A stretch of 64,000 nucleotides of DNA from assembly GCA_963971405.1 (NCBI GenBank), contig OZ020492.1, forward strand, positions 10,776,151 through 10,840,150, in the 5' to 3' direction. Below the pieces are notes generated by a model. It made no database searches, was not told the origin of the DNA, and worked only from the letters and a program-made list of their open reading frames with translations. Source of the DNA: Psococerastis gibbosa (Eukaryota; Arthropoda; Insecta; Psocodea; Psocidae). Of the stretch, positions 1 through 64,000 are shown in pieces. Position numbers and translations under genes: made by a program. Each line of letters starts with the position of its first letter. Position 1 is the stretch's first letter.

Positions 1-294
1 CACATCCTACAACCCCCCCCCCCCCCCCACGCCGCCGCCACGACGTACAGTTCTATCTGGGTCAGCCTTCAAAACCTTATGAAAGATCTCATATGTGTGC
101 GCTGCTTATTCAAGCCGAGGTTCGACCTTTGCTGGCCACCAGCTATTACTAACCCCCCCCCCCCCCCGTCACGACAGTAACATGCAGTTTCAAACCTTAA
201 GAAATTTATTTATTGGCGCGAGCAAATTCTACTAATTATTTGTTTTGCATTTTATTGGACTATTCGGTCTGTTTGCAAAGGAATGATTAGCCTA
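1..294. other. Gene-free left edge with poly-C tracts
   Basis: No coding potential is visible. Poly-C runs lie near 13-28 and 153-167, each next to a CCACCAGC or CGCCGCC context, so these are probably remnants of the poly-C-bearing repeats seen elsewhere in the window. Confidence 0.5.
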
Positions 295-616
295 TTGTCA
301 GATCCTTAGCTCCAACTTACTCATATTTTTCGCCATTCAGTATTCTGATGTCTGGTTACGCCACTGCCGTTGCATTTGGCTAGCTCAGTGCTGCATAAGC
401 AACACTATAGGCTTTCCTAAGAATGGGCGTGCAGCCGTCTGGCCCGACGTCAGACAGCCTAGCGTCGCTTATGCGTCTGGCCAGACGGTTGCACGCCCAT
501 TCTTAGAAAAGCCTAGTGTCGCTTGAGCTAACCAAATGCAACGGCAGTGGCGAAACCAGACATCAGAATACTGAATGGTGAAAAATATGAATAAGTTGGA
601 GCTAAGACTCTGACAC
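295..616. mobile_element. Foldback MITE, Tc1/mariner-like, about 320 bp
   Basis: The two halves are near-perfect reverse complements: TTAGCTCCAACTTA... GCCACTGCCGTTGCATTTGG on the left returns inverted on the right, and the arms meet near 460. The terminal repeat starts TTGTCAGA on the left and reads GTGTCAGA (reverse complement) on the right. TA dinucleotides at 293-294 and 617-618 could be the target duplication, which would point to Tc1/mariner, but the family is inferred. A related terminus (GAGCTAAGGCTTTGACAG) lies near 4035. It sits just upstream of the LINE at 648. Confidence 0.75.
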
Positions 617-647
617 TATTTATTTATTTTAATGTAGTAAAAGATAA

Positions 648-2776
648 TTGACAACTTTATCAGACAGGAACTCCTACCCAAGGAACCACTGCATAAGGAT
701 CAATTTGCCTACCAGAGCGGTAAATCAACTATCTCAGCGCTACACAGTCTGATTAAAAGACTAGAGCGCACGATGGAGCACAAGGAGATTGCACTCTGCG
801 CGTTTATCGACGTAGAGGGAGCATTTTCCAGTACCCCACGCAAAGCTATACGTGAAGCCCTGATACGCAGGGGCGTAAATCCGGCTATGGTAGACTGGGT
901 GATGGCATCACTCGACAGCCGGATCATAACAATGCTTCTTGGCACAGAGACGCTAACGGCAACACCGGGGGACGGGTGCCCGCAAGGAGGATGTTTATCG
1001 CCTCTCATGTGGTCCCTAGTGGTCGACGGACTGCTGAGAGAACTAGCTGAGGAAGGATTCGAAGTCTGCGGCTACTCAGACGACCTAGTGATCATGGTGC
1101 GGGGCAAGCATGATGGAACGATAAGTGACCGCATGCAACGTGCCCTAACCATTGCTTACAGATGGTGTCTTTCTGAGGGGCTAGAAATCAACCCCAAGAA
1201 AACAACTCTCATACCGTTTACCAGAAGGACAAAAACCACGCTCAAAGCTCCCAAGTTAGGGGGGGTAGAGCTGTCCTTCACCAACAACACGAAATACCTT
1301 GGTGTGGTACTCGACCAAAAACTTACTTGGAGCCTGCATCTCGAGCAGGTAGTCAATAAGGCCAGAAGTGCGTTGTTCCTCACAAGTAGGATGGTTGGGA
1401 GAAAATGGGGACTAAAACCCAAGATAGTGGACTGGATCTACAGGTCCATAGTTAGGCCAATTGTTAGCTATGCGTCGCTAATCTGGTGGCCCAAACTCGA
1501 ACAGAAGGTAGGTGAGACCATTCTGACCAGACTCCAGAGGACAGCATGTCTGGCCATCACCGGAGCATCGCGCTCCTGCCCCACAGTAGCCATGCAGGTT
1601 ATACTTAACCTGCCTCCCTTACCAATGTTCATAGAAAGTGAGGCGGCGAAAGGAGCAATAAAAATAAAAAAGGGGCACTGCCTTAAACCTGGTGATATCA
1701 CGGGGCACCTAAGGATCTTAAATAAGTACGAGGTACCGATTGATGAGCTCACAGATGAAATGCAGCCCAAATACCAATTTCAAAAGAAATTCTCTGTTAC
1801 AGCCGACAACATGGGGGCCGAGGAAGATACCTTCTTCCCAAGAGGCTCACTCGTGTACTATACGGACGGGTCAAAGATGGACAATGGTGACACTGGCGCA
1901 GGAGTATTCGGGCCACGGCTGCAACTAGCCATCCCCATGGGATCACACCCCAGTGTTTTCCAAGCCGAAGTCCATGCGATCCGGTCCTGCGCTGAGCACT
2001 GTCTGATGCGCAGCTACCGCAACGCAAAAATATATATCCGTACTGACAGCAAAGCATCTCTACTTGCACTCGCATCGAATCGCATCGAATCGAAGCTGGT
2101 CTGGGAATGCACGCTTGCCCTGAACACGTTAGCTGATACCAATAAGGTAACTCTAATGTGGGTAAAAGGCCACAGTGGGGTGCCCGGAAACGAAGAAGCA
2201 GACACGCTCGCCAAGAAAGGTGGCGCTGCATCGTTCGTGGGGCCTGAACCCTTCTGCGCCTTTCCAAAAAATCATCAGCGCATGATGATCCAGCATTGGG
2301 AAGAGAAAAGGAAAACCAGTTACTGGAAGTCAACCCCAGGGCAAAGACAGGCCAAACTGTTCCTTTCCTACTCACAAAACTTCACAAAGAAGGCACTCAA
2401 GCTCAGCAAACTAGATCTGAGAATCCTCACAGGCATCCTCACAGGACACTGCCCGGTGAATTATCACCTGAAAAACATGGGAAAAGTGACTGGGGACACA
2501 TGTCGCTTCTGCAAGGAAGCCACTGAGACTGCGGAGCACGTACTATGCGACTGCCCGGCCATCTCCTACCGACGCCAAGTAGCCACCGACTCCCGGTTCC
2601 TAGATCCAGTGGAAGTGTGCAAACTAGCACCAAGAAGTGTGGTCAAGTTCATAAGAAACACCATCACAGATTGGGACTAACAAGATTGGGAAATCGCAAT
2701 AGATCTTAAGGTCAAAGCGATTCGCAAGGCCCACCAGGGTCAAACGACCTAACTTTAATCTAATCTAAATCTAATA
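648..2776 (+). mobile_element. 5'-truncated non-LTR retrotransposon (RNase H-bearing, I/R1-like)
   Basis: A single uninterrupted frame runs from about 648 to 2680, so the copy is relatively young even though the endonuclease and 5' region are missing. The 3' end carries an AATCTAATCTAAATCTAATA tail at about 2756-2776, a simple tail typical of target-primed insertion. The order reverse transcriptase, RNase H, C-terminal zinc-binding motif places it in the I/R1/LOA group, the LINE lineages that kept an RNase H domain; the exact clade is not decided by eye. Confidence 0.88.
773..2680 (+). CDS. LINE ORF2: reverse transcriptase, RNase H and CCHC-like zinc motif (partial)
   Basis: This codes for 635 aa from the first ATG; the frame stays open about 41 codons upstream (LPKEPLHKDQFAYQSGKST, RT fingers), so the ATG is not the real start. 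RT motif A is FIDVEGAF (about residue 12), motif B GCPQGGCLSPLMW (about 69) and motif C YSDDLV (about 100), with the catalytic aspartates kept and S in place of the usual A in YADD. RNase H follows with YTDGSK, FQAEVHAI, IRTDSK and GHSGVPGNEEAD, giving all expected acidic residues. Near the end CRFCKEATETAEHVLCDC is the zinc-binding motif of these elements. It would copy element RNA by target-primed reverse transcription. The endonuclease domain is absent, so this copy could not move alone. Confidence 0.92.
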   Translation: MEHKEIALCAFIDVEGAFSSTPRKAIREALIRRGVNPAMVDWVMASLDSRIITMLLGTETLTATPGDGCPQGGCLSPLMWSLVVDGLLRELAEEGFEVCGYSDDLVIMVRGKHDGTISDRMQRALTIAYRWCLSEGLEINPKKTTLIPFTRRTKTTLKAPKLGGVELSFTNNTKYLGVVLDQKLTWSLHLEQVVNKARSALFLTSRMVGRKWGLKPKIVDWIYRSIVRPIVSYASLIWWPKLEQKVGETILTRLQRTACLAITGASRSCPTVAMQVILNLPPLPMFIESEAAKGAIKIKKGHCLKPGDITGHLRILNKYEVPIDELTDEMQPKYQFQKKFSVTADNMGAEEDTFFPRGSLVYYTDGSKMDNGDTGAGVFGPRLQLAIPMGSHPSVFQAEVHAIRSCAEHCLMRSYRNAKIYIRTDSKASLLALASNRIESKLVWECTLALNTLADTNKVTLMWVKGHSGVPGNEEADTLAKKGGAASFVGPEPFCAFPKNHQRMMIQHWEEKRKTSYWKSTPGQRQAKLFLSYSQNFTKKALKLSKLDLRILTGILTGHCPVNYHLKNMGKVTGDTCRFCKEATETAEHVLCDCPAISYRRQVATDSRFLDPVEVCKLAPRSVVKFIRNTITDWD

Positions 2777-4534
2777 ATGTAGTAAAATAAAGCGAGAGCA
2801 CGAATAATTTTCTAGAACAACCATTATACTAATTCCAGAGTCGTATACGGTACTATGGGGAGGTGAGATAGGCACCTCAGTTACCAAATCTCCAAGGGCG
2901 CCGAGTTGCAACAAGCGAGATTATTTGCTATGGTTTTAACCAATACGATTTATTTTGCACTGAAAACCCAAAAATAGTCAGATTTCTCATCGCGACTGTA
3001 GGTGGTTCCACCTAATGGTGTCCGAAATGTTATTAGTAACAACGACATACAAGGCGAGCGCAACAGAATTCTGCCTCCAAATCTAAACACCGCCAAAAAT
3101 TTCCAGACTCCCTGGACCCCCCCCCCCCTTCTGGTTACGGAAGTCTATTATCGATTTGAACCACCCTTATGCATATACAATACACCTAGCAGTTAGCACG
3201 TGTGAATGAATCATACCGCCGTAATCCGCATGCAGGCGAGTTATAATGTATTACGAGGCATCAGTTTCGGATGAAATTTAAATGCTGAGAGAAAATCAAA
3301 AGGCGGGGGGGGGGGGGGGTTGCTTTTAAGACTAGGAGGCATTGTCAAAGGTTTTCAATGGGAGCGCTGATTGTCTTGAAAAACAAATGAATTTCATGAA
3401 AGCTCGAACAAGATTTATGGTGGAAAGTTCCGGCAACTCTACGGTCTACACCTTCTATTTGCAAATCCTGCATATCTGCATTGTAATAGGCAGAATAGAA
3501 AACCTTTTATAGGCCGTACGCAATGAGGGGGCCTTTGAGAGAATTAGTGGGCCTCAAGCTAATCAGTATAGTGTCACGACAAGGCAGAATGCAGTGGAAT
3601 GCATGTAAAATTTGGCGGGGGAGGGGCAAGACCAGATCACCACTTCCTATAAACGTCTTGCCGGGTAGAGACCCAACGTTGAACACTATACCAACCTAGA
3701 GCCGCTCACCGCTCACTGTTGACACGAACATCTATTACATCTGACTAATTATGCCTTACAACTACTTTAATTAATTAATTGCATTTCACATTTTCCGAGG
3801 GGGTCGGGGCGGGGCGTGCTGTCTTGTAAGAGACAGGATCGCTGACTGTGGTGTTTAAAATGCCTACACTGGCTAAGGAGAAAAGGACTACCAGCTTATC
3901 TGCGTAATAGACTGTTAGGTGGAGGTTGGATGGACATTAATTAATTGTTAATTAATGGACACGCGTATATTGTTGTCTTAACAGATAACCCGAATACAAA
4001 AATACAGAAACGGAAAGAAACCACTAATCAACTTCGAGCTAAGGCTTTGACAGTGCCGCTGACAGATTTGGGGGGGGGGGGGAGGGGAGCGGTATCGGCG
4101 AGGGGACCGGAGTCAGTCATGTAACAATTTTCCGAAATAGAACACCTAGGAATGTTAAAATCCAATTAAAATATAAAAGTCTAGTCTAGGAAACTAGTAT
4201 CAGCTTATTTTCAGTCTTAAACCAACACCAAATGGTCCAGAGATTGTATTAATTATAAATGTTTTTACGGGTCGGGTCGGGTATCTGCACATTTCAGCTA
4301 CGTTCTATACGCTTTATTATTAGTATTAAAGCATGCGTCTTAAATCGCACAAAACACCGTCTGAATTGAGTTGCCGTATTCGTATTTGACGCTTGTTGGC
4401 TTGTACATACAAAACCATGAATAAATAATGGTTTATGGAAAAGTTTTCCATTGTTTATTTTAATTAAATATTGCGTATTGTATGGATTATTTTTATAGAA
4501 ACACCAGCACTTTTAACATGGGTTTGTTGGGAGG
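2777..4534. other. Gene-free stretch
   Basis: No convincing exon was found. It contains poly-C at 3117-3128, poly-G at 3305-3320 and 4070-4085, and a MITE-type terminus GAGCTAAGGCTTTGACAG near 4035 related to the element at 295-616. Short frames such as the one at 3002-3196 lack homology or splice support. Confidence 0.5.
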
Positions 4535-4910
4535 ATAGTGTACTTGGTTAAGCCACCATGCCTGTTTCATTGTATCAATGGTAAGCTTGTCTCAGATTGT
4601 CCATTATCGCTTGTAGCCGGTATAGGTTGACATCGAGGACCTATACCAGTTTGCCAATGGCCAAAAATTCCTTCGGAAGCAATACAAATAAATTCCGTAA
4701 TCCATGGGGTCGCTGGCATTGGTCAAGGGACCTATAGGCCACTATAAGTAGGCCTGGGTCCATAAAAAGTCCTTCAGGACATGATTATTTATTACCAATA
4801 GTTTGAAGCAGCTGGGGTGGTGGTGCCAGGTGGCGACTTGGATTTTTTGTACACAATGAAGAATTGTTAGACGATCCTCTGCACTATGTGACATGCTGTC
4901 GTCAGCAACA
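4535..4910 (-). repeat. Dispersed repeat, inverted relative to 41.05-41.39 kb
   Basis: The reverse complement of this stretch matches 41050-41385. Shared blocks include GTCCTTCAGGAC, the 'GGTCCCTTG...AACG..GACCCATGG' stretch, CAGTTTGCCAATGG (reverse complement at 41285) and GGTTGACATCGA. The match is gapped, suggesting an old element or segment. The other copy ends just before the first GFRP-like exon at 41427. Confidence 0.7.
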
Positions 4911-5173
4911 TGTTCGGCAGCCGTATTTTCCCCCTACCGATGAAAGTAAGGAATCCGTTTGACCAGCCTAGGAGGAAAAATTATGTTTCCTTTAAATTTT
5001 CATGAGTTTCTAACCTCGAAGCATCGCATAGTCTAGTTGTCTATTAGGTGGGCTATTCCTGGCCATTGGACACTTTGTTTAACTACAGTTATAATGAAAC
5101 TCGAAACAATATTAAAAATTTAATTTAATCGTATTTTTACTTTTTTGTGTTCTTCAAATTTTCCTACGTCCAG

Positions 5174-5520
5174 CGAAGGAGAAGAAATTTACACAATTTT
5201 ATGTGCGAATTCATCAAACCCAAACCAAGATTATCCATGAGAATTCTTGTAGGCACATGCATCAGAATATTTTCGCCTTCCTGGCGACTGAAAAGAGGCG
5301 AGATGTCATCAAAAAATATGGAGAATTGTCTCCATGGATATGTTATATTTTTTGCACAGTATTGTATACTGCTTTCCAATTTATTTATATTTGTTATACT
5401 TACTTGCCTTCATGTAATTATGTTCTAATTACTGATTTGTATTTTCACATCAGTTGTAAAGTTAGAATTATTTACATTTCAAAATGTCAAACAAACAAAT
5501 TTGTAAGCCACAAAAATTGA
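5174..5520 (+). CDS. Possible exon of an unrecognised gene
   Basis: A strong pyrimidine-rich acceptor (TTTTCCTACGTCCAG) ends at 5173. One downstream frame reads KEKKFTQFYVRIHQTQTK then MHQNIFAFLATEKRRDVIKK and continues as a hydrophobic stretch to about 5520. A second frame gives only about 21 codons before a stop. I do not recognise a family, no convincing donor is visible, and composition could be chance. Low confidence that this is a gene. Confidence 0.18.
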
Positions 5521-5639
5521 TTCTCCCTTCTCCCCAGTTCTGGCACATACTTTACTTAACAATTTAATAACAATTCGTATTAGCATACAGTATAGTTATT
5601 TTCCAGATAGGCACTACAAAATATAAAGGTGTCTTTGAA

Positions 5640-5816
5640 GTCAACATAGCGGAGTTAGGGCTATAAAGCCGGAAAGCCCTCTCTTACACTCAACTAGGAA
5701 GACCTGGAACCGCCTGCTTTACATGCCCTCCGAAGCATGGCCAGAAAATGTAGCAAGCGTGGACTCAAACCAAAAACCTTTCGGGAGTCGGTACAACTAG
5801 TCTACACGTTATCCTG
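5640..5816 (-). mobile_element. SINE-1 copy (tRNA-derived), diverged
   Basis: On the minus strand it reads as the SINE described at 63684-63908: an A-box-like TAGTTGTACCGACTC head, then the conserved body GGAGGGCATGTAAAGCAGGCGG and CCTAACTCCGCTATG. The B-box region is degenerate (TTTGAGTCCACG). Confidence 0.8.
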
Positions 5817-6123
5817 CCAAACTTAATATTTTTGGTTACGCAAATTGACTTAAGGCACGGTTGCCACCAGTTTTGGGGAGGGAGCGGAGATGTTATTGAT
5901 TAAGTTTAATTTAAAATTTTGATTGGATTTTAATTCTTACCGAGGCACCCGAGATTTCAATAGGTCTTTTAATGTACTTTAGCTACAGGTATTTGAAAAA
6001 AAAAACACTTTTTTGGGTTCATGTGACCTTAAAACAGTTGAAATCTCGAAATAAAAAATTTCAAGCTTTCCTTACACTAACGTATATAGGAATGCAACAA
6101 ACTGAAAGATTTCTCCTTCTTCT

Positions 6124-6328
6124 TAAATAAATAAATAAGGACTTCTTATTGTTTCTATTACTAAGCCAACCTAGCGGAATTAGGGCCTTACACTCAACTA
6201 GGATGGCCCGGGACCGCCTGCTTTACATGCCCTCCGAATCATGGCCAGAAAATGTAGCCAGTGTGGGACTCGAGCCAACAACCTTTCGGGTGAAATTCAG
6301 AGTCAGTACTACGCTACATGTCTTGACT
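6124..6328 (-). mobile_element. SINE-1 copy (tRNA-derived)
   Basis: Full-length minus-strand copy. The B box GGCTCGAGTCCCAC and A box region GTAGCGTAGTACTGACTC are readable on the minus strand, and the 3' end has the TTTATTTATTTA tail (plus-strand 6124-6138). It lies 300 bp from another copy in the same orientation. Confidence 0.85.
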
Positions 6329-6889
6329 TCATCTTCATCTTCTTTTTCAGCTATCGCCCGTCCTTGGCTGGTATGCCATTTGACGCCATGTCGCATTGTA
6401 GAGCTGAGTCATTCCCTCCTGTGTCCTAGTTCGGTTTTCTACCTTACTACAAGCAGGAAGCAGTATATGATGAGTGCTGGCCACTGAGGAAGGATGAGAG
6501 CCAACTGCTACGTGTGGAGTAGAAACAAATGAACGGACAGGAGGAGGTACGAAGATACTCGAGCCGAGATGCAGGTAGCCTCTATCACTGAATAGGTCAG
6601 GGAATGGAGAGTAGCCTGGTGAGGGAGGAGTGCAAATGGACACCTGCTACAAGGTACGGGTGACTATTTGGTGGAAGGCGCTAGATCACTAGACAAGGGG
6701 TGTCCCTAGAAAAGGAACAAAAGTGATGGAGGACATCAGGAACCTTTTTTGTCACCGGAAGATGCAGAAGATCGTAACACCACCGACCTCATTGCATTGG
6801 AGGACAAGGCGCCGTTAAAGTAAAGTCGTCAGTATAGTACAATTTTTATGTTATTACAATAAAATGATTAATAATAATAAGAAAATGCA
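6329..6889. other. Gene-free stretch between SINE and LINE tail
   Basis: Frames of up to about 100 codons exist at 6347-6643 (minus) but show no recognisable domain, codon pattern or splice sites. I see no other structure. Confidence 0.4.
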
Positions 6890-7140
6890 AAAACTAAGAG
6901 GGGAGAGGCTTAGCTGGTGAGAGGCATCAACTCTAATAAGCAGAGTGGGAGAGGCGGTGGTACCTGAACGCCGAGCACGTGGGCGCCCAAAGCTCACCCT
7001 GGAGAGAAAAATTATAGGCGACCTGCAAGAAACTGGGCTCACAAGACTCAAGAAAGCTCAAGACTGAACCGTCTGGAAACGGCGCAGTTCTGCTGCCGAC
7101 CCTCCATGAGGAAATGGCACAGAATAAGTAAGTAAGTAAG
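6890..7140 (+). pseudogene. RTE-like LINE, C-terminal endonuclease-RT fragment
   Basis: The plus strand encodes RARGRPKLTLERKIIGDLQE, the Arg-Gly-Arg-Pro segment found near the C-terminus of arthropod RTE-like endonuclease-reverse transcriptases, followed by a frame with stops. A GTAAGTAAGTAAG simple tail follows at about 7127. It is a short, inactive relic. Confidence 0.6.
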
Positions 7141-9144
7141 TTTTTGACGCATGGAGGGAGTTGGCGGTGAATCGCGCGCTTTGGAGGGGCTTGGTGTGAC
7201 AGGCGAGAGGTTCTCACGGGCCGATGGAACCACCTTAATGTAATGTAATAAGTAAGCCAATTTTAAAAATTGAATTATTTTTAAATGATTTAGAATTAAT
7301 TTCACCATGCCGACTGTCAATTTTATAATCTTCAAAATTTAATGATAACACCTCGAGCGTTGGTGTCAACTTGCACTGAAATATTGTGGCAAGTGTATTC
7401 ACTTTCTGCTGTCTTCCCGAAAGTATCGGACTAAAATTCCTTTCCCTCATTTTTTTCTGTGTGTTTGGCAGTTATTCAAGGTAAGTTCGTATTAATTTTT
7501 TAGGCTGGACATATTATTTCTTTTTATTTGCTAATTTATAAGTTTTCGATATTCTAAATCCCACATATAATATTTGTCCAGAGATATATAGCCTAGAACA
7601 GGATGTCACTAAAAGTCAATTAGAATTATAGACTAGGACGAAGTATTTCTTTGATCAGGTATGTGTTAGATATGTGAAAAAAGAGCTATTCAGTAGGAAA
7701 AAAAAATTCTAGGAAAATATTTTTTGAAATTTAAAACAATTGGGCCTGCAGCAATAATGCCCCTTATTGTCAATCCAGTCGATTAATTGTCAAAATAAAT
7801 ATACGAGAAGACAAAAATATTAAAAAAAAAAAAAATCAGTATTTATTATTTCTAGGGCTAATGTGAAAGGAACAAAATCGGCTAGAAAAAGTTTGTTGTT
7901 CAGAACAAAATGGTGGACACTTCATTTCCTTATTGTTTACCCTCAATTAGGCTAACTAGAGTAATTTTTAATTGGGATGACCGTAGCCTCCTTGACGGTT
8001 TGGTGGTTTTTAAATGAAAAAGAACAAAAAAAAAAAAAAACATGAGAACAATTATTATTTAAGGCAATTACGAAACTTCTAGAACTAAGATAGCAAGATG
8101 TTGGCTGCTTGGTTGGTAGGTACGAGCTTGTTGCTTGTTTGTACTTGTGTGAGTCCCTATACAGAATGCCTAAGGAGGCCTGACTTTACTCCAAAATGTA
8201 CAATGCTTTGGTGAGGTAGTTAATATTTTAGTTAATATTTATTTTATATTAATATTTTTAGTTAATAATTTGTTAATTATCTAGTCGATCCGGGGGGGAT
8301 AAATATTATTATTAATAAATATTTAAACTCTTAAGATAGTAAAAAGAAGAGGGGTAAAAACTCAACTTTTCAACAAACAAATGGCATTTTAAACTTACAT
8401 ACAACTAGTGACCCCCCCCCCCTCCAATTTTCCGCTAAATCCGCCATTGCTAGGGGGGAACAATAGGTTACCTACAATGCCTATATAAGAGAAAGTAGGC
8501 TATTACCATTAGTTATGTTTTTTTTTTTTTAAGTCAGGACATGAGTTAAGAGATTTATTTACATTGTTCCAATTTATTGCAATTAAAATATATTTTTTTT
8601 TAATTTAATTTTTGGATTAGGCCCAATGTCGATATGTGCAATAGCGCTCCACCCGGGACTAAACATGGCAGCAGCAGGCTGTAGCTTTAACAGATTCTGT
8701 CTTTTAGCTTACTTTCTTTACTTGTTGCCCATTAGATATATGTTAGATGTATAAGTTAGATAAAAATTAGATGCATATAAGTTATTCGAGAACCTATTGT
8801 TTCAAAACGAATGCAGACCTTTTCTATTTATATTTCTTACGAAAAAATAGACTGCTTAGCCTATGCTTCCCTTCCAAAATATGCCACGGAGAATTCGGTC
8901 GTTGGCATGGCTGGCACGATCAGTAGGTAACGTGCATGCTTAAGCTTGCACTCAACTTGTCGTAACCGGAATGGTCAGTCTGATACATTAAATTTTATTA
9001 AGTGAGAACCGATATGCTTTTAATATTTGTGGCTTATTCTAGCCCTAAATCACTCTTATATCTCAGATACCGTACTTCATTTTAATTTTTTATTTTTTAA
9101 ATTTAATTTTTCATTTTGATAGCCTAGTTTTCTACCAGCTGGAC
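7141..9144. other. Gene-free AT-rich stretch
   Basis: No exon is supported. There are poly-A runs (7822, 8022), a poly-T run (8518), a poly-C (8412) and a GATCCGGGGGGGAT island (8287). Nothing matches a known gene family. Confidence 0.5.
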
Positions 9145-10140
9145 AATTCCTACTAGGGCTGTCGGCAACGGACAAAACCTGATATCTTGGTTATTATGGC
9201 AGAAGCCATATACACATACGTGTAAATTTGATGGATTTCAATAATTTTTTTAATACGATTAATTGACATTTTCTGCTTTTGTGACATTTATTTATTTATT
9301 ATAGAACAATATTCTGTGGTCGCACACCGGCATTTATGAAGATTTATTACTATTTAGCTAGGAATATGTTATTAAGAAATATTGTGTCAAGCAGCAATTT
9401 AACAATAGATAGTCAAACTATTTAGTCCAATCTTACCACCGTCTATTTAATTGCATTGGGACTAAATTTGAAGTGTTCAACTTCCTAAATTTAGGCTCCT
9501 ACCTATACCAGGAGTAGATTCAGCCCATGGGGGGGGGGGGGGTAATTTGGCTCAAAATATAATAAACATATGTAGTATCCATTACATTAAAACGTAATAA
9601 GTTAGGCAACTTACAACAGGCTAGCGTATAAGATTTTGATGGCAGCTCCCCCCTTCATCTGTCCTTGACTACACTTCAACTAGAATAAGCAGAATATAAT
9701 AAGAATAAGTAGTCACTCTGGCTAGACCCCATGGACGGATACAGGGAGGCAGCTACCCACCCCCCCCCCCCTCCCTGGATCCTCCAACCCATGGAAGGAG
9801 ACAGGAGGCCGGCTATCCCCTCCCCCCCCCCCCAATTTTTTTTCTTCAGTAAATCTATTTTATAAGTTAATTTTTATAACGCTCTGATTTAATTGTCCAA
9901 ACTACATGGGTTTTTCCTGTTTTGACCCACAGCTACCCCCCCCCCCATGGGCTGGATCTGTCCCTGATCCACCCACACCTGCATTCGAATTTTTAAATTT
10001 CATATCCTACTTATTAGGCTTACACGATGTGAATATTCTGTGAGCTATCATCGATGAAAAAATATTGCAGTGTAGTAGGCCAATGCTGATGATTTAGGGA
10101 TGTCAATATCAATAAGCCTAATAATTTCTAGATATTTTGT
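9145..10140 (+). repeat. Old repeat or duplicated segment, collinear with 57.39-59.79 kb
   Basis: Blocks occur in the same order in both places: GGACAAAACCTGATATCTTGG (9171; 57410), AAGATTTA..TTAGCTAGGAATAT (9339; 57580), TTTAGTCCAATC (9420; 59447), CTTCAACT.GAATAAG (9666; 59587) and CCAATGCT.AT.ATTTA.GGATGTC (10080; 59690). This copy is interrupted by poly-G/C elements at 9509-9967; the other by MITEs. Confidence 0.7.
9509..9967. mobile_element. Cluster of poly-G/poly-C hAT-like elements
   Basis: Termini of the CAGGGACGGATCC family occur at both ends (CAGGAGTAGATTCAGCCC at 9509; GGGCTGGATCTGTCCCTG ending 9967), with two further internal ends (GGACGGATACAGGG about 9733; CCATGGAAGGAGACAGG about 9790). 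Poly-G or poly-C runs of 10 or more flank every internal body, and GTTTTGACCCACAGCTA matches the body of the copy at 23744. It looks like three fused or nested copies; no clean target duplication could be read. Confidence 0.6.
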
Positions 10141-10420
10141 AGCACGTGTGATTTGCAAGAAACCACGAAATTTGGCCAAATGGGAAATAAAAACACTTTT
10201 TTTCACTGTAAATTTGCCTTATAATGTTTCACTATTTTCATTCCTATCAAAACTTAGGTTCTGCAGGACTAGGCCTGCTTAGGCTGTAGGAATTTTTAGC
10301 TTCCTAAAAGAAGTCAATTTGTAGACCAGCTAATAAGGATCTTAAACTTGACTAACCAAAAAAAGCCTTGAGGTTGAAACAATAATAATAATAATTAGTT
10401 TTAAAATCATACAAAACAAT

Positions 10421-10590
10421 CAAGGCCGTAGCCAGGATTTTTTTCGGGGGGGGGGGGTTAAAAATTTCATTGGTATCACATAGTGGTTTTTATTTTTCCT
10501 CTCAAAATCTGATTCTATCTAGTATCAAGCCATTTCATTTCGGGAGGGGGGGGGTGGACCCCGATGAACCCCCCCTTGGCTACGGCCTTG
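10421..10590. mobile_element. hAT-type MITE with poly-G ends (GGCCGTAGCC family)
   Basis: Terminal inverted repeat CAAGGCCGTAGCCA / TGGCTACGGCCTTG with poly-G next to each end. Flanking octamers AAAACAAT and AGGACAAT match at 6 of 8 positions, consistent with a decayed 8-bp duplication. The body is about 85% identical by eye to the element at 42223-42405 (TCTCAAAATC.GATTCTATCT). Confidence 0.8.
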
Positions 10591-11056
10591 AGGACAATTA
10601 AAAGTGTGCAATTAGTTAACATAACGATTAAGAAGGGCAGTGAAAAGGCAAGGAAAAGAAAGAAGAAAAAAGAATTATTTTTTATTTTATTTTATTTTAT
10701 TACCCAATGGCTGATAAACCTGACGGGCCTATGGATCAATTAAATTGTAGATTTCATTTCACTCTTTCTTTGTATCCTTACAGAATAATGATAATTCAAT
10801 AAAAATGATTCAATTTTATTTTTCAATAAAGACTTTATTATTATTATTGGCTACAAGAAGGCCGCCGGTATAACATACTCCCAAGGTGAGACCGCAATTT
10901 AAGTGAAAATACAGTGTAAAGATACTGCCACTTATAAATAAACTGTTGTAGAGTGTTCATTAAGTGCACAGTGTCACAAAATTCAACTGAATTCAAACCA
11001 ACTCGTGTAAGTTACTCAAAAGGAACTTCTAAATGCGAAGTCTAGTTAGGTGCCCA

Positions 11057-11424
11057 TTCCATTGACCGGCTAGGGCTATTTCCAAAAACGGTGACGTGGT
11101 AGCAGACATTCAAGACTTAGATTGCGTTTCCACCGACCTCGCATTGCAGAATTGACGGAAATGTTTATTTTCCTTTATGCAATAGTTAAAATTGATCAAT
11201 GATCATTCAGTAAAATTACAAACAAACAAACTAAAATTAAAAAATGGCATCATGGGATATGTTAAGTACAAACATTTTAATAGATTTCTATAAAAAGTAA
11301 AATTCTAATTTCCGTCAATGTCATTTGCATTCTGCAATGCAAGATCCGTGGAAACGCAACCTAAGACGTGAATGTCTGCTACCACGTCACTGTTTTTGGA
11401 AATAGCCCTAGCCGGTCAATGGAA
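11057..11424. mobile_element. Foldback MITE, 115-bp arms
   Basis: Left arm 11057-11165 and right arm about 11305-11424 are reverse complements at roughly 90%: TTCCATTGACCGGCTAGGGC, then GTGACGTGGTAGCAGACATTC and TTGCGTTTCCAC in both. The centre is AT-rich without coding potential. The target duplication is not clear. It immediately precedes the LINE ORF1 region. Confidence 0.8.
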
Positions 11425-11636
11425 GCCTTAACATAGGCCAATACCATTGAAAACAAGATGGAAGGCTGTTGATAGGTGAGCGAGCTGTGACAAGACCTAG
11501 TATAGTAACTACGCACAATTTCATATTTTGCGCCTACATTTTTGCGAGTATATACACAAAAGTGCTCGAATGCAAAAAAGCGAAAGACGTTTTTGAAGGA
11601 AATCCTGTATTGCATATTCTAGATAACGAAAACAAA

Positions 11637-12398
11637 ATGCTGTGCGATTCAAAACTCTGTGTAGTAAAGTCAAAAGTCAAAGGGGACTGTGTACAATGCT
11701 ACAACTGTGACTCGTTCTTCCATTACCAGTGTTGTGGTGGGTCCGAAGCAACACAGAAAAGAAAAGGCGAAAAAGCTAGAAAAGAGTGGAAGTGTCTTGA
11801 GTGCCGCCAAAAGAAAAGCACCGGCGACTCGGACGATGAAGTAGATGATCAGGAGGAGAAGGATTACAGTAAGATAACGGACCCACAGTTGCAACTGGTA
11901 TTCAAGTTGCTAAACAAAAAATTAAGCAGCGTAATCAAGAGCAATGACTTCATCTCCAAGATGTACGATGAAGTACAGGAACAAATAAAAAGCCAAGAAA
12001 AGGAAATAGGTAATCTGAAAGAACAACTGAAAAAGAAAGATCAAGAAGAAGTCGAAATGAAAAACCAGATGCACGAAATGGAGCAGATCTCAAGAAAAGA
12101 CAACATTGAAATAACAGGACTGGAACTCAGCCGGGACGAGGATGAAGATGATTTAATTGGTGTTGTACTAACATTGTTCAATGCTTGGGGAGTAAACACA
12201 AATATAAATTATATAAGTATTGCCCATCGTATACCTTCAAAAAGAAACCCTAGCTCCCCACCGATATTAGTCCGCTTAAAAGATACGAAACTGCGTTATA
12301 AATTGCTAAAAGCGTGGAAAAATGTAGAAGACCATTGTCAGCACTTGGAAGGAAATGATATTAATACCAAATTGTCAGTACGGCTTTCGGAAAAATAA
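11637..12398 (+). CDS. LINE ORF1 protein: PHD-like finger, coiled coil, RRM-like domain
   Basis: From the first ATG (11637) the frame gives 253 aa. A PHD-type zinc finger opens it (CDSKLCVV, CVQCYNCDSFFHYQCC, WKCLECRQ). A Lys/Glu-rich coiled coil follows (about residues 100-150, IKSQEKEIGNLKEQLKKKDQ), then ITGLELSRDEDEDDLIGVVL and ISIAHRIPSKR, the pattern of the L1/CR1 ORF1 C-terminal nucleic-acid-binding domain. Such proteins bind element RNA as a multimer and act as nucleic-acid chaperones. The last 20 or so codons run into the deletion point, so the C-terminus is artificial. The frame is open further upstream (to about 11469) without an ATG. Confidence 0.85.
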   Translation: MLCDSKLCVVKSKVKGDCVQCYNCDSFFHYQCCGGSEATQKRKGEKARKEWKCLECRQKKSTGDSDDEVDDQEEKDYSKITDPQLQLVFKLLNKKLSSVIKSNDFISKMYDEVQEQIKSQEKEIGNLKEQLKKKDQEEVEMKNQMHEMEQISRKDNIEITGLELSRDEDEDDLIGVVLTLFNAWGVNTNINYISIAHRIPSKRNPSSPPILVRLKDTKLRYKLLKAWKNVEDHCQHLEGNDINTKLSVRLSEK

Positions 12399-13589
12399 AT
12401 CCACAAGCAATCTGATGCAGGATTTTGCAAATTATGTAAACCACCACTTGAATAAAAACTATTACGTTTTTATGATTTGTGTAGATTTCCGAAAGGCTTT
12501 CGAAACTTTATTATTTGGAAATATCTTACAAGAGCTCAAAAACATAGGTTGTGACGAAGCGCTTTTGAAATGGTTTGAAAATTATTTCAAAAATCGTAAA
12601 ATTATAGTAAAAATATCAGAGATACTATAAGTAGGGACGGCCCAAAGTTCGATTCTTGCTCTAATTATTTTTCTGATCCGAAAAATGCCAAAAATATTCG
12701 AACTTTCCAGGATATTCCAATTTGCGGATGACACCGTGATACTTTGCGCACACCCTAATCTAGAAGATGCAGTAAAGATTCTTGAGGATGAGTTCTTCAA
12801 ATGCCAACAATGGGTGCATGACACCGGGCTAGTAATTAATGCTAGTAAAACAAATGTTATAGTTATCCGTCCTCCCAATACAGTTGCAACAGAAGTTAAA
12901 ATAAGATACCATAATAATCAATGCTTACACCTTAATCAAAATAAGGCCTTCTCCACATCGTACTGCTCGTGCAACTCAATACTACCTCAAGTAACGTCAC
13001 AGAAATATTTAGGCTTAATAATCGATGACCAATTAAAATGGAAAGAACATACTTACTATGTAACCGTCTGAAATTTTGTAGGCTACCTATGCTCTTTCTA
13101 CACTCACAAAAACCTTAAGCGAAAAATATTTAATTATCGTTTATAAAGCTCTTAGTGAGTCAATTATTCGTTACTGTGTCATAGCATGGGGGACAGTGCA
13201 AAAAAACATCTCTAGACAGCGTGGCGAGTATTCAAAGAAGTCAGCTAAAAATTATATACAAAAAAGCAGTCCCGCAAGATCTCAATTTATTTAAAAAAGT
13301 TAAAGTGTATCGTATGACTGTTTATGACTTGTATAAATATAACTTGATAAAAACGAACTACTACAGGAACGAATACAAAAATCATACACCAAGTTTAAGA
13401 AATGTGGCAAGAAGAGAGGGTGCCCAATACAAAAGATTTATAGAAACAATGTATTTTAACAAATATGGACAAGCCGAACTACGTGTTGCTATTCCGCGGG
13501 TGTTTAACGAATTACCCGACGAACTACTCATAATACAAAATATTGGTTCAGTTAAAAAATTAATAAAAAACTGGTTTTTACTAACATAA
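12355..13589 (+). pseudogene. LINE ORF2 remnant: reverse transcriptase fragments in several frames
   Basis: Pieces in order: CQYGFRKNKSTSNL and MICVDFRKAF (motif A, 12375-12500); FADDTVIL (motif C, about 12721); KYLGLIIDDQLKWKEH (thumb, about 13005); and a C-terminal domain at 13221-13589 with FNELPDELL. Motif B is missing and frameshifts and stops separate the pieces, so no active enzyme is encoded. Confidence 0.9.
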
Positions 13590-14930
13590 CTACGTACAAT
13601 GTCTTCTTTGCATATCGTACTGAGGTGACATTTTGTACCCAACTCGACCTGACAAAACCCTAAGGGGGTTTTTGGAACCCAAAATTGTATGCCTATGTAA
13701 GTTATTGTATTGATGTAATATATGCTCCTTGTGCAGGGAGCACTGGACCAGGAAAATTATTATTATTATTATTATTATTATTTTATTGAATAATATATAA
13801 CAATATCATCCTTCAGAGTTCATAAGGATCTCATTCATTGCCAGAAGGCTAGAGTGAGTACTCTATAATGGTTTATTATTATTAATTATTAATTAAATTT
13901 TATATCTTGCAGTGCCAGTGCACTAAGATCGCTCGATAAGCGGAAGCTTGAGCGTGATAATTATACTATTATACAAATTGTTTTTTTTTTCTTGAATATA
14001 TGCACCTTGTCCGGGGTTACTGGTCAAGGAAAAAAGTGAAAAGTGTAAGTGAAGTGATTATTATTATTTTAATTTTAAAAAAAAGCTACAATGAGTTAGA
14101 AATATTATAAACACAAGTAAACCCGGAAATATTATCCATAATATGTAAAACGGATTTTAAAACTTATGAAAAAGATTTACAGTACATAACTTGCACAATT
14201 ACAATAAATTTGATTTTTTTTCGGTTAATTATCAACGTGCAATAAAAATCTTTAAATTTAAAATTATAAAATGTAATTATTTCGATGATAAATATAAATC
14301 AGATAGATATACGATATACAGATACCAATTGCATAGCCTACAATAAATATGGAGACTGAGAATAAAGTGCTAAGACCAAAATTTGTTTAACGAAATCCCC
14401 CAATCTAACTTTATAGTATAGAAAAGGAAGAAAAATTGGAGAAGCAAAACAAACAATATAAAAAATGGTTGAACGTTAGAAACTCAATAGGCAAGACCTA
14501 TTCAAATTACATAAAAAAAGTTGCAACATTTAGTTAAGAAGACGCCACCCTCGACAAGCGGAAGCTTTGGGGTGGTCGTGATTTGTAATTAGCATATATT
14601 TACTTCGCATTAATAATAGCTGGTGGAGTAACCAGTTAGGAAAAAATAAAATAAAATCATATGTCTGTCTATTGTATTTTTGTAATATATGCTCCTTGTC
14701 CAGGGAATACTGGACAAGGAAAGAAAGAAAGAAAGATTATTATTATTATTATTATTATTTTCCGGGGTTACTGGTCAAAGAAGAAAGTGAAAGTGAAGTG
14801 ATTATTATTGCACAGTATTCCGGTGCATGATTATATTATATTATATTCTATTACCTTATCATGTATCTATTACGATATATGCTCCCTGAGCTGGGGGTAC
14901 CGGCTGGAAAAAAACAATTATTAAGAATTC
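13590..14930 (+). repeat. Stacked LINE/SINE 3' ends with conserved hairpins and ATT tails
   Basis: Five related segments end with a GCTCCTTGTCCAGGG..CTGGACAAGGA type stem-loop (13726, 14003, 14618, 14693, 14882), several followed by ATT or GAAA repeats (13757, 14045, 14720-14757). Two segments also carry an upstream hairpin around AAGCGGAAGCTT (13930-13954 and 14545-14575) at the same 73-bp distance from the second hairpin. This reads as serial insertion of related 3' ends into each other. No coding region is seen. Confidence 0.75.
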
Positions 14931-15278
14931 GAAGGGTTCGGACGATCTTCACGTTGCATTGACAATACTGTAATCGAGGACCCTACCGACCATGCTTAAG
15001 AAGAAATGTTCCTCCACTTATTTTTTATCTGTATTATGTGGACAGCACTAGCACTGTTTGGCCATGGTTATAGGAGGAGTGAAAATACATACCACACTTT
15101 CTATGTTTTGCTAAACAGCGATAGTGATGGCCACATACTTCATATCAAAATGTAGAAGAACATTTCTTCTAAGTTATAACACCCTACAGATAGCTGCAGG
15201 ATCAACAAGTTAACTTTAAGAGTGTGCCCAAAACAGCACATTTACTTATCAGAAAGACAATGCCGTTTTTTTATATAG
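14931..15278. other. Gene-free stretch upstream of the four-exon gene
   Basis: No exon or repeat is recognised. The last 20 bases (TGCCGTTTTTTTATATAG) form the splice acceptor of the gene starting at 15279, so this is probably intron or 5' flank. Confidence 0.4.
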
Positions 15279-15295
15279 GTGATATTGAAGTCAAC

Positions 15296-17665
15296 ATGGC
15301 ATCGAGGATGAAGTCAATTGAAAAAGAAACTAAGCCAGAAGAAATGGTTTCTCGGGCTTTGGCTCCATTGGCCACACCTGAAGTACTTTCTCACGCTGGC
15401 TCAGCTTCTGAAATTCCTGCCGGTGATAAGCCTACAGTTAACGAACCTAATCCTGAACCTGAGGCTCCACTGGCCGCCCCTGAAGTACTTTCTCACGGTG
15501 GCTCAGCTTCTGAAATTCCTACAGCTACCGAACCTAATCCTGAAATCGAAGTTCCTCAAGCCTGTCATTCAGTACTTCCTGCAGAGGCACAGTTTACCGA
15601 GGTAAATCCACAACCGTCGTCCACGCTTTTACCAAGGATGACATCAGACCCCCTCAGTGTTTGACATTAAATCAAATTTCTCTGTAAATATTAAGATAGT
15701 TGAGCTGTCTCTGAGATGATGTAAAGTATAGAAGAATTGTTCTTATACATTTTATGCGTAGCCTTTCGGCCGTAATTAACTCAGTCTGGTACTCTATAGA
15801 GGACGTGGGTCTGTCCTTTTTTCACTCCTTCCAAAACTGTAATTTATCGGTGCTAACACACTATTGAATATATTAATTAATAAATACATATATGTATGTT
15901 TCTGTTAAATTATACAATCAAGTAATGTTCAGTCTTAACTGAGTTCGAGGGGGTTAAGGGTTTATTGACTTCTTCAACCAACCTAACTCGAGCGAATGTT
16001 TTTCGTCCACAGAAAGTTAGCGTTCAGGTCCACCAGTCACCAGCAAAAAAGAAGGAAAGCGGGTCAGACCGTGAACCATCTATTGAAGTGACACCGCCCC
16101 CTACTGTTTCTCCCTCCTCTTCTTATGAATACCGGCAAGGACCCTTGGGTGCAAAAGAAAAAGTTGACCTGTTACGCACCCAGAACTTGGATAGGCTGTA
16201 CACAGACTCCGACGAAGTGCCACAGGTTACTTTTGAAGGAACGCACACGTTATCTGAAATCACTTCGACTATTCTTGGTTCGATGGAGACAGCGGCTCCA
16301 CCGGATGGGGCTGACGCTCGTTCCGATCAACTGCTGTCAGAAGGACCCAGCAGTTTGGAATATCGAAGCAGAATCTATATTGAACGTAAGTTTCCAAATA
16401 AACCTTCAGGAGAAAGAAGGAGATTTTAGTCTCTAAACATCTAGAAATTAATTGTAAAAGAAGGTCTCGCGCTTCCTGCCAAGACTATCTTAAAAGACTC
16501 CCAAAACATTTTTTTTTTCTTAAATTTGAAAAGCTCTTGTCTCTAAATGTCGCAATTAATGTAAGATTTTCAGTTTTAAGCCAACGCATAACTAGTTTAA
16601 TAAAAGCATGTCAGTTGTTTGACGGTGTCATAGTGTGAATTAGCAGAAAAAATTGGAAACTAAACCTCATAGAAGGGCGTGTGTGTAACTAACGTAACAA
16701 ATATGCAGAGACCAACAGTCGCATTTAGTGAATATATAAAGGTAGTGTACATTCTGAAAGAAATGCTTAAAACTTCTTCTTAAGGTATGATCGTCTTTTT
16801 AGGTGAACAAATGGGAATAGAAGAATTAGTGGAAAGTGAAGATACAGAAGAAAACGTTGAATTGGTTGACCTGGATAAAGTAGCAGGAAAAGAGGCTAAA
16901 GCAGAAAAGGGAGAAAAGGTAGATTCGAAACGGAGATCCTGCTGCTTGGCTAAAGTTTGTCCAGGTAAGTGATGTGCCCCAGAACCTATTAGGCGACAAT
17001 TCGGCAATAGAATAAGTAGTGGAAGAAGAAAAGGAAGATGCAGAAGAAAAATTTGAAATGGTTGACATGGAGAAAGTAGTAGGAAAAGAGATTAATGCAG
17101 AAAAAGGAGAAAAGGTAGCTCGAAACCGAGCTTCGGCTGCTTGGCTTAGGTTTGTCCAGGTAAGTTATGTGCCGCAGAACTTATGATTTTTGTACCTGTA
17201 ACCCAGCTGCTTGGCTGGTTTCGATACCTATACTCCCGCCTATACCTACCCTGTCATTCTTCTACCTTTTCATATTTTTTTTTAAAATAGCATTTATTTA
17301 TTAGACCTGGTACACACAGACGATTCAAACAGTTGCGATTTATCGGCACCTTTGCACCTTTTCTTGCCCGAAGCCACCCAAGTCAATTTCTTGAGATGGC
17401 ATGAAACCGACCGCGCGCAGATGAACGTTTCATTCCTGGACACGCTATATCTTAGAAATCTTTTGAATTGGACTCTGTGGTTTCTCAGCAAGTAGACAGC
17501 AACCATTCACCTTTTCCATTGTAGCCAATGGACTTGGTGAATCTGCGAGAATCTTCCGTGCGTACCGGGCCTTAGCCTAACTTTTAATTTACAGGCCTGG
17601 ATTGCCTCTGTGGCAGTAAAACAGACAGTTCAACTCCAAGTCCGGACGAACCGGAAACTAATTAA
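15296..17665 (+). CDS. Four-exon gene for an acidic Pro/Glu/Ser-rich protein of unknown function
   Basis: Exons: 15279-15601 (ATG 15296), 16013-16385, 16803-16964, 17595-17665. Junctions fit GT-AG and phases match: GAG|GTAAAT with CCACAG|AAA (phase 0), GAAC|GTAAGT with TTTTTAG|GT (phase 1), CCAG|GTAAGT with TTTACAG|GC (phase 1). The spliced frame is 304 codons, ending in TAA. Residues 1-102 hold two copies of a PEVLSH.GSASEIP repeat; the middle is rich in Ser/Pro/Lys; exon 3 is acidic (ESEDTEENVELVDLDKV) and ends with a Cys-rich stretch (RRSCCLAKVCPG) continued as LDCLCGSKTD. No known domain is recognised; most of it looks disordered. An upstream exon may exist because an acceptor lies 17 bp before the ATG. 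A degenerate copy of exon 3 follows it. Structure is inferred from sequence only. Confidence 0.65.
16998..17159 (+). pseudogene. Decayed tandem duplicate of exon 3
   Basis: About 195 bp downstream of exon 3 the same sequence recurs: GAAGATGCAGAAGAAAAATT, ATGGTTGACATGGAGAAAGT, then GGCTGCTTGG and TTTGTCCAG|GTAAGT with an intact donor. In the exon-3 frame it has an in-frame TAA near its start (ATA GAA TAA), has lost one base before GGCTGCTTGG, and has no acceptor at its left edge, so it is probably skipped. Confidence 0.75.
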
Positions 17666-18249
17666 TAGTCCCAATCAACTTTTAACTGTCCTACTTTTTG
17701 TGTGTCAATGTTCACATGGACAGTTCTTGTTTATATTTTGTGTATTGTATCTTGTGTAATGTAGTTATACGTAAATAATATGACGCAGTCAATTTTAAAA
17801 AAATGACCAAGAATTTTAATTTTTTAAGCTAATTTAAGGATAAAAAAATCACTGTTGGCGTACATGCCTTGCAGGAAGAACAGCTATCATAACATATTTC
17901 TCTCCATTCATACTCTTTCTTTCATGTAAATTAGTAAATATTTTTATACCTACCAAAGTGTTTTTAAAGCTTACAAAAATTACGTCGGTCGTTTAATTTT
18001 AATTTTGGTGTGTGTGACTAATGTATAAAAACCCATTTTAATATAGTTTTGAATAAATTCAACATCATTAATTTTAACAATGATTCATTCAGGTCCAAAT
18101 CATTTGTCATATCTTTTTAAATATTTGAAATGTTTGTCCTATTTTAACCTCTATGCAGGTGGTTATTGTACTGTAATAAAGTTAAGACTTTGCTTATAAA
18201 AAATAAACATAACCCATCCCAAAGTCGTGTGTATTATTTAAGGCTGAGT
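17666..18249. other. 3' flank of the four-exon gene
   Basis: AT-rich, consistent with 3'UTR. An AATAAA is present at about 18173 (CTGTAATAAAGTTAAG) and a GAATAAATTC near 18050; either could direct polyadenylation. No further exon is seen. Confidence 0.4.
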
Positions 18250-18544
18250 CCCACGGTCTGATGCGAAGTAATTCCACCGGCAATTTTACTTCATTTGTGA
18301 TTTGAGATTTTTTTTTGTTTTGTTTTAAGGAGACTGTAAGTTTAGGTTAGTTTAGACTATTATGTAGATACTTAATTTATAATAGATAAGTTAAGTATGC
18401 ACATAATAGTCTCCTTAAAACAAAACAAACAAAAATCTCAAATCACAAATGAAATAAATTCGCCGGTGGAATTGCCGCCTAAGGAATATTTACTGGAAGG
18501 TGCCACCCAGTATTCTTTAACGGGACTCCACAACCGACCGTGGG
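18250..18544. mobile_element. Foldback MITE, CCCACGGTC termini
   Basis: Outer ends CCCACGGTC / GACCGTGGG. Inner arms AATTCCACCGGC..TTCATTTGTG ATTTGAGA and the inverse TCTCAAATCACAAATGAAAT with GCCGGTGGAATT pair over about 80 bp; GTTTTAAGGAGACT pairs with AGTCTCCTTAAAAC near the centre. The right arm carries about 60 extra bases between the outer and inner repeat. Family unknown. Confidence 0.75.
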
Positions 18545-19399
18545 TTTTACGCTTCGTGAATGCCTGCCTAACGCTGGTTTGAATTTCCGTCCGTTAGTTA
18601 ATTGTTAGATATAAGGGGGAGCTAGGAGCTAAAAGTTTACGCTTATCAGATTGGGTTCATCAATAGAGATAAATATATAGGCCAAGGGTGAGTTGCAATA
18701 ATCTGACAGCCAATCTTTGTAGCGCCACTTCTTATTTCCGCCCCCTTACAACAAGCAAGGATCCAACGGACGGATTACTATCCGCAGACCGAACGCACCC
18801 ATTTCATGAATACGGTGCTTTTAAGACAATACTTTTAATAATCTTAATACCTTTCTGAATTCTAAAGATGAATTTTAATTGCATTCAAAATATGTTCAAT
18901 TTGAATAATTCTCTTCTCATCAGTCTATTTAACAGCATGGTAAATTAATACAAACTTAATTAGAGACTATCTCCTTTATTGTGGCTCACATTACAATCCT
19001 TCGTTACTACTAGTATTTTTAAATCAACTTATTGAAAATCAATATTTCTTTTATCGTTTTCCGTATTTTAAAACTAATTTGAAACCATATGATTAAGTAC
19101 AATTTTTCCCCTTACTTTGTCTTCAGTTACAAAATTTGCGTCGATCACAACTTGTTTTCTATCTATTCATTTTTTACATAGCAAAGTTATTGAATTTCGG
19201 TTTAATGTAAACTTATTTTTAATTTTATAAAATAAAACGTATAAATTTTTACCAATGCGTCTTCATCGATGTAAATATAGCTACTCACTATCCGTTGGAA
19301 CACAAAAATAAATTAACAAAATGCCAATAAATAACTTATTTATTTATTTTCATCCAATTCAACATTTTCACTTAGTTTTAAAATGTGAAAGTGAGTATC
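18545..19399. other. Gene-free AT-rich stretch
   Basis: No exon, repeat pair or RNA gene recognised. Confidence 0.5.
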
Positions 19400-19665
19400 A
19401 TGGTGGTAGTATTGTTGGTTGTGGAAGCATTGTGGTATTATGGTGTTAACTTGGTGGCAGTAATGGTTGCGGTGTATTGTTGGTTGTGGAAGCATTGTGG
19501 TATTATGGTGTTGACTTGGTGGCAGTAATGGTTGCGGTGTATTGTTGTAATGTGGTGTTGGATTAGTGGCAGTGTTGGTTGAGGTGTAATGTATTAATAT
19601 AATGGTGGTAGTAATATTGGTTGTGGTAGTATTACTAAAACAATTGTTATAATGGTTATGGTACA
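19400..19665. repeat. TGG/TGTGG-rich tandem repeat (about 72-bp unit)
   Basis: The unit ATTGTTGGTTGTGGAAGCAT .. TGGTGTTgACTTGGTGGCAG ..TGCGGTGT is present twice in full (about 19410-19482 and 19482-19553) and then decays into shorter TGGTGGTAG-like pieces. The minus-strand frame (HYNN/HHNTTM) is simply a translation of this repeat. Confidence 0.8.
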
Positions 19666-20466
19666 ATGGTTGTTAGGTAATTATATAGTATAATACATTG
19701 TATTCATAATATTAGTGCCTTTAGCAGTCTACAAATACCTGATTTAGCCATTATTATTGTATTAAAATTAATACCGTGGCATACAGGAACCTTTACAATA
19801 TAGTCCACGAAATATTATATTAAAATAATATTATAAAAAATAGTGCTGGGTTTTAGACATTTAGATTTAGAATAATGTGTATATAATATCACCGTGATAG
19901 GAACATCAACGTGTACATATCTACATACTTAAATTTCTACTGGGATAATAATGAAAAAATATTGTATAATAACTGTATTTAATGAACATTCTATATATTT
20001 GGTATAACTTTTATTAAAAATACAATAAGATTAATAAGTGTAAGTTGTGAAGTTATTTATTATTTGAGCCCAAGATGCTGCAAGCGTAAGTTAGTCTATA
20101 TGAAGTCTGTGGCGGAAGATGCCAATTTTCAGATACCATAATTATGAAGAAAATCCTTTTTAGAGTATATGGGTTAATTGTAACTTGTAAGAGTGGGCGC
20201 AAAGGCCCAAAATTCGCCCACATGGAAAATAAAGACAATTTTCTTTCTTTCTTTCTTATAGAACTGTAAGGTGCTTTTCACTATTATCACTGTAAAAGAT
20301 GGCCACATCCAACAATCAATTATGGAACAAAGTTAAATGTTTCCATTATCTACCTCAGGGGTGCCATTTGGAGTCAATTGGGGTCATTAGGGCTTAGGTC
20401 CTAACATGGAAATAAAATTTAAGTATAAAAACACATTGAAGAATGAACCTGATAATGACCCTGGGT
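19666..20466. other. Gene-free stretch
   Basis: AT-rich with no supported exon. A short TTTC microsatellite occurs at about 20240. GGGCGAATTTTGGGCC-type sequence near 20200 has no recognised function. Confidence 0.4.
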
Positions 20467-20954
20467 CAGTGGCGTAGCTAAGGGGGGGTGAGGGTTAGCG
20501 GGATCCGGACCCCCCAACATTTAGCAAATCAGAAAAAATTTCAGATACATCTTCCAAACAATTCCCTGGGGAGACCCCGGTCCCCCTGTTTCCAGTTTTG
20601 TTAATAATGTTATCGTTTGCAAAATCAAAATTTTTTTGCTGGCAAACTATTTCAGGCCTATCTTTGAAAAAACATTCCCCACGGTAGCCCCCCCCCCCCT
20701 TGTTAGCTGTAATATTCTTCATGTGTAAAATATGAGCATAACTGCTTTCAAAGTGCATAAATTTCACTATTTTGGGCCGATTCTTTTTCAAAATAATTCT
20801 CCCGGGGGAGACCCCCGGGCCCGCCTTTAAAGGTAATTTGAGAGTTGCGCTAAAGAAATATAGGAGGTACCCATCAAACATGCTTTTTATAGAACTAAAT
20901 GTACCTACTATATCATTCACATATAAATCTGCCTTGTTATCTTTATTACCATCA

Positions 20955-21240
20955 AGTAAACTTAAGTTGCCTCCTGTGGTAGAGCACAGTTACACCACCA
21001 GTAGTAGTATGGTTGGACACAGTCCCAGGCCACGGTGTGAGCCCATAGGACAGGGGACCTCCTGATTATAGTGGATTCCGAACCACTTGGGAAACACAGT
21101 GAAGTCACACGATTAGTTCGGAGGTGACCAGGACAAGTCCTACCATGTTTCCCTACCGGCACACTACCAAGTTATCTGCATCTTTGAACCTGCTCTGGTC
21201 CGCTGGATTCAACTTGGTAAGGCGGCCTACACCACCAGAG
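20955..21240 (-). repeat. Diverged copy of the 360-bp repeat B
   Basis: GATTATAGTGGATTCCGAACCACTTGGG, AAGTCACACGATTA and the ACTACCAAGTT..CAACTTGGTAAGGC end match the copies at 44969, 45973 and 49210. The left part (CAGTCCCAGGCCACGGTG.GAGC) is specific to this subtype and reappears at 31133. Confidence 0.75.
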
Positions 21241-21249
21241 TAATATCAA

Positions 21250-21416
21250 ACAAATCGGTCTCTCTACTCACAATAAATAAATCTTTTGCTTTTCACTCCC
21301 CTCACTACAATGTCATAAAACTGTACGATTCTCTACCAATTGAAATTAAGTCACAAATCAATCATGAAAAGAAATTTAAGAAATCCATCAAGTCATGGCT
21401 AAGATCCCTTCATTAA
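21250..21416 (+). pseudogene. LINE reverse transcriptase, extreme C-terminal fragment
   Basis: The plus strand encodes HSPHYNVIKLYDSLPIEIKS then HEKKFKKSIKSWLRSLH and a stop. The 'LY(D/N)SLP.EIK ... FKK.(I/L)K.WL' pattern is the C-terminus of CR1/Jockey-type LINE proteins. It lies inside the hAT-like element, presumably inserted there or carried along. Confidence 0.65.
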
Positions 21417-22051
21417 TCCATTACCTTAATTCAGACTTATGTTAAAACAAAAAATGTTAAAATAATTAAATTTAAAATAATTAAATTTCGATTTCCTACT
21501 TTCTATTGTTATTTTTTATTTAGAAAAAGCTATTAATATACATAACAATATAAGTAATAGTGTTATTTTAACTATACAGCTCATTAATCCTCCTGTTACA
21601 CATGTTACACATTCCCCTAATGCTCAACCAAATGGTTTTATTAGGGGAAGCCCACCATCGCATTACCTATGTACTGTATGTGATTTTTTATTCTTATTAC
21701 TAATTTGTGGGATACAGAGTTAGATTTTGATTTTTTAATTTTTTTATTGTGTTAATTGAATTAAATTTTTCTTTCTTACTTTCTTTACTATTCTTCGGCC
21801 GTAAAACCTAAACATTATTGGAATAGGTTACAAGACGTATATACATCAAAATGTGTAAAACTCCACAATTGCAGGCCTATTTTTTTCAAAAACCTTCCCC
21901 GGGGGAGACCCCCGGGCCCCCCGACCCCTCGTGTGGGAAAATTAAGATCACGCCCCTAATCATAATTGTAATCGTAACGTAATGATGTTGCATGAAAACT
22001 AGACCCCCCCCCCAAAAAAAAGAAATCTCTGGCTACGCCACTGCCCTGGGT

Positions 22052-22853
22052 GGCACGGACGCAGGGTAAACCTCCAGCCTTCCAGGGTCAATACACTTAG
22101 GCCTAGCTTATAATATAGTGTGTTTGTGCGCTGTTTTTAATTTTGTGTTATTATTATACCGTGTGTCTTACAACCGTCCACACGCTCCGTATCTTTAGCG
22201 CTAGATTTTGTATGGAACTCTCCTTTTTGTAGTCTATAAAACGGATGAATACAATTTTTCTTGGGCGTAACTACAATAAGGCTACCAGATTCTTGAAACC
22301 TCAAAACCGGACATTTATTTTATTGGACTAAGATTCCTGCAAAAAACTGGTTATACCTACATCATATAAAATATAAATTACACCGGTGGTAATCGTAAAA
22401 ATCGTAAAACCCCACTATTTTGAACTAATATTTTCAAATTTTTCCCACGGGGGAGACCGCCGGTCCCCCCACTGGTACCGGTTTGCATCATCTAGTAATG
22501 CACTGTAAATTAATGAGCCTTGCTTCGCTAACAATCACACCAATTGCACAATCGCTAAAAATTAGTTTGGCTTGTTAGGCTACACCCACATTTCCCGGAA
22601 TGGCCCCGCCAAAATCTGTACTGGACCCGCCCTTATATTACACGTTCTCATTACTCAACGTTTAATGGACCATAAGTAAGTAGGTACCTACCTACTAATA
22701 ATGCTCATAAAAATTATGTTTTAACAGTAGTCATGGCTGAATTATATAATAAAATAAAATAAAATGTTTTTGACATCTCCTAAGGCCCTCAAATGAAACA
22801 ATTTTCTCCTTTTTTCTCAAGAAAACATTTCTGGGGACTCCGGACAGGGCACC
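22052..22853. other. Gene-free stretch with a G+C hairpin module
   Basis: At about 22395-22480 the sequence AATCGTAAAACCCCACTATTTT..CACGGGGGAGACCGCCGGTCCC is a decayed copy of the module seen at 20765, 21850 and 50700. No exon is recognised. Confidence 0.5.
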
Positions 22854-23014
22854 TGCAGCCTGATCGAGGCGATTATAATACCGGTATTTATTTAATCCCC
22901 TAATAAACAAGATACTTTTGTAATGGAAAGTGCTATTCAAAATTTGTTTATTTACAGTTATAATCCTATGGTATTTATTTAACCCCGGTATTATAATCGC
23001 CTCGATCAGACTGC
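22854..23014. mobile_element. Short foldback MITE, about 30-bp arms
   Basis: GCAGCCTGATCGAGGCGATT plus ATAATACCGG at 22854 is mirrored by CCGGTATTATAATCGCCTCG plus ATCAGACTGC ending 23014. The centre contains two TATTTATTTAA(T/C)CCCC stretches. Total about 160 bp. Target duplication not readable. Confidence 0.7.
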
Positions 23015-23179
23015 TGGAAAGCGGAATTGCGCCGTACTGAATCCAGACATCTGGTAGTTAAACTACAACACTGCATTACCTACCTGATAGTTTTCTAAGG
23101 AATTTTCCTCGTTAAAATGCCGAGATTTATCTTGATATAGATAACTTACATAAAAACTGTAGCCATGGCACACCGTATG

Positions 23180-23516
23180 CAGTGGCGTAGCCAGAATTTT
23201 TTTTTTTTGGGGGGTCCAGTTTTCGTAAAGTTTGCCCGTTTATACGATAGGTTTTTGAATGGGGTGGTGTTTCATTTCATTTAACGCTACCCCCCCCCCC
23301 CCGGGATTATTTTTTAAAAGTTAGGCCAGAAATAGTTTGTCGGCAAAAAAATTCGATTTTGCAGACGATAACTTTAGGTTAGGTTAGGAAAAGGGGGACC
23401 GGGATCTTCCCGGCGATTTTTTTAGATAAATATAAAGAATTGCTATTTTGCTAAACTTTTTTGTGGGGGGGGGTCCGGACCCCGCTGACCCCCCCCCCCC
23501 CTTGGCTACGCCACTA
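23180..23516. mobile_element. hAT-type MITE with poly-T/G and poly-C ends
   Basis: Ends CAGTGGCGTAGCCAG and TTGGCTACGCCACTA; flanking octamers ACCGTATG (23172-23179) and ACCGTGTG (23517-23524) match 7 of 8. GGGTCCGGACCCC lies inside the right end. Internal AAAATTCGATTTTGCAGACGATAAC corresponds to sequence in the 1.58-kb element at 20467. Confidence 0.85.
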
Positions 23517-23743
23517 ACCGTGTGACTACGTATGTAACAAATCAGTCGTACCTACCTACCATTTGTACCATTTCGTTCGTTTTTTCATTTGGAAATGTAA
23601 ACATTCGGCTAGCTAGCTAGAGAATAATTAATAAATTAAATAAGTAAAAATAAAATTACGATCAATCAATCAATCAAAATATATTTCGAAAAATATACAG
23701 TATACGGTGTTTGTTTCTTTTCCCTATTATATGGGCTAGGCCC

Positions 23744-23909
23744 CAGGGGCGGACCCAGCCCATTTGGGGGGGGGGGGGGGTAGTTGTGGGTCAAAATAGG
23801 AAAAACATATGTAGGATAGATTAAATCAGAGCGTAATAAAGCAATTTACAATAGATTTACCAAACTGGGGGGGGGGGGGGTAGGTGCCCCTCCCCTGTAT
23901 CCGTCCTTG
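23744..23909. mobile_element. hAT-type MITE (GGACGGA family), exact 8-bp duplication
   Basis: Ends CAGGGGCGGACCC and ATCCGTCCTTG; the octamer CTAGGCCC flanks both sides exactly (23736-23743, 23910-23917). Poly-G of 14 and 13 bases flank a 90-bp body containing TAGTTGTGGGTCAAAATAGG, also present at 51313 and, inverted, near 9920. Confidence 0.88.
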
Positions 23910-23964
23910 CTAGGCCCGTTGTATGGTTGTATGGTCTACTCCTCAACTTATCAACAGTCTCTGT

Positions 23965-24055
23965 CAAGGCTTGGTTGTGGCAGTAACCACTATGCAATAT
24001 CCAATGAAATTTCTACCCCCCCCCCCCCCAGAAAAAAATCCTGGCTACGGCCTTG
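23965..24055. mobile_element. Very short hAT-type MITE (91 bp), exact 8-bp duplication
   Basis: Ends CAAGGC and TCCTGGCTACGGCCTTG; GTCTCTGT flanks both sides exactly (23957-23964, 24056-24063). The left terminal repeat is cut down to CAAGGC, so only about six bases of the inverted repeat remain. Confidence 0.75.
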
Positions 24056-24063
24056 GTCTCTGT

Positions 24064-25802
24064 AAATAAAATAAACAATAAAAACGCAAAATACGTTTGT
24101 ACGTTTTGGAAACTATCAAGCCATCTAATTCCACGATTTTATTATCTCGCTGATGACGTCATGACTTCAAAGCAGGTGATGGCAACATCATGAAAAATAC
24201 GAGTAATGGTGGGACAACTGGCGGCCATCTTATATTGTCCTTCGTAAGATTTCATACTAATGTTTTTGACTTTCAAAACCGTTCATAGTGTTTTTATTCA
24301 TTTCTAACACCGGCATATACTAAATTGAGGTTAACTGTCATGCTGCACAGTTCTGAGTATGCATTTAAAGGCCTGAAATTTATATTATATTAATTAGTAA
24401 GCTATATTTGCCTATTGAAAGTGAATTCATTGTCATTTTAATCGTCAATTGTGTTTCTTTCGAATTCTTGTTGCCTTGTTTCCTTAAATAATGTATTTAC
24501 CCCAGAATGATTATTTCCTAATAAAAATCTGTTATAGATAACGACCTTAATAGTAAATTCGGACCTTCTTTGTTGCTTTCAAAGTAGCTGCGTACCGGTA
24601 GCTGAACATAACTGACTAATTCCTTAATTATGGTCTCAGGGGCGAAAATCCCTGATCTGAAGCGGCGAATGAACATGTAGGGGACCGAGCTTGAGCCGGG
24701 ATAAGCGAAAAACACGATATTTTCAGTGCAGGACACTCTTTTGTCTTGGGGTTGGGAAATTCGCTCTGAAAGTGGAGGAACTCAATAAAGAGTTAACAGC
24801 AAAAGGTAACGGGAAGCCACTGCTTTATACAATTCCCTAGATGCCTAGTATAGCAGTCATGACTAAAATAGCCTTGATGATCGCCCATCTTCGATAGAAG
24901 GGGCATTAGAAGAAGTAAGCCTAGACTACCTGGTACTAAATTTGTGTTGTGCCTAGTCTGTTTTATAGTTTCCGTAGTCAAAGAGTAGGTCTTGGCACTA
25001 TGAGTTTTAATATCAACGTACATAGGCCTATACCATTCCATTTGCACAAGCCTCAATAATATTTTAAAATTATTTTATTTATGTATTATTTTAAAGTGAT
25101 ATTTTTCTATAAATCATGGAGAATATATATATTAAATTATATGCAGTGAAATAAGGTCCAGGCACAGTAAAAATATTATTAAAAATATTTTAAAAATTAA
25201 TTAATGCTAAGAGCTTAGTTTTCACGTGCAAACGGCGGCCATTTTGAATAATAAGGATATCGGTTTGTCGTCAGCGAACCTAGTGACCAAAACTGTCTCT
25301 ACGGAACCTCACACTTTTTTGTGGAAGGGTATCGTTGAGCCAGCATTTGAGCAATTTTTTAAAAAAACTGCAGAGCAATAAACCATTTTAAACTTTTAAA
25401 AATTAAATTTCAAAAATATCAAGTCTCCATTTATGTTTTATCTAGAAAACTAATTAAGTAAGATAACATGGCATGGCGGCGTACATCAGTCGACATTTTA
25501 ATAAAAAATTGAATACTCGCTTATGCTTAGCATACAAGATTAAAACAAAGTTTCCTATCCAATTCAATTTATAACAACCTTGCTTCAAAGATTTCAAATT
25601 TCTAGTGACACTGACACTCCTACATTTATCGATTATTCGATTTGTCTATTGCCACTTTTTTCACGGTCGCCATTTACGCCTTAATTATCTGACAGCTTAC
25701 CTCGGATTTTTCGCAATTTAATAATTAAAAAGTTAGAAATAACATCATATCTAATCTAACTACCGCGTTTAAAGTGAGTTTGTGGTGTTTTTTGGCGAGA
25801 AA
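24064..25802. other. Intergenic stretch upstream of the HP1 gene
   Basis: No exon is supported. GGCGGCCAT-containing stretches (24220, 25235) and CACGGTCGCCATTTACGCC (25665) may mark promoter or 5'UTR sequence of the downstream gene; no TATA box is identifiable. AAAGTGAGTT at 25771 resembles a splice donor, but the next acceptor is only about 57 bp away. Confidence 0.35.
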
Positions 25803-30307
<4,505 letters not shown>

Positions 30308-30309
30308 CT

Positions 30310-30315
30310 AATAAA
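30310..30315 (+). promoter_or_regulatory. Polyadenylation signal AATAAA of the HP1 gene
   Basis: A canonical AATAAA begins two bases after the TGA stop (30305-30307), implying a very short 3'UTR if it is used. Confidence 0.5.
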
Positions 30316-30933
30316 AGTCCGTGTTTAAAAATTAGGTTTAAGGGTTACAATTACTTCTTTGTCTACTTCTTAGTTTAGCCATTCGCTCATTTATAAAATA
30401 AGTCTATAGTATGGAATGAAGCGATGGTGGTTTTGCTATTAGTGGATCACTTATGTTAATGCTCGGTTTGGATATTCTGCAAGGCAAACAGAAAGGGAAA
30501 AGCTCCTGAAGTTATGGTTCGCGACTGGGTAGGTAAACGGGAGAAATCCCACCCTATCCTGTCATCCTGCTTTGCATAGTTCACAATTAAATGTACGTAG
30601 AGTAGGCCTAGTCTAGATTTAAAGATAACATAAATTCCTATTTCCTCAAATTAGTCTCGTTTGAAGTTCGAACAGTAAGAAAGGCTGAAGAATAAGACAA
30701 AAACAAAAATGCAAGTTTACTTGATGTGCACCATTTTTTGATAGTTTCTATTTAAAAACTTAAATTAAGAACATTCCTGTGTGCTTTCTGATATCAGCAT
30801 GGGATATTAGTCTAGAGCCTGGTATTGGAAATGTGGCAAAGTTATTTTTTATGAACTCTCTTCTAACATATACACATTTACATACCTAACACACACCTGT
30901 ACACCTTCCTAACAAATCTAAATTAAGAGTGTA
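30316..30933. other. Gene-free stretch downstream of HP1
   Basis: No exon or repeat recognised. Confidence 0.4.
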
Positions 30934-32306
30934 CAGCCCGTAGGAAATTGGCATCCCGAAATTTAATACTTTTTAATTTTTCATTTAATTAACTAAGCAA
31001 GTTATTAAATATTTGGCTCATTTAAGTTGCAGAAGACTACTTCATGCATAATATAAAAAGGTATTTTTAGTTTTCGAAATTGTAGTTTTTTTATAAAATC
31101 GATTATACGTCGTACTAGTAGATTTTTGCAGAGTCCCAGGCCACGGTGAGGACCTATAGGACGCGCCCCAACTTGGTCACTCGTACAACCCAATTGCGGT
31201 CGCGAAGCGCGCCACCTCCTTTGGGCGAAGCCCGTTTCCACCACACAACGCAGCCATAACTTAGCGCCGGTCTCACAACAGCCACATAAAGCCACCTCAT
31301 GACTTGGGTTGTAAGACCCCAGGTACTTCCAAAACCATCCCGGAGGCTCCAAAGAACCGAGCGCGCCTTTGCTATTCTGGAATCCAATTGACTGTTCCAT
31401 AAAAGCTCTTAATCGAGATGAACTCCTAAGAATTTAACATATTTTGAAGATGGAATTTCTTGATCATTAAGAAACAGAGTTGTGTTCTTTAGCTTCTTTC
31501 TTTTAGTGAAAAGGACCGACTGCGACTTGCTGACATTGATATTAAGGCCTTTGGGGCGACACCACTACGAGATTATATTGAGTGCATGTTGCATTAGTTC
31601 GGTAATGTCAGACAAATCCATTCCTTTCACAGCTACGACAAGGTCATCTGCATATTCTTGAACATACAGCCCACTACACGACAGTATGTACAACTGCTCG
31701 TCCACGACAATGGCCCATACGATAGGCGAGGTCCACCCTGTCCGCAGCTTCAAGCTGTTGAGAATTAGTTTTTGAATTTTCTGCCACTCCGTGGCTGTAG
31801 TCAGGGAAAGGCGGGATACGCGGGAATAAGCCTACATTACTGCACATTAGATTTGTGATGGCGTCATGCATCCTCCTCACGTTATATCTTTTTGAATTAT
31901 TATTTTAAAATGATTTCAATACATTGTGCTAATTCATTTATTACAATTTAATTGGTATATGTTTCATACTCAACACAAGCTACCCAGGCTCGAATCGTGC
32001 TCCCCCCTCGAGTGCAGACAACCAATCGTTGACGGAGCGTAGATAGTAACCAATTCCGGATTTGAATTGAATTGAATCTTTCTTTTGTGTAATAAAATAA
32101 ATATTCGCCCACAATTATCGATTATACGTGAAAAGTTATTGTTTATAAAATATTATCATGCTTATGAAAAAACTACAATTTCGAAAATTAAAAATATCTT
32201 ATTATATGATGCAGGAAGTAGTCTTCTACAACTTAAATGAGCCAGATCATAAATAACTTGCTTAGTTAATTAAATAAAAATAAAAATATTAAATTCCCTA
32301 CGGGCT
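30934..32306. mobile_element. Foldback element with 180-bp inverted ends enclosing a LINE fragment
   Basis: The left arm (30934-31110: AGCCCGTAGG, TTAATTAACTAAGCAAGTTATT, GCTCATTTAAGTTG.AGAAGAC, TTTTCGAAATTGTAG, ATCGATTATACGT) reappears inverted at 32109-32306 (ending CCTACGGGCT). Flanking tetramers are GTAC and TTAC. Between the arms lies a minus-strand reverse transcriptase fragment. A DNA element with later LINE insertion is the likely explanation. Confidence 0.75.
31154..31880 (-). pseudogene. LINE reverse transcriptase fragment, antisense, inside the foldback element
   Basis: Minus-strand pieces: MRRMHDAITNLMCSNVGLFP (about 31880), GWTSPIVWAIVVDEQL with YVQEYADDLVVAVKGMDLSD (RT motif C, about 31640), a thumb region, then ARSVLWSLRDGFGSTWGLTT and RWLYVAVVRPALSYGCVVWW (about 31270). 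This resembles the RNase H-type LINE at 648-2776 (compare RSIVRPIVSYASLIWW). Frames are broken. Confidence 0.8.
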
Positions 32307-32619
32307 TTACTTTCATAAATCGAAACACTGCGCCGTCCCTAGCAAGTGGAAACACAGTTGGGGTGGTTAATTCCTCGTAAAAATTTTAATTTAATTTAGC
32401 TTATTTAATTTTATACTTCAGTCGTTAGTGGTACACTTTATCATTTTATGTATACCTATTTCTATTGATGTAGAATTAGAATAAATGTATTTGATTAGAT
32501 TACATGTCAATATACGTAACTAGCGTTACATTACTCGAGAGTTTACGTACACCTGTCATCCTAAACTAGTCAACTTTGTGCTTACTTTACTGAGATTAGG
32601 AGGGCAGGTATATGAAAGT
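32307..32619. other. Gene-free stretch
   Basis: AT-rich; no feature recognised. Confidence 0.4.
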
Positions 32620-33290
32620 TTGTTATTAGTGCACTGTTCTAACAATCTTATCTTATCATAATACTAATCGGACCTATGTAGGGAATCTTTTAATAGTGGT
32701 GTTCCTCCTTCGTGCTGTCGAGACTCGTCGAGCAATGTTCTTGAGCACATGTTTCCTTATGATCCTAGTCGCAAAATCCTGAGTATATCTTACCCGTTGT
32801 TCTCGCCGATTTTTGACATGGTCATCCTTTCCTGCTCAATGTTCTCTACTGACAGTGGAATGCTGTATAGCCGAAGAGCCATGGTTTGGTAGGCAGCAGC
32901 CTTGTGAGCTGGGGTGGTGTGACGTCGCCGGTATCACCGTATCTGTTTGCGTGAGTTTTCTGACAATGTTAAATGGATAGACAGTATTTGATCTAGTACT
33001 GGTCAGGCAAGGTCTATGTAGTTCAAGGATTTATTAGCTTCAATTTCCACGGTAAATTTGATACTAGAGTGAGGGTCGTTTATGATGCAAATAAATCTGT
33101 CTAATTGTCGACGAGTACCCCCAAAAATGGCAGAAATATCGTCAAGATACCGTTTTCAAAGTTTGACATGGCCTAATAAAGGGGTGGTGACTTGCAATAA
33201 TTTGGTTTCAATATAATTAATAAAAATTTCGGCGAAGAGATGGGACAAAGAAGAACCCGTAGCTAGGCTTGATTTGAACGTAAAATATAT
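32620..33290 (-). pseudogene. Penelope-like element reverse transcriptase fragment
   Basis: Reading the minus strand from about 33280: LATGSSLSHLFAEIFINYIE, then KRYLDDISAIFGGTRRQLDR (the YxDD catalytic motif region), INDPHSSIKFTVEIEANKSL and NYIDL, followed by RKLTQTDTVIPATSHHPSS. This order (G.PLSP..A.IFM, RYVDD, IKFT.E.E....L.FLD, YRKPTNTD.Y...SHP) is that of Penelope-like element RT. At least one frameshift and several stops interrupt it; the GIY-YIG domain is not visible. Not recoverable as one long frame. Confidence 0.75.
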
Positions 33291-34058
33291 TATTAAACAT
33301 AAATTAATTTCGATCTAAACACAATTTAAGAGCATGAGAGTAGTTAGGGCTTTTTTATGACTTTATATGGACTCAGGCCTACTTATCACTATAATGACAT
33401 ATATATGTCATAGGTCATGAGGGTATATGGTATAATAGCCTGGGGTATGTCGTAAAAAAGGAACTGACCCTACAAATGAGAAGACAGGGTTGACCTATTC
33501 TCAGGAGATATATTGGAACAACAGGATCTCCGCCCTCCGGGCCTGATGTCCTTCCTTCCCTGACTCCCCGCTGTACAATACTAACCAACTAGGCTCTCAT
33601 TGTCAGCAGGTTCGACACACCAGGGCCGAAGAAGGTCAAGCCACCCAGAGGCGTACCACTGCCTATATGAGTATCACATATTTATATATATATTAATTCA
33701 TACTACAGGTGACAGACACACCGTTGCTAATAAGTATTATTCTTGTATAATATCAGCTAGTTCGGACATTAGAATTTATTGTCTTATTGTTCGCCTTTTA
33801 GTTTTTCAATTTCAATTATTAAAAAGAGACGTGACCTCAAAGGAAACAGCGTACTGTTGTGTGAAAGGGTATGATTCTTGAGTTAGGTCATAAAATCTAA
33901 CGAGTTTTTTAGGCCATAGGTAGGTTTGAAATCCAATAAAATTTTCAGATGATTATTGTTGTTGTTGTTGTTGATAGTAGCATGTAATGCTAATGATTGC
34001 CAATAATCGATCGATCACAGTAAAGTTGATTTAGTGGTACCACAAAGAGCCGTGCAAT
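33291..34058. other. Gene-free stretch
   Basis: A TTG microsatellite lies at about 33956-33974. A 93-codon frame at 33600-33881 has no recognisable features. Confidence 0.4.
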
Positions 34059-34585
34059 TAACTATTCCGCATAATTTTAATCAAAGCACTCCTGAAGGCG
34101 TCCAACTTGTCGATCCTCTTTATTTCAGCTGGGAGTTTCTTATAACGACTAATTCCAAAGTCAAACACAGAATTTTTACCAAACATGGAGTTTTTATGTT
34201 CTAAAATGAAGGTATCAGCATTCCTGGTGTCATAACTATGAACATCCTTAAATTTTTAATTTTTCTTCAAATATGCCGGGAGAAGATTGTTTTCTATCTT
34301 ATATATTATAAAAGTCATAACATCCTATCCTTAGAGGTGTCCCACTGTAGGTTTAAGATGCACCTCATGCATTTATTTTGAATGACTTGCATTTTTTCAA
34401 TGACCTTACTAGCATTAATGAACAAGGTACTGCAATAAGAGAAGTGAGGTCGAATTACAAATATAGATAAACAATTTTTTTCTGTTTCATTGGAAGTAAA
34501 TTTCTAAGCCAGGGACACTTTTCGGTTAGCTTTATCAACGATATACCTCAAGTGATTAAGGAAAGCAGCTAGCTTACTGTCTGTA
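34059..34585 (-). pseudogene. CR1/Jockey-like LINE, C-terminal RT fragment
   Basis: Minus strand from about 34585: LAAFLNHLRYIVDKANRKVS, FVIRPHFSYCSTLFI, IEKMQVIQNKCMRCILNL, then in another frame YDTRNADTFILEHKNSMFGK, FGISRYKKLPAEIKRI and LDAFRSALIKIMRNS before a stop. This is the thumb and C-terminal part of a CR1/Jockey-type RT with at least two frame breaks. It is distinct from the LINE at 11.6-13.6 kb. Confidence 0.8.
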
Positions 34586-34871
34586 AGCAGCCCTTACTAC
34601 CGAGTTAGCACAGGGTTGCCGTGGCAATTGCATTCCTAGTTTAATCTCTCAAGTCAAGACATTTAAATTCATAACAACACTACTACAAACCACGGTCTTA
34701 TCTCCGTGTGAAACTATCGATTGAGCCTTGAGGGCAATACTTAAAGTCTTTATTGTGAAGAGAATATTCAGAAGTATTCAACATCGAGTTTGTTTTGTTT
34801 ACAAGCCTATAGGCCATAAGGCTCTATATTAGACAGGTATTGTCCACAGAACATCTTATAAATTATGTCGT

Positions 34872-35773
34872 GGGAAACGAGTCGGTCAACGACACACCGG
34901 TGTTTCCACATTCGTTTGAAGTGCGCATGCTCGTGCGAGCTCGGACCGTCATTCATTAGTGCATATTTTCTTTCACATTATTATCTACTGCTTTTGGACA
35001 CTTTTATAATTGTATGTTAGAGCTCTATACATTTACCTATTTATTAGATTAATAAACATAATGCTAGTTTAGGGATTTGGGTCTTCTTAATTAGGTACGG
35101 AAAGCTTGCATCTGTAGAATCACCTTAATACGTTGGGTTGTTAAAATAATAATGTACCTATTTTGCTGTAACACCAAACGTAATAAAATTTAATGGATTC
35201 AGCTAAGTAAGTTTGCAGTTTCCGCCTTGGATTACTCTGAGTAAGAACAACAGGTACTGTACGTACAGTATACGTATAGAAGATTTCAATGAGAAGGGTT
35301 GTAATAGTGAGTAATACTGTAATTTAATTTTGGCCAACGGTACTGCTGGCTATTTTGCTGGTGTTCTGTGCTTATGGCTAATCTGTAGAGTGTAAGTTTT
35401 CGATGACAACTTCTACGCAATATAAGCGTAATTAATTTTTATTGTAGAATTTTAATTTTTCGGTAAATTATTTAGTAATTTCAAAACACAAACTTCTTTA
35501 ATCCTATTCAATTAAAAAATTAGGTGTCACTGCTTTATTTTTCTCCAATACAGAGCCGCCACTCCCTACAGTATATAATTATCAAGTATAGCCAGGTACG
35601 TCTACCCTTGTTAGGTCTTGGGCAGCCACTGCCATCAGCCACTACATCCTTATTAGGTGTGGATAAAAATGCACTAATGATGGTGCTAACGAACGAAAGA
35701 AACCTAAGTCCACGAGCATGCGCACTTCAAACGAATGTGGAAACACCGGTGTGTCGCTAACCGACTCGTTTAG
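34872..35773. mobile_element. Foldback element with about 100-bp inverted ends
   Basis: Left arm 34872-34970 (AAACGAGTCGGT, CGACACACCGGTGTTTCCAC, ATTCGTTTGAAGTGCGCATG, CTCGTG) returns inverted at 35664-35773. The arms differ by an indel before ATTAGTGCAT. The 700-bp centre has no coding region. Family not assigned. Confidence 0.75.
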
Positions 35774-37089
35774 GGAACCATTTTATCGTGGCAGGAGCAG
35801 AAGCGGAAGAGTTGCCATCGTGATTCGTGAGAAATACTTTCGCCTGCTTTATTATGGCCAAACCGGAGGGGGTCACGTGACTGGCCTGGAAATGTCTTTG
35901 CCGGGGGTTCGTAATATATGTTTTAAACCGCAGGGGTATAGTAAAAATCGATAGAAGGGTATAGTATACGCGTAGACATGCTTACACTACTGACTGAACC
36001 AAAAATTATAATTACATTAGGTCTAAAATTTGTGCATGAAGCAATTAAAAACATACCTTTTAGAACATTTTTACGTGCCCCACAGGGAAGAAAAACCTCC
36101 AACTTTTGTAATGAAATGCACTTCAGTCAGAAGCTCAACACTTAATTTGACAGTAAAGCGACAGAAATAGTTAAACCGTAATTATTGGAAATAATGCAAG
36201 TCAAATACGGAACAGGTACATGACGCGGGGCTTTGTTTATAAAATGGATATTGTACCACCCCGTGGCTGGAGACCGCTATCAATATGGCTGCTAGTGTAG
36301 CCTGCACAAGCTAAGCTAGCGATAGTTGGCTTATGGTTAACGGGTGCCTCGTAAGGCATATTATGGCTCCCGCCGCTCCAGTTCTATTATATTCCTATGT
36401 ATTCAACATTCAAGGTCACAACTCTCCGGCTTGGCCTTATTGTTGACACCGAATTGTTGGAAGAATTTTTATTTTTAAGTTTTTCTAATTTTTTGTCCTC
36501 TTTTTAAAGAAATGGTAAAGGTATAGCTACCCCGCTGTATCAAAAGTCGAATGAAAATGCTTTTAATATGGAAGGAAAACATCCCATTTGCAAGAGAATT
36601 CATATTTTAAGCAAGGGTTGTCTTATTTATATGCCTCTGACAATGTTCCTTCCAGAAAAAATTTTATGAGCAATTTGTCCCTATACCTAACCATGCAAAA
36701 ATTCGAATTAAATTCAGCTGTAACTCAAAAACTATACTTTTCCGACTTTAAATTCTTTCGGAAATGGGTTTCTTTGAAGCTAAATCAACGATACAGAACC
36801 AAATTTTGTGATTTTATGAGAGGTAGCTAAACTGAACCTTTACCAAAGAAAATGTATCTAGAATAATCAAATAAATTGTTAAAAATCAAACTGAATGACG
36901 TCACGGATTGATGTCGTCACTACTCCAACCGGAAAGGGATGTTTCACTTTCAGTTTCTTGTTGAATCCATGGTCTTTTTGTCTTCGTTGCATTTGGTAAA
37001 TTTAGCTATAGCCAAAAACGGTTTGCGGTGTATGCTGTCAAGAGTTTGGGAAACAATATATGCTAAATAAGCATTAAAATAGAAGAATA
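35774..37089. other. Gene-free stretch
   Basis: Frames at 35718-35954 and 36588-36830 have no recognised domains. Locally GC-rich stretches near 35780-35900 and 36230-36400 are unexplained. Confidence 0.4.
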
Positions 37090-37407
37090 GCATTGTCCCG
37101 GAACCAAAGGCATATCCCAAGGGGATACTCAGTAAAGCGTCTTGAAGTCGGGTGCATCTCGTCGTTCAAATTAAATGGTGAATTAGCAAGACACCTACAG
37201 TTGCAGCACAATCTGACATTTCTCATAGACGACCATAATTTTTCCAACATTGAAGGTATGTTTAGCAAGGTACTTTTACTACGAAAACGAGCTATCCGCA
37301 TTGTTACTAAAAGTTCGTATCTTGCTCATTTCATCAATAGCTCCGTATTTAATCTATCCCCCCCCCCCTTACACACTCTAACATTGTACCAATATTCGAG
37401 TCAATAA
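37090..37407 (+). pseudogene. Probable LINE C-terminal fragment
   Basis: The segment KVLLLRKRAIRIVTKSSYLA followed by HTLTLYQYSS matches the 'RKAIRII..S.YLAHT..LF..L..L....LYT' pattern near the end of CR1-like RTs. Poly-C at 37358 disrupts it. The preceding 60 codons (GYSVKRLEVGCISSFKLNGE) are not recognised. Confidence 0.4.
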
Positions 37408-37727
37408 AATATATAGCCTAGGTCTAAGAAAAAAAGGAAAGTGTAATATCTCAATAATTCAAATTCAACCCGTATTTGCTACTTCATCCAATATAAACAA
37501 TCCAAATATTTCTTCGGTCGAAAAAATATTAGAGTGTGTTATCATGGCTTATGGGAAAGCGGGAGAAATGACAACCCAATGACGGTCTAGGTTTCAGGAT
37601 TTGTAGAAGATGATAAGGTAAAGGATAAGGGATGTTCTGGTCAGCAGCATGCCCGACAATCACAAATTTTCTCCTACCCATTAGGGGGGAGGGGGATGAA
37701 TCCATCAGGGCCGTCAAATTTTTTTTT

Positions 37728-38004
37728 TTAAACGTTCCCGAGGCATGATTTTTGTAAACCTATACATGCCAAATTTCATCAAAATCCATAGAGGAGTTTG
37801 CCCGCAAATCGATGAACAGACAGGCAGACATTTCGTAAAATGTGTAAACCCTTTGAAATCTCGGAATCGAAAATTTTTACCATCACAATATTTCAGTATT
37901 TCCACCAGTCTTAACTAAGCCAACCGCCTAGGCATGTCGTCTGCAGTTTTAGGCATCGTCACAAAGTTTTCCTTATACTAGCCTACGTATAAATAGAAAA
38001 GCAA
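37728..38004 (-). repeat. Repeat D, 5'-end partial copy
   Basis: Matches the first 200 bp of repeat D in antisense (CATGATTTTTGTAAACCTA, CCAAATTTCATCAAAATCC, CGATGAACAGACAGGCAGACA). About 75 unrelated bases are inserted near 37890-37965. Confidence 0.75.
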
Positions 38005-38122
38005 TAAATAACCACTATTTCCATTGCAACAGCTTACATCTTACATTCCATACTGCCTACAAAGTACTCCCAGGTCTAGGTACAGTATACACCTATGCAG
38101 CTTTCAATTTGCTTACTTATAA

Positions 38123-38287
38123 GGCGGGTATTCCACATACGTCAATAGTCAATGAAAAATTGAAAAATGACGTTTTAGCAGACATTAAAGACATACTGAA
38201 AATTCTAGTACCAGCACGTCAATTTACGTCATTGTTACGTCATTTTTCAATTTTTCATTGACGATTGACGTATGTGGAAAACCCGCC
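38123..38287. mobile_element. PIF/Harbinger-type MITE, 165 bp, TAA target duplication
   Basis: Arms of about 52 bp: GGCGGGTATTCCACATACGT and CAATGAAAAATTGAAAAATG on the left, mirrored by ATTTTTCAATTTTTCATTGA and ACGTATGTGGAAAACCCGCC on the right. TAA occurs immediately outside both ends (38120-38122, 38288-38290). A 3-bp TWA duplication is typical of PIF/Harbinger; the assignment is inferred from that. Confidence 0.85.
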
Positions 38288-38508
38288 TAATAGTTAGGGC
38301 ACCCTTGGCACAAGACTAGCAGTGCCTTAGCCAATAAAGGAATTAAAATTCATTAAAAATAAAAAATTAAATTAAAAGTATAAAGTAGGCTATTTCCAAA
38401 ATATTCAATTCAATCTTTTAGTACAGCTTATAATGGTAATAACGCAAGGTGTACCCGTGCTCTGAGTGCACATTACGGTGACAATCCTCCTTTGGTTGCG
38501 CTTATTTT

Positions 38509-39367
38509 TGCTTTCCAATTTATACGTAGTATAAGGAAAGCATTGTGATGGTCGAAATTTCCGATTCCGAGATTTCAACGGATTTACACGTTTTGAGGTC
38601 CCACGAACCCAAAAAAGTGGTTTTTACGAAATGTCTGTCTGTCTGTATGTCTGTCGGTCTGTCTGTGCGTCGATTTCCGGGCAAACTACTCGGTCGATTT
38701 TGATGAAATTCGGCATGTAGGTTCACAAAAATCATATCTCGGGAACTTTTTTTTATTTGGGGGATAACTCAATTTGGGGGGTTTTATTCTCAAAAACTCC
38801 AAAAAAGTCTAAAAAAATTATTTCCCAAAAACGGCTGCAACGATTTCTTTTAAATTCACATATATTGTAGTTGTTATTAATGTTAATAAAATGCGGGGGG
38901 TCGCTTACCCCTTGATAGTTTGCTTCTGGGGGTAAAAAAATAAAAATAACTTATTTTTAATGAAAAATGACTAAAAAATAATTTTCCTGCGAAACCTTTC
39001 CATCGATGATTTCTACCTTCAGGCATGTTTTAGGTGTTAAATTGAGTAACGAAATTGGACAGGTTGCTTTCCCAGAAAAGTATTTGGTTTTGTACAAAAA
39101 AATGTTTTTTTGAAAAAATGATAGATAATTCACGCTCAAACGCATTGCGTGCCCTGCCAGTATTGCTGTGTTAATGTGTTGGTCTGAACTATCTAGAATT
39201 TAGAATTTACCTCACCTCCAGTGACGTCAGGTGGACAACCCTCCCCCCCCCCCCGAGATTTCGGAACTTTAACCATAGGAAAATTATTTACCATTAAATT
39301 ACTCATTTTCTCTATCTACTAATTTTGACAAATTGGAAAGCATGTTCGAGTAAACTCGGACCGGTTC
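38509..39367 (+). repeat. 800-bp dispersed repeat D, full copy
   Basis: The most complete copy. It begins TTGCTTTCCAATTTATACGT with an internal palindrome (TTATACGTAGTATAA, GGAAAGC) and ends CAAATTGGAAAGCATGTTCG then AGTAAACTCGGACCGGTTC, where CGAGT/ACTCG form a hairpin. TGCTTTCCAATTT near the start and AAATTGGAAAGCA near the end are inverted. No protein is recognisable; frames inside are chance. Confidence 0.85.
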
Positions 39368-40690
39368 TTTATTAATGTGGTGGGTACGCTTGGACAACTT
39401 AATTTTTAAAACTTCGAACTTGGATTTCTCAGTGCACTTGGGAGATAATCGAAGGGGAAAAAACCTAACGGGCGTAAATAATCAAATTGCACAAGAAATA
39501 TCCATCGTGGAGCCGTAAAAGTGATGTCATCAAGGACGGTACCTAGATAAATTGTTCTTCAACTCATTTTGATCGTCTGTGTGGTTTGTGGCCGACACTA
39601 AATAAACGCGGCAGATCAGCATGATCGACATGACTTGTAAGTAAGTAAAGTAACTTTTAATTTCCTTCAAAATATAGATTTACAGTTATTTTATAAGTAT
39701 ATAATAACAGTAGGAGGGGACCCTTTAGGACGAGCCTGTGCTGGGCTCCCTTTTAATATAGCTAATAGCTAAAAATAAACATTATTATAAGGACCAAAGC
39801 TAGGACTGATACGGGGGGGGGGGGGGGTCTGTTGTAAGTCAATGTATTACGTTTAAATTAAATCGATACAGATCATGACAGAATTAGCTGCCATTTTGTT
39901 TTGTTTGACCATCCTGCCACTACACAACGTGTTCAGTCGCTACCTTGATTTAGACTAGAGCTGACTCATACAGTTGGTAATAGTTGAATATTAAAAAGAA
40001 AAAACTGTAAGTACCTCTTATAACTCATTTAATTTGCCGAATAATTTTGATAGGAAAGCTAATGATTGCAATGTGATAGCTATCAAGGTGTTGAGCGCGG
40101 TCACAACTCTCTAGGCTTTCGGGCTAAATGAACTCCCGGCCTATCTTTTGGCTCAGCCACGTAGCCTTTAAAAATAAAAAAAATAAAAAAAGCTAATGGA
40201 AAATTGAAATTGCCTTAAAATACGTCGGAGATAAGCCAATTGCCAATGCTATAAGGACAGAGAATAATTTGAGGAGATTTAGAACAGCCTGCCATCAGTT
40301 TCTGGGGAGTGAATGAATGAGTGCCTGATTTGTTACATAATTATTTTCTCTTTTTTTGGCAGGAAAACATGGTGTGTAATATAATTTTTATAATAATTTG
40401 TAGACCAAAATAAGTTAGCTGGCAGAGTACCTAGCCCTTCTGGACTACAGTTCGCATAATATAAAGAAATTTTTCATTTCATTTCTTTTCTAACATTTCA
40501 ATGCTATGTATGATACGATATATAAATAAAAAAGCACTAAGTTTAAGATTAATTTTGCGTAACGCCAAAAGAACCAAGCGTGACTTAGGCCGTACTCCCC
40601 ACTAAAACATACATGGTTACAATGTAACTGCAGAGGCTTTCACGGCCGGAGTCAAATGAAAAATCAGTAGAATCGGGGCTGATGGGCCGT
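39368..40690. other. Gene-free stretch, possible 5'UTR exon of the downstream gene
   Basis: Poly-G at 39812-39827. A good donor (AAAACT|GTAAGTACC) lies near 40006 and could end a non-coding exon spliced to 41427. Otherwise nothing is recognised. Confidence 0.3.
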
Positions 40691-40877
40691 GGTCGAAATG
40701 AAAGCGAACTTCCAAACGTTTCGTCAACATCTGCGGTCGACATCTTCAGTGAAACTGCGTAGACTTCTAAGATACAATCTTAAAAGTCTATACAATCTTA
40801 GAAGTCTACGCAGTTCCACTGAAGATGTCGACCGTGGATGTTGACGAAACGTTTGGAAGTTCGCTTTCATTTCGACC
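40691..40877. mobile_element. 187-bp foldback with hammerhead-like motif in each arm
   Basis: Arms 40691-40775 and 40796-40877 are almost perfect inverted copies. Each contains, on opposite strands, TTCCA (or TTTCA), CTGAAGA, a six-pair stem (GTCGAC with GTTGAC), then GAAACGTT and TGGAA. This order resembles a type I hammerhead ribozyme with minimal helix III, as known from Penelope-like elements. One extra T (40826) between CTGAAGA and the stem departs from the consensus. Confidence 0.7.
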
Positions 40878-41049
40878 AGAATCCAGAATTTTTGTCAGAA
40901 GGCGAAAAGGTACAATGGGTTTACCCGGGGTTACTATTTATTATTTAGAGTATATTAAGTGGCATTATTTCTGTAAATTATTTATATAAATACAGAGGGG
41001 CCGTGGCATACTAGGGGGAGGGGGGCTGAGTAACTGCCACCCATAGATA

Positions 41050-41385
41050 GATATTGGCGACATCAGTGTGAATATGTTCATATGACTCGTTTGACATGTT
41101 GCTGCATATCAGCAAGAAGCACAGTGCCTCCACGCGCCTTTGGCTCCCCTAATAAAATAATAACGTCCTGAAGGACATTTTTCTGAGCCTATGCCTACTT
41201 AAGTGGCCCATTGGTCCCTTGTCCAACGCTAACGACCCATGGAATTCCGACATTATTTATATTGTATCCGTAAGTAATTTTGGCAATTGGCAAACTGGTT
41301 TGCGACTCGATGTCAACCTACACCGGTTACAGGCGAGAATGGACAATGGACAACAGGTGGAAGCATGACTTACTCAAGTATAGAT
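41050..41385 (+). repeat. Dispersed repeat, partner of 4.54-4.91 kb
   Basis: Inverted match to 4535-4910 (GTCCTGAAGGAC, ATTGGTCCCTTG, GACCCATGGAATT, GGCAAACTGGTTT, GATGTCAACCTA). It ends about 40 bp before the splice acceptor of the first GFRP-like gene, so it probably lies in that gene's 5' intron. Confidence 0.7.
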
Positions 41386-41439
41386 ACGAGCCATTGGCTA
41401 CCCTAAAACTAATGAATCTTTTTCAGGTTTTGTGGCATA

Positions 41440-41781
41440 ATGTCAGTATTGGTTGTAATCTGCATTTATAACGAACACTCTGCATATGGCATTGACATGG
41501 AGAGACGCCCAGCTAAAATTATAATTATCTGCTCGTCGGGAGTGCAAAAAAGTGAAATAATACAAACGTTCGAGTGTGGCTATTTGGACTCAGGGGGGCC
41601 GCTATCGAAGCACGTGGATTTACCTCCGCAGATCAGTGTGCCTAAAGTTTTTGACAAATTGTTCAGAATGGGCTACGTTCTGCTGACACATGCAACTTCA
41701 GCGTCAATGGGCAATCAAAAAGATGTTTGGACGTTAAAGAGAACTAATGAAAAAAGTATTGCATTTCCAACCAAAAACTAG
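41440..41781 (+). CDS. GFRP-like small protein, paralog 1 (113 aa)
   Basis: A strong acceptor (CTTTTTCAG|GTTTTG) lies 13 bp before the ATG, so the whole coding region sits in one exon with a 5'UTR intron. The protein is paralogous to the one at 46410: shared positions include MS.L.V at the start, I.I.CSS..Q..EI, F.CGY, L.KHVD, VFD.L/VLDIL, GY.LL..A.S and the end WTLK. The ending, 'DKL...GY.LL......(V/I)WTLK', resembles the C-terminus of GTP cyclohydrolase I feedback regulatory protein, an 84-residue pentameric regulator of tetrahydrobiopterin synthesis. This copy is longer, with four extra residues near 18-21 and an eight-to-ten residue tail. The family call is by-eye similarity only. An AATAAA lies near 42068. 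Confidence 0.6.
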   Translation: MSVLVVICIYNEHSAYGIDMERRPAKIIIICSSGVQKSEIIQTFECGYLDSGGPLSKHVDLPPQISVPKVFDKLFRMGYVLLTHATSASMGNQKDVWTLKRTNEKSIAFPTKN

Positions 41782-42222
41782 CGCCATTTCACCAGGTGAA
41801 ACCTCCAGACTAATAGGCACTCTCATTGTAACGTGTCTGGTAGTGTCCGATCGGCAGCAAGTTTTTAATTTCATCCATTTTTTTAAGCCATTTGTTTTGT
41901 CTTCCCTACATTGTATGATATAGCTTTTTTATTAACATTCATTTTGGCTTCTGATTAACATTAACAAGTATTTCTCTTAATTTACATTGCAACTTACTGC
42001 GTTGTCTTGATTTTTGACGAAACCATAAGAATTTAAATATTTATGGTGAATTGTACTGCATGAATGTAATAAACTATAAATTAATAATATACCTACTGTA
42101 TTTCTACGCAATATAGAGCTTGAATTTTTTCTAACAAAAATAATAACTTCTTGGCTCAGTGCCCAAATACCGCCTATTGAATAGTTTGATTACTGCATAT
42201 TCATGAATCAGTTAGTCGTCAT
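41782..42222. other. 3' flank of GFRP-like gene 1
   Basis: AT-rich; AATAAA near 42068 (TGTAATAAACTATAAATTAA). No further exon. Confidence 0.4.
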
Positions 42223-42405
42223 CAAGGCCGTAGCCTTTTTTTTTGTTCGGGGGGGGGAGGGGTATTTCAGAAATTTTATTGGATATTACATAGTAGTTTT
42301 TATTTTTCCTCTCAAAATCCGATTCTATCTAGTGCCAAGCCATTTCATTTCGGGGGGGGGGGGGGGGTTGAACCCCCATGAACCCCCCCCTTGGCTACGG
42401 CCTTG
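42223..42405. mobile_element. hAT-type MITE (GGCCGTAGCC family), exact 8-bp duplication
   Basis: Ends CAAGGCCGTAGCC and GGCTACGGCCTTG. GTCGTCAT flanks both sides exactly (42215-42222, 42406-42413). Poly-G runs border the body; the body matches 10421-10590. Confidence 0.9.
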
Positions 42406-42699
42406 GTCGTCATCTGTTTGGTATACTTTCCCTGGTAAATTAATTATTACGTAAGGGTAGTAATAGTTAAGTAAAGTTAATACAAAACAGTTATATTCGA
42501 TAGGTTACTTATTCACGCTTGTAATTTTATATTTGGTTAATGTTAGTGCTTATGTTCCGTATTTTGTTACGTAAAAAGGCCAGGGAAATTAATTGGATTA
42601 TACACGTACTTCCAGGTAAGAGCATACTATATTGTATTTTTATATTGTAGGCGTTATGCGTTTAATATAGTAACAAAGCCGAACAGTTTGCTTCCCCAA

Positions 42700-42905
42700 A
42701 GATTTCGTTTTGTGCAAAAAATTAGTTTTTGAAGAAATTATGGAAAACTCACACTCCAATATAAGTAGCCTACATTGCGTATTCAGCCATTATATTACTC
42801 TGTTGTAATGCATTGGTCTGCCCGTTCTAGAATATGCAATCCCATCGATCAATTCAGTGCTTTGGGATGGGAGATATCTAGGGATCCAAAATGTAACTAT
42901 GGAAA
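42700..42905 (+). repeat. Repeat D, 3' partial copy
   Basis: Matches 61730-61960: TGTGCAAAAAATTA.TTTTTGAAG, CTGTTGTAATGCATTGGTCTG, CCCGTTCTA.AATATGCAAT, GATCAATTCAGTGCTTTGGGA, GGGATCCAAAAT.TAAC. Confidence 0.75.
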
Positions 42906-42959
42906 AATTCTGTCTCTGACAATGAGTACATTTTACAACTAATATGCCTATGTATATGC

Positions 42960-43460
42960 CCAAGAAGGAATTCATGAATCAACTGAAGGATAAGCAGGAG
43001 CTCAAATGTACCAAGAGCTGAAGAGGAAGGTGCAGGACCGAGAGAGCTGGAAGATGATATGCAGGGAGTTGCTGCCAACCAATCATTGAGATTGTGACCT
43101 CAGAAGAAACCTATGATAGGTATTAATTATTAAAAATATTAATAGGTATTAAGGATATTAATTTCATTTCCAGCTTAGTTTAAATTTAGTGTTAGGGCTA
43201 AATCTATACTGGAACCTATAATCATGTTCAATTAATTTTATTCAAAGCTTTTCCAAATCTTACTTTTGCTCCCAGATGTATACCGAAATAACCATATAAT
43301 AGAAGGCACAATCGAAGCACCAATGCAAGAGGGCGACCAAGGAAGGCGTACGCAGAAGACCTCAAGAAAGATATGAGATGCGGAACCTACTTGGAACTCA
43401 AGAGAACGGCCCTAGAATGGGAGGAGTGGAGAAGGAGGTGGAAAGACTTGCTGTAAACCA
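42960..43460 (+). pseudogene. Two RTE-like LINE C-terminal tails
   Basis: Plus-strand frames read YQELKRKVQDRESWKMICRE then a stop (about 43005-43080), and RGRPRKAYAEDLKKDMRCGT with EWEEWRRRWKDLL and a stop (about 43330-43455). Both are versions of the 'GRPR..W...(K)(D)L......A.DR..W' ending of RTE-like endonuclease-RT proteins. These are independent short fragments. Confidence 0.55.
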
Positions 43461-44968
43461 ATAGCTAGATTGCAACTACAGAAGAAGACCGAAATAAACA
43501 GTTTTTAACATGCCAGAATTATTTCAAAGAGTTTGCCCATTGATCCTCGCTCCTACATAAACACAACCAAACTTGTTCAGTCACTGCTTCGATGCAGCAC
43601 TCGTAGACTAGACCTGGCCAGTGATGTCCGCAATATTTCATTATTAATAAATAAAAAAACTGTGAGTGTATTGTACGTTGTAAGAATATAGATATTCATC
43701 ATCCCTGGATTACTCCCAAATCTATGATATCTTTCAGTGTTTTATTTAATTATAATTACGCAATATCTATACAGCTAGCATCTTCGTAAAAATAAGCCCC
43801 AGGCTACGAGGAAAAATTACTTCTCTTATTATGTACATTTGTTGGGGACCCTTTTTGATTCGGGGGAATAAGCTGTGGATCTGAAGATGGGATCACTGCA
43901 TGGCACAAAATCATCCCCTCTATAATAGATCTAGCCAGTAGGTTAGGAATAGGTAACCAGCCACGCCCCCTCCCACCCCCTCACCCCGCTCCCAGTCCTA
44001 TATAAACCAAGGTTTACCAATAACTATCTTAAAAATCAATGGGTTCGTTGGTACGTTATTTGGCGCACCTTGGTCAAATCTCCTGCCAAGGCTACAGGGG
44101 CTAAACCCCCAGTTACTTTAACTGGTAGGTGGTAAAAGCAGTATTAAGTAGCCTCTTACTTTTTTTATTATTCTGAAATACATAAGCGTGATTGCCTAAG
44201 TACTATTTATTTCAGAACTATTTATCATATTTTTCTCTCAGGGGGTGCCACCCGGATCCCCCTCACTCAGCGTCACGTTTACAAGAAGACAACTGAAAAT
44301 TCCTTTTAGTCCTCATTACGTTTATAAGGGCGCCAAAATTGGTGTCTTCCTGTCAACTTCCTAGGGCCGGCCCTGATTAGAGAAGAGTGGTTCTCAGCGT
44401 AAAAATACCCTGAAACACTCGATTGTTGTTCTATTTTGCTTGAGGTGATGACGGGGGCGGAAGGGAGCTTAACTGATGCGCTGCCGCGCGCATTAATAAC
44501 GAACTATAACCAACGTCCCATAAACTTTCCTTCTGTCTTATATCAAGCAATAACTTGTCCTCAGTAGTCTAACGAGAATAGACTCAACCGTCAACTGCAG
44601 ACTTCCAATAGGCTACTCAACACAACCAGTAAGTTATATACTATATTATATTGTTATTTTAATTACTTACTTTAATAGCCAGTGCCACGGAATTACAGTT
44701 TATATAGGTCCATAGTAGAGTGAAGTGATGTGGTTATTTGGGCTCTAGAATTTTATTTTGGGACGCCCAATATTGTTGAGTCCTGACTGTATCCAGATTT
44801 AGGCAAGAAAATTTTATGAACACTAACAATGAAACATGATAGGCCTATATATTTCTGGGAACTGCCTGCCTAAAATGTTTTTTTTTTACTTTTCTTTATT
44901 ACCACATTGACGGAAGGAGTGAAAGGACATATAGGTGTAAAATGCCGTTTCTATTTCTATTCTCTCTT
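43461..44968. other. Gene-free stretch, possible 5'UTR exon of GFRP-like gene 2
   Basis: A donor-like CAACCA|GTAAGTT at 44631 lies downstream of a moderately GC-rich stretch (44450-44630) and could be a non-coding first exon spliced to 46399. AGGGCCGGCCCT at 44365 is a palindrome. Nothing else is recognised. Confidence 0.3.
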
Positions 44969-45339
44969 TGCCAACGGCCTTCCCATGTTGATTCCATGAG
45001 AGCAGAGCATGTTTCAAACTGCGGCAAACTTGGTAGTTTGCACAGCGTTGGTAGGGGAACATGGTGGGACATAATAACTCGCTGAGACTATACCAGTCAG
45101 TCTACGTGCGTTTCGAGTCTTGGTCACCTCTAATTTAATCGTATGACTTTACTATGGTCCCCAAGTGGTTCGGAATCCACTATATAATCAAGAGGTTCAC
45201 CCTGTCAGTCAACTCCCCTTTCCCCCGAGGTGAAGGAGTCTGCCCTTATGGTGCCTTAACAAACAGACTCACTCCTCCCGCCAGGCTGACAGGGTTGCTT
45301 AAAGCAGAAATACTGAAAGCAGGCGTTGGAAACAACAAC
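44969..45339 (+). repeat. Repeat B, full copy (about 370 bp)
   Basis: Begins TGCCAACGGCCTTCCCATGTTG and ends AAGCAGGCGTTGGAAACAACAA. Contains CAAACTGCGGCAA, AAGTGGTTCGGAATCCACTAT, TCAACTCCCCTTTCCCCCGAGG and CAGACTCACTCC.CCCGCCAGG. The same unit occurs at 45973 (inverted) and 49210. Confidence 0.88.
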
Positions 45340-45785
45340 ATTTCTAGGTTATGCAGACTATTCCAACGTAGAAAATTTAAATGCATCAATTTATGAAACA
45401 AGAAATATTTTATATTGCAACGTCTGGTGGGTCCCAACTTGAATGGTCCACAATATATATGGCAGTGGCTGCCCATGCCCCCTCCCCTGGCTCTGAGCTA
45501 GTAATTTGTTACCCTGTTTCCGACAAAAACCAATCAAATGTTAGTCTTATGTAGGGTTACCAGGGTTCAGGGGTTTTCCCCGAACAGTCAGGGAATTTAG
45601 TTTCCATCAGATAAAGTGTCTGGCGGATTAAATTTTTTTGGGATTTGCCAGAGATTTTTTATTTATTTTTCACATAATCACAAAAACCACACGTAATAAA
45701 ACCTACGATTTGGCATTCTACGAGTATATTATATCTCAAAAATTTCAAAGGTATCGGACTCTTGCCGCACCTGTTATCAAGGGTT

Positions 45786-45972
45786 AAAGTCACGGCATGT
45801 AGACTATAGTGGTATACGGACTTTAACTTTTACCCGAAAGGTTAATGGTTCGAGTCCCATACTAGCTACATTTTCTGGCCATGCTCCGGAGGGCATGTAC
45901 AGGCGGGACTCCCCAAGTTGAGTGTGAGAGAAGGCTTCATAGTCCTAACTCCACTAGGTTGGCTTAGTAATA
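45786..45972 (+). mobile_element. SINE-1 copy (tRNA-derived), interrupted by repeat B at its 3' end
   Basis: A box region TGTAGACTATAGTGGTATACGG, B box GGTTCGAGTCCCAT, then the body CGGAGGGCATGTA..GGCGGGACTCC and CCTAACTCCACTAGGTTGGC. The 3' TTTA tail is missing because repeat B follows at TTAGTAATAT. Confidence 0.85.
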
Positions 45973-46342
45973 TGTTGTTTCTAACGCCTGCTTTCAGCAT
46001 TTCTGCTTTAAGCAATCCCGTCAGCCTGGCGGGAGGAGTGAGTCTGTTTGTAAACGTGAGGCACCATAAGGGTAGACTTCTTCACCTCGGGGGAAAGGGG
46101 GACTGACAGGGTGGACCTCCTGATTATAGTGGATTCCGAACCACTTGGGGAACATAGTAAAGTCACACGATTAAATCGGTAGTGTCCAGGACTCGACACG
46201 CACGTAGACTCACTGGTATATATAGTCTCAGCGTGTTATCATGTTCCACCATGTTCCCCTGCCAACGCTGTGCACATTACCAAGTTTGCCGCAGTTTGAA
46301 ACATGCTCTGCTCTAATGGATTCAACATGGTAAGGCCGTTGG
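45973..46342 (-). repeat. Repeat B, inverted copy inserted in a SINE-1 tail
   Basis: Minus-strand copy of the repeat at 44969 and 49210. Left flank TTAGTAATAT and right flank TAAGTAATAT look like a 10-bp target duplication with one mismatch; the left one is the normal SINE-1 3' sequence, so repeat B entered after the SINE. Confidence 0.85.
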
Positions 46343-46409
46343 TTAAGTAATATAACAAAAGGCATTTTTTTTTTACGAATCAGATATATTTTTTTTAGGT
46401 TTTGAGAAA

Positions 46410-46712
46410 ATGTCGACATTGCTAGTATCCCTGCGGTTTTTTGTAAGCAATTTAGCTCTCGAAAGAGTCGGCATCACAATTTTCTGTTCATCGCAACCGC
46501 AGAGAAATGAAATAGTGCATGCGTTTGGCTGCGGGTACTCGTACGCATGTTGGCCAGAATTGAAGCATGTGGACATTGTCGATCAGCTATCCATAGCTGA
46601 AGTTTTGGACATTTTGATGGATGATTTAGGCTACACATTGCTCTCCCAAGCGGCATCTGGTACGATGATGCATCACTCCACAATTTGGACACTTAAGAAG
46701 CAAAGAAGCTGA
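46410..46712 (+). CDS. GFRP-like small protein, paralog 2 (100 aa)
   Basis: The acceptor TTTTTTTTAG|GTTTTG lies 11 bp before the ATG, mirroring paralog 1 down to the first six exon bases. The protein starts MSTLLVS and contains ITIFCSSQPQRNEIVHAFGC, GYSYACWPELKHVDI, QLSIAEVLDILMDDLGYTLL and STIWTLKK. The last 30 residues fit the GFRP pattern (V-LDKL--GF-VLS---G---VWCLHK), and total length is close to the 84 aa of known GFRP. It would then act on GTP cyclohydrolase I in the cytoplasm. It may instead be a GFRP-like family of other function; residues at the enzyme interface were not checked. The region between the paralogs is filled with repeats, so the duplication was local. Confidence 0.62.
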   Translation: MSTLLVSLRFFVSNLALERVGITIFCSSQPQRNEIVHAFGCGYSYACWPELKHVDIVDQLSIAEVLDILMDDLGYTLLSQAASGTMMHHSTIWTLKKQRS

Positions 46713-48879
46713 GATTTACGATGTACGATAGATTGGTCTGCGGTCAGTGTAAGAAATATAAAACTAATAGGTAGGAATAAAATTTGCGATGAAATGAAAA
46801 ACAGACTTAAAAGGTATTTCACTTAAGAGGATGCTATAGAAGTTCCACACCCCAGGAGCACGCCTAAACCAGAAAGGTTTTTTTAAATATTTTATTTTAT
46901 TTACCACCCAAGTTATTTAAGATTTAGTCTGTCCAATTAGAGATCTATTTCATACATCATATTATAAGGCATTTTTAGATTTTGGTGTTTTCATCATTGC
47001 TTTCATGTGTTCAGTAAATTTCCTCCCATATCAGCTTAAAGATGAAATCCCTGCACCTGCACTATAAAATTCCCATGCATGAAATAGCCCTCTAAAACTT
47101 GGGTAGCCCAAATCACTAATAACTTGCCTGGAAAATTAAGTAAAAATCATAAATTATATTAATTGAATTGTATTTAACAATAATTCTTTCTGTTCATGAA
47201 ACTGATAGGGGACCTGAATTTCAAGTTATTTATGATCAAATTCATGGAAAAATTAAATCACCATATATATAGTGTTACTGTTTAAATATTCTTCAACAAC
47301 TTTTATTCGCTTATATGAACAATATTCCGTTGCTATGGGGCATACTTTATTTATTTTTTATTTATAATTTTATTTTATTTCAATTTGTTTTTTAAAATGT
47401 TTTGCATTAATATTTTATCATAGAACTCATTATTATTACTGTATCATTATACAATAGTATGCATATGCAAGTATTTTCTAGAATATATTTTTTATAATTA
47501 TAGAAGGTAAGTTATAAGGTATTACATTTTATATTTTTTCTATGAATTAAATAATGCATGGAATTTTTGTCACACCGGTAGCTATCACTTTCAAAAAAGA
47601 ATTATTGTAGGTACCGAGAATTATATCTCATAATGTATAATGTAACACAATGTATTAACTAACTTACACATTATTTAAACTTGAATAAATACTAAAAGTG
47701 ACAGGTTTGGTGACGATTAAGATTTCAGGGGTGGTAAAAGCTAGTCTACTCGCTACATCCTCTACGCAGAATATAACGACATATTATAGTTGTGTTTTTG
47801 TCTACTATTTTAAATGGAATGGGAAACTACGAAATATACTCTAGATAAACGGATATTTACTCCGTTGCCTTGATATATGTGATTTATATTAATATCATTA
47901 TAATTTATGCATGTTTAATTTATATATTTATTATATTATTTTAATTGAGAGTGACTCGTATGCCTCCAATCATTCTTCAGAGGAAAGAGAACAATTGCAT
48001 GTATCCCATGCCTTTGTCCTCAAGTTTTAAAATAATCAGAAGAACGGTCGATGTCACTATAATAACAGAAATTAATATTTGTAAATCTTTAATCATTATA
48101 ACGTTAACGTTGGAAATTATTATAAAAGATTTAAAATTAGGACAGAATGGGAAAATGTGTATGTGTCGGTTGAACGTGTTTAAATAAAATAAAATACCGC
48201 TTTATTATACAGAATTTATTATTCAAACGTAACGTATGATTTATTTAATTATTACTTGTACATGGCCGGTGTAGGATCATAGAGAGATGGGATTTCTAGA
48301 CATGGCAATGAACAAGCGGAGTCTTCAACAAGGAATGAGCCGTACAAATTCATGTAAGCACCAAATATTTATACTAATGCAGTACTGGCAGTGGCGTAGC
48401 GCGGTCATTTGGTAGGAGGGAGGGGGGGGGGCGGATGAGGCTTATTTTGGCGCCCTTCCAGAACTTGTCTCATATACCATCATGTATATAGGCTATCATA
48501 CCTCCTGGCGGCCATAGAGACTTTCAGGAAACGATTAAAACAATATGTGGACGGTAACAAATACTCTTATTTAATAAGAGGAAATGAGTAACAATACGAT
48601 ACAAGTGAAAAATTCAAATATTTCATGAAATATCAATTTTAGACGGTCGAAAATATTAGGACCAACAAAAAAAAATTAAATAGAGCATTTATTCAAATAA
48701 ATATTCTTGACGGCTGTACTATTGATATTTCCTGTAAAAATCGACATTATACAAAATACACAATGGGGGTACTCCGATTTGCATTTAATAGTGTCTACTT
48801 AGACTTGGTGGAGTTGGGTTTGTCGTTTGACGCAGACAAAATATAAAACCATGATTTTTATTTATTTAAGAAACTTTAT
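46713..48879. other. Gene-free AT-rich stretch
   Basis: No exon is supported. One GGCCGTAGC-family end (CAGTGGCGTAGCGCGG with poly-G) occurs at 48390-48431 without a recognisable partner end. Confidence 0.5.
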
Positions 48880-50110
48880 TACAAAACTACTTTTCGCGCT
48901 TAATCGTAGTCAAAATCATCCCTGCCGTATGCTTCAATCTACACCAAAGCCAATCCCACCCACCTCTCTTGACTCAAAGTAGAGCTCAAGCACGATTTTA
49001 GGAGAGCTAACTTAGAAAAAGATCAGTTCGCATCTCGCTACTGATGGGCATACAGTTAAAAACAGTCGCAAGCCAAGAACTAAACCAGGCACCATGTCTA
49101 CAAAATCGTGTGTCACTATAAATTCCATTTCCAATCTTCCAATATTCCAAATCTCTAGTGCAGACCAACTATCCGTATCAGCGGCTCCAACGGCTTTTAC
49201 AAACCTTTTTGCCAACGGCCTTACCATGTTGATTCCATTAGAGCAGAGCTTGTTTCAAACTGCGGCAACTTGGTAGTGTGCACAGCGTTGGCAGGGGAAC
49301 CTGGTGGGACATGATAACTCGCTTAGGCAGTATAAGTCGAGTCCTGGTCACCTCCGATTTAATTGTGTGACTTTACCATGTTCCCCAAGTGGTTCGGAAT
49401 CCACTATAATCAGGAGGTTCACCCTGTTAGTCAACTCCCCTTTCCCCGAGGTGAAAGAGTCTGCCCTTAGGGTGCCTCAAGTTAACAAACAGACTCACTC
49501 CCCCCGCCAGGCTGACAGGGTTGCTTAAAGCAGAAATGCTGAAAGCAGGCGTTAGAAACAACAGCTTTTACAAACCTTTTCTCTTTCATCTAATAATGCT
49601 TTAAAATCGCACCCCGAAAATGACGCTATAGTGTATTTTCCCAGTCATTTATTTGTTCTTCCTCTGATTCGTAAAAAAGTTTCAGCAGAAATTTGAATAT
49701 CCCGACAATTTTCTTCAAACACTCCATTCTGGTTCTTATTTCCATAGTAAATCGATCTACACATTCTAACATCTCAACTTTTATTTCTTCTTTCCAAGGA
49801 AAAGAGGTTCCTCTCGCTTCTTCGTCGTCCATTCGCTTTTCCATTCTGATCCTCCTTTCAATGGGAATTCAATTTTTTTTAAATTGTCTGCTATTTCGGT
49901 CGCCCTTGAAACTGAATCCTCGGCTAGGACTGTCCGTCTTGCCATGAATAATATCACAGCCTCAAGATGAGTAATTGCATTGTCAATGGGCAATTCTGGT
50001 TTTTGGAGCGCATTCTGAACTATGTCCACCTCGCATAGTACTCGCTTCCAAAATATTAGAAAAGAGACAAGTGAAAAATTTTGAATGGTTGACAAAAGGT
50101 TTGCCGTCGC
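48880..50110 (-). pseudogene. hAT transposase relic (ZMYM1-like), split by repeat B
   Basis: Minus strand from about 50110: LSTIQNFSLVSFLIFWKRVL, ALQKPELPIDNAITHLEAVI, then EKRMDDEEARGTSF and ECVDRFTMEIRTRMECLKKI in another frame; after the inserted repeat, LEIWNIGRLEMEFIVTHDFV, GLVLGLRLFLTVCPSVARCE, and after a frameshift FSKLALLKSCLSSTLSQERW and GRDDFDYD. The last two blocks are the conserved C-terminal dimerisation region of hAT transposases (ALRI.LT..V.VAS.ERSFSKL..IK...RS.M.Q.RL). Frameshifts and stops show it is dead. hAT transposases cut and paste elements leaving 8-bp duplications. Confidence 0.82.
49210..49563 (+). repeat. Repeat B copy with 17-bp target duplication
   Basis: Inserted in the hAT relic. 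GCTTTTACAAACCTTTT flanks it exactly (49193-49209 and 49564-49580). The long duplication implies target-primed retroposition, so repeat B behaves as a SINE-like retroposon. Confidence 0.92.
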
Positions 50111-50218
50111 ACCCAGCAGGGGAGTAGCTATAGGGGGGAGCCTTCCCCCAATAATTTGATTTTTGGCGAAAGTTGGTAATTCGCCTTTGCTCAGTTGGCA
50201 AAAACAGAGTTCCATACA

Positions 50219-50930
50219 CAGTGGCGTAAATAACACCCCCGCAACCCCCGCGGTGCGGGGGGGCGCACCATCGCTGGGGGCGCACTTCTGTCCCCAAAAA
50301 TAATAAGATAATTTACCTATAGAAATCTACGTACGGTAATTAATAAAAATATTAAATATCAATTTGTTATCCATGTTGACTATAATTATGAAATTAGGAA
50401 CTTCATCTCATTTAAAAATAAAAATTATCTTTCTCGCCAATCCTGCGCTTCATCAGTGGCGGCAGAATCCACCAGGTACCAACAAAACCAGACAGCGGCT
50501 GGTAAGTTTTCCATTATTATTTTATTATTTATACTACAATATTTTTCTTACCATTCCACCAAGACCGTAGGCAAGGGGGGCTCATTGGGCTGCAGCCCCC
50601 TCCCCACACCGAAATGAAAAGTTGAGAATTAAATGCATTTAGTACGGTAACATGAATATGTCTTCCTTTGTAAATTATAAGCTTTACTGCTATTAAAATC
50701 GTAAAACCCCACTATTTCGGGCCTATTTCTTCAAAAAAATTCCCCCGGGGGAGACCCCCGGGCCCCCCTGTTTTCTGCAATATCAATAAGCATTCCTTTG
50801 TAAAAAATCCTGGCTACGGCCTTGCACTCCACTATTGACTATCACTTATAACAAAGATAAAACAATACGACAAGTTAGGGCGCACCAAAGGTCTTGCGGG
50901 GGGGCGCAGCAAAAGTTATTTACGCTACTG
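50219..50930. mobile_element. hAT-type element, 712 bp, exact 8-bp duplication
   Basis: Ends CAGTGGCGTAAATAAC and GTTATTTACGCTACTG; TCCATACA flanks both sides exactly (50211-50218, 50931-50938). CCCGCGGTGCGGGGGGGCGCACC near the left and GCGGGGGGGCGCAGC near the right form GC-rich subterminal blocks. A second MITE is nested inside. Confidence 0.9.
50560..50824. mobile_element. hAT-type MITE nested inside the 712-bp element
   Basis: Ends CAAGACCGTAGGCAAGG and CCTGGCTACGGCCTTG; flanking octamers CATTCCAC and CACTCCAC differ at one base. Contains the hairpin module CCCCCGGGGGAGACCCCCGGG at about 50743. Confidence 0.85.
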
Positions 50931-50938
50931 TCCATACA

Positions 50939-51346
50939 AAGAAAAAAATTAAATAAAGTTGGCTTAAAATAAGATTGTAATAATGTTTTATTCTTAAGTA
51001 ACCAACTTGCCAACTCGGTGTGTCAAACTTAGAAAAAGGCGCGAGAAATTCCAATTTAATTGATACAAGTATCCAACTCACACAGCTACGTAAACTGTAA
51101 AAATTAACAAGGGCTTTGTTGGCACATGGACAATCTTCTCCAGTCAATATCTATTGTATATATGGTCAGCATGAAAAATGAAAGAGCGTTTAGCCAGTTA
51201 AAAATTGTAAAAAGCTATCTAAAAAGACAATGACGCTTGGGAAATCTTTTGCCTATGAAAACGAAAAAGAACTTGCTTCAGAACTAAATTTGGGCAAGTT
51301 TTTTTTTTTTTTGGTAGTTGTGGGACAAAATAGGAAAAACATATGT
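50939..51346. other. Gene-free stretch
   Basis: A poly-T run and a truncated GGACGGA-family body (GGTAGTTGTGGGACAAAATAGG, 51313-51346) abut a SINE. No exon is supported. Confidence 0.45.
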
Positions 51347-51538
51347 AGTCAGGACATGTAGAGTAGTGGTACGGACTCTGACTTTCACCCGAAAGGTGGT
51401 TGCTTCGGAAGGCATGTAAAGCAGGCGGTCCCGGGCCTTCCTAGTTGAGTGTAAGAGAGGGCTTTATAGCCCTAACTCCGCTAGGTTGGCTTAGTAATAG
51501 AAACAATAAAAAGTCCTTATTTATTTATTTTATTTTAT
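51347..51538 (+). mobile_element. SINE-1 copy with deleted B box
   Basis: Starts AGTCAGGACATGTAGAGTAG with an intact A-box region; after CCCGAAAGGTGG about 40 bases including the B box are missing; the body (GGCATGTAAAGCAGGCGGTC) and tail (TTTATTTATTTTATTTTATT) are complete. Confidence 0.85.
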
Positions 51539-52550
51539 TTAAGAAATATTACAAAAACACTGTCGTTACAAATTACAATAATTACAAACCCGGGTCTTGA
51601 AGCATCGGACATTTGTTTGAAGGTTATTAAAAAAGGATGCAGAACATAGAATATTCAGAAGTTCAAGGATTGAACGCAAGAAAATTGCACACTGCTGATA
51701 ATGCCGCAGTTATGCAATTACCTAGGTACTACTAGATTACTCTTTAAGATAGACTTACATGAAAGGTAGTTATAATAGAGTTATAGAGCAGCTTACGATA
51801 GCTACTACCCAATGATTTTCATGAAATAATTACAACACCAAAAATTATTAGCACCTTATATCGATATAGGTATGATGCATTCTACAACATGAATAGTAGT
51901 ATTAGACTAAAGCTTTAATAAACTATGTGGAAAACTAAATAAAAAATAAAAATTGCCAGGTTTTAGAGCGCCAATTTGCTACGGTCCATATCCTCTTAAG
52001 TAGCACTAATTGACATATCCCGAACGCCAAGCCCCGAATTTTGAATTTGAATGAAGTCAATTAATGGACAAGACTAATCTATTGCACGATAAATTTTGGG
52101 CAATGGTAATCCTTGTTTCACCCACGACTTGGTTGGTGAAAACAATCAAATTTTTAATATCTTCTGAATTTTTTGGTTAGGCTGTAGACTAGTTTGATAA
52201 GGAGACTTGAAGGCCTTCACTCTGTAACAAAAAAAGACTTATTGATGTAACTGCAAACAGTGGGGTACCCATTCCTAACTTTGTGACGGGGATGATTGTG
52301 TGAATAATATGTCAGTTATTCGTTCACTGTTTTTCCTATACATCGATACCCTAATTAGCAAACCACTTAACTCCAAAATGGTGAATTTTCAGGAGAGACT
52401 ACAACTACAACCACAACCGTGTTTGGCCTTAGTTTTTGAAGGGGTGAAATAAATAGGCTATTAGGTTAGGTCCAAGCTTTAAAAGCTGTGGCCAAATCGT
52501 GGATAATAAAGGAGTTTTTACTACATATATGGCATCTCATATGTCTGTCT
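51539..52550. other. Gene-free stretch
   Basis: No exon or recognised repeat. Confidence 0.45.
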
Positions 52551-52734
52551 CAGGGACGGATCCTTGGGGTGGCGGTCGAAACCCCCCCCCCCCCCCCCGA
52601 CAGAAATTTTTTTATACTAGATAGAATGGACTTCTGAAGGAAATTAAGAAAAATTATTACTCAAGTAAAAGAAACGCGATATTTTTCCGGCCACCGCCCC
52701 CCCCCCCCCCCGAAAACTTTTGTAGCCGTCCCTG
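52551..52734. mobile_element. hAT-type MITE (GGACGGA family), exact 8-bp duplication
   Basis: Ends CAGGGACGGATCC and TAGCCGTCCCTG; GTCTGTCT flanks both sides exactly (52543-52550, 52735-52742). Poly-C runs of 17-18 lie inside both ends (in the same direction), with GGTGGCGGTCG and CGGCCACCGCC as inverted subterminal blocks. Confidence 0.88.
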
Positions 52735-53119
52735 GTCTGTCTCTATATCATCAATATCTTATGAGAAATTGGACTTAGCACCAAAAAACTTAAAGTGGGG
52801 TGTCAATAAGGAGCCAGATGCCACAAGCTATGTGCATTGGATTATCACCATATTTACCATTTTAAGGAGCATGGAAGGACGATTTGTTACAAAAAAATAA
52901 TTTTTGAGTTGGTGGTATGCAACGTTAGTTTGGTGCAAAACGGGTATATAGTATTCACGAATATTAATAATTAAAATATTACAACCTATAACATAACAAT
53001 TGAGATTTCAAAAGGTTTTAGTCTCTCCTGCATTTACAGTTTTAAGAGACAAATCGCCTTTTGCATACATGCTTCTAATTTATTTATACTGCTGCAATTT
53101 TCGGATCAACAGTACCTAC

Positions 53120-53458
53120 CTTCTATTATAATTTGACATTGGAATCCGTTGGCAATCCTCATCCAAGACTCGTGTACTGATTTGAATTGTTCGCTGTCAT
53201 TATCAACAGCCTCCAGCATGCATTTAACTTTTTTGCATTCAGCGAGAATAAATCGGTATACAGAATTCGGGTACCGGAATTTGTACGACTTTCCCCCGAA
53301 GCCATCTTCGCCACTCACCAGTATCTCTTCGCACCTACGCAGAATGAATTGAGCGACTTCTGCCATAGGACGGTCTGGATCTAGGTTCACTAAATCATCG
53401 TAAAGATCGAATATGACGCGATTGGATATAAAAGTATGCTTGATTCTGTTTTGAGGCA
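53120..53458 (-). CDS. Isolated internal exon, unknown protein
   Basis: On the minus strand a strong acceptor (TTTATTTCCTTTCAG) precedes and a donor (GAAG|GTAGGTACT) follows an open frame of 339 bp, phase 1 on both sides (113 codons). It reads IKHTFISNRVIFDLYDDLVN, LDPDRPMAEVAQFILRRCEE, GGKSYKFRYPNSVYRFILAE, KKVKCMLEAVDNDSEQFKSV, and ends NGFQCQIIIE. Composition is protein-like with mixed charge, and the alternative frames are poor. I do not recognise the family. Neighbouring exons were not identified; repeats occupy both sides, so they may lie far away or outside the window. A retained relic exon is also possible. Confidence 0.5.
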
Positions 53459-53700
53459 CTGAAAGGAAATAAAAAATGATGTAAAGCCAATAGAATAAAA
53501 TTGTGTTTTTTTCACTGACACGTACGGTTTAGTAATTGGTAGTTGGTATCGCACTGTGGAAACATCTTTGCAATAATATGTTAAAAAAGATAATCCCATT
53601 GTATCCTATTTAAAAATTAATAATTTATTTTTGATTAAGACATCAGTTCAACTTTTTTTAGCATTTAAAATCATCTTCTTCTGGCTCTACAGTCCTTGAT
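53459..53700. other. Gene-free flank
   Basis: Presumed intron upstream of the minus-strand exon; nothing else seen. Confidence 0.35.
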
Positions 53701-53734
53701 GAGCTTGGTCTGCTCGACAACACTAATCCAGTCA

Positions 53735-54274
53735 TCTCGGTTTTGTGTGAATTATTAAGGCTATTAGATGAGGGGATCATAGAACGAGCAGATTATGACA
53801 CTGAGTGGTGTTCACCAATAGTTTGTGCTCCGAAAAGGGACTAAGTCAGGGTATGTGGTGATGTCACCAAGCTTCACTCCGCCATCAAGCGGCCATTTCA
53901 CCCCCTCCCGAATGTAGACTATACCTTGACTAGACTAAAGGGCGTAAAGTCGTTCTCAAAGATAGACGCAACAAAATCTTTCCATCAAATCACGATAATC
54001 AGAATTTAACTACGGTACGTTCATATGTCTATTTGGCAGGTTCAGATTCACTAGGCTACAATTTGGTATTAATTACACCACAGAACTGTTTTAAAAAAAA
54101 ATCAAAAGTACTAGATGGCATAGGCCTAGATGAAATAGTTAATCATGTTGATGTCCTTTTAATTTTTGCAGAAACACAAAAGAAAATGTCAGAATATTAA
54201 AAAATGTGTTGTTAAAATTAAAGGCATTACAATGAGTGAAGAAAAATCTGAATGTAGCAAAAATAAATTAAAAG
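53735..54274 (+). pseudogene. Gypsy-type LTR retrotransposon reverse transcriptase relic
   Basis: Plus-strand pieces: LLDEGIIERADYDTEWCSPI, VCAPKRD then a stop, VRVCGDVTKLHSAIKRPFHP, then KGVKSFSKIDATKSFHQI (motif A region), and further along VNHVDDVLIFAETQKEN (the xxDD catalytic motif). Order and spacing are those of a Gypsy pol RT. Stops and frameshifts are frequent and no LTRs, gag or integrase are visible; it is a short dead fragment. Confidence 0.85.
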
Positions 54275-55097
54275 GAACCGGTCCGAGTTAACTCGAACAT
54301 GCTTTCCAATTTATAAAGTAGTAAATAGACATAATGTGTCATTTCATTGTAAATAATTTCCCTATGGTCAAATTTTTCGGATCCCTCGGGGGGGGGGGGG
54401 GTCCACTTCAATATATTAAAAACCCCTTAAAACTCAATTGTATATTCTGCAACGAACAGACCAATACATTGTAACAGTAGTAACAATAACAAGGCACGTA
54501 ATGTATTGGAAAGTGAATTTTCCATAATTTCTCCAAAAAAGAATTTTTAGCACAGAACCAATATTTTTTTTGGAAAGCAACCTATTTGGTTTTGTTACTC
54601 TATTGAACACCTAAAACATATCTGAAGGTAGAAATCATCGACAGAAAGGTCCCGCAGAAAAGTTATTTTTTAGCCATTTTTCATGAAAATTGAGTAATTT
54701 TTATTTTTTACCCCCAGAAGCAAACTATCAAGGGGCAAGCGACCCATTGCATTTTGTTGGCATTAATAACGACTGCAATATATGTGAATTTAAAAGAAAT
54801 CGTTGGAGCCGTTTTTGAGAAATAATATTTTTAGATGTTTTTTTTTTAGAATAGAACCCCTCCAAATTGAGTTAGCCCAAAATAAAAATACAATGGTTCA
54901 CAGGTATGATTTTTGTGAACCTACATGCCAAATTTCATCAAAATCCGAGTAGTTTGCCCGGAAATCGATGAACAGACAGACAGACAGAGCGACAGACAGA
55001 GCAACAGACAGACATTTCGTAAAAAACACTTTTTTGGTTCCTCAAAACGTGTAAATCCGTTGAAATCTCCAAATCGAAAATTTCGACCATCACAATT
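54275..55097 (-). repeat. Repeat D, minus-strand copy
   Basis: Begins (plus strand) GAACCGGTCCGAGTTAACTC and continues through CGATGAACAGACAGACAG to TTCGACCATCACAATT. The 5' hairpin end of the element is lost. It abuts the Gypsy relic. Confidence 0.85.
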
Positions 55098-55523
55098 CAA
55101 TTACGGACTTCGATGGCATAGTGGTACTTGTTCGTACTTGTGCGAGTCCCTACACATCATGCGATCGGTGACCTGTCGTAACTCAACAAAGGTATTACCT
55201 ACAGAGGCATCTGAAGAGGTTATTTGGATATATTCATTGAATTGTTTGTATGCCAATAATCACTTTTGGCAGAAAGTTCTTGGTCATATTTGAACAAAAT
55301 CGGGCATTCACATAGATCCAAATAGAGTGCATGCCATAGTAGATTTTCCACCTAAAGCTATAAGTAGGTACCAAATTTATACTTTTGTCAGGCATGATAA
55401 AATATGTCGCCAAATTCATTCCTAACAAATCAGACATTTTATTTTATGCATTGAATTATACAGAGGGCTATTAATTCCATTCTTGCCTACATTGCTATAC
55501 TATAAATTAATTAATAAATAAAA
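55098..55523. other. Spacer between two repeat D copies
   Basis: About 430 bp with no recognised gene; a frame near 55234-55437 on the minus strand has no support. Confidence 0.4.
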
Positions 55524-56330
55524 GAACCGGTCCGAGTTTACTCGAACATGCTTTCCCATTTAAAAATTAGTAAATAGACATAATGTGTTAATTCATAGTA
55601 AATAATTTCCCTATGGTTAAATTTCGGATCCCTCCGGGGGGGGGGGGGGGTCCACTTCAATATATTAAAAACCCCTTAAAACTCAATTGCATATTCTGGA
55701 ACGAACAGACCAATACATTGTAACGGTTGTAACAATGACAGGGCACGCAATGTGTGGATTTTCTATAATTTCTTTAAAAAATAATATTTTGCACAGAACC
55801 AAATACTTTTTGGGAAAGCAACCTTTTTGGTTTTGTTACTCTATTGAACACCTAAAACATGACAAAACAAAACTAGGAATCATCGATAGAAAGGTTCAGC
55901 AGAAAAATTATTTTTTCGTCATTTTTCATGAAAAATTTAATTATTTTGATTTATTTACCCCCAGATGCTAACTATCAAAGGGGTAAGCAACCCACCGCAT
56001 TTTGTTAGCATTAATAACCGCTACAATATATGTGAATTTAAATTTTTAGAATTTTTTAAAAGTTTTTTGAGAATAAAACCCCCCAAATTGAGTTAGCCCA
56101 AAATAAAAAATATTTCGAGGCATAATTTTTGTGCACTTACACGCCAAATTTCAAAAAACCGACCGAGTAGTTTGCCAGGAAATCGATGAACAGACAGACA
56201 GAGCGACAGAGATTTCGTAAAAACTATGGGTTCCTGGTACCCCAAAACGTGTAAACCCGTTGAAATCTCGGAGTCGAATATTTCGACCGTCACAAAGCTT
56301 TGCTTATACTACGTATAATTTGGAAAGCAA
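55524..56330 (-). repeat. Repeat D, full minus-strand copy
   Basis: From GAACCGGTCCGAGTTTACTC to ACGTATAATTTGGAAAGCAA. Same orientation as the copy at 54275. TAAATAAA-like sequence flanks both ends but is too simple to call a duplication. Confidence 0.87.
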
Positions 56331-56861
56331 TAAATAAATAATCATTTATTTGCAAACTATAATGCTACCATAAAATCGAGTCTAAATAAGTATGGAACGG
56401 CGATCAGTAGTTTACTCACCAGGCATGTTACTTGAAGAAAACCTCAGAATGTTTTGAAAGTCTTATTTAATTCCGGCCTGCCGAAAGGACTAATGTACCT
56501 GACAGTATATAAATGGTATCACCAAGATTGCGTCTTGGGTGTTTACTATCAGCTGTGCTCAAAATCTTAAATGCACGCGTTCTGACTGATCGCCCTTGCA
56601 ATTACATCTAAATTTATGCAATTGACATACCCTAATAGCTAATCAAACTTGTAACGGGTAATGAAGATTCAGATACGGATACTGAAAATTTTGCTCGCAA
56701 GAAAATAACTAATAATGACATTCAAAATTTTGCTTGTTAAAAGTAAATCATAACTATAAGTAAACTTAAAACATTCGGTTGCACAATATTTTGTTGTAAT
56801 TAGTCTGTGTTGTGCATAATACTAGTGACACAAAGTAGTGTATTCGCGCACGCAGCTCAGC
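56331..56861. other. Gene-free stretch
   Basis: No exon or repeat recognised. Confidence 0.4.
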
Positions 56862-57200
56862 GACGAAAACTTAAATGCTGGACTGCCTCCTTGTTACTGC
56901 GCATGTGTCAGTCCAATAGGCTCTACCCCTCCAACAAGGAAGATGTACAACTTAAAAGTTCCAGAATTTAAAACCTATAGGTAGGTATGTTTGATCAAAA
57001 TCCCGTAGATACTGGTTGCATTTAGGCTTAAAATAATGTTTAAGAACCATGAAAAGCTATTGATAAAAATGAGTGCTGGAGGTTTTACTTTTAGGCTATA
57101 TTTTAAACTTCTGGAACTTCCTCGTTGGAAGGGTAGAGCCAATTGGACTTTTGACGCATGCGCAGTAACAAGGATCAAGGCCAGCATTTAAGTTTTCGTA
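56862..57200. mobile_element. Foldback MITE, about 110-bp arms
   Basis: Left arm: CGACGAAAACTTAAATGCTGG, TCCTTGTTACTGCGCATG, CCAATAGGCTCTACCCCTCC, AACAAGGAAG; the right arm carries the inverse (CTTCCTCGTTGGAAGGGTAG, CATGCGCAGTAACAAGGA, CCAGCATTTAAGTTTTCGTAG). The centre is AT-rich. Family unknown. Confidence 0.8.
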
Positions 57201-57384
57201 GGATCAGTGGGGGAGTATAACCGGATTTTAATAATTAATTACAATTAAATTGTTTATCTAAGCAACTTTAATATTTTTTATAAATTTAAAAAAAAATATT
57301 TTTTCCTAATTGCATACTAAATTTTATCTGATAAGGTGCTGATAAGAAAACATTGACCTGTATGACCAATACTGGAGAATACTA

Positions 57385-59793
57385 GGAAAGCCACGGCTGT
57401 GGGTAACGGACAAAACCTGATATCTTGGTCTATATGGCAGATGTGCGCCAAATCATTATCCTTAATGTGTAAATTTGATGTATTTAAAAAATTATTATAG
57501 TATGATTTAATTGCATTTTTGCTTTTGTAACCTTTTTTGTATTTGTTTTAGAAAGATATGCTATGTTCGCACATTTATTAAGATTTAGCTAGGAATATTT
57601 AGGTAGCTAACTAAGAAAAATTGTGGCAAGCAAAAAATTGGTTGTCTTTAAGTCGGTTGTAAAGTCGGTTTACAGACGATAGTTTAACGTGACAACCCCT
57701 AAATTACTAAATCTTACATAAATAATATATGGCTGGAAAGAATTTTTTTAAGAGATAATAACGCGGTCGAAAGAGGCCGATTTTTGTTGAAAATCGTGCG
57801 CACCCCCTGACGTTTCACACCCCCAAAGCCAAACCCCCACCACAAATATAGCATGGCCTGAAAGATGAAGAATAGACGAAGACATGTGTATAATTATAAA
57901 TTAGGAGGCCCTCTACATCTGCAATTCAAATGGGATTGCTGGAAATGCGTCTCAGTTTACTAATTTTGTGTTCCACGCTTCCACTCGTGTTTAAAGGGAG
58001 AAGGGGTAACTTTGAAACTACAGTCAAAACCGTTTATAACGACATCGTTTACAACGACCTATCGGTTATTACAATTGTATGGCCCCGTCCGAATCCCTAG
58101 TAAACTATTCAGTAAACAAACCGCTTATAACAACATCTGATACAGCGACATATCGCTTACAACGACGAAATTTTATCGATATTCATCGGTTATAACGACC
58201 AACCGCTTCTTGTCTCAGCAAAACAATACAAACGATAAATCTTATTAATAAGCATTGAATGAATATTTAGGCACATTATTACCTACGCACTTTCTCCCAC
58301 CCCATCCGAACCTCTTCCCGGCCATTTGACCTTGCATACTTTACACATGTTTAGTTCGCTAATTGACTAATGATTGAACAATAATAAATATTTTTGTTTC
58401 TTTTTTGACTCGTTTACATATTATAATATTAACATACCATATTATAACCCATACATACCTATTCTAGAGAGATAACTATGATAATATAACTACAGTATGT
58501 ACATACATATGTACTGTACTTGTGTATATGACATTGCTTATAACAACTATCGGATATAACGTCGGCAACTACACGGTCCCTTCAATGTCGTTATAAACGG
58601 TTTTGACAGTATGTTTTTATACTCGTTTGAAACCTTAATTCATACTGCTTCTAATTAGACATTAAAAATTCCTTTCAATTGAAAGTTGCAGGATGTGGAT
58701 TTTTTTAAATCTATGCATGTAAATTGAAAAGTACCCTTTGAATCCAATGTATATGGGGTTTCTCTCGTGACTTCGTGAAAACGAAACATAATGTGTAAAG
58801 TATTAAAATCAAACAAATTTGCACAATTTCCACATAAACATATATATTTTTAAAAGTTAAAAAATTAAAAAGCAGTTACAGCTGTTTCGGTGTTACACCA
58901 TAATCAGACTAACAAGTTTCTACCTGACATTAAGCTCTAAACCATTTGAACCTGTTTCCCGCCTAAATACGGATGGCTTTTACACTCACCTGACCCTGAA
59001 CAAAGAGACGGATAGTAAAACTGAATATATGTCTGGAAAGAGTAAGAAAGTTGGAAAATAACTAAAGTAGTTTGAAGTTTTCAAATTGATATTAACACCC
59101 CCAAAAACGCGGCCGAAAAAGACCTATTTTCGATTAAAATCGGCAAATTCGGGCCAAATTTGGACGCACCTCCTCACGGTTCCACCCCCCAAAGTCGAAC
59201 CCCTTGCCCTATCGCAACAAATATAGCATGGCCTGAAAGAGGAAGTATTGACGAAAACATGGGTATAATTTAAATTTAGATAGGCCTTCTACATCTGTTG
59301 CTTTAAACGAGCGTTACTGACCCGCGTTCCCGATCCACGTTACTGACCCGCGTTACATTTTTCGTACTTGCACCTAGTATTCCAGCCGGCGCCCATCAGT
59401 TTATTACACGTTGTCACGTCAAAAATTAGCAAGATACTCAAATTCTTTAGTCCAATCATATCATATTTTCCTATTTTACTGCGATGGGGATAAATTTTTA
59501 TATGATTCCATTAGCCAATAGGAGATTAAGTTGTCAACTCCCAAAACTTAGTTTTATGCCTAGCCTACCTAAACCACCAAACTTACTTCAACTGGAATAA
59601 GAATCCATCCTATAGCCTCCTTGGCCTATAACCAAATTTATAAATTTCATACTTACTATGCTTACAGTATGGGCTAGGTATTCCGTGGACCAATGCTAAT
59701 CATTTATGGATGTCGAATAATACTGTACCAATAAGCCTAGGTCACGTGACAAATAGGCTTGGTATGGCAAAAAATGGTCGGCTATTTTGGGTT
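57385..59793 (+). repeat. Old repeat or duplicated segment, partner of 9.15-10.14 kb
   Basis: Collinear blocks with 9145-10140 (see that entry), here spread over 2.4 kb because of inserted elements, including the pogo-type MITE at 58021. A direct internal repeat links 57750-57940 and 59098-59310 (AACGCGG.CGAAA, CCACCCCC, AAATATAGCATGGCCTGAAAG). Confidence 0.7.
58021..58609. mobile_element. pogo/Tigger-like non-autonomous element, 589 bp
   Basis: Terminal inverted repeat CAGTCAAAACCGTTTATAAC with GACAT; the right end has one mismatch (CTGTCAAAACC). TA flanks both sides (58019-58020, 58610-58611). Further CGTTATAACGAC-like units repeat internally (58045, 58115, 58150, 58190). TIR sequence style and TA duplication fit pogo/Tigger (Tc1/mariner). 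No transposase. Confidence 0.87.
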
Positions 59794-59930
59794 GAATAAA
59801 TAAAATAAATAAGGACTTTTTATTGTTTCTATTACCAATTCAACCTAGCGGAGTTAGGGCTATAAAGCCCTCTCTTACACTCAACTAGGAAGGCCCGGGA
59901 CCGCCTGCTTTACATGCCCTCCGAAGCATG
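59794..59930 (-). mobile_element. 5'-truncated SINE-1 with 10-bp target duplication
   Basis: Minus-strand copy lacking the tRNA-like head; TGGGTTGAAT occurs just left of the AT-rich tail (about 59788-59797) and just right of the truncation point (about 59929-59938). This is the expected footprint of incomplete target-primed insertion. Confidence 0.85.
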
Positions 59931-59938
59931 GGTTGAAT

Positions 59939-61192
59939 GTGTTTAAGTTAAGGCATATTTCATTGCCTGTTTTTTTTTTTTTAATTGAATTATTTGAATA
60001 TATACTTATACAAAATAGATGCCTCCCTCCTTGGAGCTATATAAAAATTCCTATAGCTTACGGCCTGCAGAAGTTTCAATGTTGTGTGAACATAGCGTAA
60101 GATCCGATAGAAATTCTATGAGGGAATGGCTCTGCTCTTCTATATATTATTATGTGGTACGGCGTCAAATGACCTACCAGCTAAGGGCGGGTGTTGCGTA
60201 AAGAAGAATTTATTGTTATATTTTAACTTTAATCGTCAACCTAGTCATGATCCATCGCATATATTATAGTAATTCTGTGGTCCAACCCTTCAACAAAATC
60301 AAAGTTGCCGCTAAAACCATTGAGCTATTATGTCTTTCCAGCTTATTATATCGTCAACCGGCTCCAATTTACGTGGATGGTTTTAGCAACACATCGCCAC
60401 GAGTTGTGCTAATTACCACATTCCAAATCACAGTAACTGACTGAGTAACGGATTTTAAACCCGTAAACCTGTACGTTTACGATTCAAATTAACTACTTCT
60501 AGAAACAATTTCACCGCCAATTTGGGTTTGTTTTTGTTGGCACGCCTGCCTGTCAAGTGTCATGGCGGTCGGTTGACAATTTTCGTGTTTGGGACATTCG
60601 GAATAAATGATTATATTATTCTTTAGCGGTGAAAAATAATTAAATGTGCGGTATGTAATGTAAGAAATTAATATGTATCATCTATATTGATTGTTCGTAA
60701 GCATTCTTTCGAATTCATCTTTGAATCAACATAATTTATTGGCAATTGGGATCTGCCAGTTTAACCTTACTTTATTCGGTTATCAGCACTTATCTAACCC
60801 AAAGGTACGTATGGCAGTATGGCATTTGTCAAAGAAACAGATTTGTAAAATGTATATATTTAATAATAAATTTTATATACTTAAACAGCTAGCTGATTTG
60901 ACCATGACAAGGCTTGACAGCGCCGAGCAAAATGACTAGAGTCGCTTGGCTCTGAAGGCCCTTATTCGCGGCCGCCTCCTGTTCAGCGGGCCAATCATAT
61001 TATAGGCTAATTGGGAGCTTTCATCAATGGGAAGACTATAGAAGACATTTTGCCAAAATATTTTATAATAATAATAATTTCATTCACCCTTAAGTATAAC
61101 AAGTTCAGTTGGATGGGGAGTTCAAAATACAGGCCTGGCGGCTTGAGCACCCTTTTAGATGATGTACAAATAAATGTTCTTCTTGCTTTCCT
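59939..61192. other. Gene-free stretch, possible upstream region of the BTB gene
   Basis: Small frames lack support. GCG|GTATGT near 60649, after a GTCATGGCGGTCGG-containing stretch, could be a first-exon donor; this is speculation. Confidence 0.3.
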
Positions 61193-61995
61193 ATTTAAAC
61201 GTAGCATAAGGAAAGCTTTGTGATGGGGCAAAATTTTTGATTCCGAGATTTCAACGGATTTACACGTTTTGAGGTACCAGAAACACCAATAAAGTGGTTT
61301 TACGAAATGTCTGTCGGTCGGTCTGTCTGTCTATTCATCGATTTGCGCGCAAACTGCTCGGTGGATTTGGATGAAATTTTGCTTGTGGGTTCACAAAAAT
61401 GATGCCTCGGGACCATTTTTATTTTTATTTTGGGCTAACTCAATTTTGGGGGTTCACCCTCAAAATACGGCTAAAACAATTATTTCTCTAAAACGCCTCC
61501 AAGGATTTTCTTTAAATTCACATGTACATTGTAGTCCTTACTAATGTAAACAAAACGCAATGGGTCGCTTGCCCCTTGATAGTTTGGTTCTGGGGGTAAG
61601 AAAACAACTCAATTTTCATGAAAAATGATTAAAAAATCATTTTTATGCGGAACATTGTTATCGGTGCTTTCTATCTTTACGTATGTTTTAGGTGTCAAAT
61701 AGAGGAACAAGTCCGGACAGGTTTCTTTCCCAAACAATGATTTGGGTTTGTGCAAAAAATTATTTTTTGAAGAAATTACGGAAAATTCACGCTCCAATTC
61801 ATTGCGTACCCTGCCATTATTACTGTGTTGTAATGTCTTTTTCTTTGTAATGCAATTGGTCTGCCCGTTCTAAAATATGCAATTAAATCCCATTGATCAA
61901 TTCAGTGCTTTGGGAAAGGGGATGCCGAGGGATCCAAAATTTAACCATAGTAACATTATTTTCTATGAAATTACTCATAGTATTATCTACTAATT
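61193..61995 (+). repeat. Repeat D, diverged plus-strand copy
   Basis: Starts TTGCTTTCCTATTTAAACGT; same internal order as 38509, with a distinct 3' third (GTCTGCCCGTTCTAAAATATG, GATCAATTCAGTGCTTTGGG) shared with 42700-42905, defining a subfamily. Confidence 0.83.
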
Positions 61996-62499
61996 GATAA
62001 ATAGGAATTAGCATACTAATTTCTATAGGACATGCTACAACTCATATCATAATCTGTTAGAAATATAAGTATGTAAACTTGTATTGAAGCAAATAAATAC
62101 ACAATAATAGTGAGGTCGCTCTTTGTAGACCTGTAGCAATATTTCCTGCCCTAAAATATAAGAAAATAATAATTAAACATTCAACTATTACAACTAAACG
62201 TACATATCAATAATATAATAATAATAATTTAACATAATGAACAGTCTAAAGTCTAATCCACTATTTCAAATAAGGATTCCACCTCTTCTCGTCTCATAAG
62301 CCATTTATAGGGCTAGGATGAATTTTGAAAACTTATTCATGGTTATAGTGAGCAGCAAGTATTAGGGAAGTTCATTCAGGCTGATTTAACAATTCTATAG
62401 TGAACTATATAGGGGGAAGAAGTCTCCATATGCACTACTTTATCGTTTGCATTGTAGAATCCGCCCTTAAACTACTAAGTTTTATTTTTTAATTTGTAG
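61996..62499. other. Presumed intron or 5' flank of the BTB gene
   Basis: No repeat recognised; ends with the acceptor TTTTTTAATTTGTAG (62499). Confidence 0.4.
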
Positions 62500-62501
62500 G
62501 A

Positions 62502-62741
62502 ATGGATTCAAACGCGGCTACCGAGTTCTTGGATGCAATCACCTCCCTGCATTGCACTTCCTTGCTCAGTGATGTCCAAATAAAACTAAAAGATCGGACA
62601 GTTCCTGCCCACCGGCTGGTGCTTTACGCGCGGGGAGGCACGTGGTCGTCCGGGCAGCTTTCAGATATTTCCTGTCTCGACTGGAGTCATTTAGATCCTG
62701 AGATTGCGATAGCTCTTCTCAAGTGGACATATACTACAAAG
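62502..62741 (+). CDS. BTB-domain exon, rabankyrin-5 (ANKFY1)-like, gene continues beyond window
   Basis: The exon runs 62500-62741 between TTTGTAG|GA and CAAAG|GTAAAT (phase 0 donor). It encodes 80 aa: CTSLLSDVQIKLKDRTVPAH, RLVLYARGGTWSSGQL and LDPEIAIALLKWTYTTK. 'SDVQIKL.DR.VPAHRLVL.AR...WS' and 'D.DPE.....LKW.YT' are the first part of a BTB/POZ fold, and the wording is closest to the BTB of rabankyrin-5, a Rab5 effector on early endosomes with BTB, ankyrin repeats and a FYVE finger. Whether ATG 62502 is the start is uncertain: rabankyrin-5 normally has a coiled coil before the BTB, which would be on an earlier exon. No ankyrin exon is visible in the remaining 1.2 kb. Confidence 0.65.
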
Positions 62742-63683
62742 GTAAATAAATAAATACTATGCTGCCGTGCTGAGGAAGGGGGCCCTAACTCCAGCAATTT
62801 TTGAAATTAGTTTCTTACTATTCAAAAGCGAATAAGTGAGGCATAATTTTCATGGCACCAGAAGGCCCTGAATTTAACTATAATTAAGTGAGATGTATAG
62901 AAATTTATGTTAGTCCTAGCATATTACATAAAATAGATTTTGATATTAAAAAAAAGGATTCTGACGTCTGTTTCCATTCATTAGTTACCAGTAAGTTATA
63001 ACTTGAATGTGAATGTTCAAAAGTCTGATGATTCCTTTGTTTCCTCTCTCCGAGTGAAGTGGAAATCGTAAAAACATCGATACCATACTGTTGCACAAAA
63101 CCAAACAGCATGCTACAAGCGTCCTTTGCCTTTAATTAGTAATTTGGTGTGCCAATTAGAGGTAAAGGGCAGTTACTAATATTCAGGGATTATTAATATT
63201 AAGGGACATTCTGAGGAGCAAATATTATTTCATCGATATTAGTGGAAAGAAGAAGTATTTCGCTACGTTTTAACATGTAGTATTCGGGTAATGTAATGTC
63301 ACAAACTAAATGTTACAATGTAGAGGAACACTCATTTTTCTTAAGTCTACAATCACATTTACATTTACAATCGATATTTCCTTCTAAATTTGGCATATAT
63401 AAAAAATTGATAGTGTGTGGTGTCCAGTTTCTCAAAATGTATAGTGTATGTTGTATAAAATTGTTTTCATAGTATTAAATAGGTTCTCAAGAGGCTCTGG
63501 CAGATGCCTTAATGTAGCGCGGAAATAGTTTCATATAATATGCTCTGCTCTGTTAATTATTTGCATATTTATAAGCGAGATTATCCCTTACTCGTTGTAC
63601 TATACTACAATCTTTGCCTTGGGCTAACATAGATTAGATGGAGTAAAATATTACAGCATTCTTATGCACGGCCGGAGTCAATA
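62742..63683. other. Presumed intron of the BTB gene
   Basis: AT-rich; no second exon is recognised. GCACGGCCGGAGTCAA at 63666 matches sequence beside the foldback at 40640. Confidence 0.4.
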
Positions 63684-63908
63684 AGTCAGGACATGTAGAG
63701 TAGTGGTACAGACTCCGACTTTCAACCAAAAGGATCTTAGTTCGAGTCCCACAGTTGCTACATTTTCAGGCCATGCTTCGGAGGGCATGTAAAGCAGGCG
63801 GTCCCGGGTTTTCCTAGTTGAGTGTAAGAGAGGGCTTTATAGCCCTAACTCCGCTAGGTTGGCTTACTAAAAAATTAAAAAGTCTTTATTTATTTATTTA
63901 TTTATTTA
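63684..63908 (+). mobile_element. SINE-1, best-preserved copy (tRNA-derived)
   Basis: A-box region TGTAGAGTAGTGGTACAGAC and B box TTAGTTCGAGTCCCAC are about 35 bp apart, as in a tRNA gene and its internal RNA polymerase III promoter. The tRNA-like head is followed by a conserved body (CGGAGGGCATGTAAAGCAGG, GAGGGCTTTATAGCCCTAAC, CCGCTAGGTTGGC) and a TTTA tail (63883-63907). GGGCTTTATAGCCC is a hairpin in the body. Confidence 0.88.
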
Positions 63909-64000
63909 ATAAATGCGGCATCCTCCTACCTCCGAGCTATTATCTTCGTAGTCAACGCATCAGTCACTGAAGATGTCACTGCCTGGATTGAATGCTCTAT

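Follow-up and report, generated by a model that had tools for sequence, protein, structure and literature searches.

In the genome of Psococerastis gibbosa, thousands of mostly non-coding copies of hAT-type elements carry a run of G that begins at about nucleotide (nt) 16 from one end and at about nt 26 from the other. While hAT MITEs are an already known kind of element, this near/far layout of the two ends is the new part. The best overall explanation, which we consider likely, is that these are MITEs deleted from Tip100-like hATs in which a G tract belongs to the end signal. The window analysed here is the whole stretch of 64,000 nt (assembly GCA_963971405.1, contig OZ020492.1, positions 10,776,151-10,840,150).

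Elements and their target duplications

The first-pass annotation of the window had proposed eight elements flanked by 8-bp duplications. All eight pairs of duplications are present, six of them exact and two with one mismatch, and we add a further family B MITE to the set (table). The true termini are CAGTGGCGTAGCC in family A, CAAGGCCGTAGCC in family B and CAGGGRCGGAYCC in families C and D; the ends had been described as CA(G/A)GG-type, which fits hAT, but the termini start with CAG or CAA, 2 or 3 bases farther outward. The term MITE suits most of the elements (about 90-400 bp) but not the 20467-22043 element, which is longer than a usual MITE. Interior sequence is common to this element and the nested family B element, part of the interior of the family D MITE is common to family B, and the 23180-23516 MITE could be aligned to 14 genome copies.

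Table. hAT elements of the window, with their flanking duplications and the G runs at their ends (nt counted from each terminus)
Element	Position (with duplications)	Strand	Length	8-bp duplication	Ends
Family B MITE, additional to the first eight	10421-10590 (10413..10598)	+	170 bp	AAAACAAT / AGGACAAT, 6/8 positions agree	left far (nt 26), right near (nt 16)
Family A element	20467-22043 (20459..22051)	-	1577 bp	CCCTGGGT, exact (20459-20466 and 22044-22051)	20467 near-type (G run from nt 16), 22043 far-type (from nt 31)
Family A MITE	23180-23516 (23172..23524)	+	337 bp	ACCGTATG / ACCGTGTG, 1 mismatch	left far (nt 30), right near (nt 16)
Family C MITE	23744-23909 (23736..23917)	+	166 bp	CTAGGCCC, exact	left G run from nt 23 (15 G), right from nt 15 (4 G)
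Short family B remnant	23965-24055 (23957..24063)	-	91 bp	GTCTCTGT, exact	right far-type; left cut down to CAAGGC
Family B MITE	42223-42405 (42215..42413)	+	183 bp	GTCGTCAT, exact	left far (nt 27), right near (nt 16)
Family E hAT-like element	50219-50930 (50211..50938)	.		TCCATACA, exact	ends CAGTGGCGTAAAT; one end with G7 at nt 39, the other with none found
Family B element, nested in 50219-50930	50560-50824 (50552..50832)	-		CATTCCAC / CACTCCAC, 1 mismatch	left near-type; right without an identified G run
Family D MITE	52551-52734 (52543..52742)	.	184 bp	GTCTGTCT, exact	left near (nt 16, 4 G), right far (nt 24, 15 G)

For random pairs of 8-mers from the same window, spaced 100-1500 bp apart, the rate of agreement is 0.00077 if up to one mismatch is allowed and 0.0069 if up to two are. 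When 343 kb was scanned for 12-nt inverted-end pairs, allowing up to three mismatches in the inverted ends and up to one in the duplications, 143, 43, 38, 5 and 2 pairs were obtained with duplications of 6, 7, 8, 9 and 10 bp, respectively; besides genuine elements, the 8-bp set contains pairs with AT-rich ends that arose by chance.

Exact family A ends occur 1,456 times in the 409-Mb genome and exact family B ends 5,409 times (2 and 0 for the reversed controls), and the forward strand has 1,517 C/D ends in which 6 G follow 1-18 nt past the repeat (0 forward and 1 reverse for the control); overlapping matches inflate the corresponding count for the reverse strand. Typical lengths are about 300-330 bp for family A and about 180 bp for family B. 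Copies of family B are short, non-coding and numerous, and share their ends with a coding element (locus L051, below); no coding relative of family A was found. In a genome sample of family A, 15 of 28 copies could be paired, taking the best among several candidate ends, with 0, 1, 2 and 4 duplication mismatches in 5, 5, 4 and 1 copies, so that in 14 of the 15 at least 6 of the 8 positions match. Ten of 20 sampled family B copies were paired, with 0, 1 and 2 mismatches in 5, 4 and 1, although a match of at least 6/8, which all ten reach, was itself part of the basis for accepting them. Within the sequence retrieved, an acceptable partner end was missing for the other 13 family A and 10 family B copies. 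Neither of the findings that would have spoken against the first-pass annotation was made: in the genome samples, 8-bp duplications flank the copies for which a partner end was identified, and the G run is absent from the empty sites that were aligned.

G tracts at two distances

Among 44 elements of 10 families, 34 combine a near run (nt 15-19) at one end with a far run (nt 23-35) at the other. Starts of G6 runs in family B genome-wide number 1,792 at nt 15-17, 134 at nt 18-22 and 2,152 at nt 23-30, against 0 in controls, an end with two runs possibly being counted twice. The near tract starts at nt 15-17, directly behind the terminal repeat, whereas the far tract starts at nt 23-30 (median 26) after an A/T-rich spacer, and tract length reaches 23 G in the elements measured. 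A 6-G run occurs within 20 nt in 429 of 732 forward family A ends, and none lies within that distance in about 40% of them.

Near and far ends are paired in 29 of 31 facing family B pairs, compared with 15.5 expected from the end frequencies, and in 25 of 27 after dropping four pairs with both run kinds at one end, an end that had been scored as near. Because pairs of one family share descent, the 29 are not independent events. By family, eight fit the layout and two (E and I) do not, most being judged on 1-3 copies; this tally provides more independent evidence than the pair count. Ten of the 44 elements are exceptions to the layout or uninformative on it: L088 is near+near, L078 and L081 are far+far at a 4-G threshold, and the remaining seven have a single run or an odd run. 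Homopolymer tracts had been attributed to all the families listed at first pass; they are present in families A to D, but the family E element has 7-base runs without the shared layout.

The window contains 40 runs of G or C of at least 7, whereas 20 first-order Markov simulations average 4.15; for runs of at least 10 the figures are 28 and 0. Sixteen of the 40 lie no more than 90 nt from a terminus of an element with flanking duplications: 14 have a pair score of at least 3, a level also reached by 7 of 200 random positions, and the other two belong to the 23744-23909 MITE. Three more (20688, 23290 and 24016) lie inside such elements. Alignment places the runs at 9529, 9822 and 9936 in or beside decayed family C copies, with which the run at 9760 was grouped by eye from sequence only. 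The runs at 27813, 28270, 39243, 54388 and 55636 are part of an unrelated repeat, and 12 of the 40 were assigned to neither class. The claim that these elements explain most G/C runs was generous, since 23 of the 40 are linked to them, 19 firmly, which is about half overall.

Transposase-bearing relatives

A 2054-bp element at locus L051 (3638-5691) has both family B ends, a single letter being altered in one, with tracts of G16 and G12, and encloses a 426-aa frame that matches Dimer_Tnp_hAT (E=1.1e-11). Since this transposase is merely the C-terminal part, the copy is not an autonomous mobiliser. At two further loci, transposase stretches share 49% and 48-52% identity with that of L051; on the 3′ side, the only end seen, these loci terminate in CAGGGGCGTATTTAGGATTTTATTTC followed by G12 or G9, and no duplication was seen. 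The second coding family is represented by a 3093-bp element at locus L047 (3753-6845), which has an exact duplication, GTCAAGCG, and an 850-aa frame. Its protein matches DUF4371, Dimer_Tnp_hAT and a Hermes chain (E=1.7e-7); a BED domain was unmatched, and a Cys/His stretch that we take to resemble a TTF-type finger precedes DUF4371. hAT terminal repeats have a consensus start of CA(G/A)NG, with which the short terminal inverted repeats agree, the 850-aa family departing slightly with its start CATAGG. Its termini differ from those of A and B, but it shows the same G layout. The near end lies on the 5′ side of the transposase gene and the far end on the 3′ side. Since transposase-bearing relatives show the same layout as the MITEs, the G runs seem to belong to the end signal.

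A hAT dimerisation domain lies between matching ends in both families and, together with the 8-bp duplications, the family B ends around part of a hAT transposase at L051 and the poly-G hAT at L047 uphold the hAT origin proposed at first pass; that the elements are hATs is almost certain. The suggested search for an autonomous hAT with these ends was successful in part: family B ends accompany a partial transposase, but no transposase was found between A, C or D ends.

Other candidates were rejected. At L011, L030 and L032, a family B end is close to a hAT domain but oriented away from it, so we take these to be neighbouring insertions. The 836-aa and 826-aa hATs have ends CAGTGCCGTGCCGT and CAGGCCCGGCCCG and no G run within 45 nt, although one end of the 826-aa type has a 9-base G/C run in its outer 60 nt. 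No G run was present in the first 32 nt of the 735-aa hAT type, two further hAT types of the genome have GGGG only, and the near/far layout is absent from two high-copy hATs of the genome. A search of viral contigs with the pattern CAGTGGCGTAGCCAGGGGGG returned 0 matches.

Origin of the tracts and comparison with known systems

The strongest alternative, whose chance we place somewhat below even, is that the tracts are neutral passengers from the ends of one ancestor, variable through slippage and without a role in transposition. Common ancestry accounts for much, because families A, B and D share interiors and ends (interior sequence is common to A1 and B3 and also to B and D, and the end layout to A and B), and inheritance alone is also consistent with the wide variation in tract length and the lack of the layout in other hATs of the genome. 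However, both distances have been retained, and the layout recurs in the 850-aa family. This family has different ends, its transposase shares 27% identity with that of family B over 399 residues, and blastn at E 1e-3 reported no match of its element to the sequences of families A to E. A layout fixed across transposase lineages so far apart strengthens the case for function. The first-pass annotation had offered shared origin or function for the tracts; the layout and common interiors support shared origin, and function is plausible. Judged from sequence features, a functional G tract in transposition has roughly even chances. A process acting on the ends, such as slippage or a repair step that follows excision or insertion, might make or extend the tracts in place of inheritance. 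It would suit the wide variation of run length at one position and broken runs such as GGGAGGGGGG, which resemble mutated longer ones, but it is improbable given that the tract starts at a fixed nt after conserved letters (AGGATTTTTTTC in family B), that AGGATTTTATTTC precedes the tracts in relatives with transposases 48-52% identical and that aligned empty sites have no tract. It is very improbable that the elements belong to another superfamily that also makes 8-bp duplications, P elements for instance, or are repeats whose duplications arose by chance. The sole point in favour is that the MITEs lack a gene, whereas a Dimer_Tnp_hAT transposase sits between the same ends with 8-bp duplications and the duplication rate far exceeds chance.

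Under the preferred explanation of deletion from Tip100-like hATs with a G tract in the end signal, MITEs of about 90-400 bp would arise by internal deletion, and the transposase would contact the 13-14-bp terminal repeat and the adjoining G tract. Cut-and-paste excision followed by a target cut with an 8-bp stagger would produce the duplication. The far spacer exceeds the near one by about one helical turn, and the layout may help to pair the two ends. Tract length would drift through replication slippage, while position and presence would persist because only copies retaining the end signal get moved. A more specific proposal, which we regard as rather unlikely, is that one hAT branch has ends coded by a G tract at about 16 versus about 26 nt, longer on the 3′ side, that the transposase contacts, the one-turn difference enforcing the pairing of unlike ends in the manner of the 12/23 rule.

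No published description of G tracts beside hAT ends was found among the matches listed. G runs are frequent behind ends of this kind in the Repbase consensuses of invertebrate hATs, and the tract as such may therefore already have been noticed. A G tract at two distances is a simple rule that may show how a hAT transposase tells its ends apart, and discrimination between two ends is a question under study in Hermes (PMC10368747). The layout accounts for many G/C homopolymers of the genome (in family B, some 4,000 ends were counted with a run of at least 6) and can be used as a search pattern for mobilising partners.

By the likeness of their terminal repeats, the elements are classed as Tip100-like hAT MITEs; the transposase tree comprises 12 proteins, all of this genome. 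A Tip group of hATs and 8-bp duplications for hAT have been described (PMC3942097). The 11-bp terminus of Tip100 from Ipomoea, CAGGGGCGGAG, shares 10 of 11 positions with the family C left end and 9 with that of family D; unlike the elements described here, Tip100 has no G tract mentioned in the account used (PMC12511174). The ends of A, B and the 850-aa family are farther from the Tip100 end than those of C and D. Pegasus is a hAT relative. The Pegasus-like silkworm elements BmMITE-13 to -16, compared by description rather than by sequence, are 263-431 bp long with N8 duplications, have ends (CAAGGGCGGATCCAG, CAGTGGCGGATTA, CAGTGGCGTACCTA and CAGTGGCGGATTT) close to those of A, C and D, and have no G tract mentioned in the part of the source used (PMC2997013).

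At the left end of Hermes, the subterminal repeats at bp 11-27 are contacted by BED domains; the repeats are AAG(T/C), unlike the G tracts here, and their arrangement differs between the two ends (PMC10368747). Solved chains of the Hermes transposase match the 850-aa protein, although Hermes has a BED domain and the 850-aa protein has DUF4371, BED being unmatched. V(D)J recombination signals have 12 and 23 spacers; they differ from these ends in sequence and in enzyme family, and the exclusion of like ends there is only an analogy, but, like the ends described here, they come in two kinds, with the conserved blocks about one helical turn farther apart in one kind than in the other.

Target-site duplications and genome-wide copies

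The first-pass annotation had described MITEs with poly-G or poly-C tracts just inside their ends and hAT-type 8-bp target duplications, and all eight elements that it listed in the window, positions 10776151-10840150 of contig C20, are present where it placed them, with duplications that are exact in six and carry one mismatch in two. Among randomly drawn 8-mer pairs, the rate of agreement with no more than one mismatch is 0.00077. In 343 kb scanned for 12-nt inverted-end pairs, there were 143, 43, 38, 5 and 2 at duplication lengths of 6, 7, 8, 9 and 10 bp, respectively; the count at 8 bp (38) exceeds the trend from 7 to 9 bp, and the G/C-rich-ended members of the 8-bp list are the elements under study, chance pairs being included as well. 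One further element was found in the window (see table).

The genome (409 Mb, 68 contigs) was searched for the ends of two of the element families, which are lettered A to I. The B end, CAAGGCCGTAGCCA, has 5,409 exact matches and its reversed pattern none; the A end, CAGTGGCGTAGCC, has 1,456 and its reversed pattern two. For A we sampled 28 copies (8 loci plus 20 spread over the match list, the pattern requiring GG after the repeat), and for B 20 copies, all from contig C1 (every fifth match among the first 100). Since the pairing score counts the duplication itself, the agreement figures are biased upward, most of all for B: a partner end was found for 15 of the 28 A copies, with 0, 1, 2 and 4 duplication mismatches in 5, 5, 4 and 1 of them, and for 10 of the 20 B copies, with 0, 1 and 2 mismatches in 5, 4 and 1. 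Two further B candidate pairs, with 8 and 6 mismatches, were discarded as spurious, and no partner end was found for the other 8 sampled B copies. The sampled copies with a partner end carry 8-bp duplications, as proposed. In a search without the GG requirement, a 6-G run lay within 20 nt in 429 of 732 forward A ends, so that about 40% are without one.

Features located in the window and at loci elsewhere in the genome
Feature	Location	Description
LINE frame	window 641-2680	679 aa; reverse transcriptase, RNase H and zf-RVT matches
Short interspersed repeat, GTAAAGCAGGCGGTCCCGGG...CTAACTCCGCTAGGTTGGCTTAG	window 5680-5785, 6187-6291, 45832-45972, 51401-51535, 59795-59930, 63726-63906	target of two hAT elements in locus L039
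Further B MITE	window 10421-10590	duplication matches at 6 of 8 positions
Near-end second block (example)	window 23455-23505	palindrome, then C run
Chromodomain frame	window 25773-26165	E=2.3e-16; HP1-like at first sight
~850-bp repeat	window 27552-28357, 38502-39376, 54262-55096, 55513-56337, 61177-62014	71-85% between copies; ends unlike hAT
Inverted repeat	window 40690-40878	84-nt arms, 96% complementary, 21 nt between
Family-H element	L039:4748-5074	G16 beside one end
B-ended element with partial transposase	L051:3638-5691	2,054 bp; both B ends, one of them with a single altered letter; far G16, near G12; duplications CCTTGAAA/CCTTGAAT; 426-aa frame with Dimer_Tnp_hAT
850-aa family element	L047:3753-6845	3,093 bp; exact duplication GTCAAGCG; ends CATAGGCGTAAATT; G runs start at nt 15 and nt 28; DUF4371 and Dimer_Tnp_hAT
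836-aa/826-aa type hAT copies (examples)	L039:895-4661, L040:3469-7235	open frames equal in length and score

The LINE reverse transcriptase, the chromodomain frame and the hAT elements mark the window's content as eukaryotic. Two copies of the ~850-bp repeat lie close by each other (54262-56337), and four copies carry a G/C run in a similar position.

Unoccupied sites

The host repeat of the family-H element is also found unoccupied elsewhere, with 18 spanning matches, 10 of which were aligned. None of the 10 contains a G or C run longer than 4, and the target word GTAAGAGA is present as a single intact copy in 8, with a deletion in one and a changed letter in one. The B-ended element in locus L051 sits in an array of ~228-bp units; in five unoccupied units there is no run longer than 5, and the insertion word is closely matched by one. 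For an A copy in locus L005, the one unoccupied relative of its site (in L047, and again in L038, which covers the same place) has no run longer than 2. Where visible, therefore, the G tract belongs to the inserted unit, and none of the aligned empty sites retains it.

Unequal placement of the G runs at the two ends

For 44 elements from ten families showing or resembling the pattern, we recorded where, counting from each end towards the interior, the first run of at least four Gs starts. Thirty-four have a near run (nt 15-19) at one end and a far run (nt 23-35) at the other. Three have two ends of one class (near in L088, far in L078 and L081, the last scored far+far because its near tract is interrupted), and seven have a single or odd run only. 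The layout fits families A, B, C, D, F, G and H and the 850-aa family (the latter named, like other hATs of this genome, by transposase frame length), several of these resting on 1-3 copies; among the ten measured, families E and I are without it. In the same measurements, the outermost 45 nt of the 836-aa and 826-aa hATs are free of G runs, although a G/C run of 9 does lie in the outer 60 nt at one end of the 826-aa type; two other hAT types have GGGG only.

Across the genome, G6 runs at family B ends start at nt 15-17, 18-22 and 23-30 in 1,792, 134 and 2,152 cases, respectively, all controls giving 0. Manual reading of the first 100 listed lines for each family gave the same median starts, 16 and 26, for B (53 ends) and for A (43 ends). 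When 185 listed B ends in the first 19.5 Mb of contig C1 were paired within 600 bp, 29 of 31 facing pairs were near+far, one far+far and one near+near, where end frequencies predict 15.5 mixed pairs. Five ends with both kinds of run were counted as near; when the four pairs with such an end are left out, 25 of 27 are near+far. As copies within one family are related, 29 of 31 attests to a conserved layout rather than to as many independent events.

The far end lies 3' of the transposase in all six loci L051, L047, L048, L050, L099 and L100. Near ends of A and B contain a further block, a palindrome with a C run after it, which reads GGGGTCCGGACCCC in A and, in certain B copies, GGGCTGCAGCCC; it could be a second contact site.

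Transposase-bearing relatives and known hAT systems

The first-pass annotation had proposed looking for an autonomous hAT with the same ends. The L051 element has both B ends, and the B MITE at 10421-10590 matches its first 37 nt at 97%, but its transposase comprises the C-terminal part only, so it is a deleted relative and not a working parent. When 98 of 717 candidates were scored against the L051 protein, a group near 49% identity emerged; in two members the 3' flanks, the only flanks compared, terminate in CAGGGGCGTATTTAGGATTTTATTTC followed by G12 or G9, agreeing closely as far as the CAGGGGCGTATTTAGGATTTTATTTC end and diverging past it. The 850-aa frame of the L047 element matched Hermes chains at E=1.7e-7, and L048 and L050 are further copies bearing these same ends. 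Two other hAT transposons, of 3767 and 3217 bp (836-aa and 826-aa frames), occur in dozens of copies; on many contigs their open frames are equal in length and score, suggesting recent activity.

Single elements share sequence within and between families: A1 and A2 over 222 nt, A1 and B3 over 117 nt of interior at 79%, and D1 with B2 and B4 over 73-81 nt at 75-77%. Identity between the B and 850-aa transposases is 27% across 399 residues. A tree built from 12 proteins, all from this genome and several short or long-branched, fully supports a split that separates the 735-aa type from B, the 850-aa type and the 836/826-aa group, and sets no order among the latter three. Two readings follow: the layout may be ancestral on the B/850/836/826 side, with a loss along the 836/826 branch, or it may mark B plus the 850-aa type.

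We rate the elements as new members of a known hAT kind and the end layout as a new variation on it. Silkworm Pegasus-like MITEs have near-identical ends and 8-bp duplications (PMC2997013), and a close end sequence is in print for Tip100 (PMC12511174); a non-exhaustive search of the open-licence literature, in part as excerpts, yielded no account of G tracts beside hAT ends. If the tract is functional, an N-terminal finger of the transposase would contact it, and the unequal spacing, a near-to-far shift of about one helical turn, would mark the two ends apart. That the G tract is neutral and inherited is a serious rival explanation, with a substantial though less than even chance of being correct. 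The BED domains of Hermes contact the left-end subterminal repeats, at bp 11-27, and do not engage those of the right end (PMC10368747); the G tracts described here, starting at about nt 16 and nt 26, fall in the same stretch as those left-end repeats.
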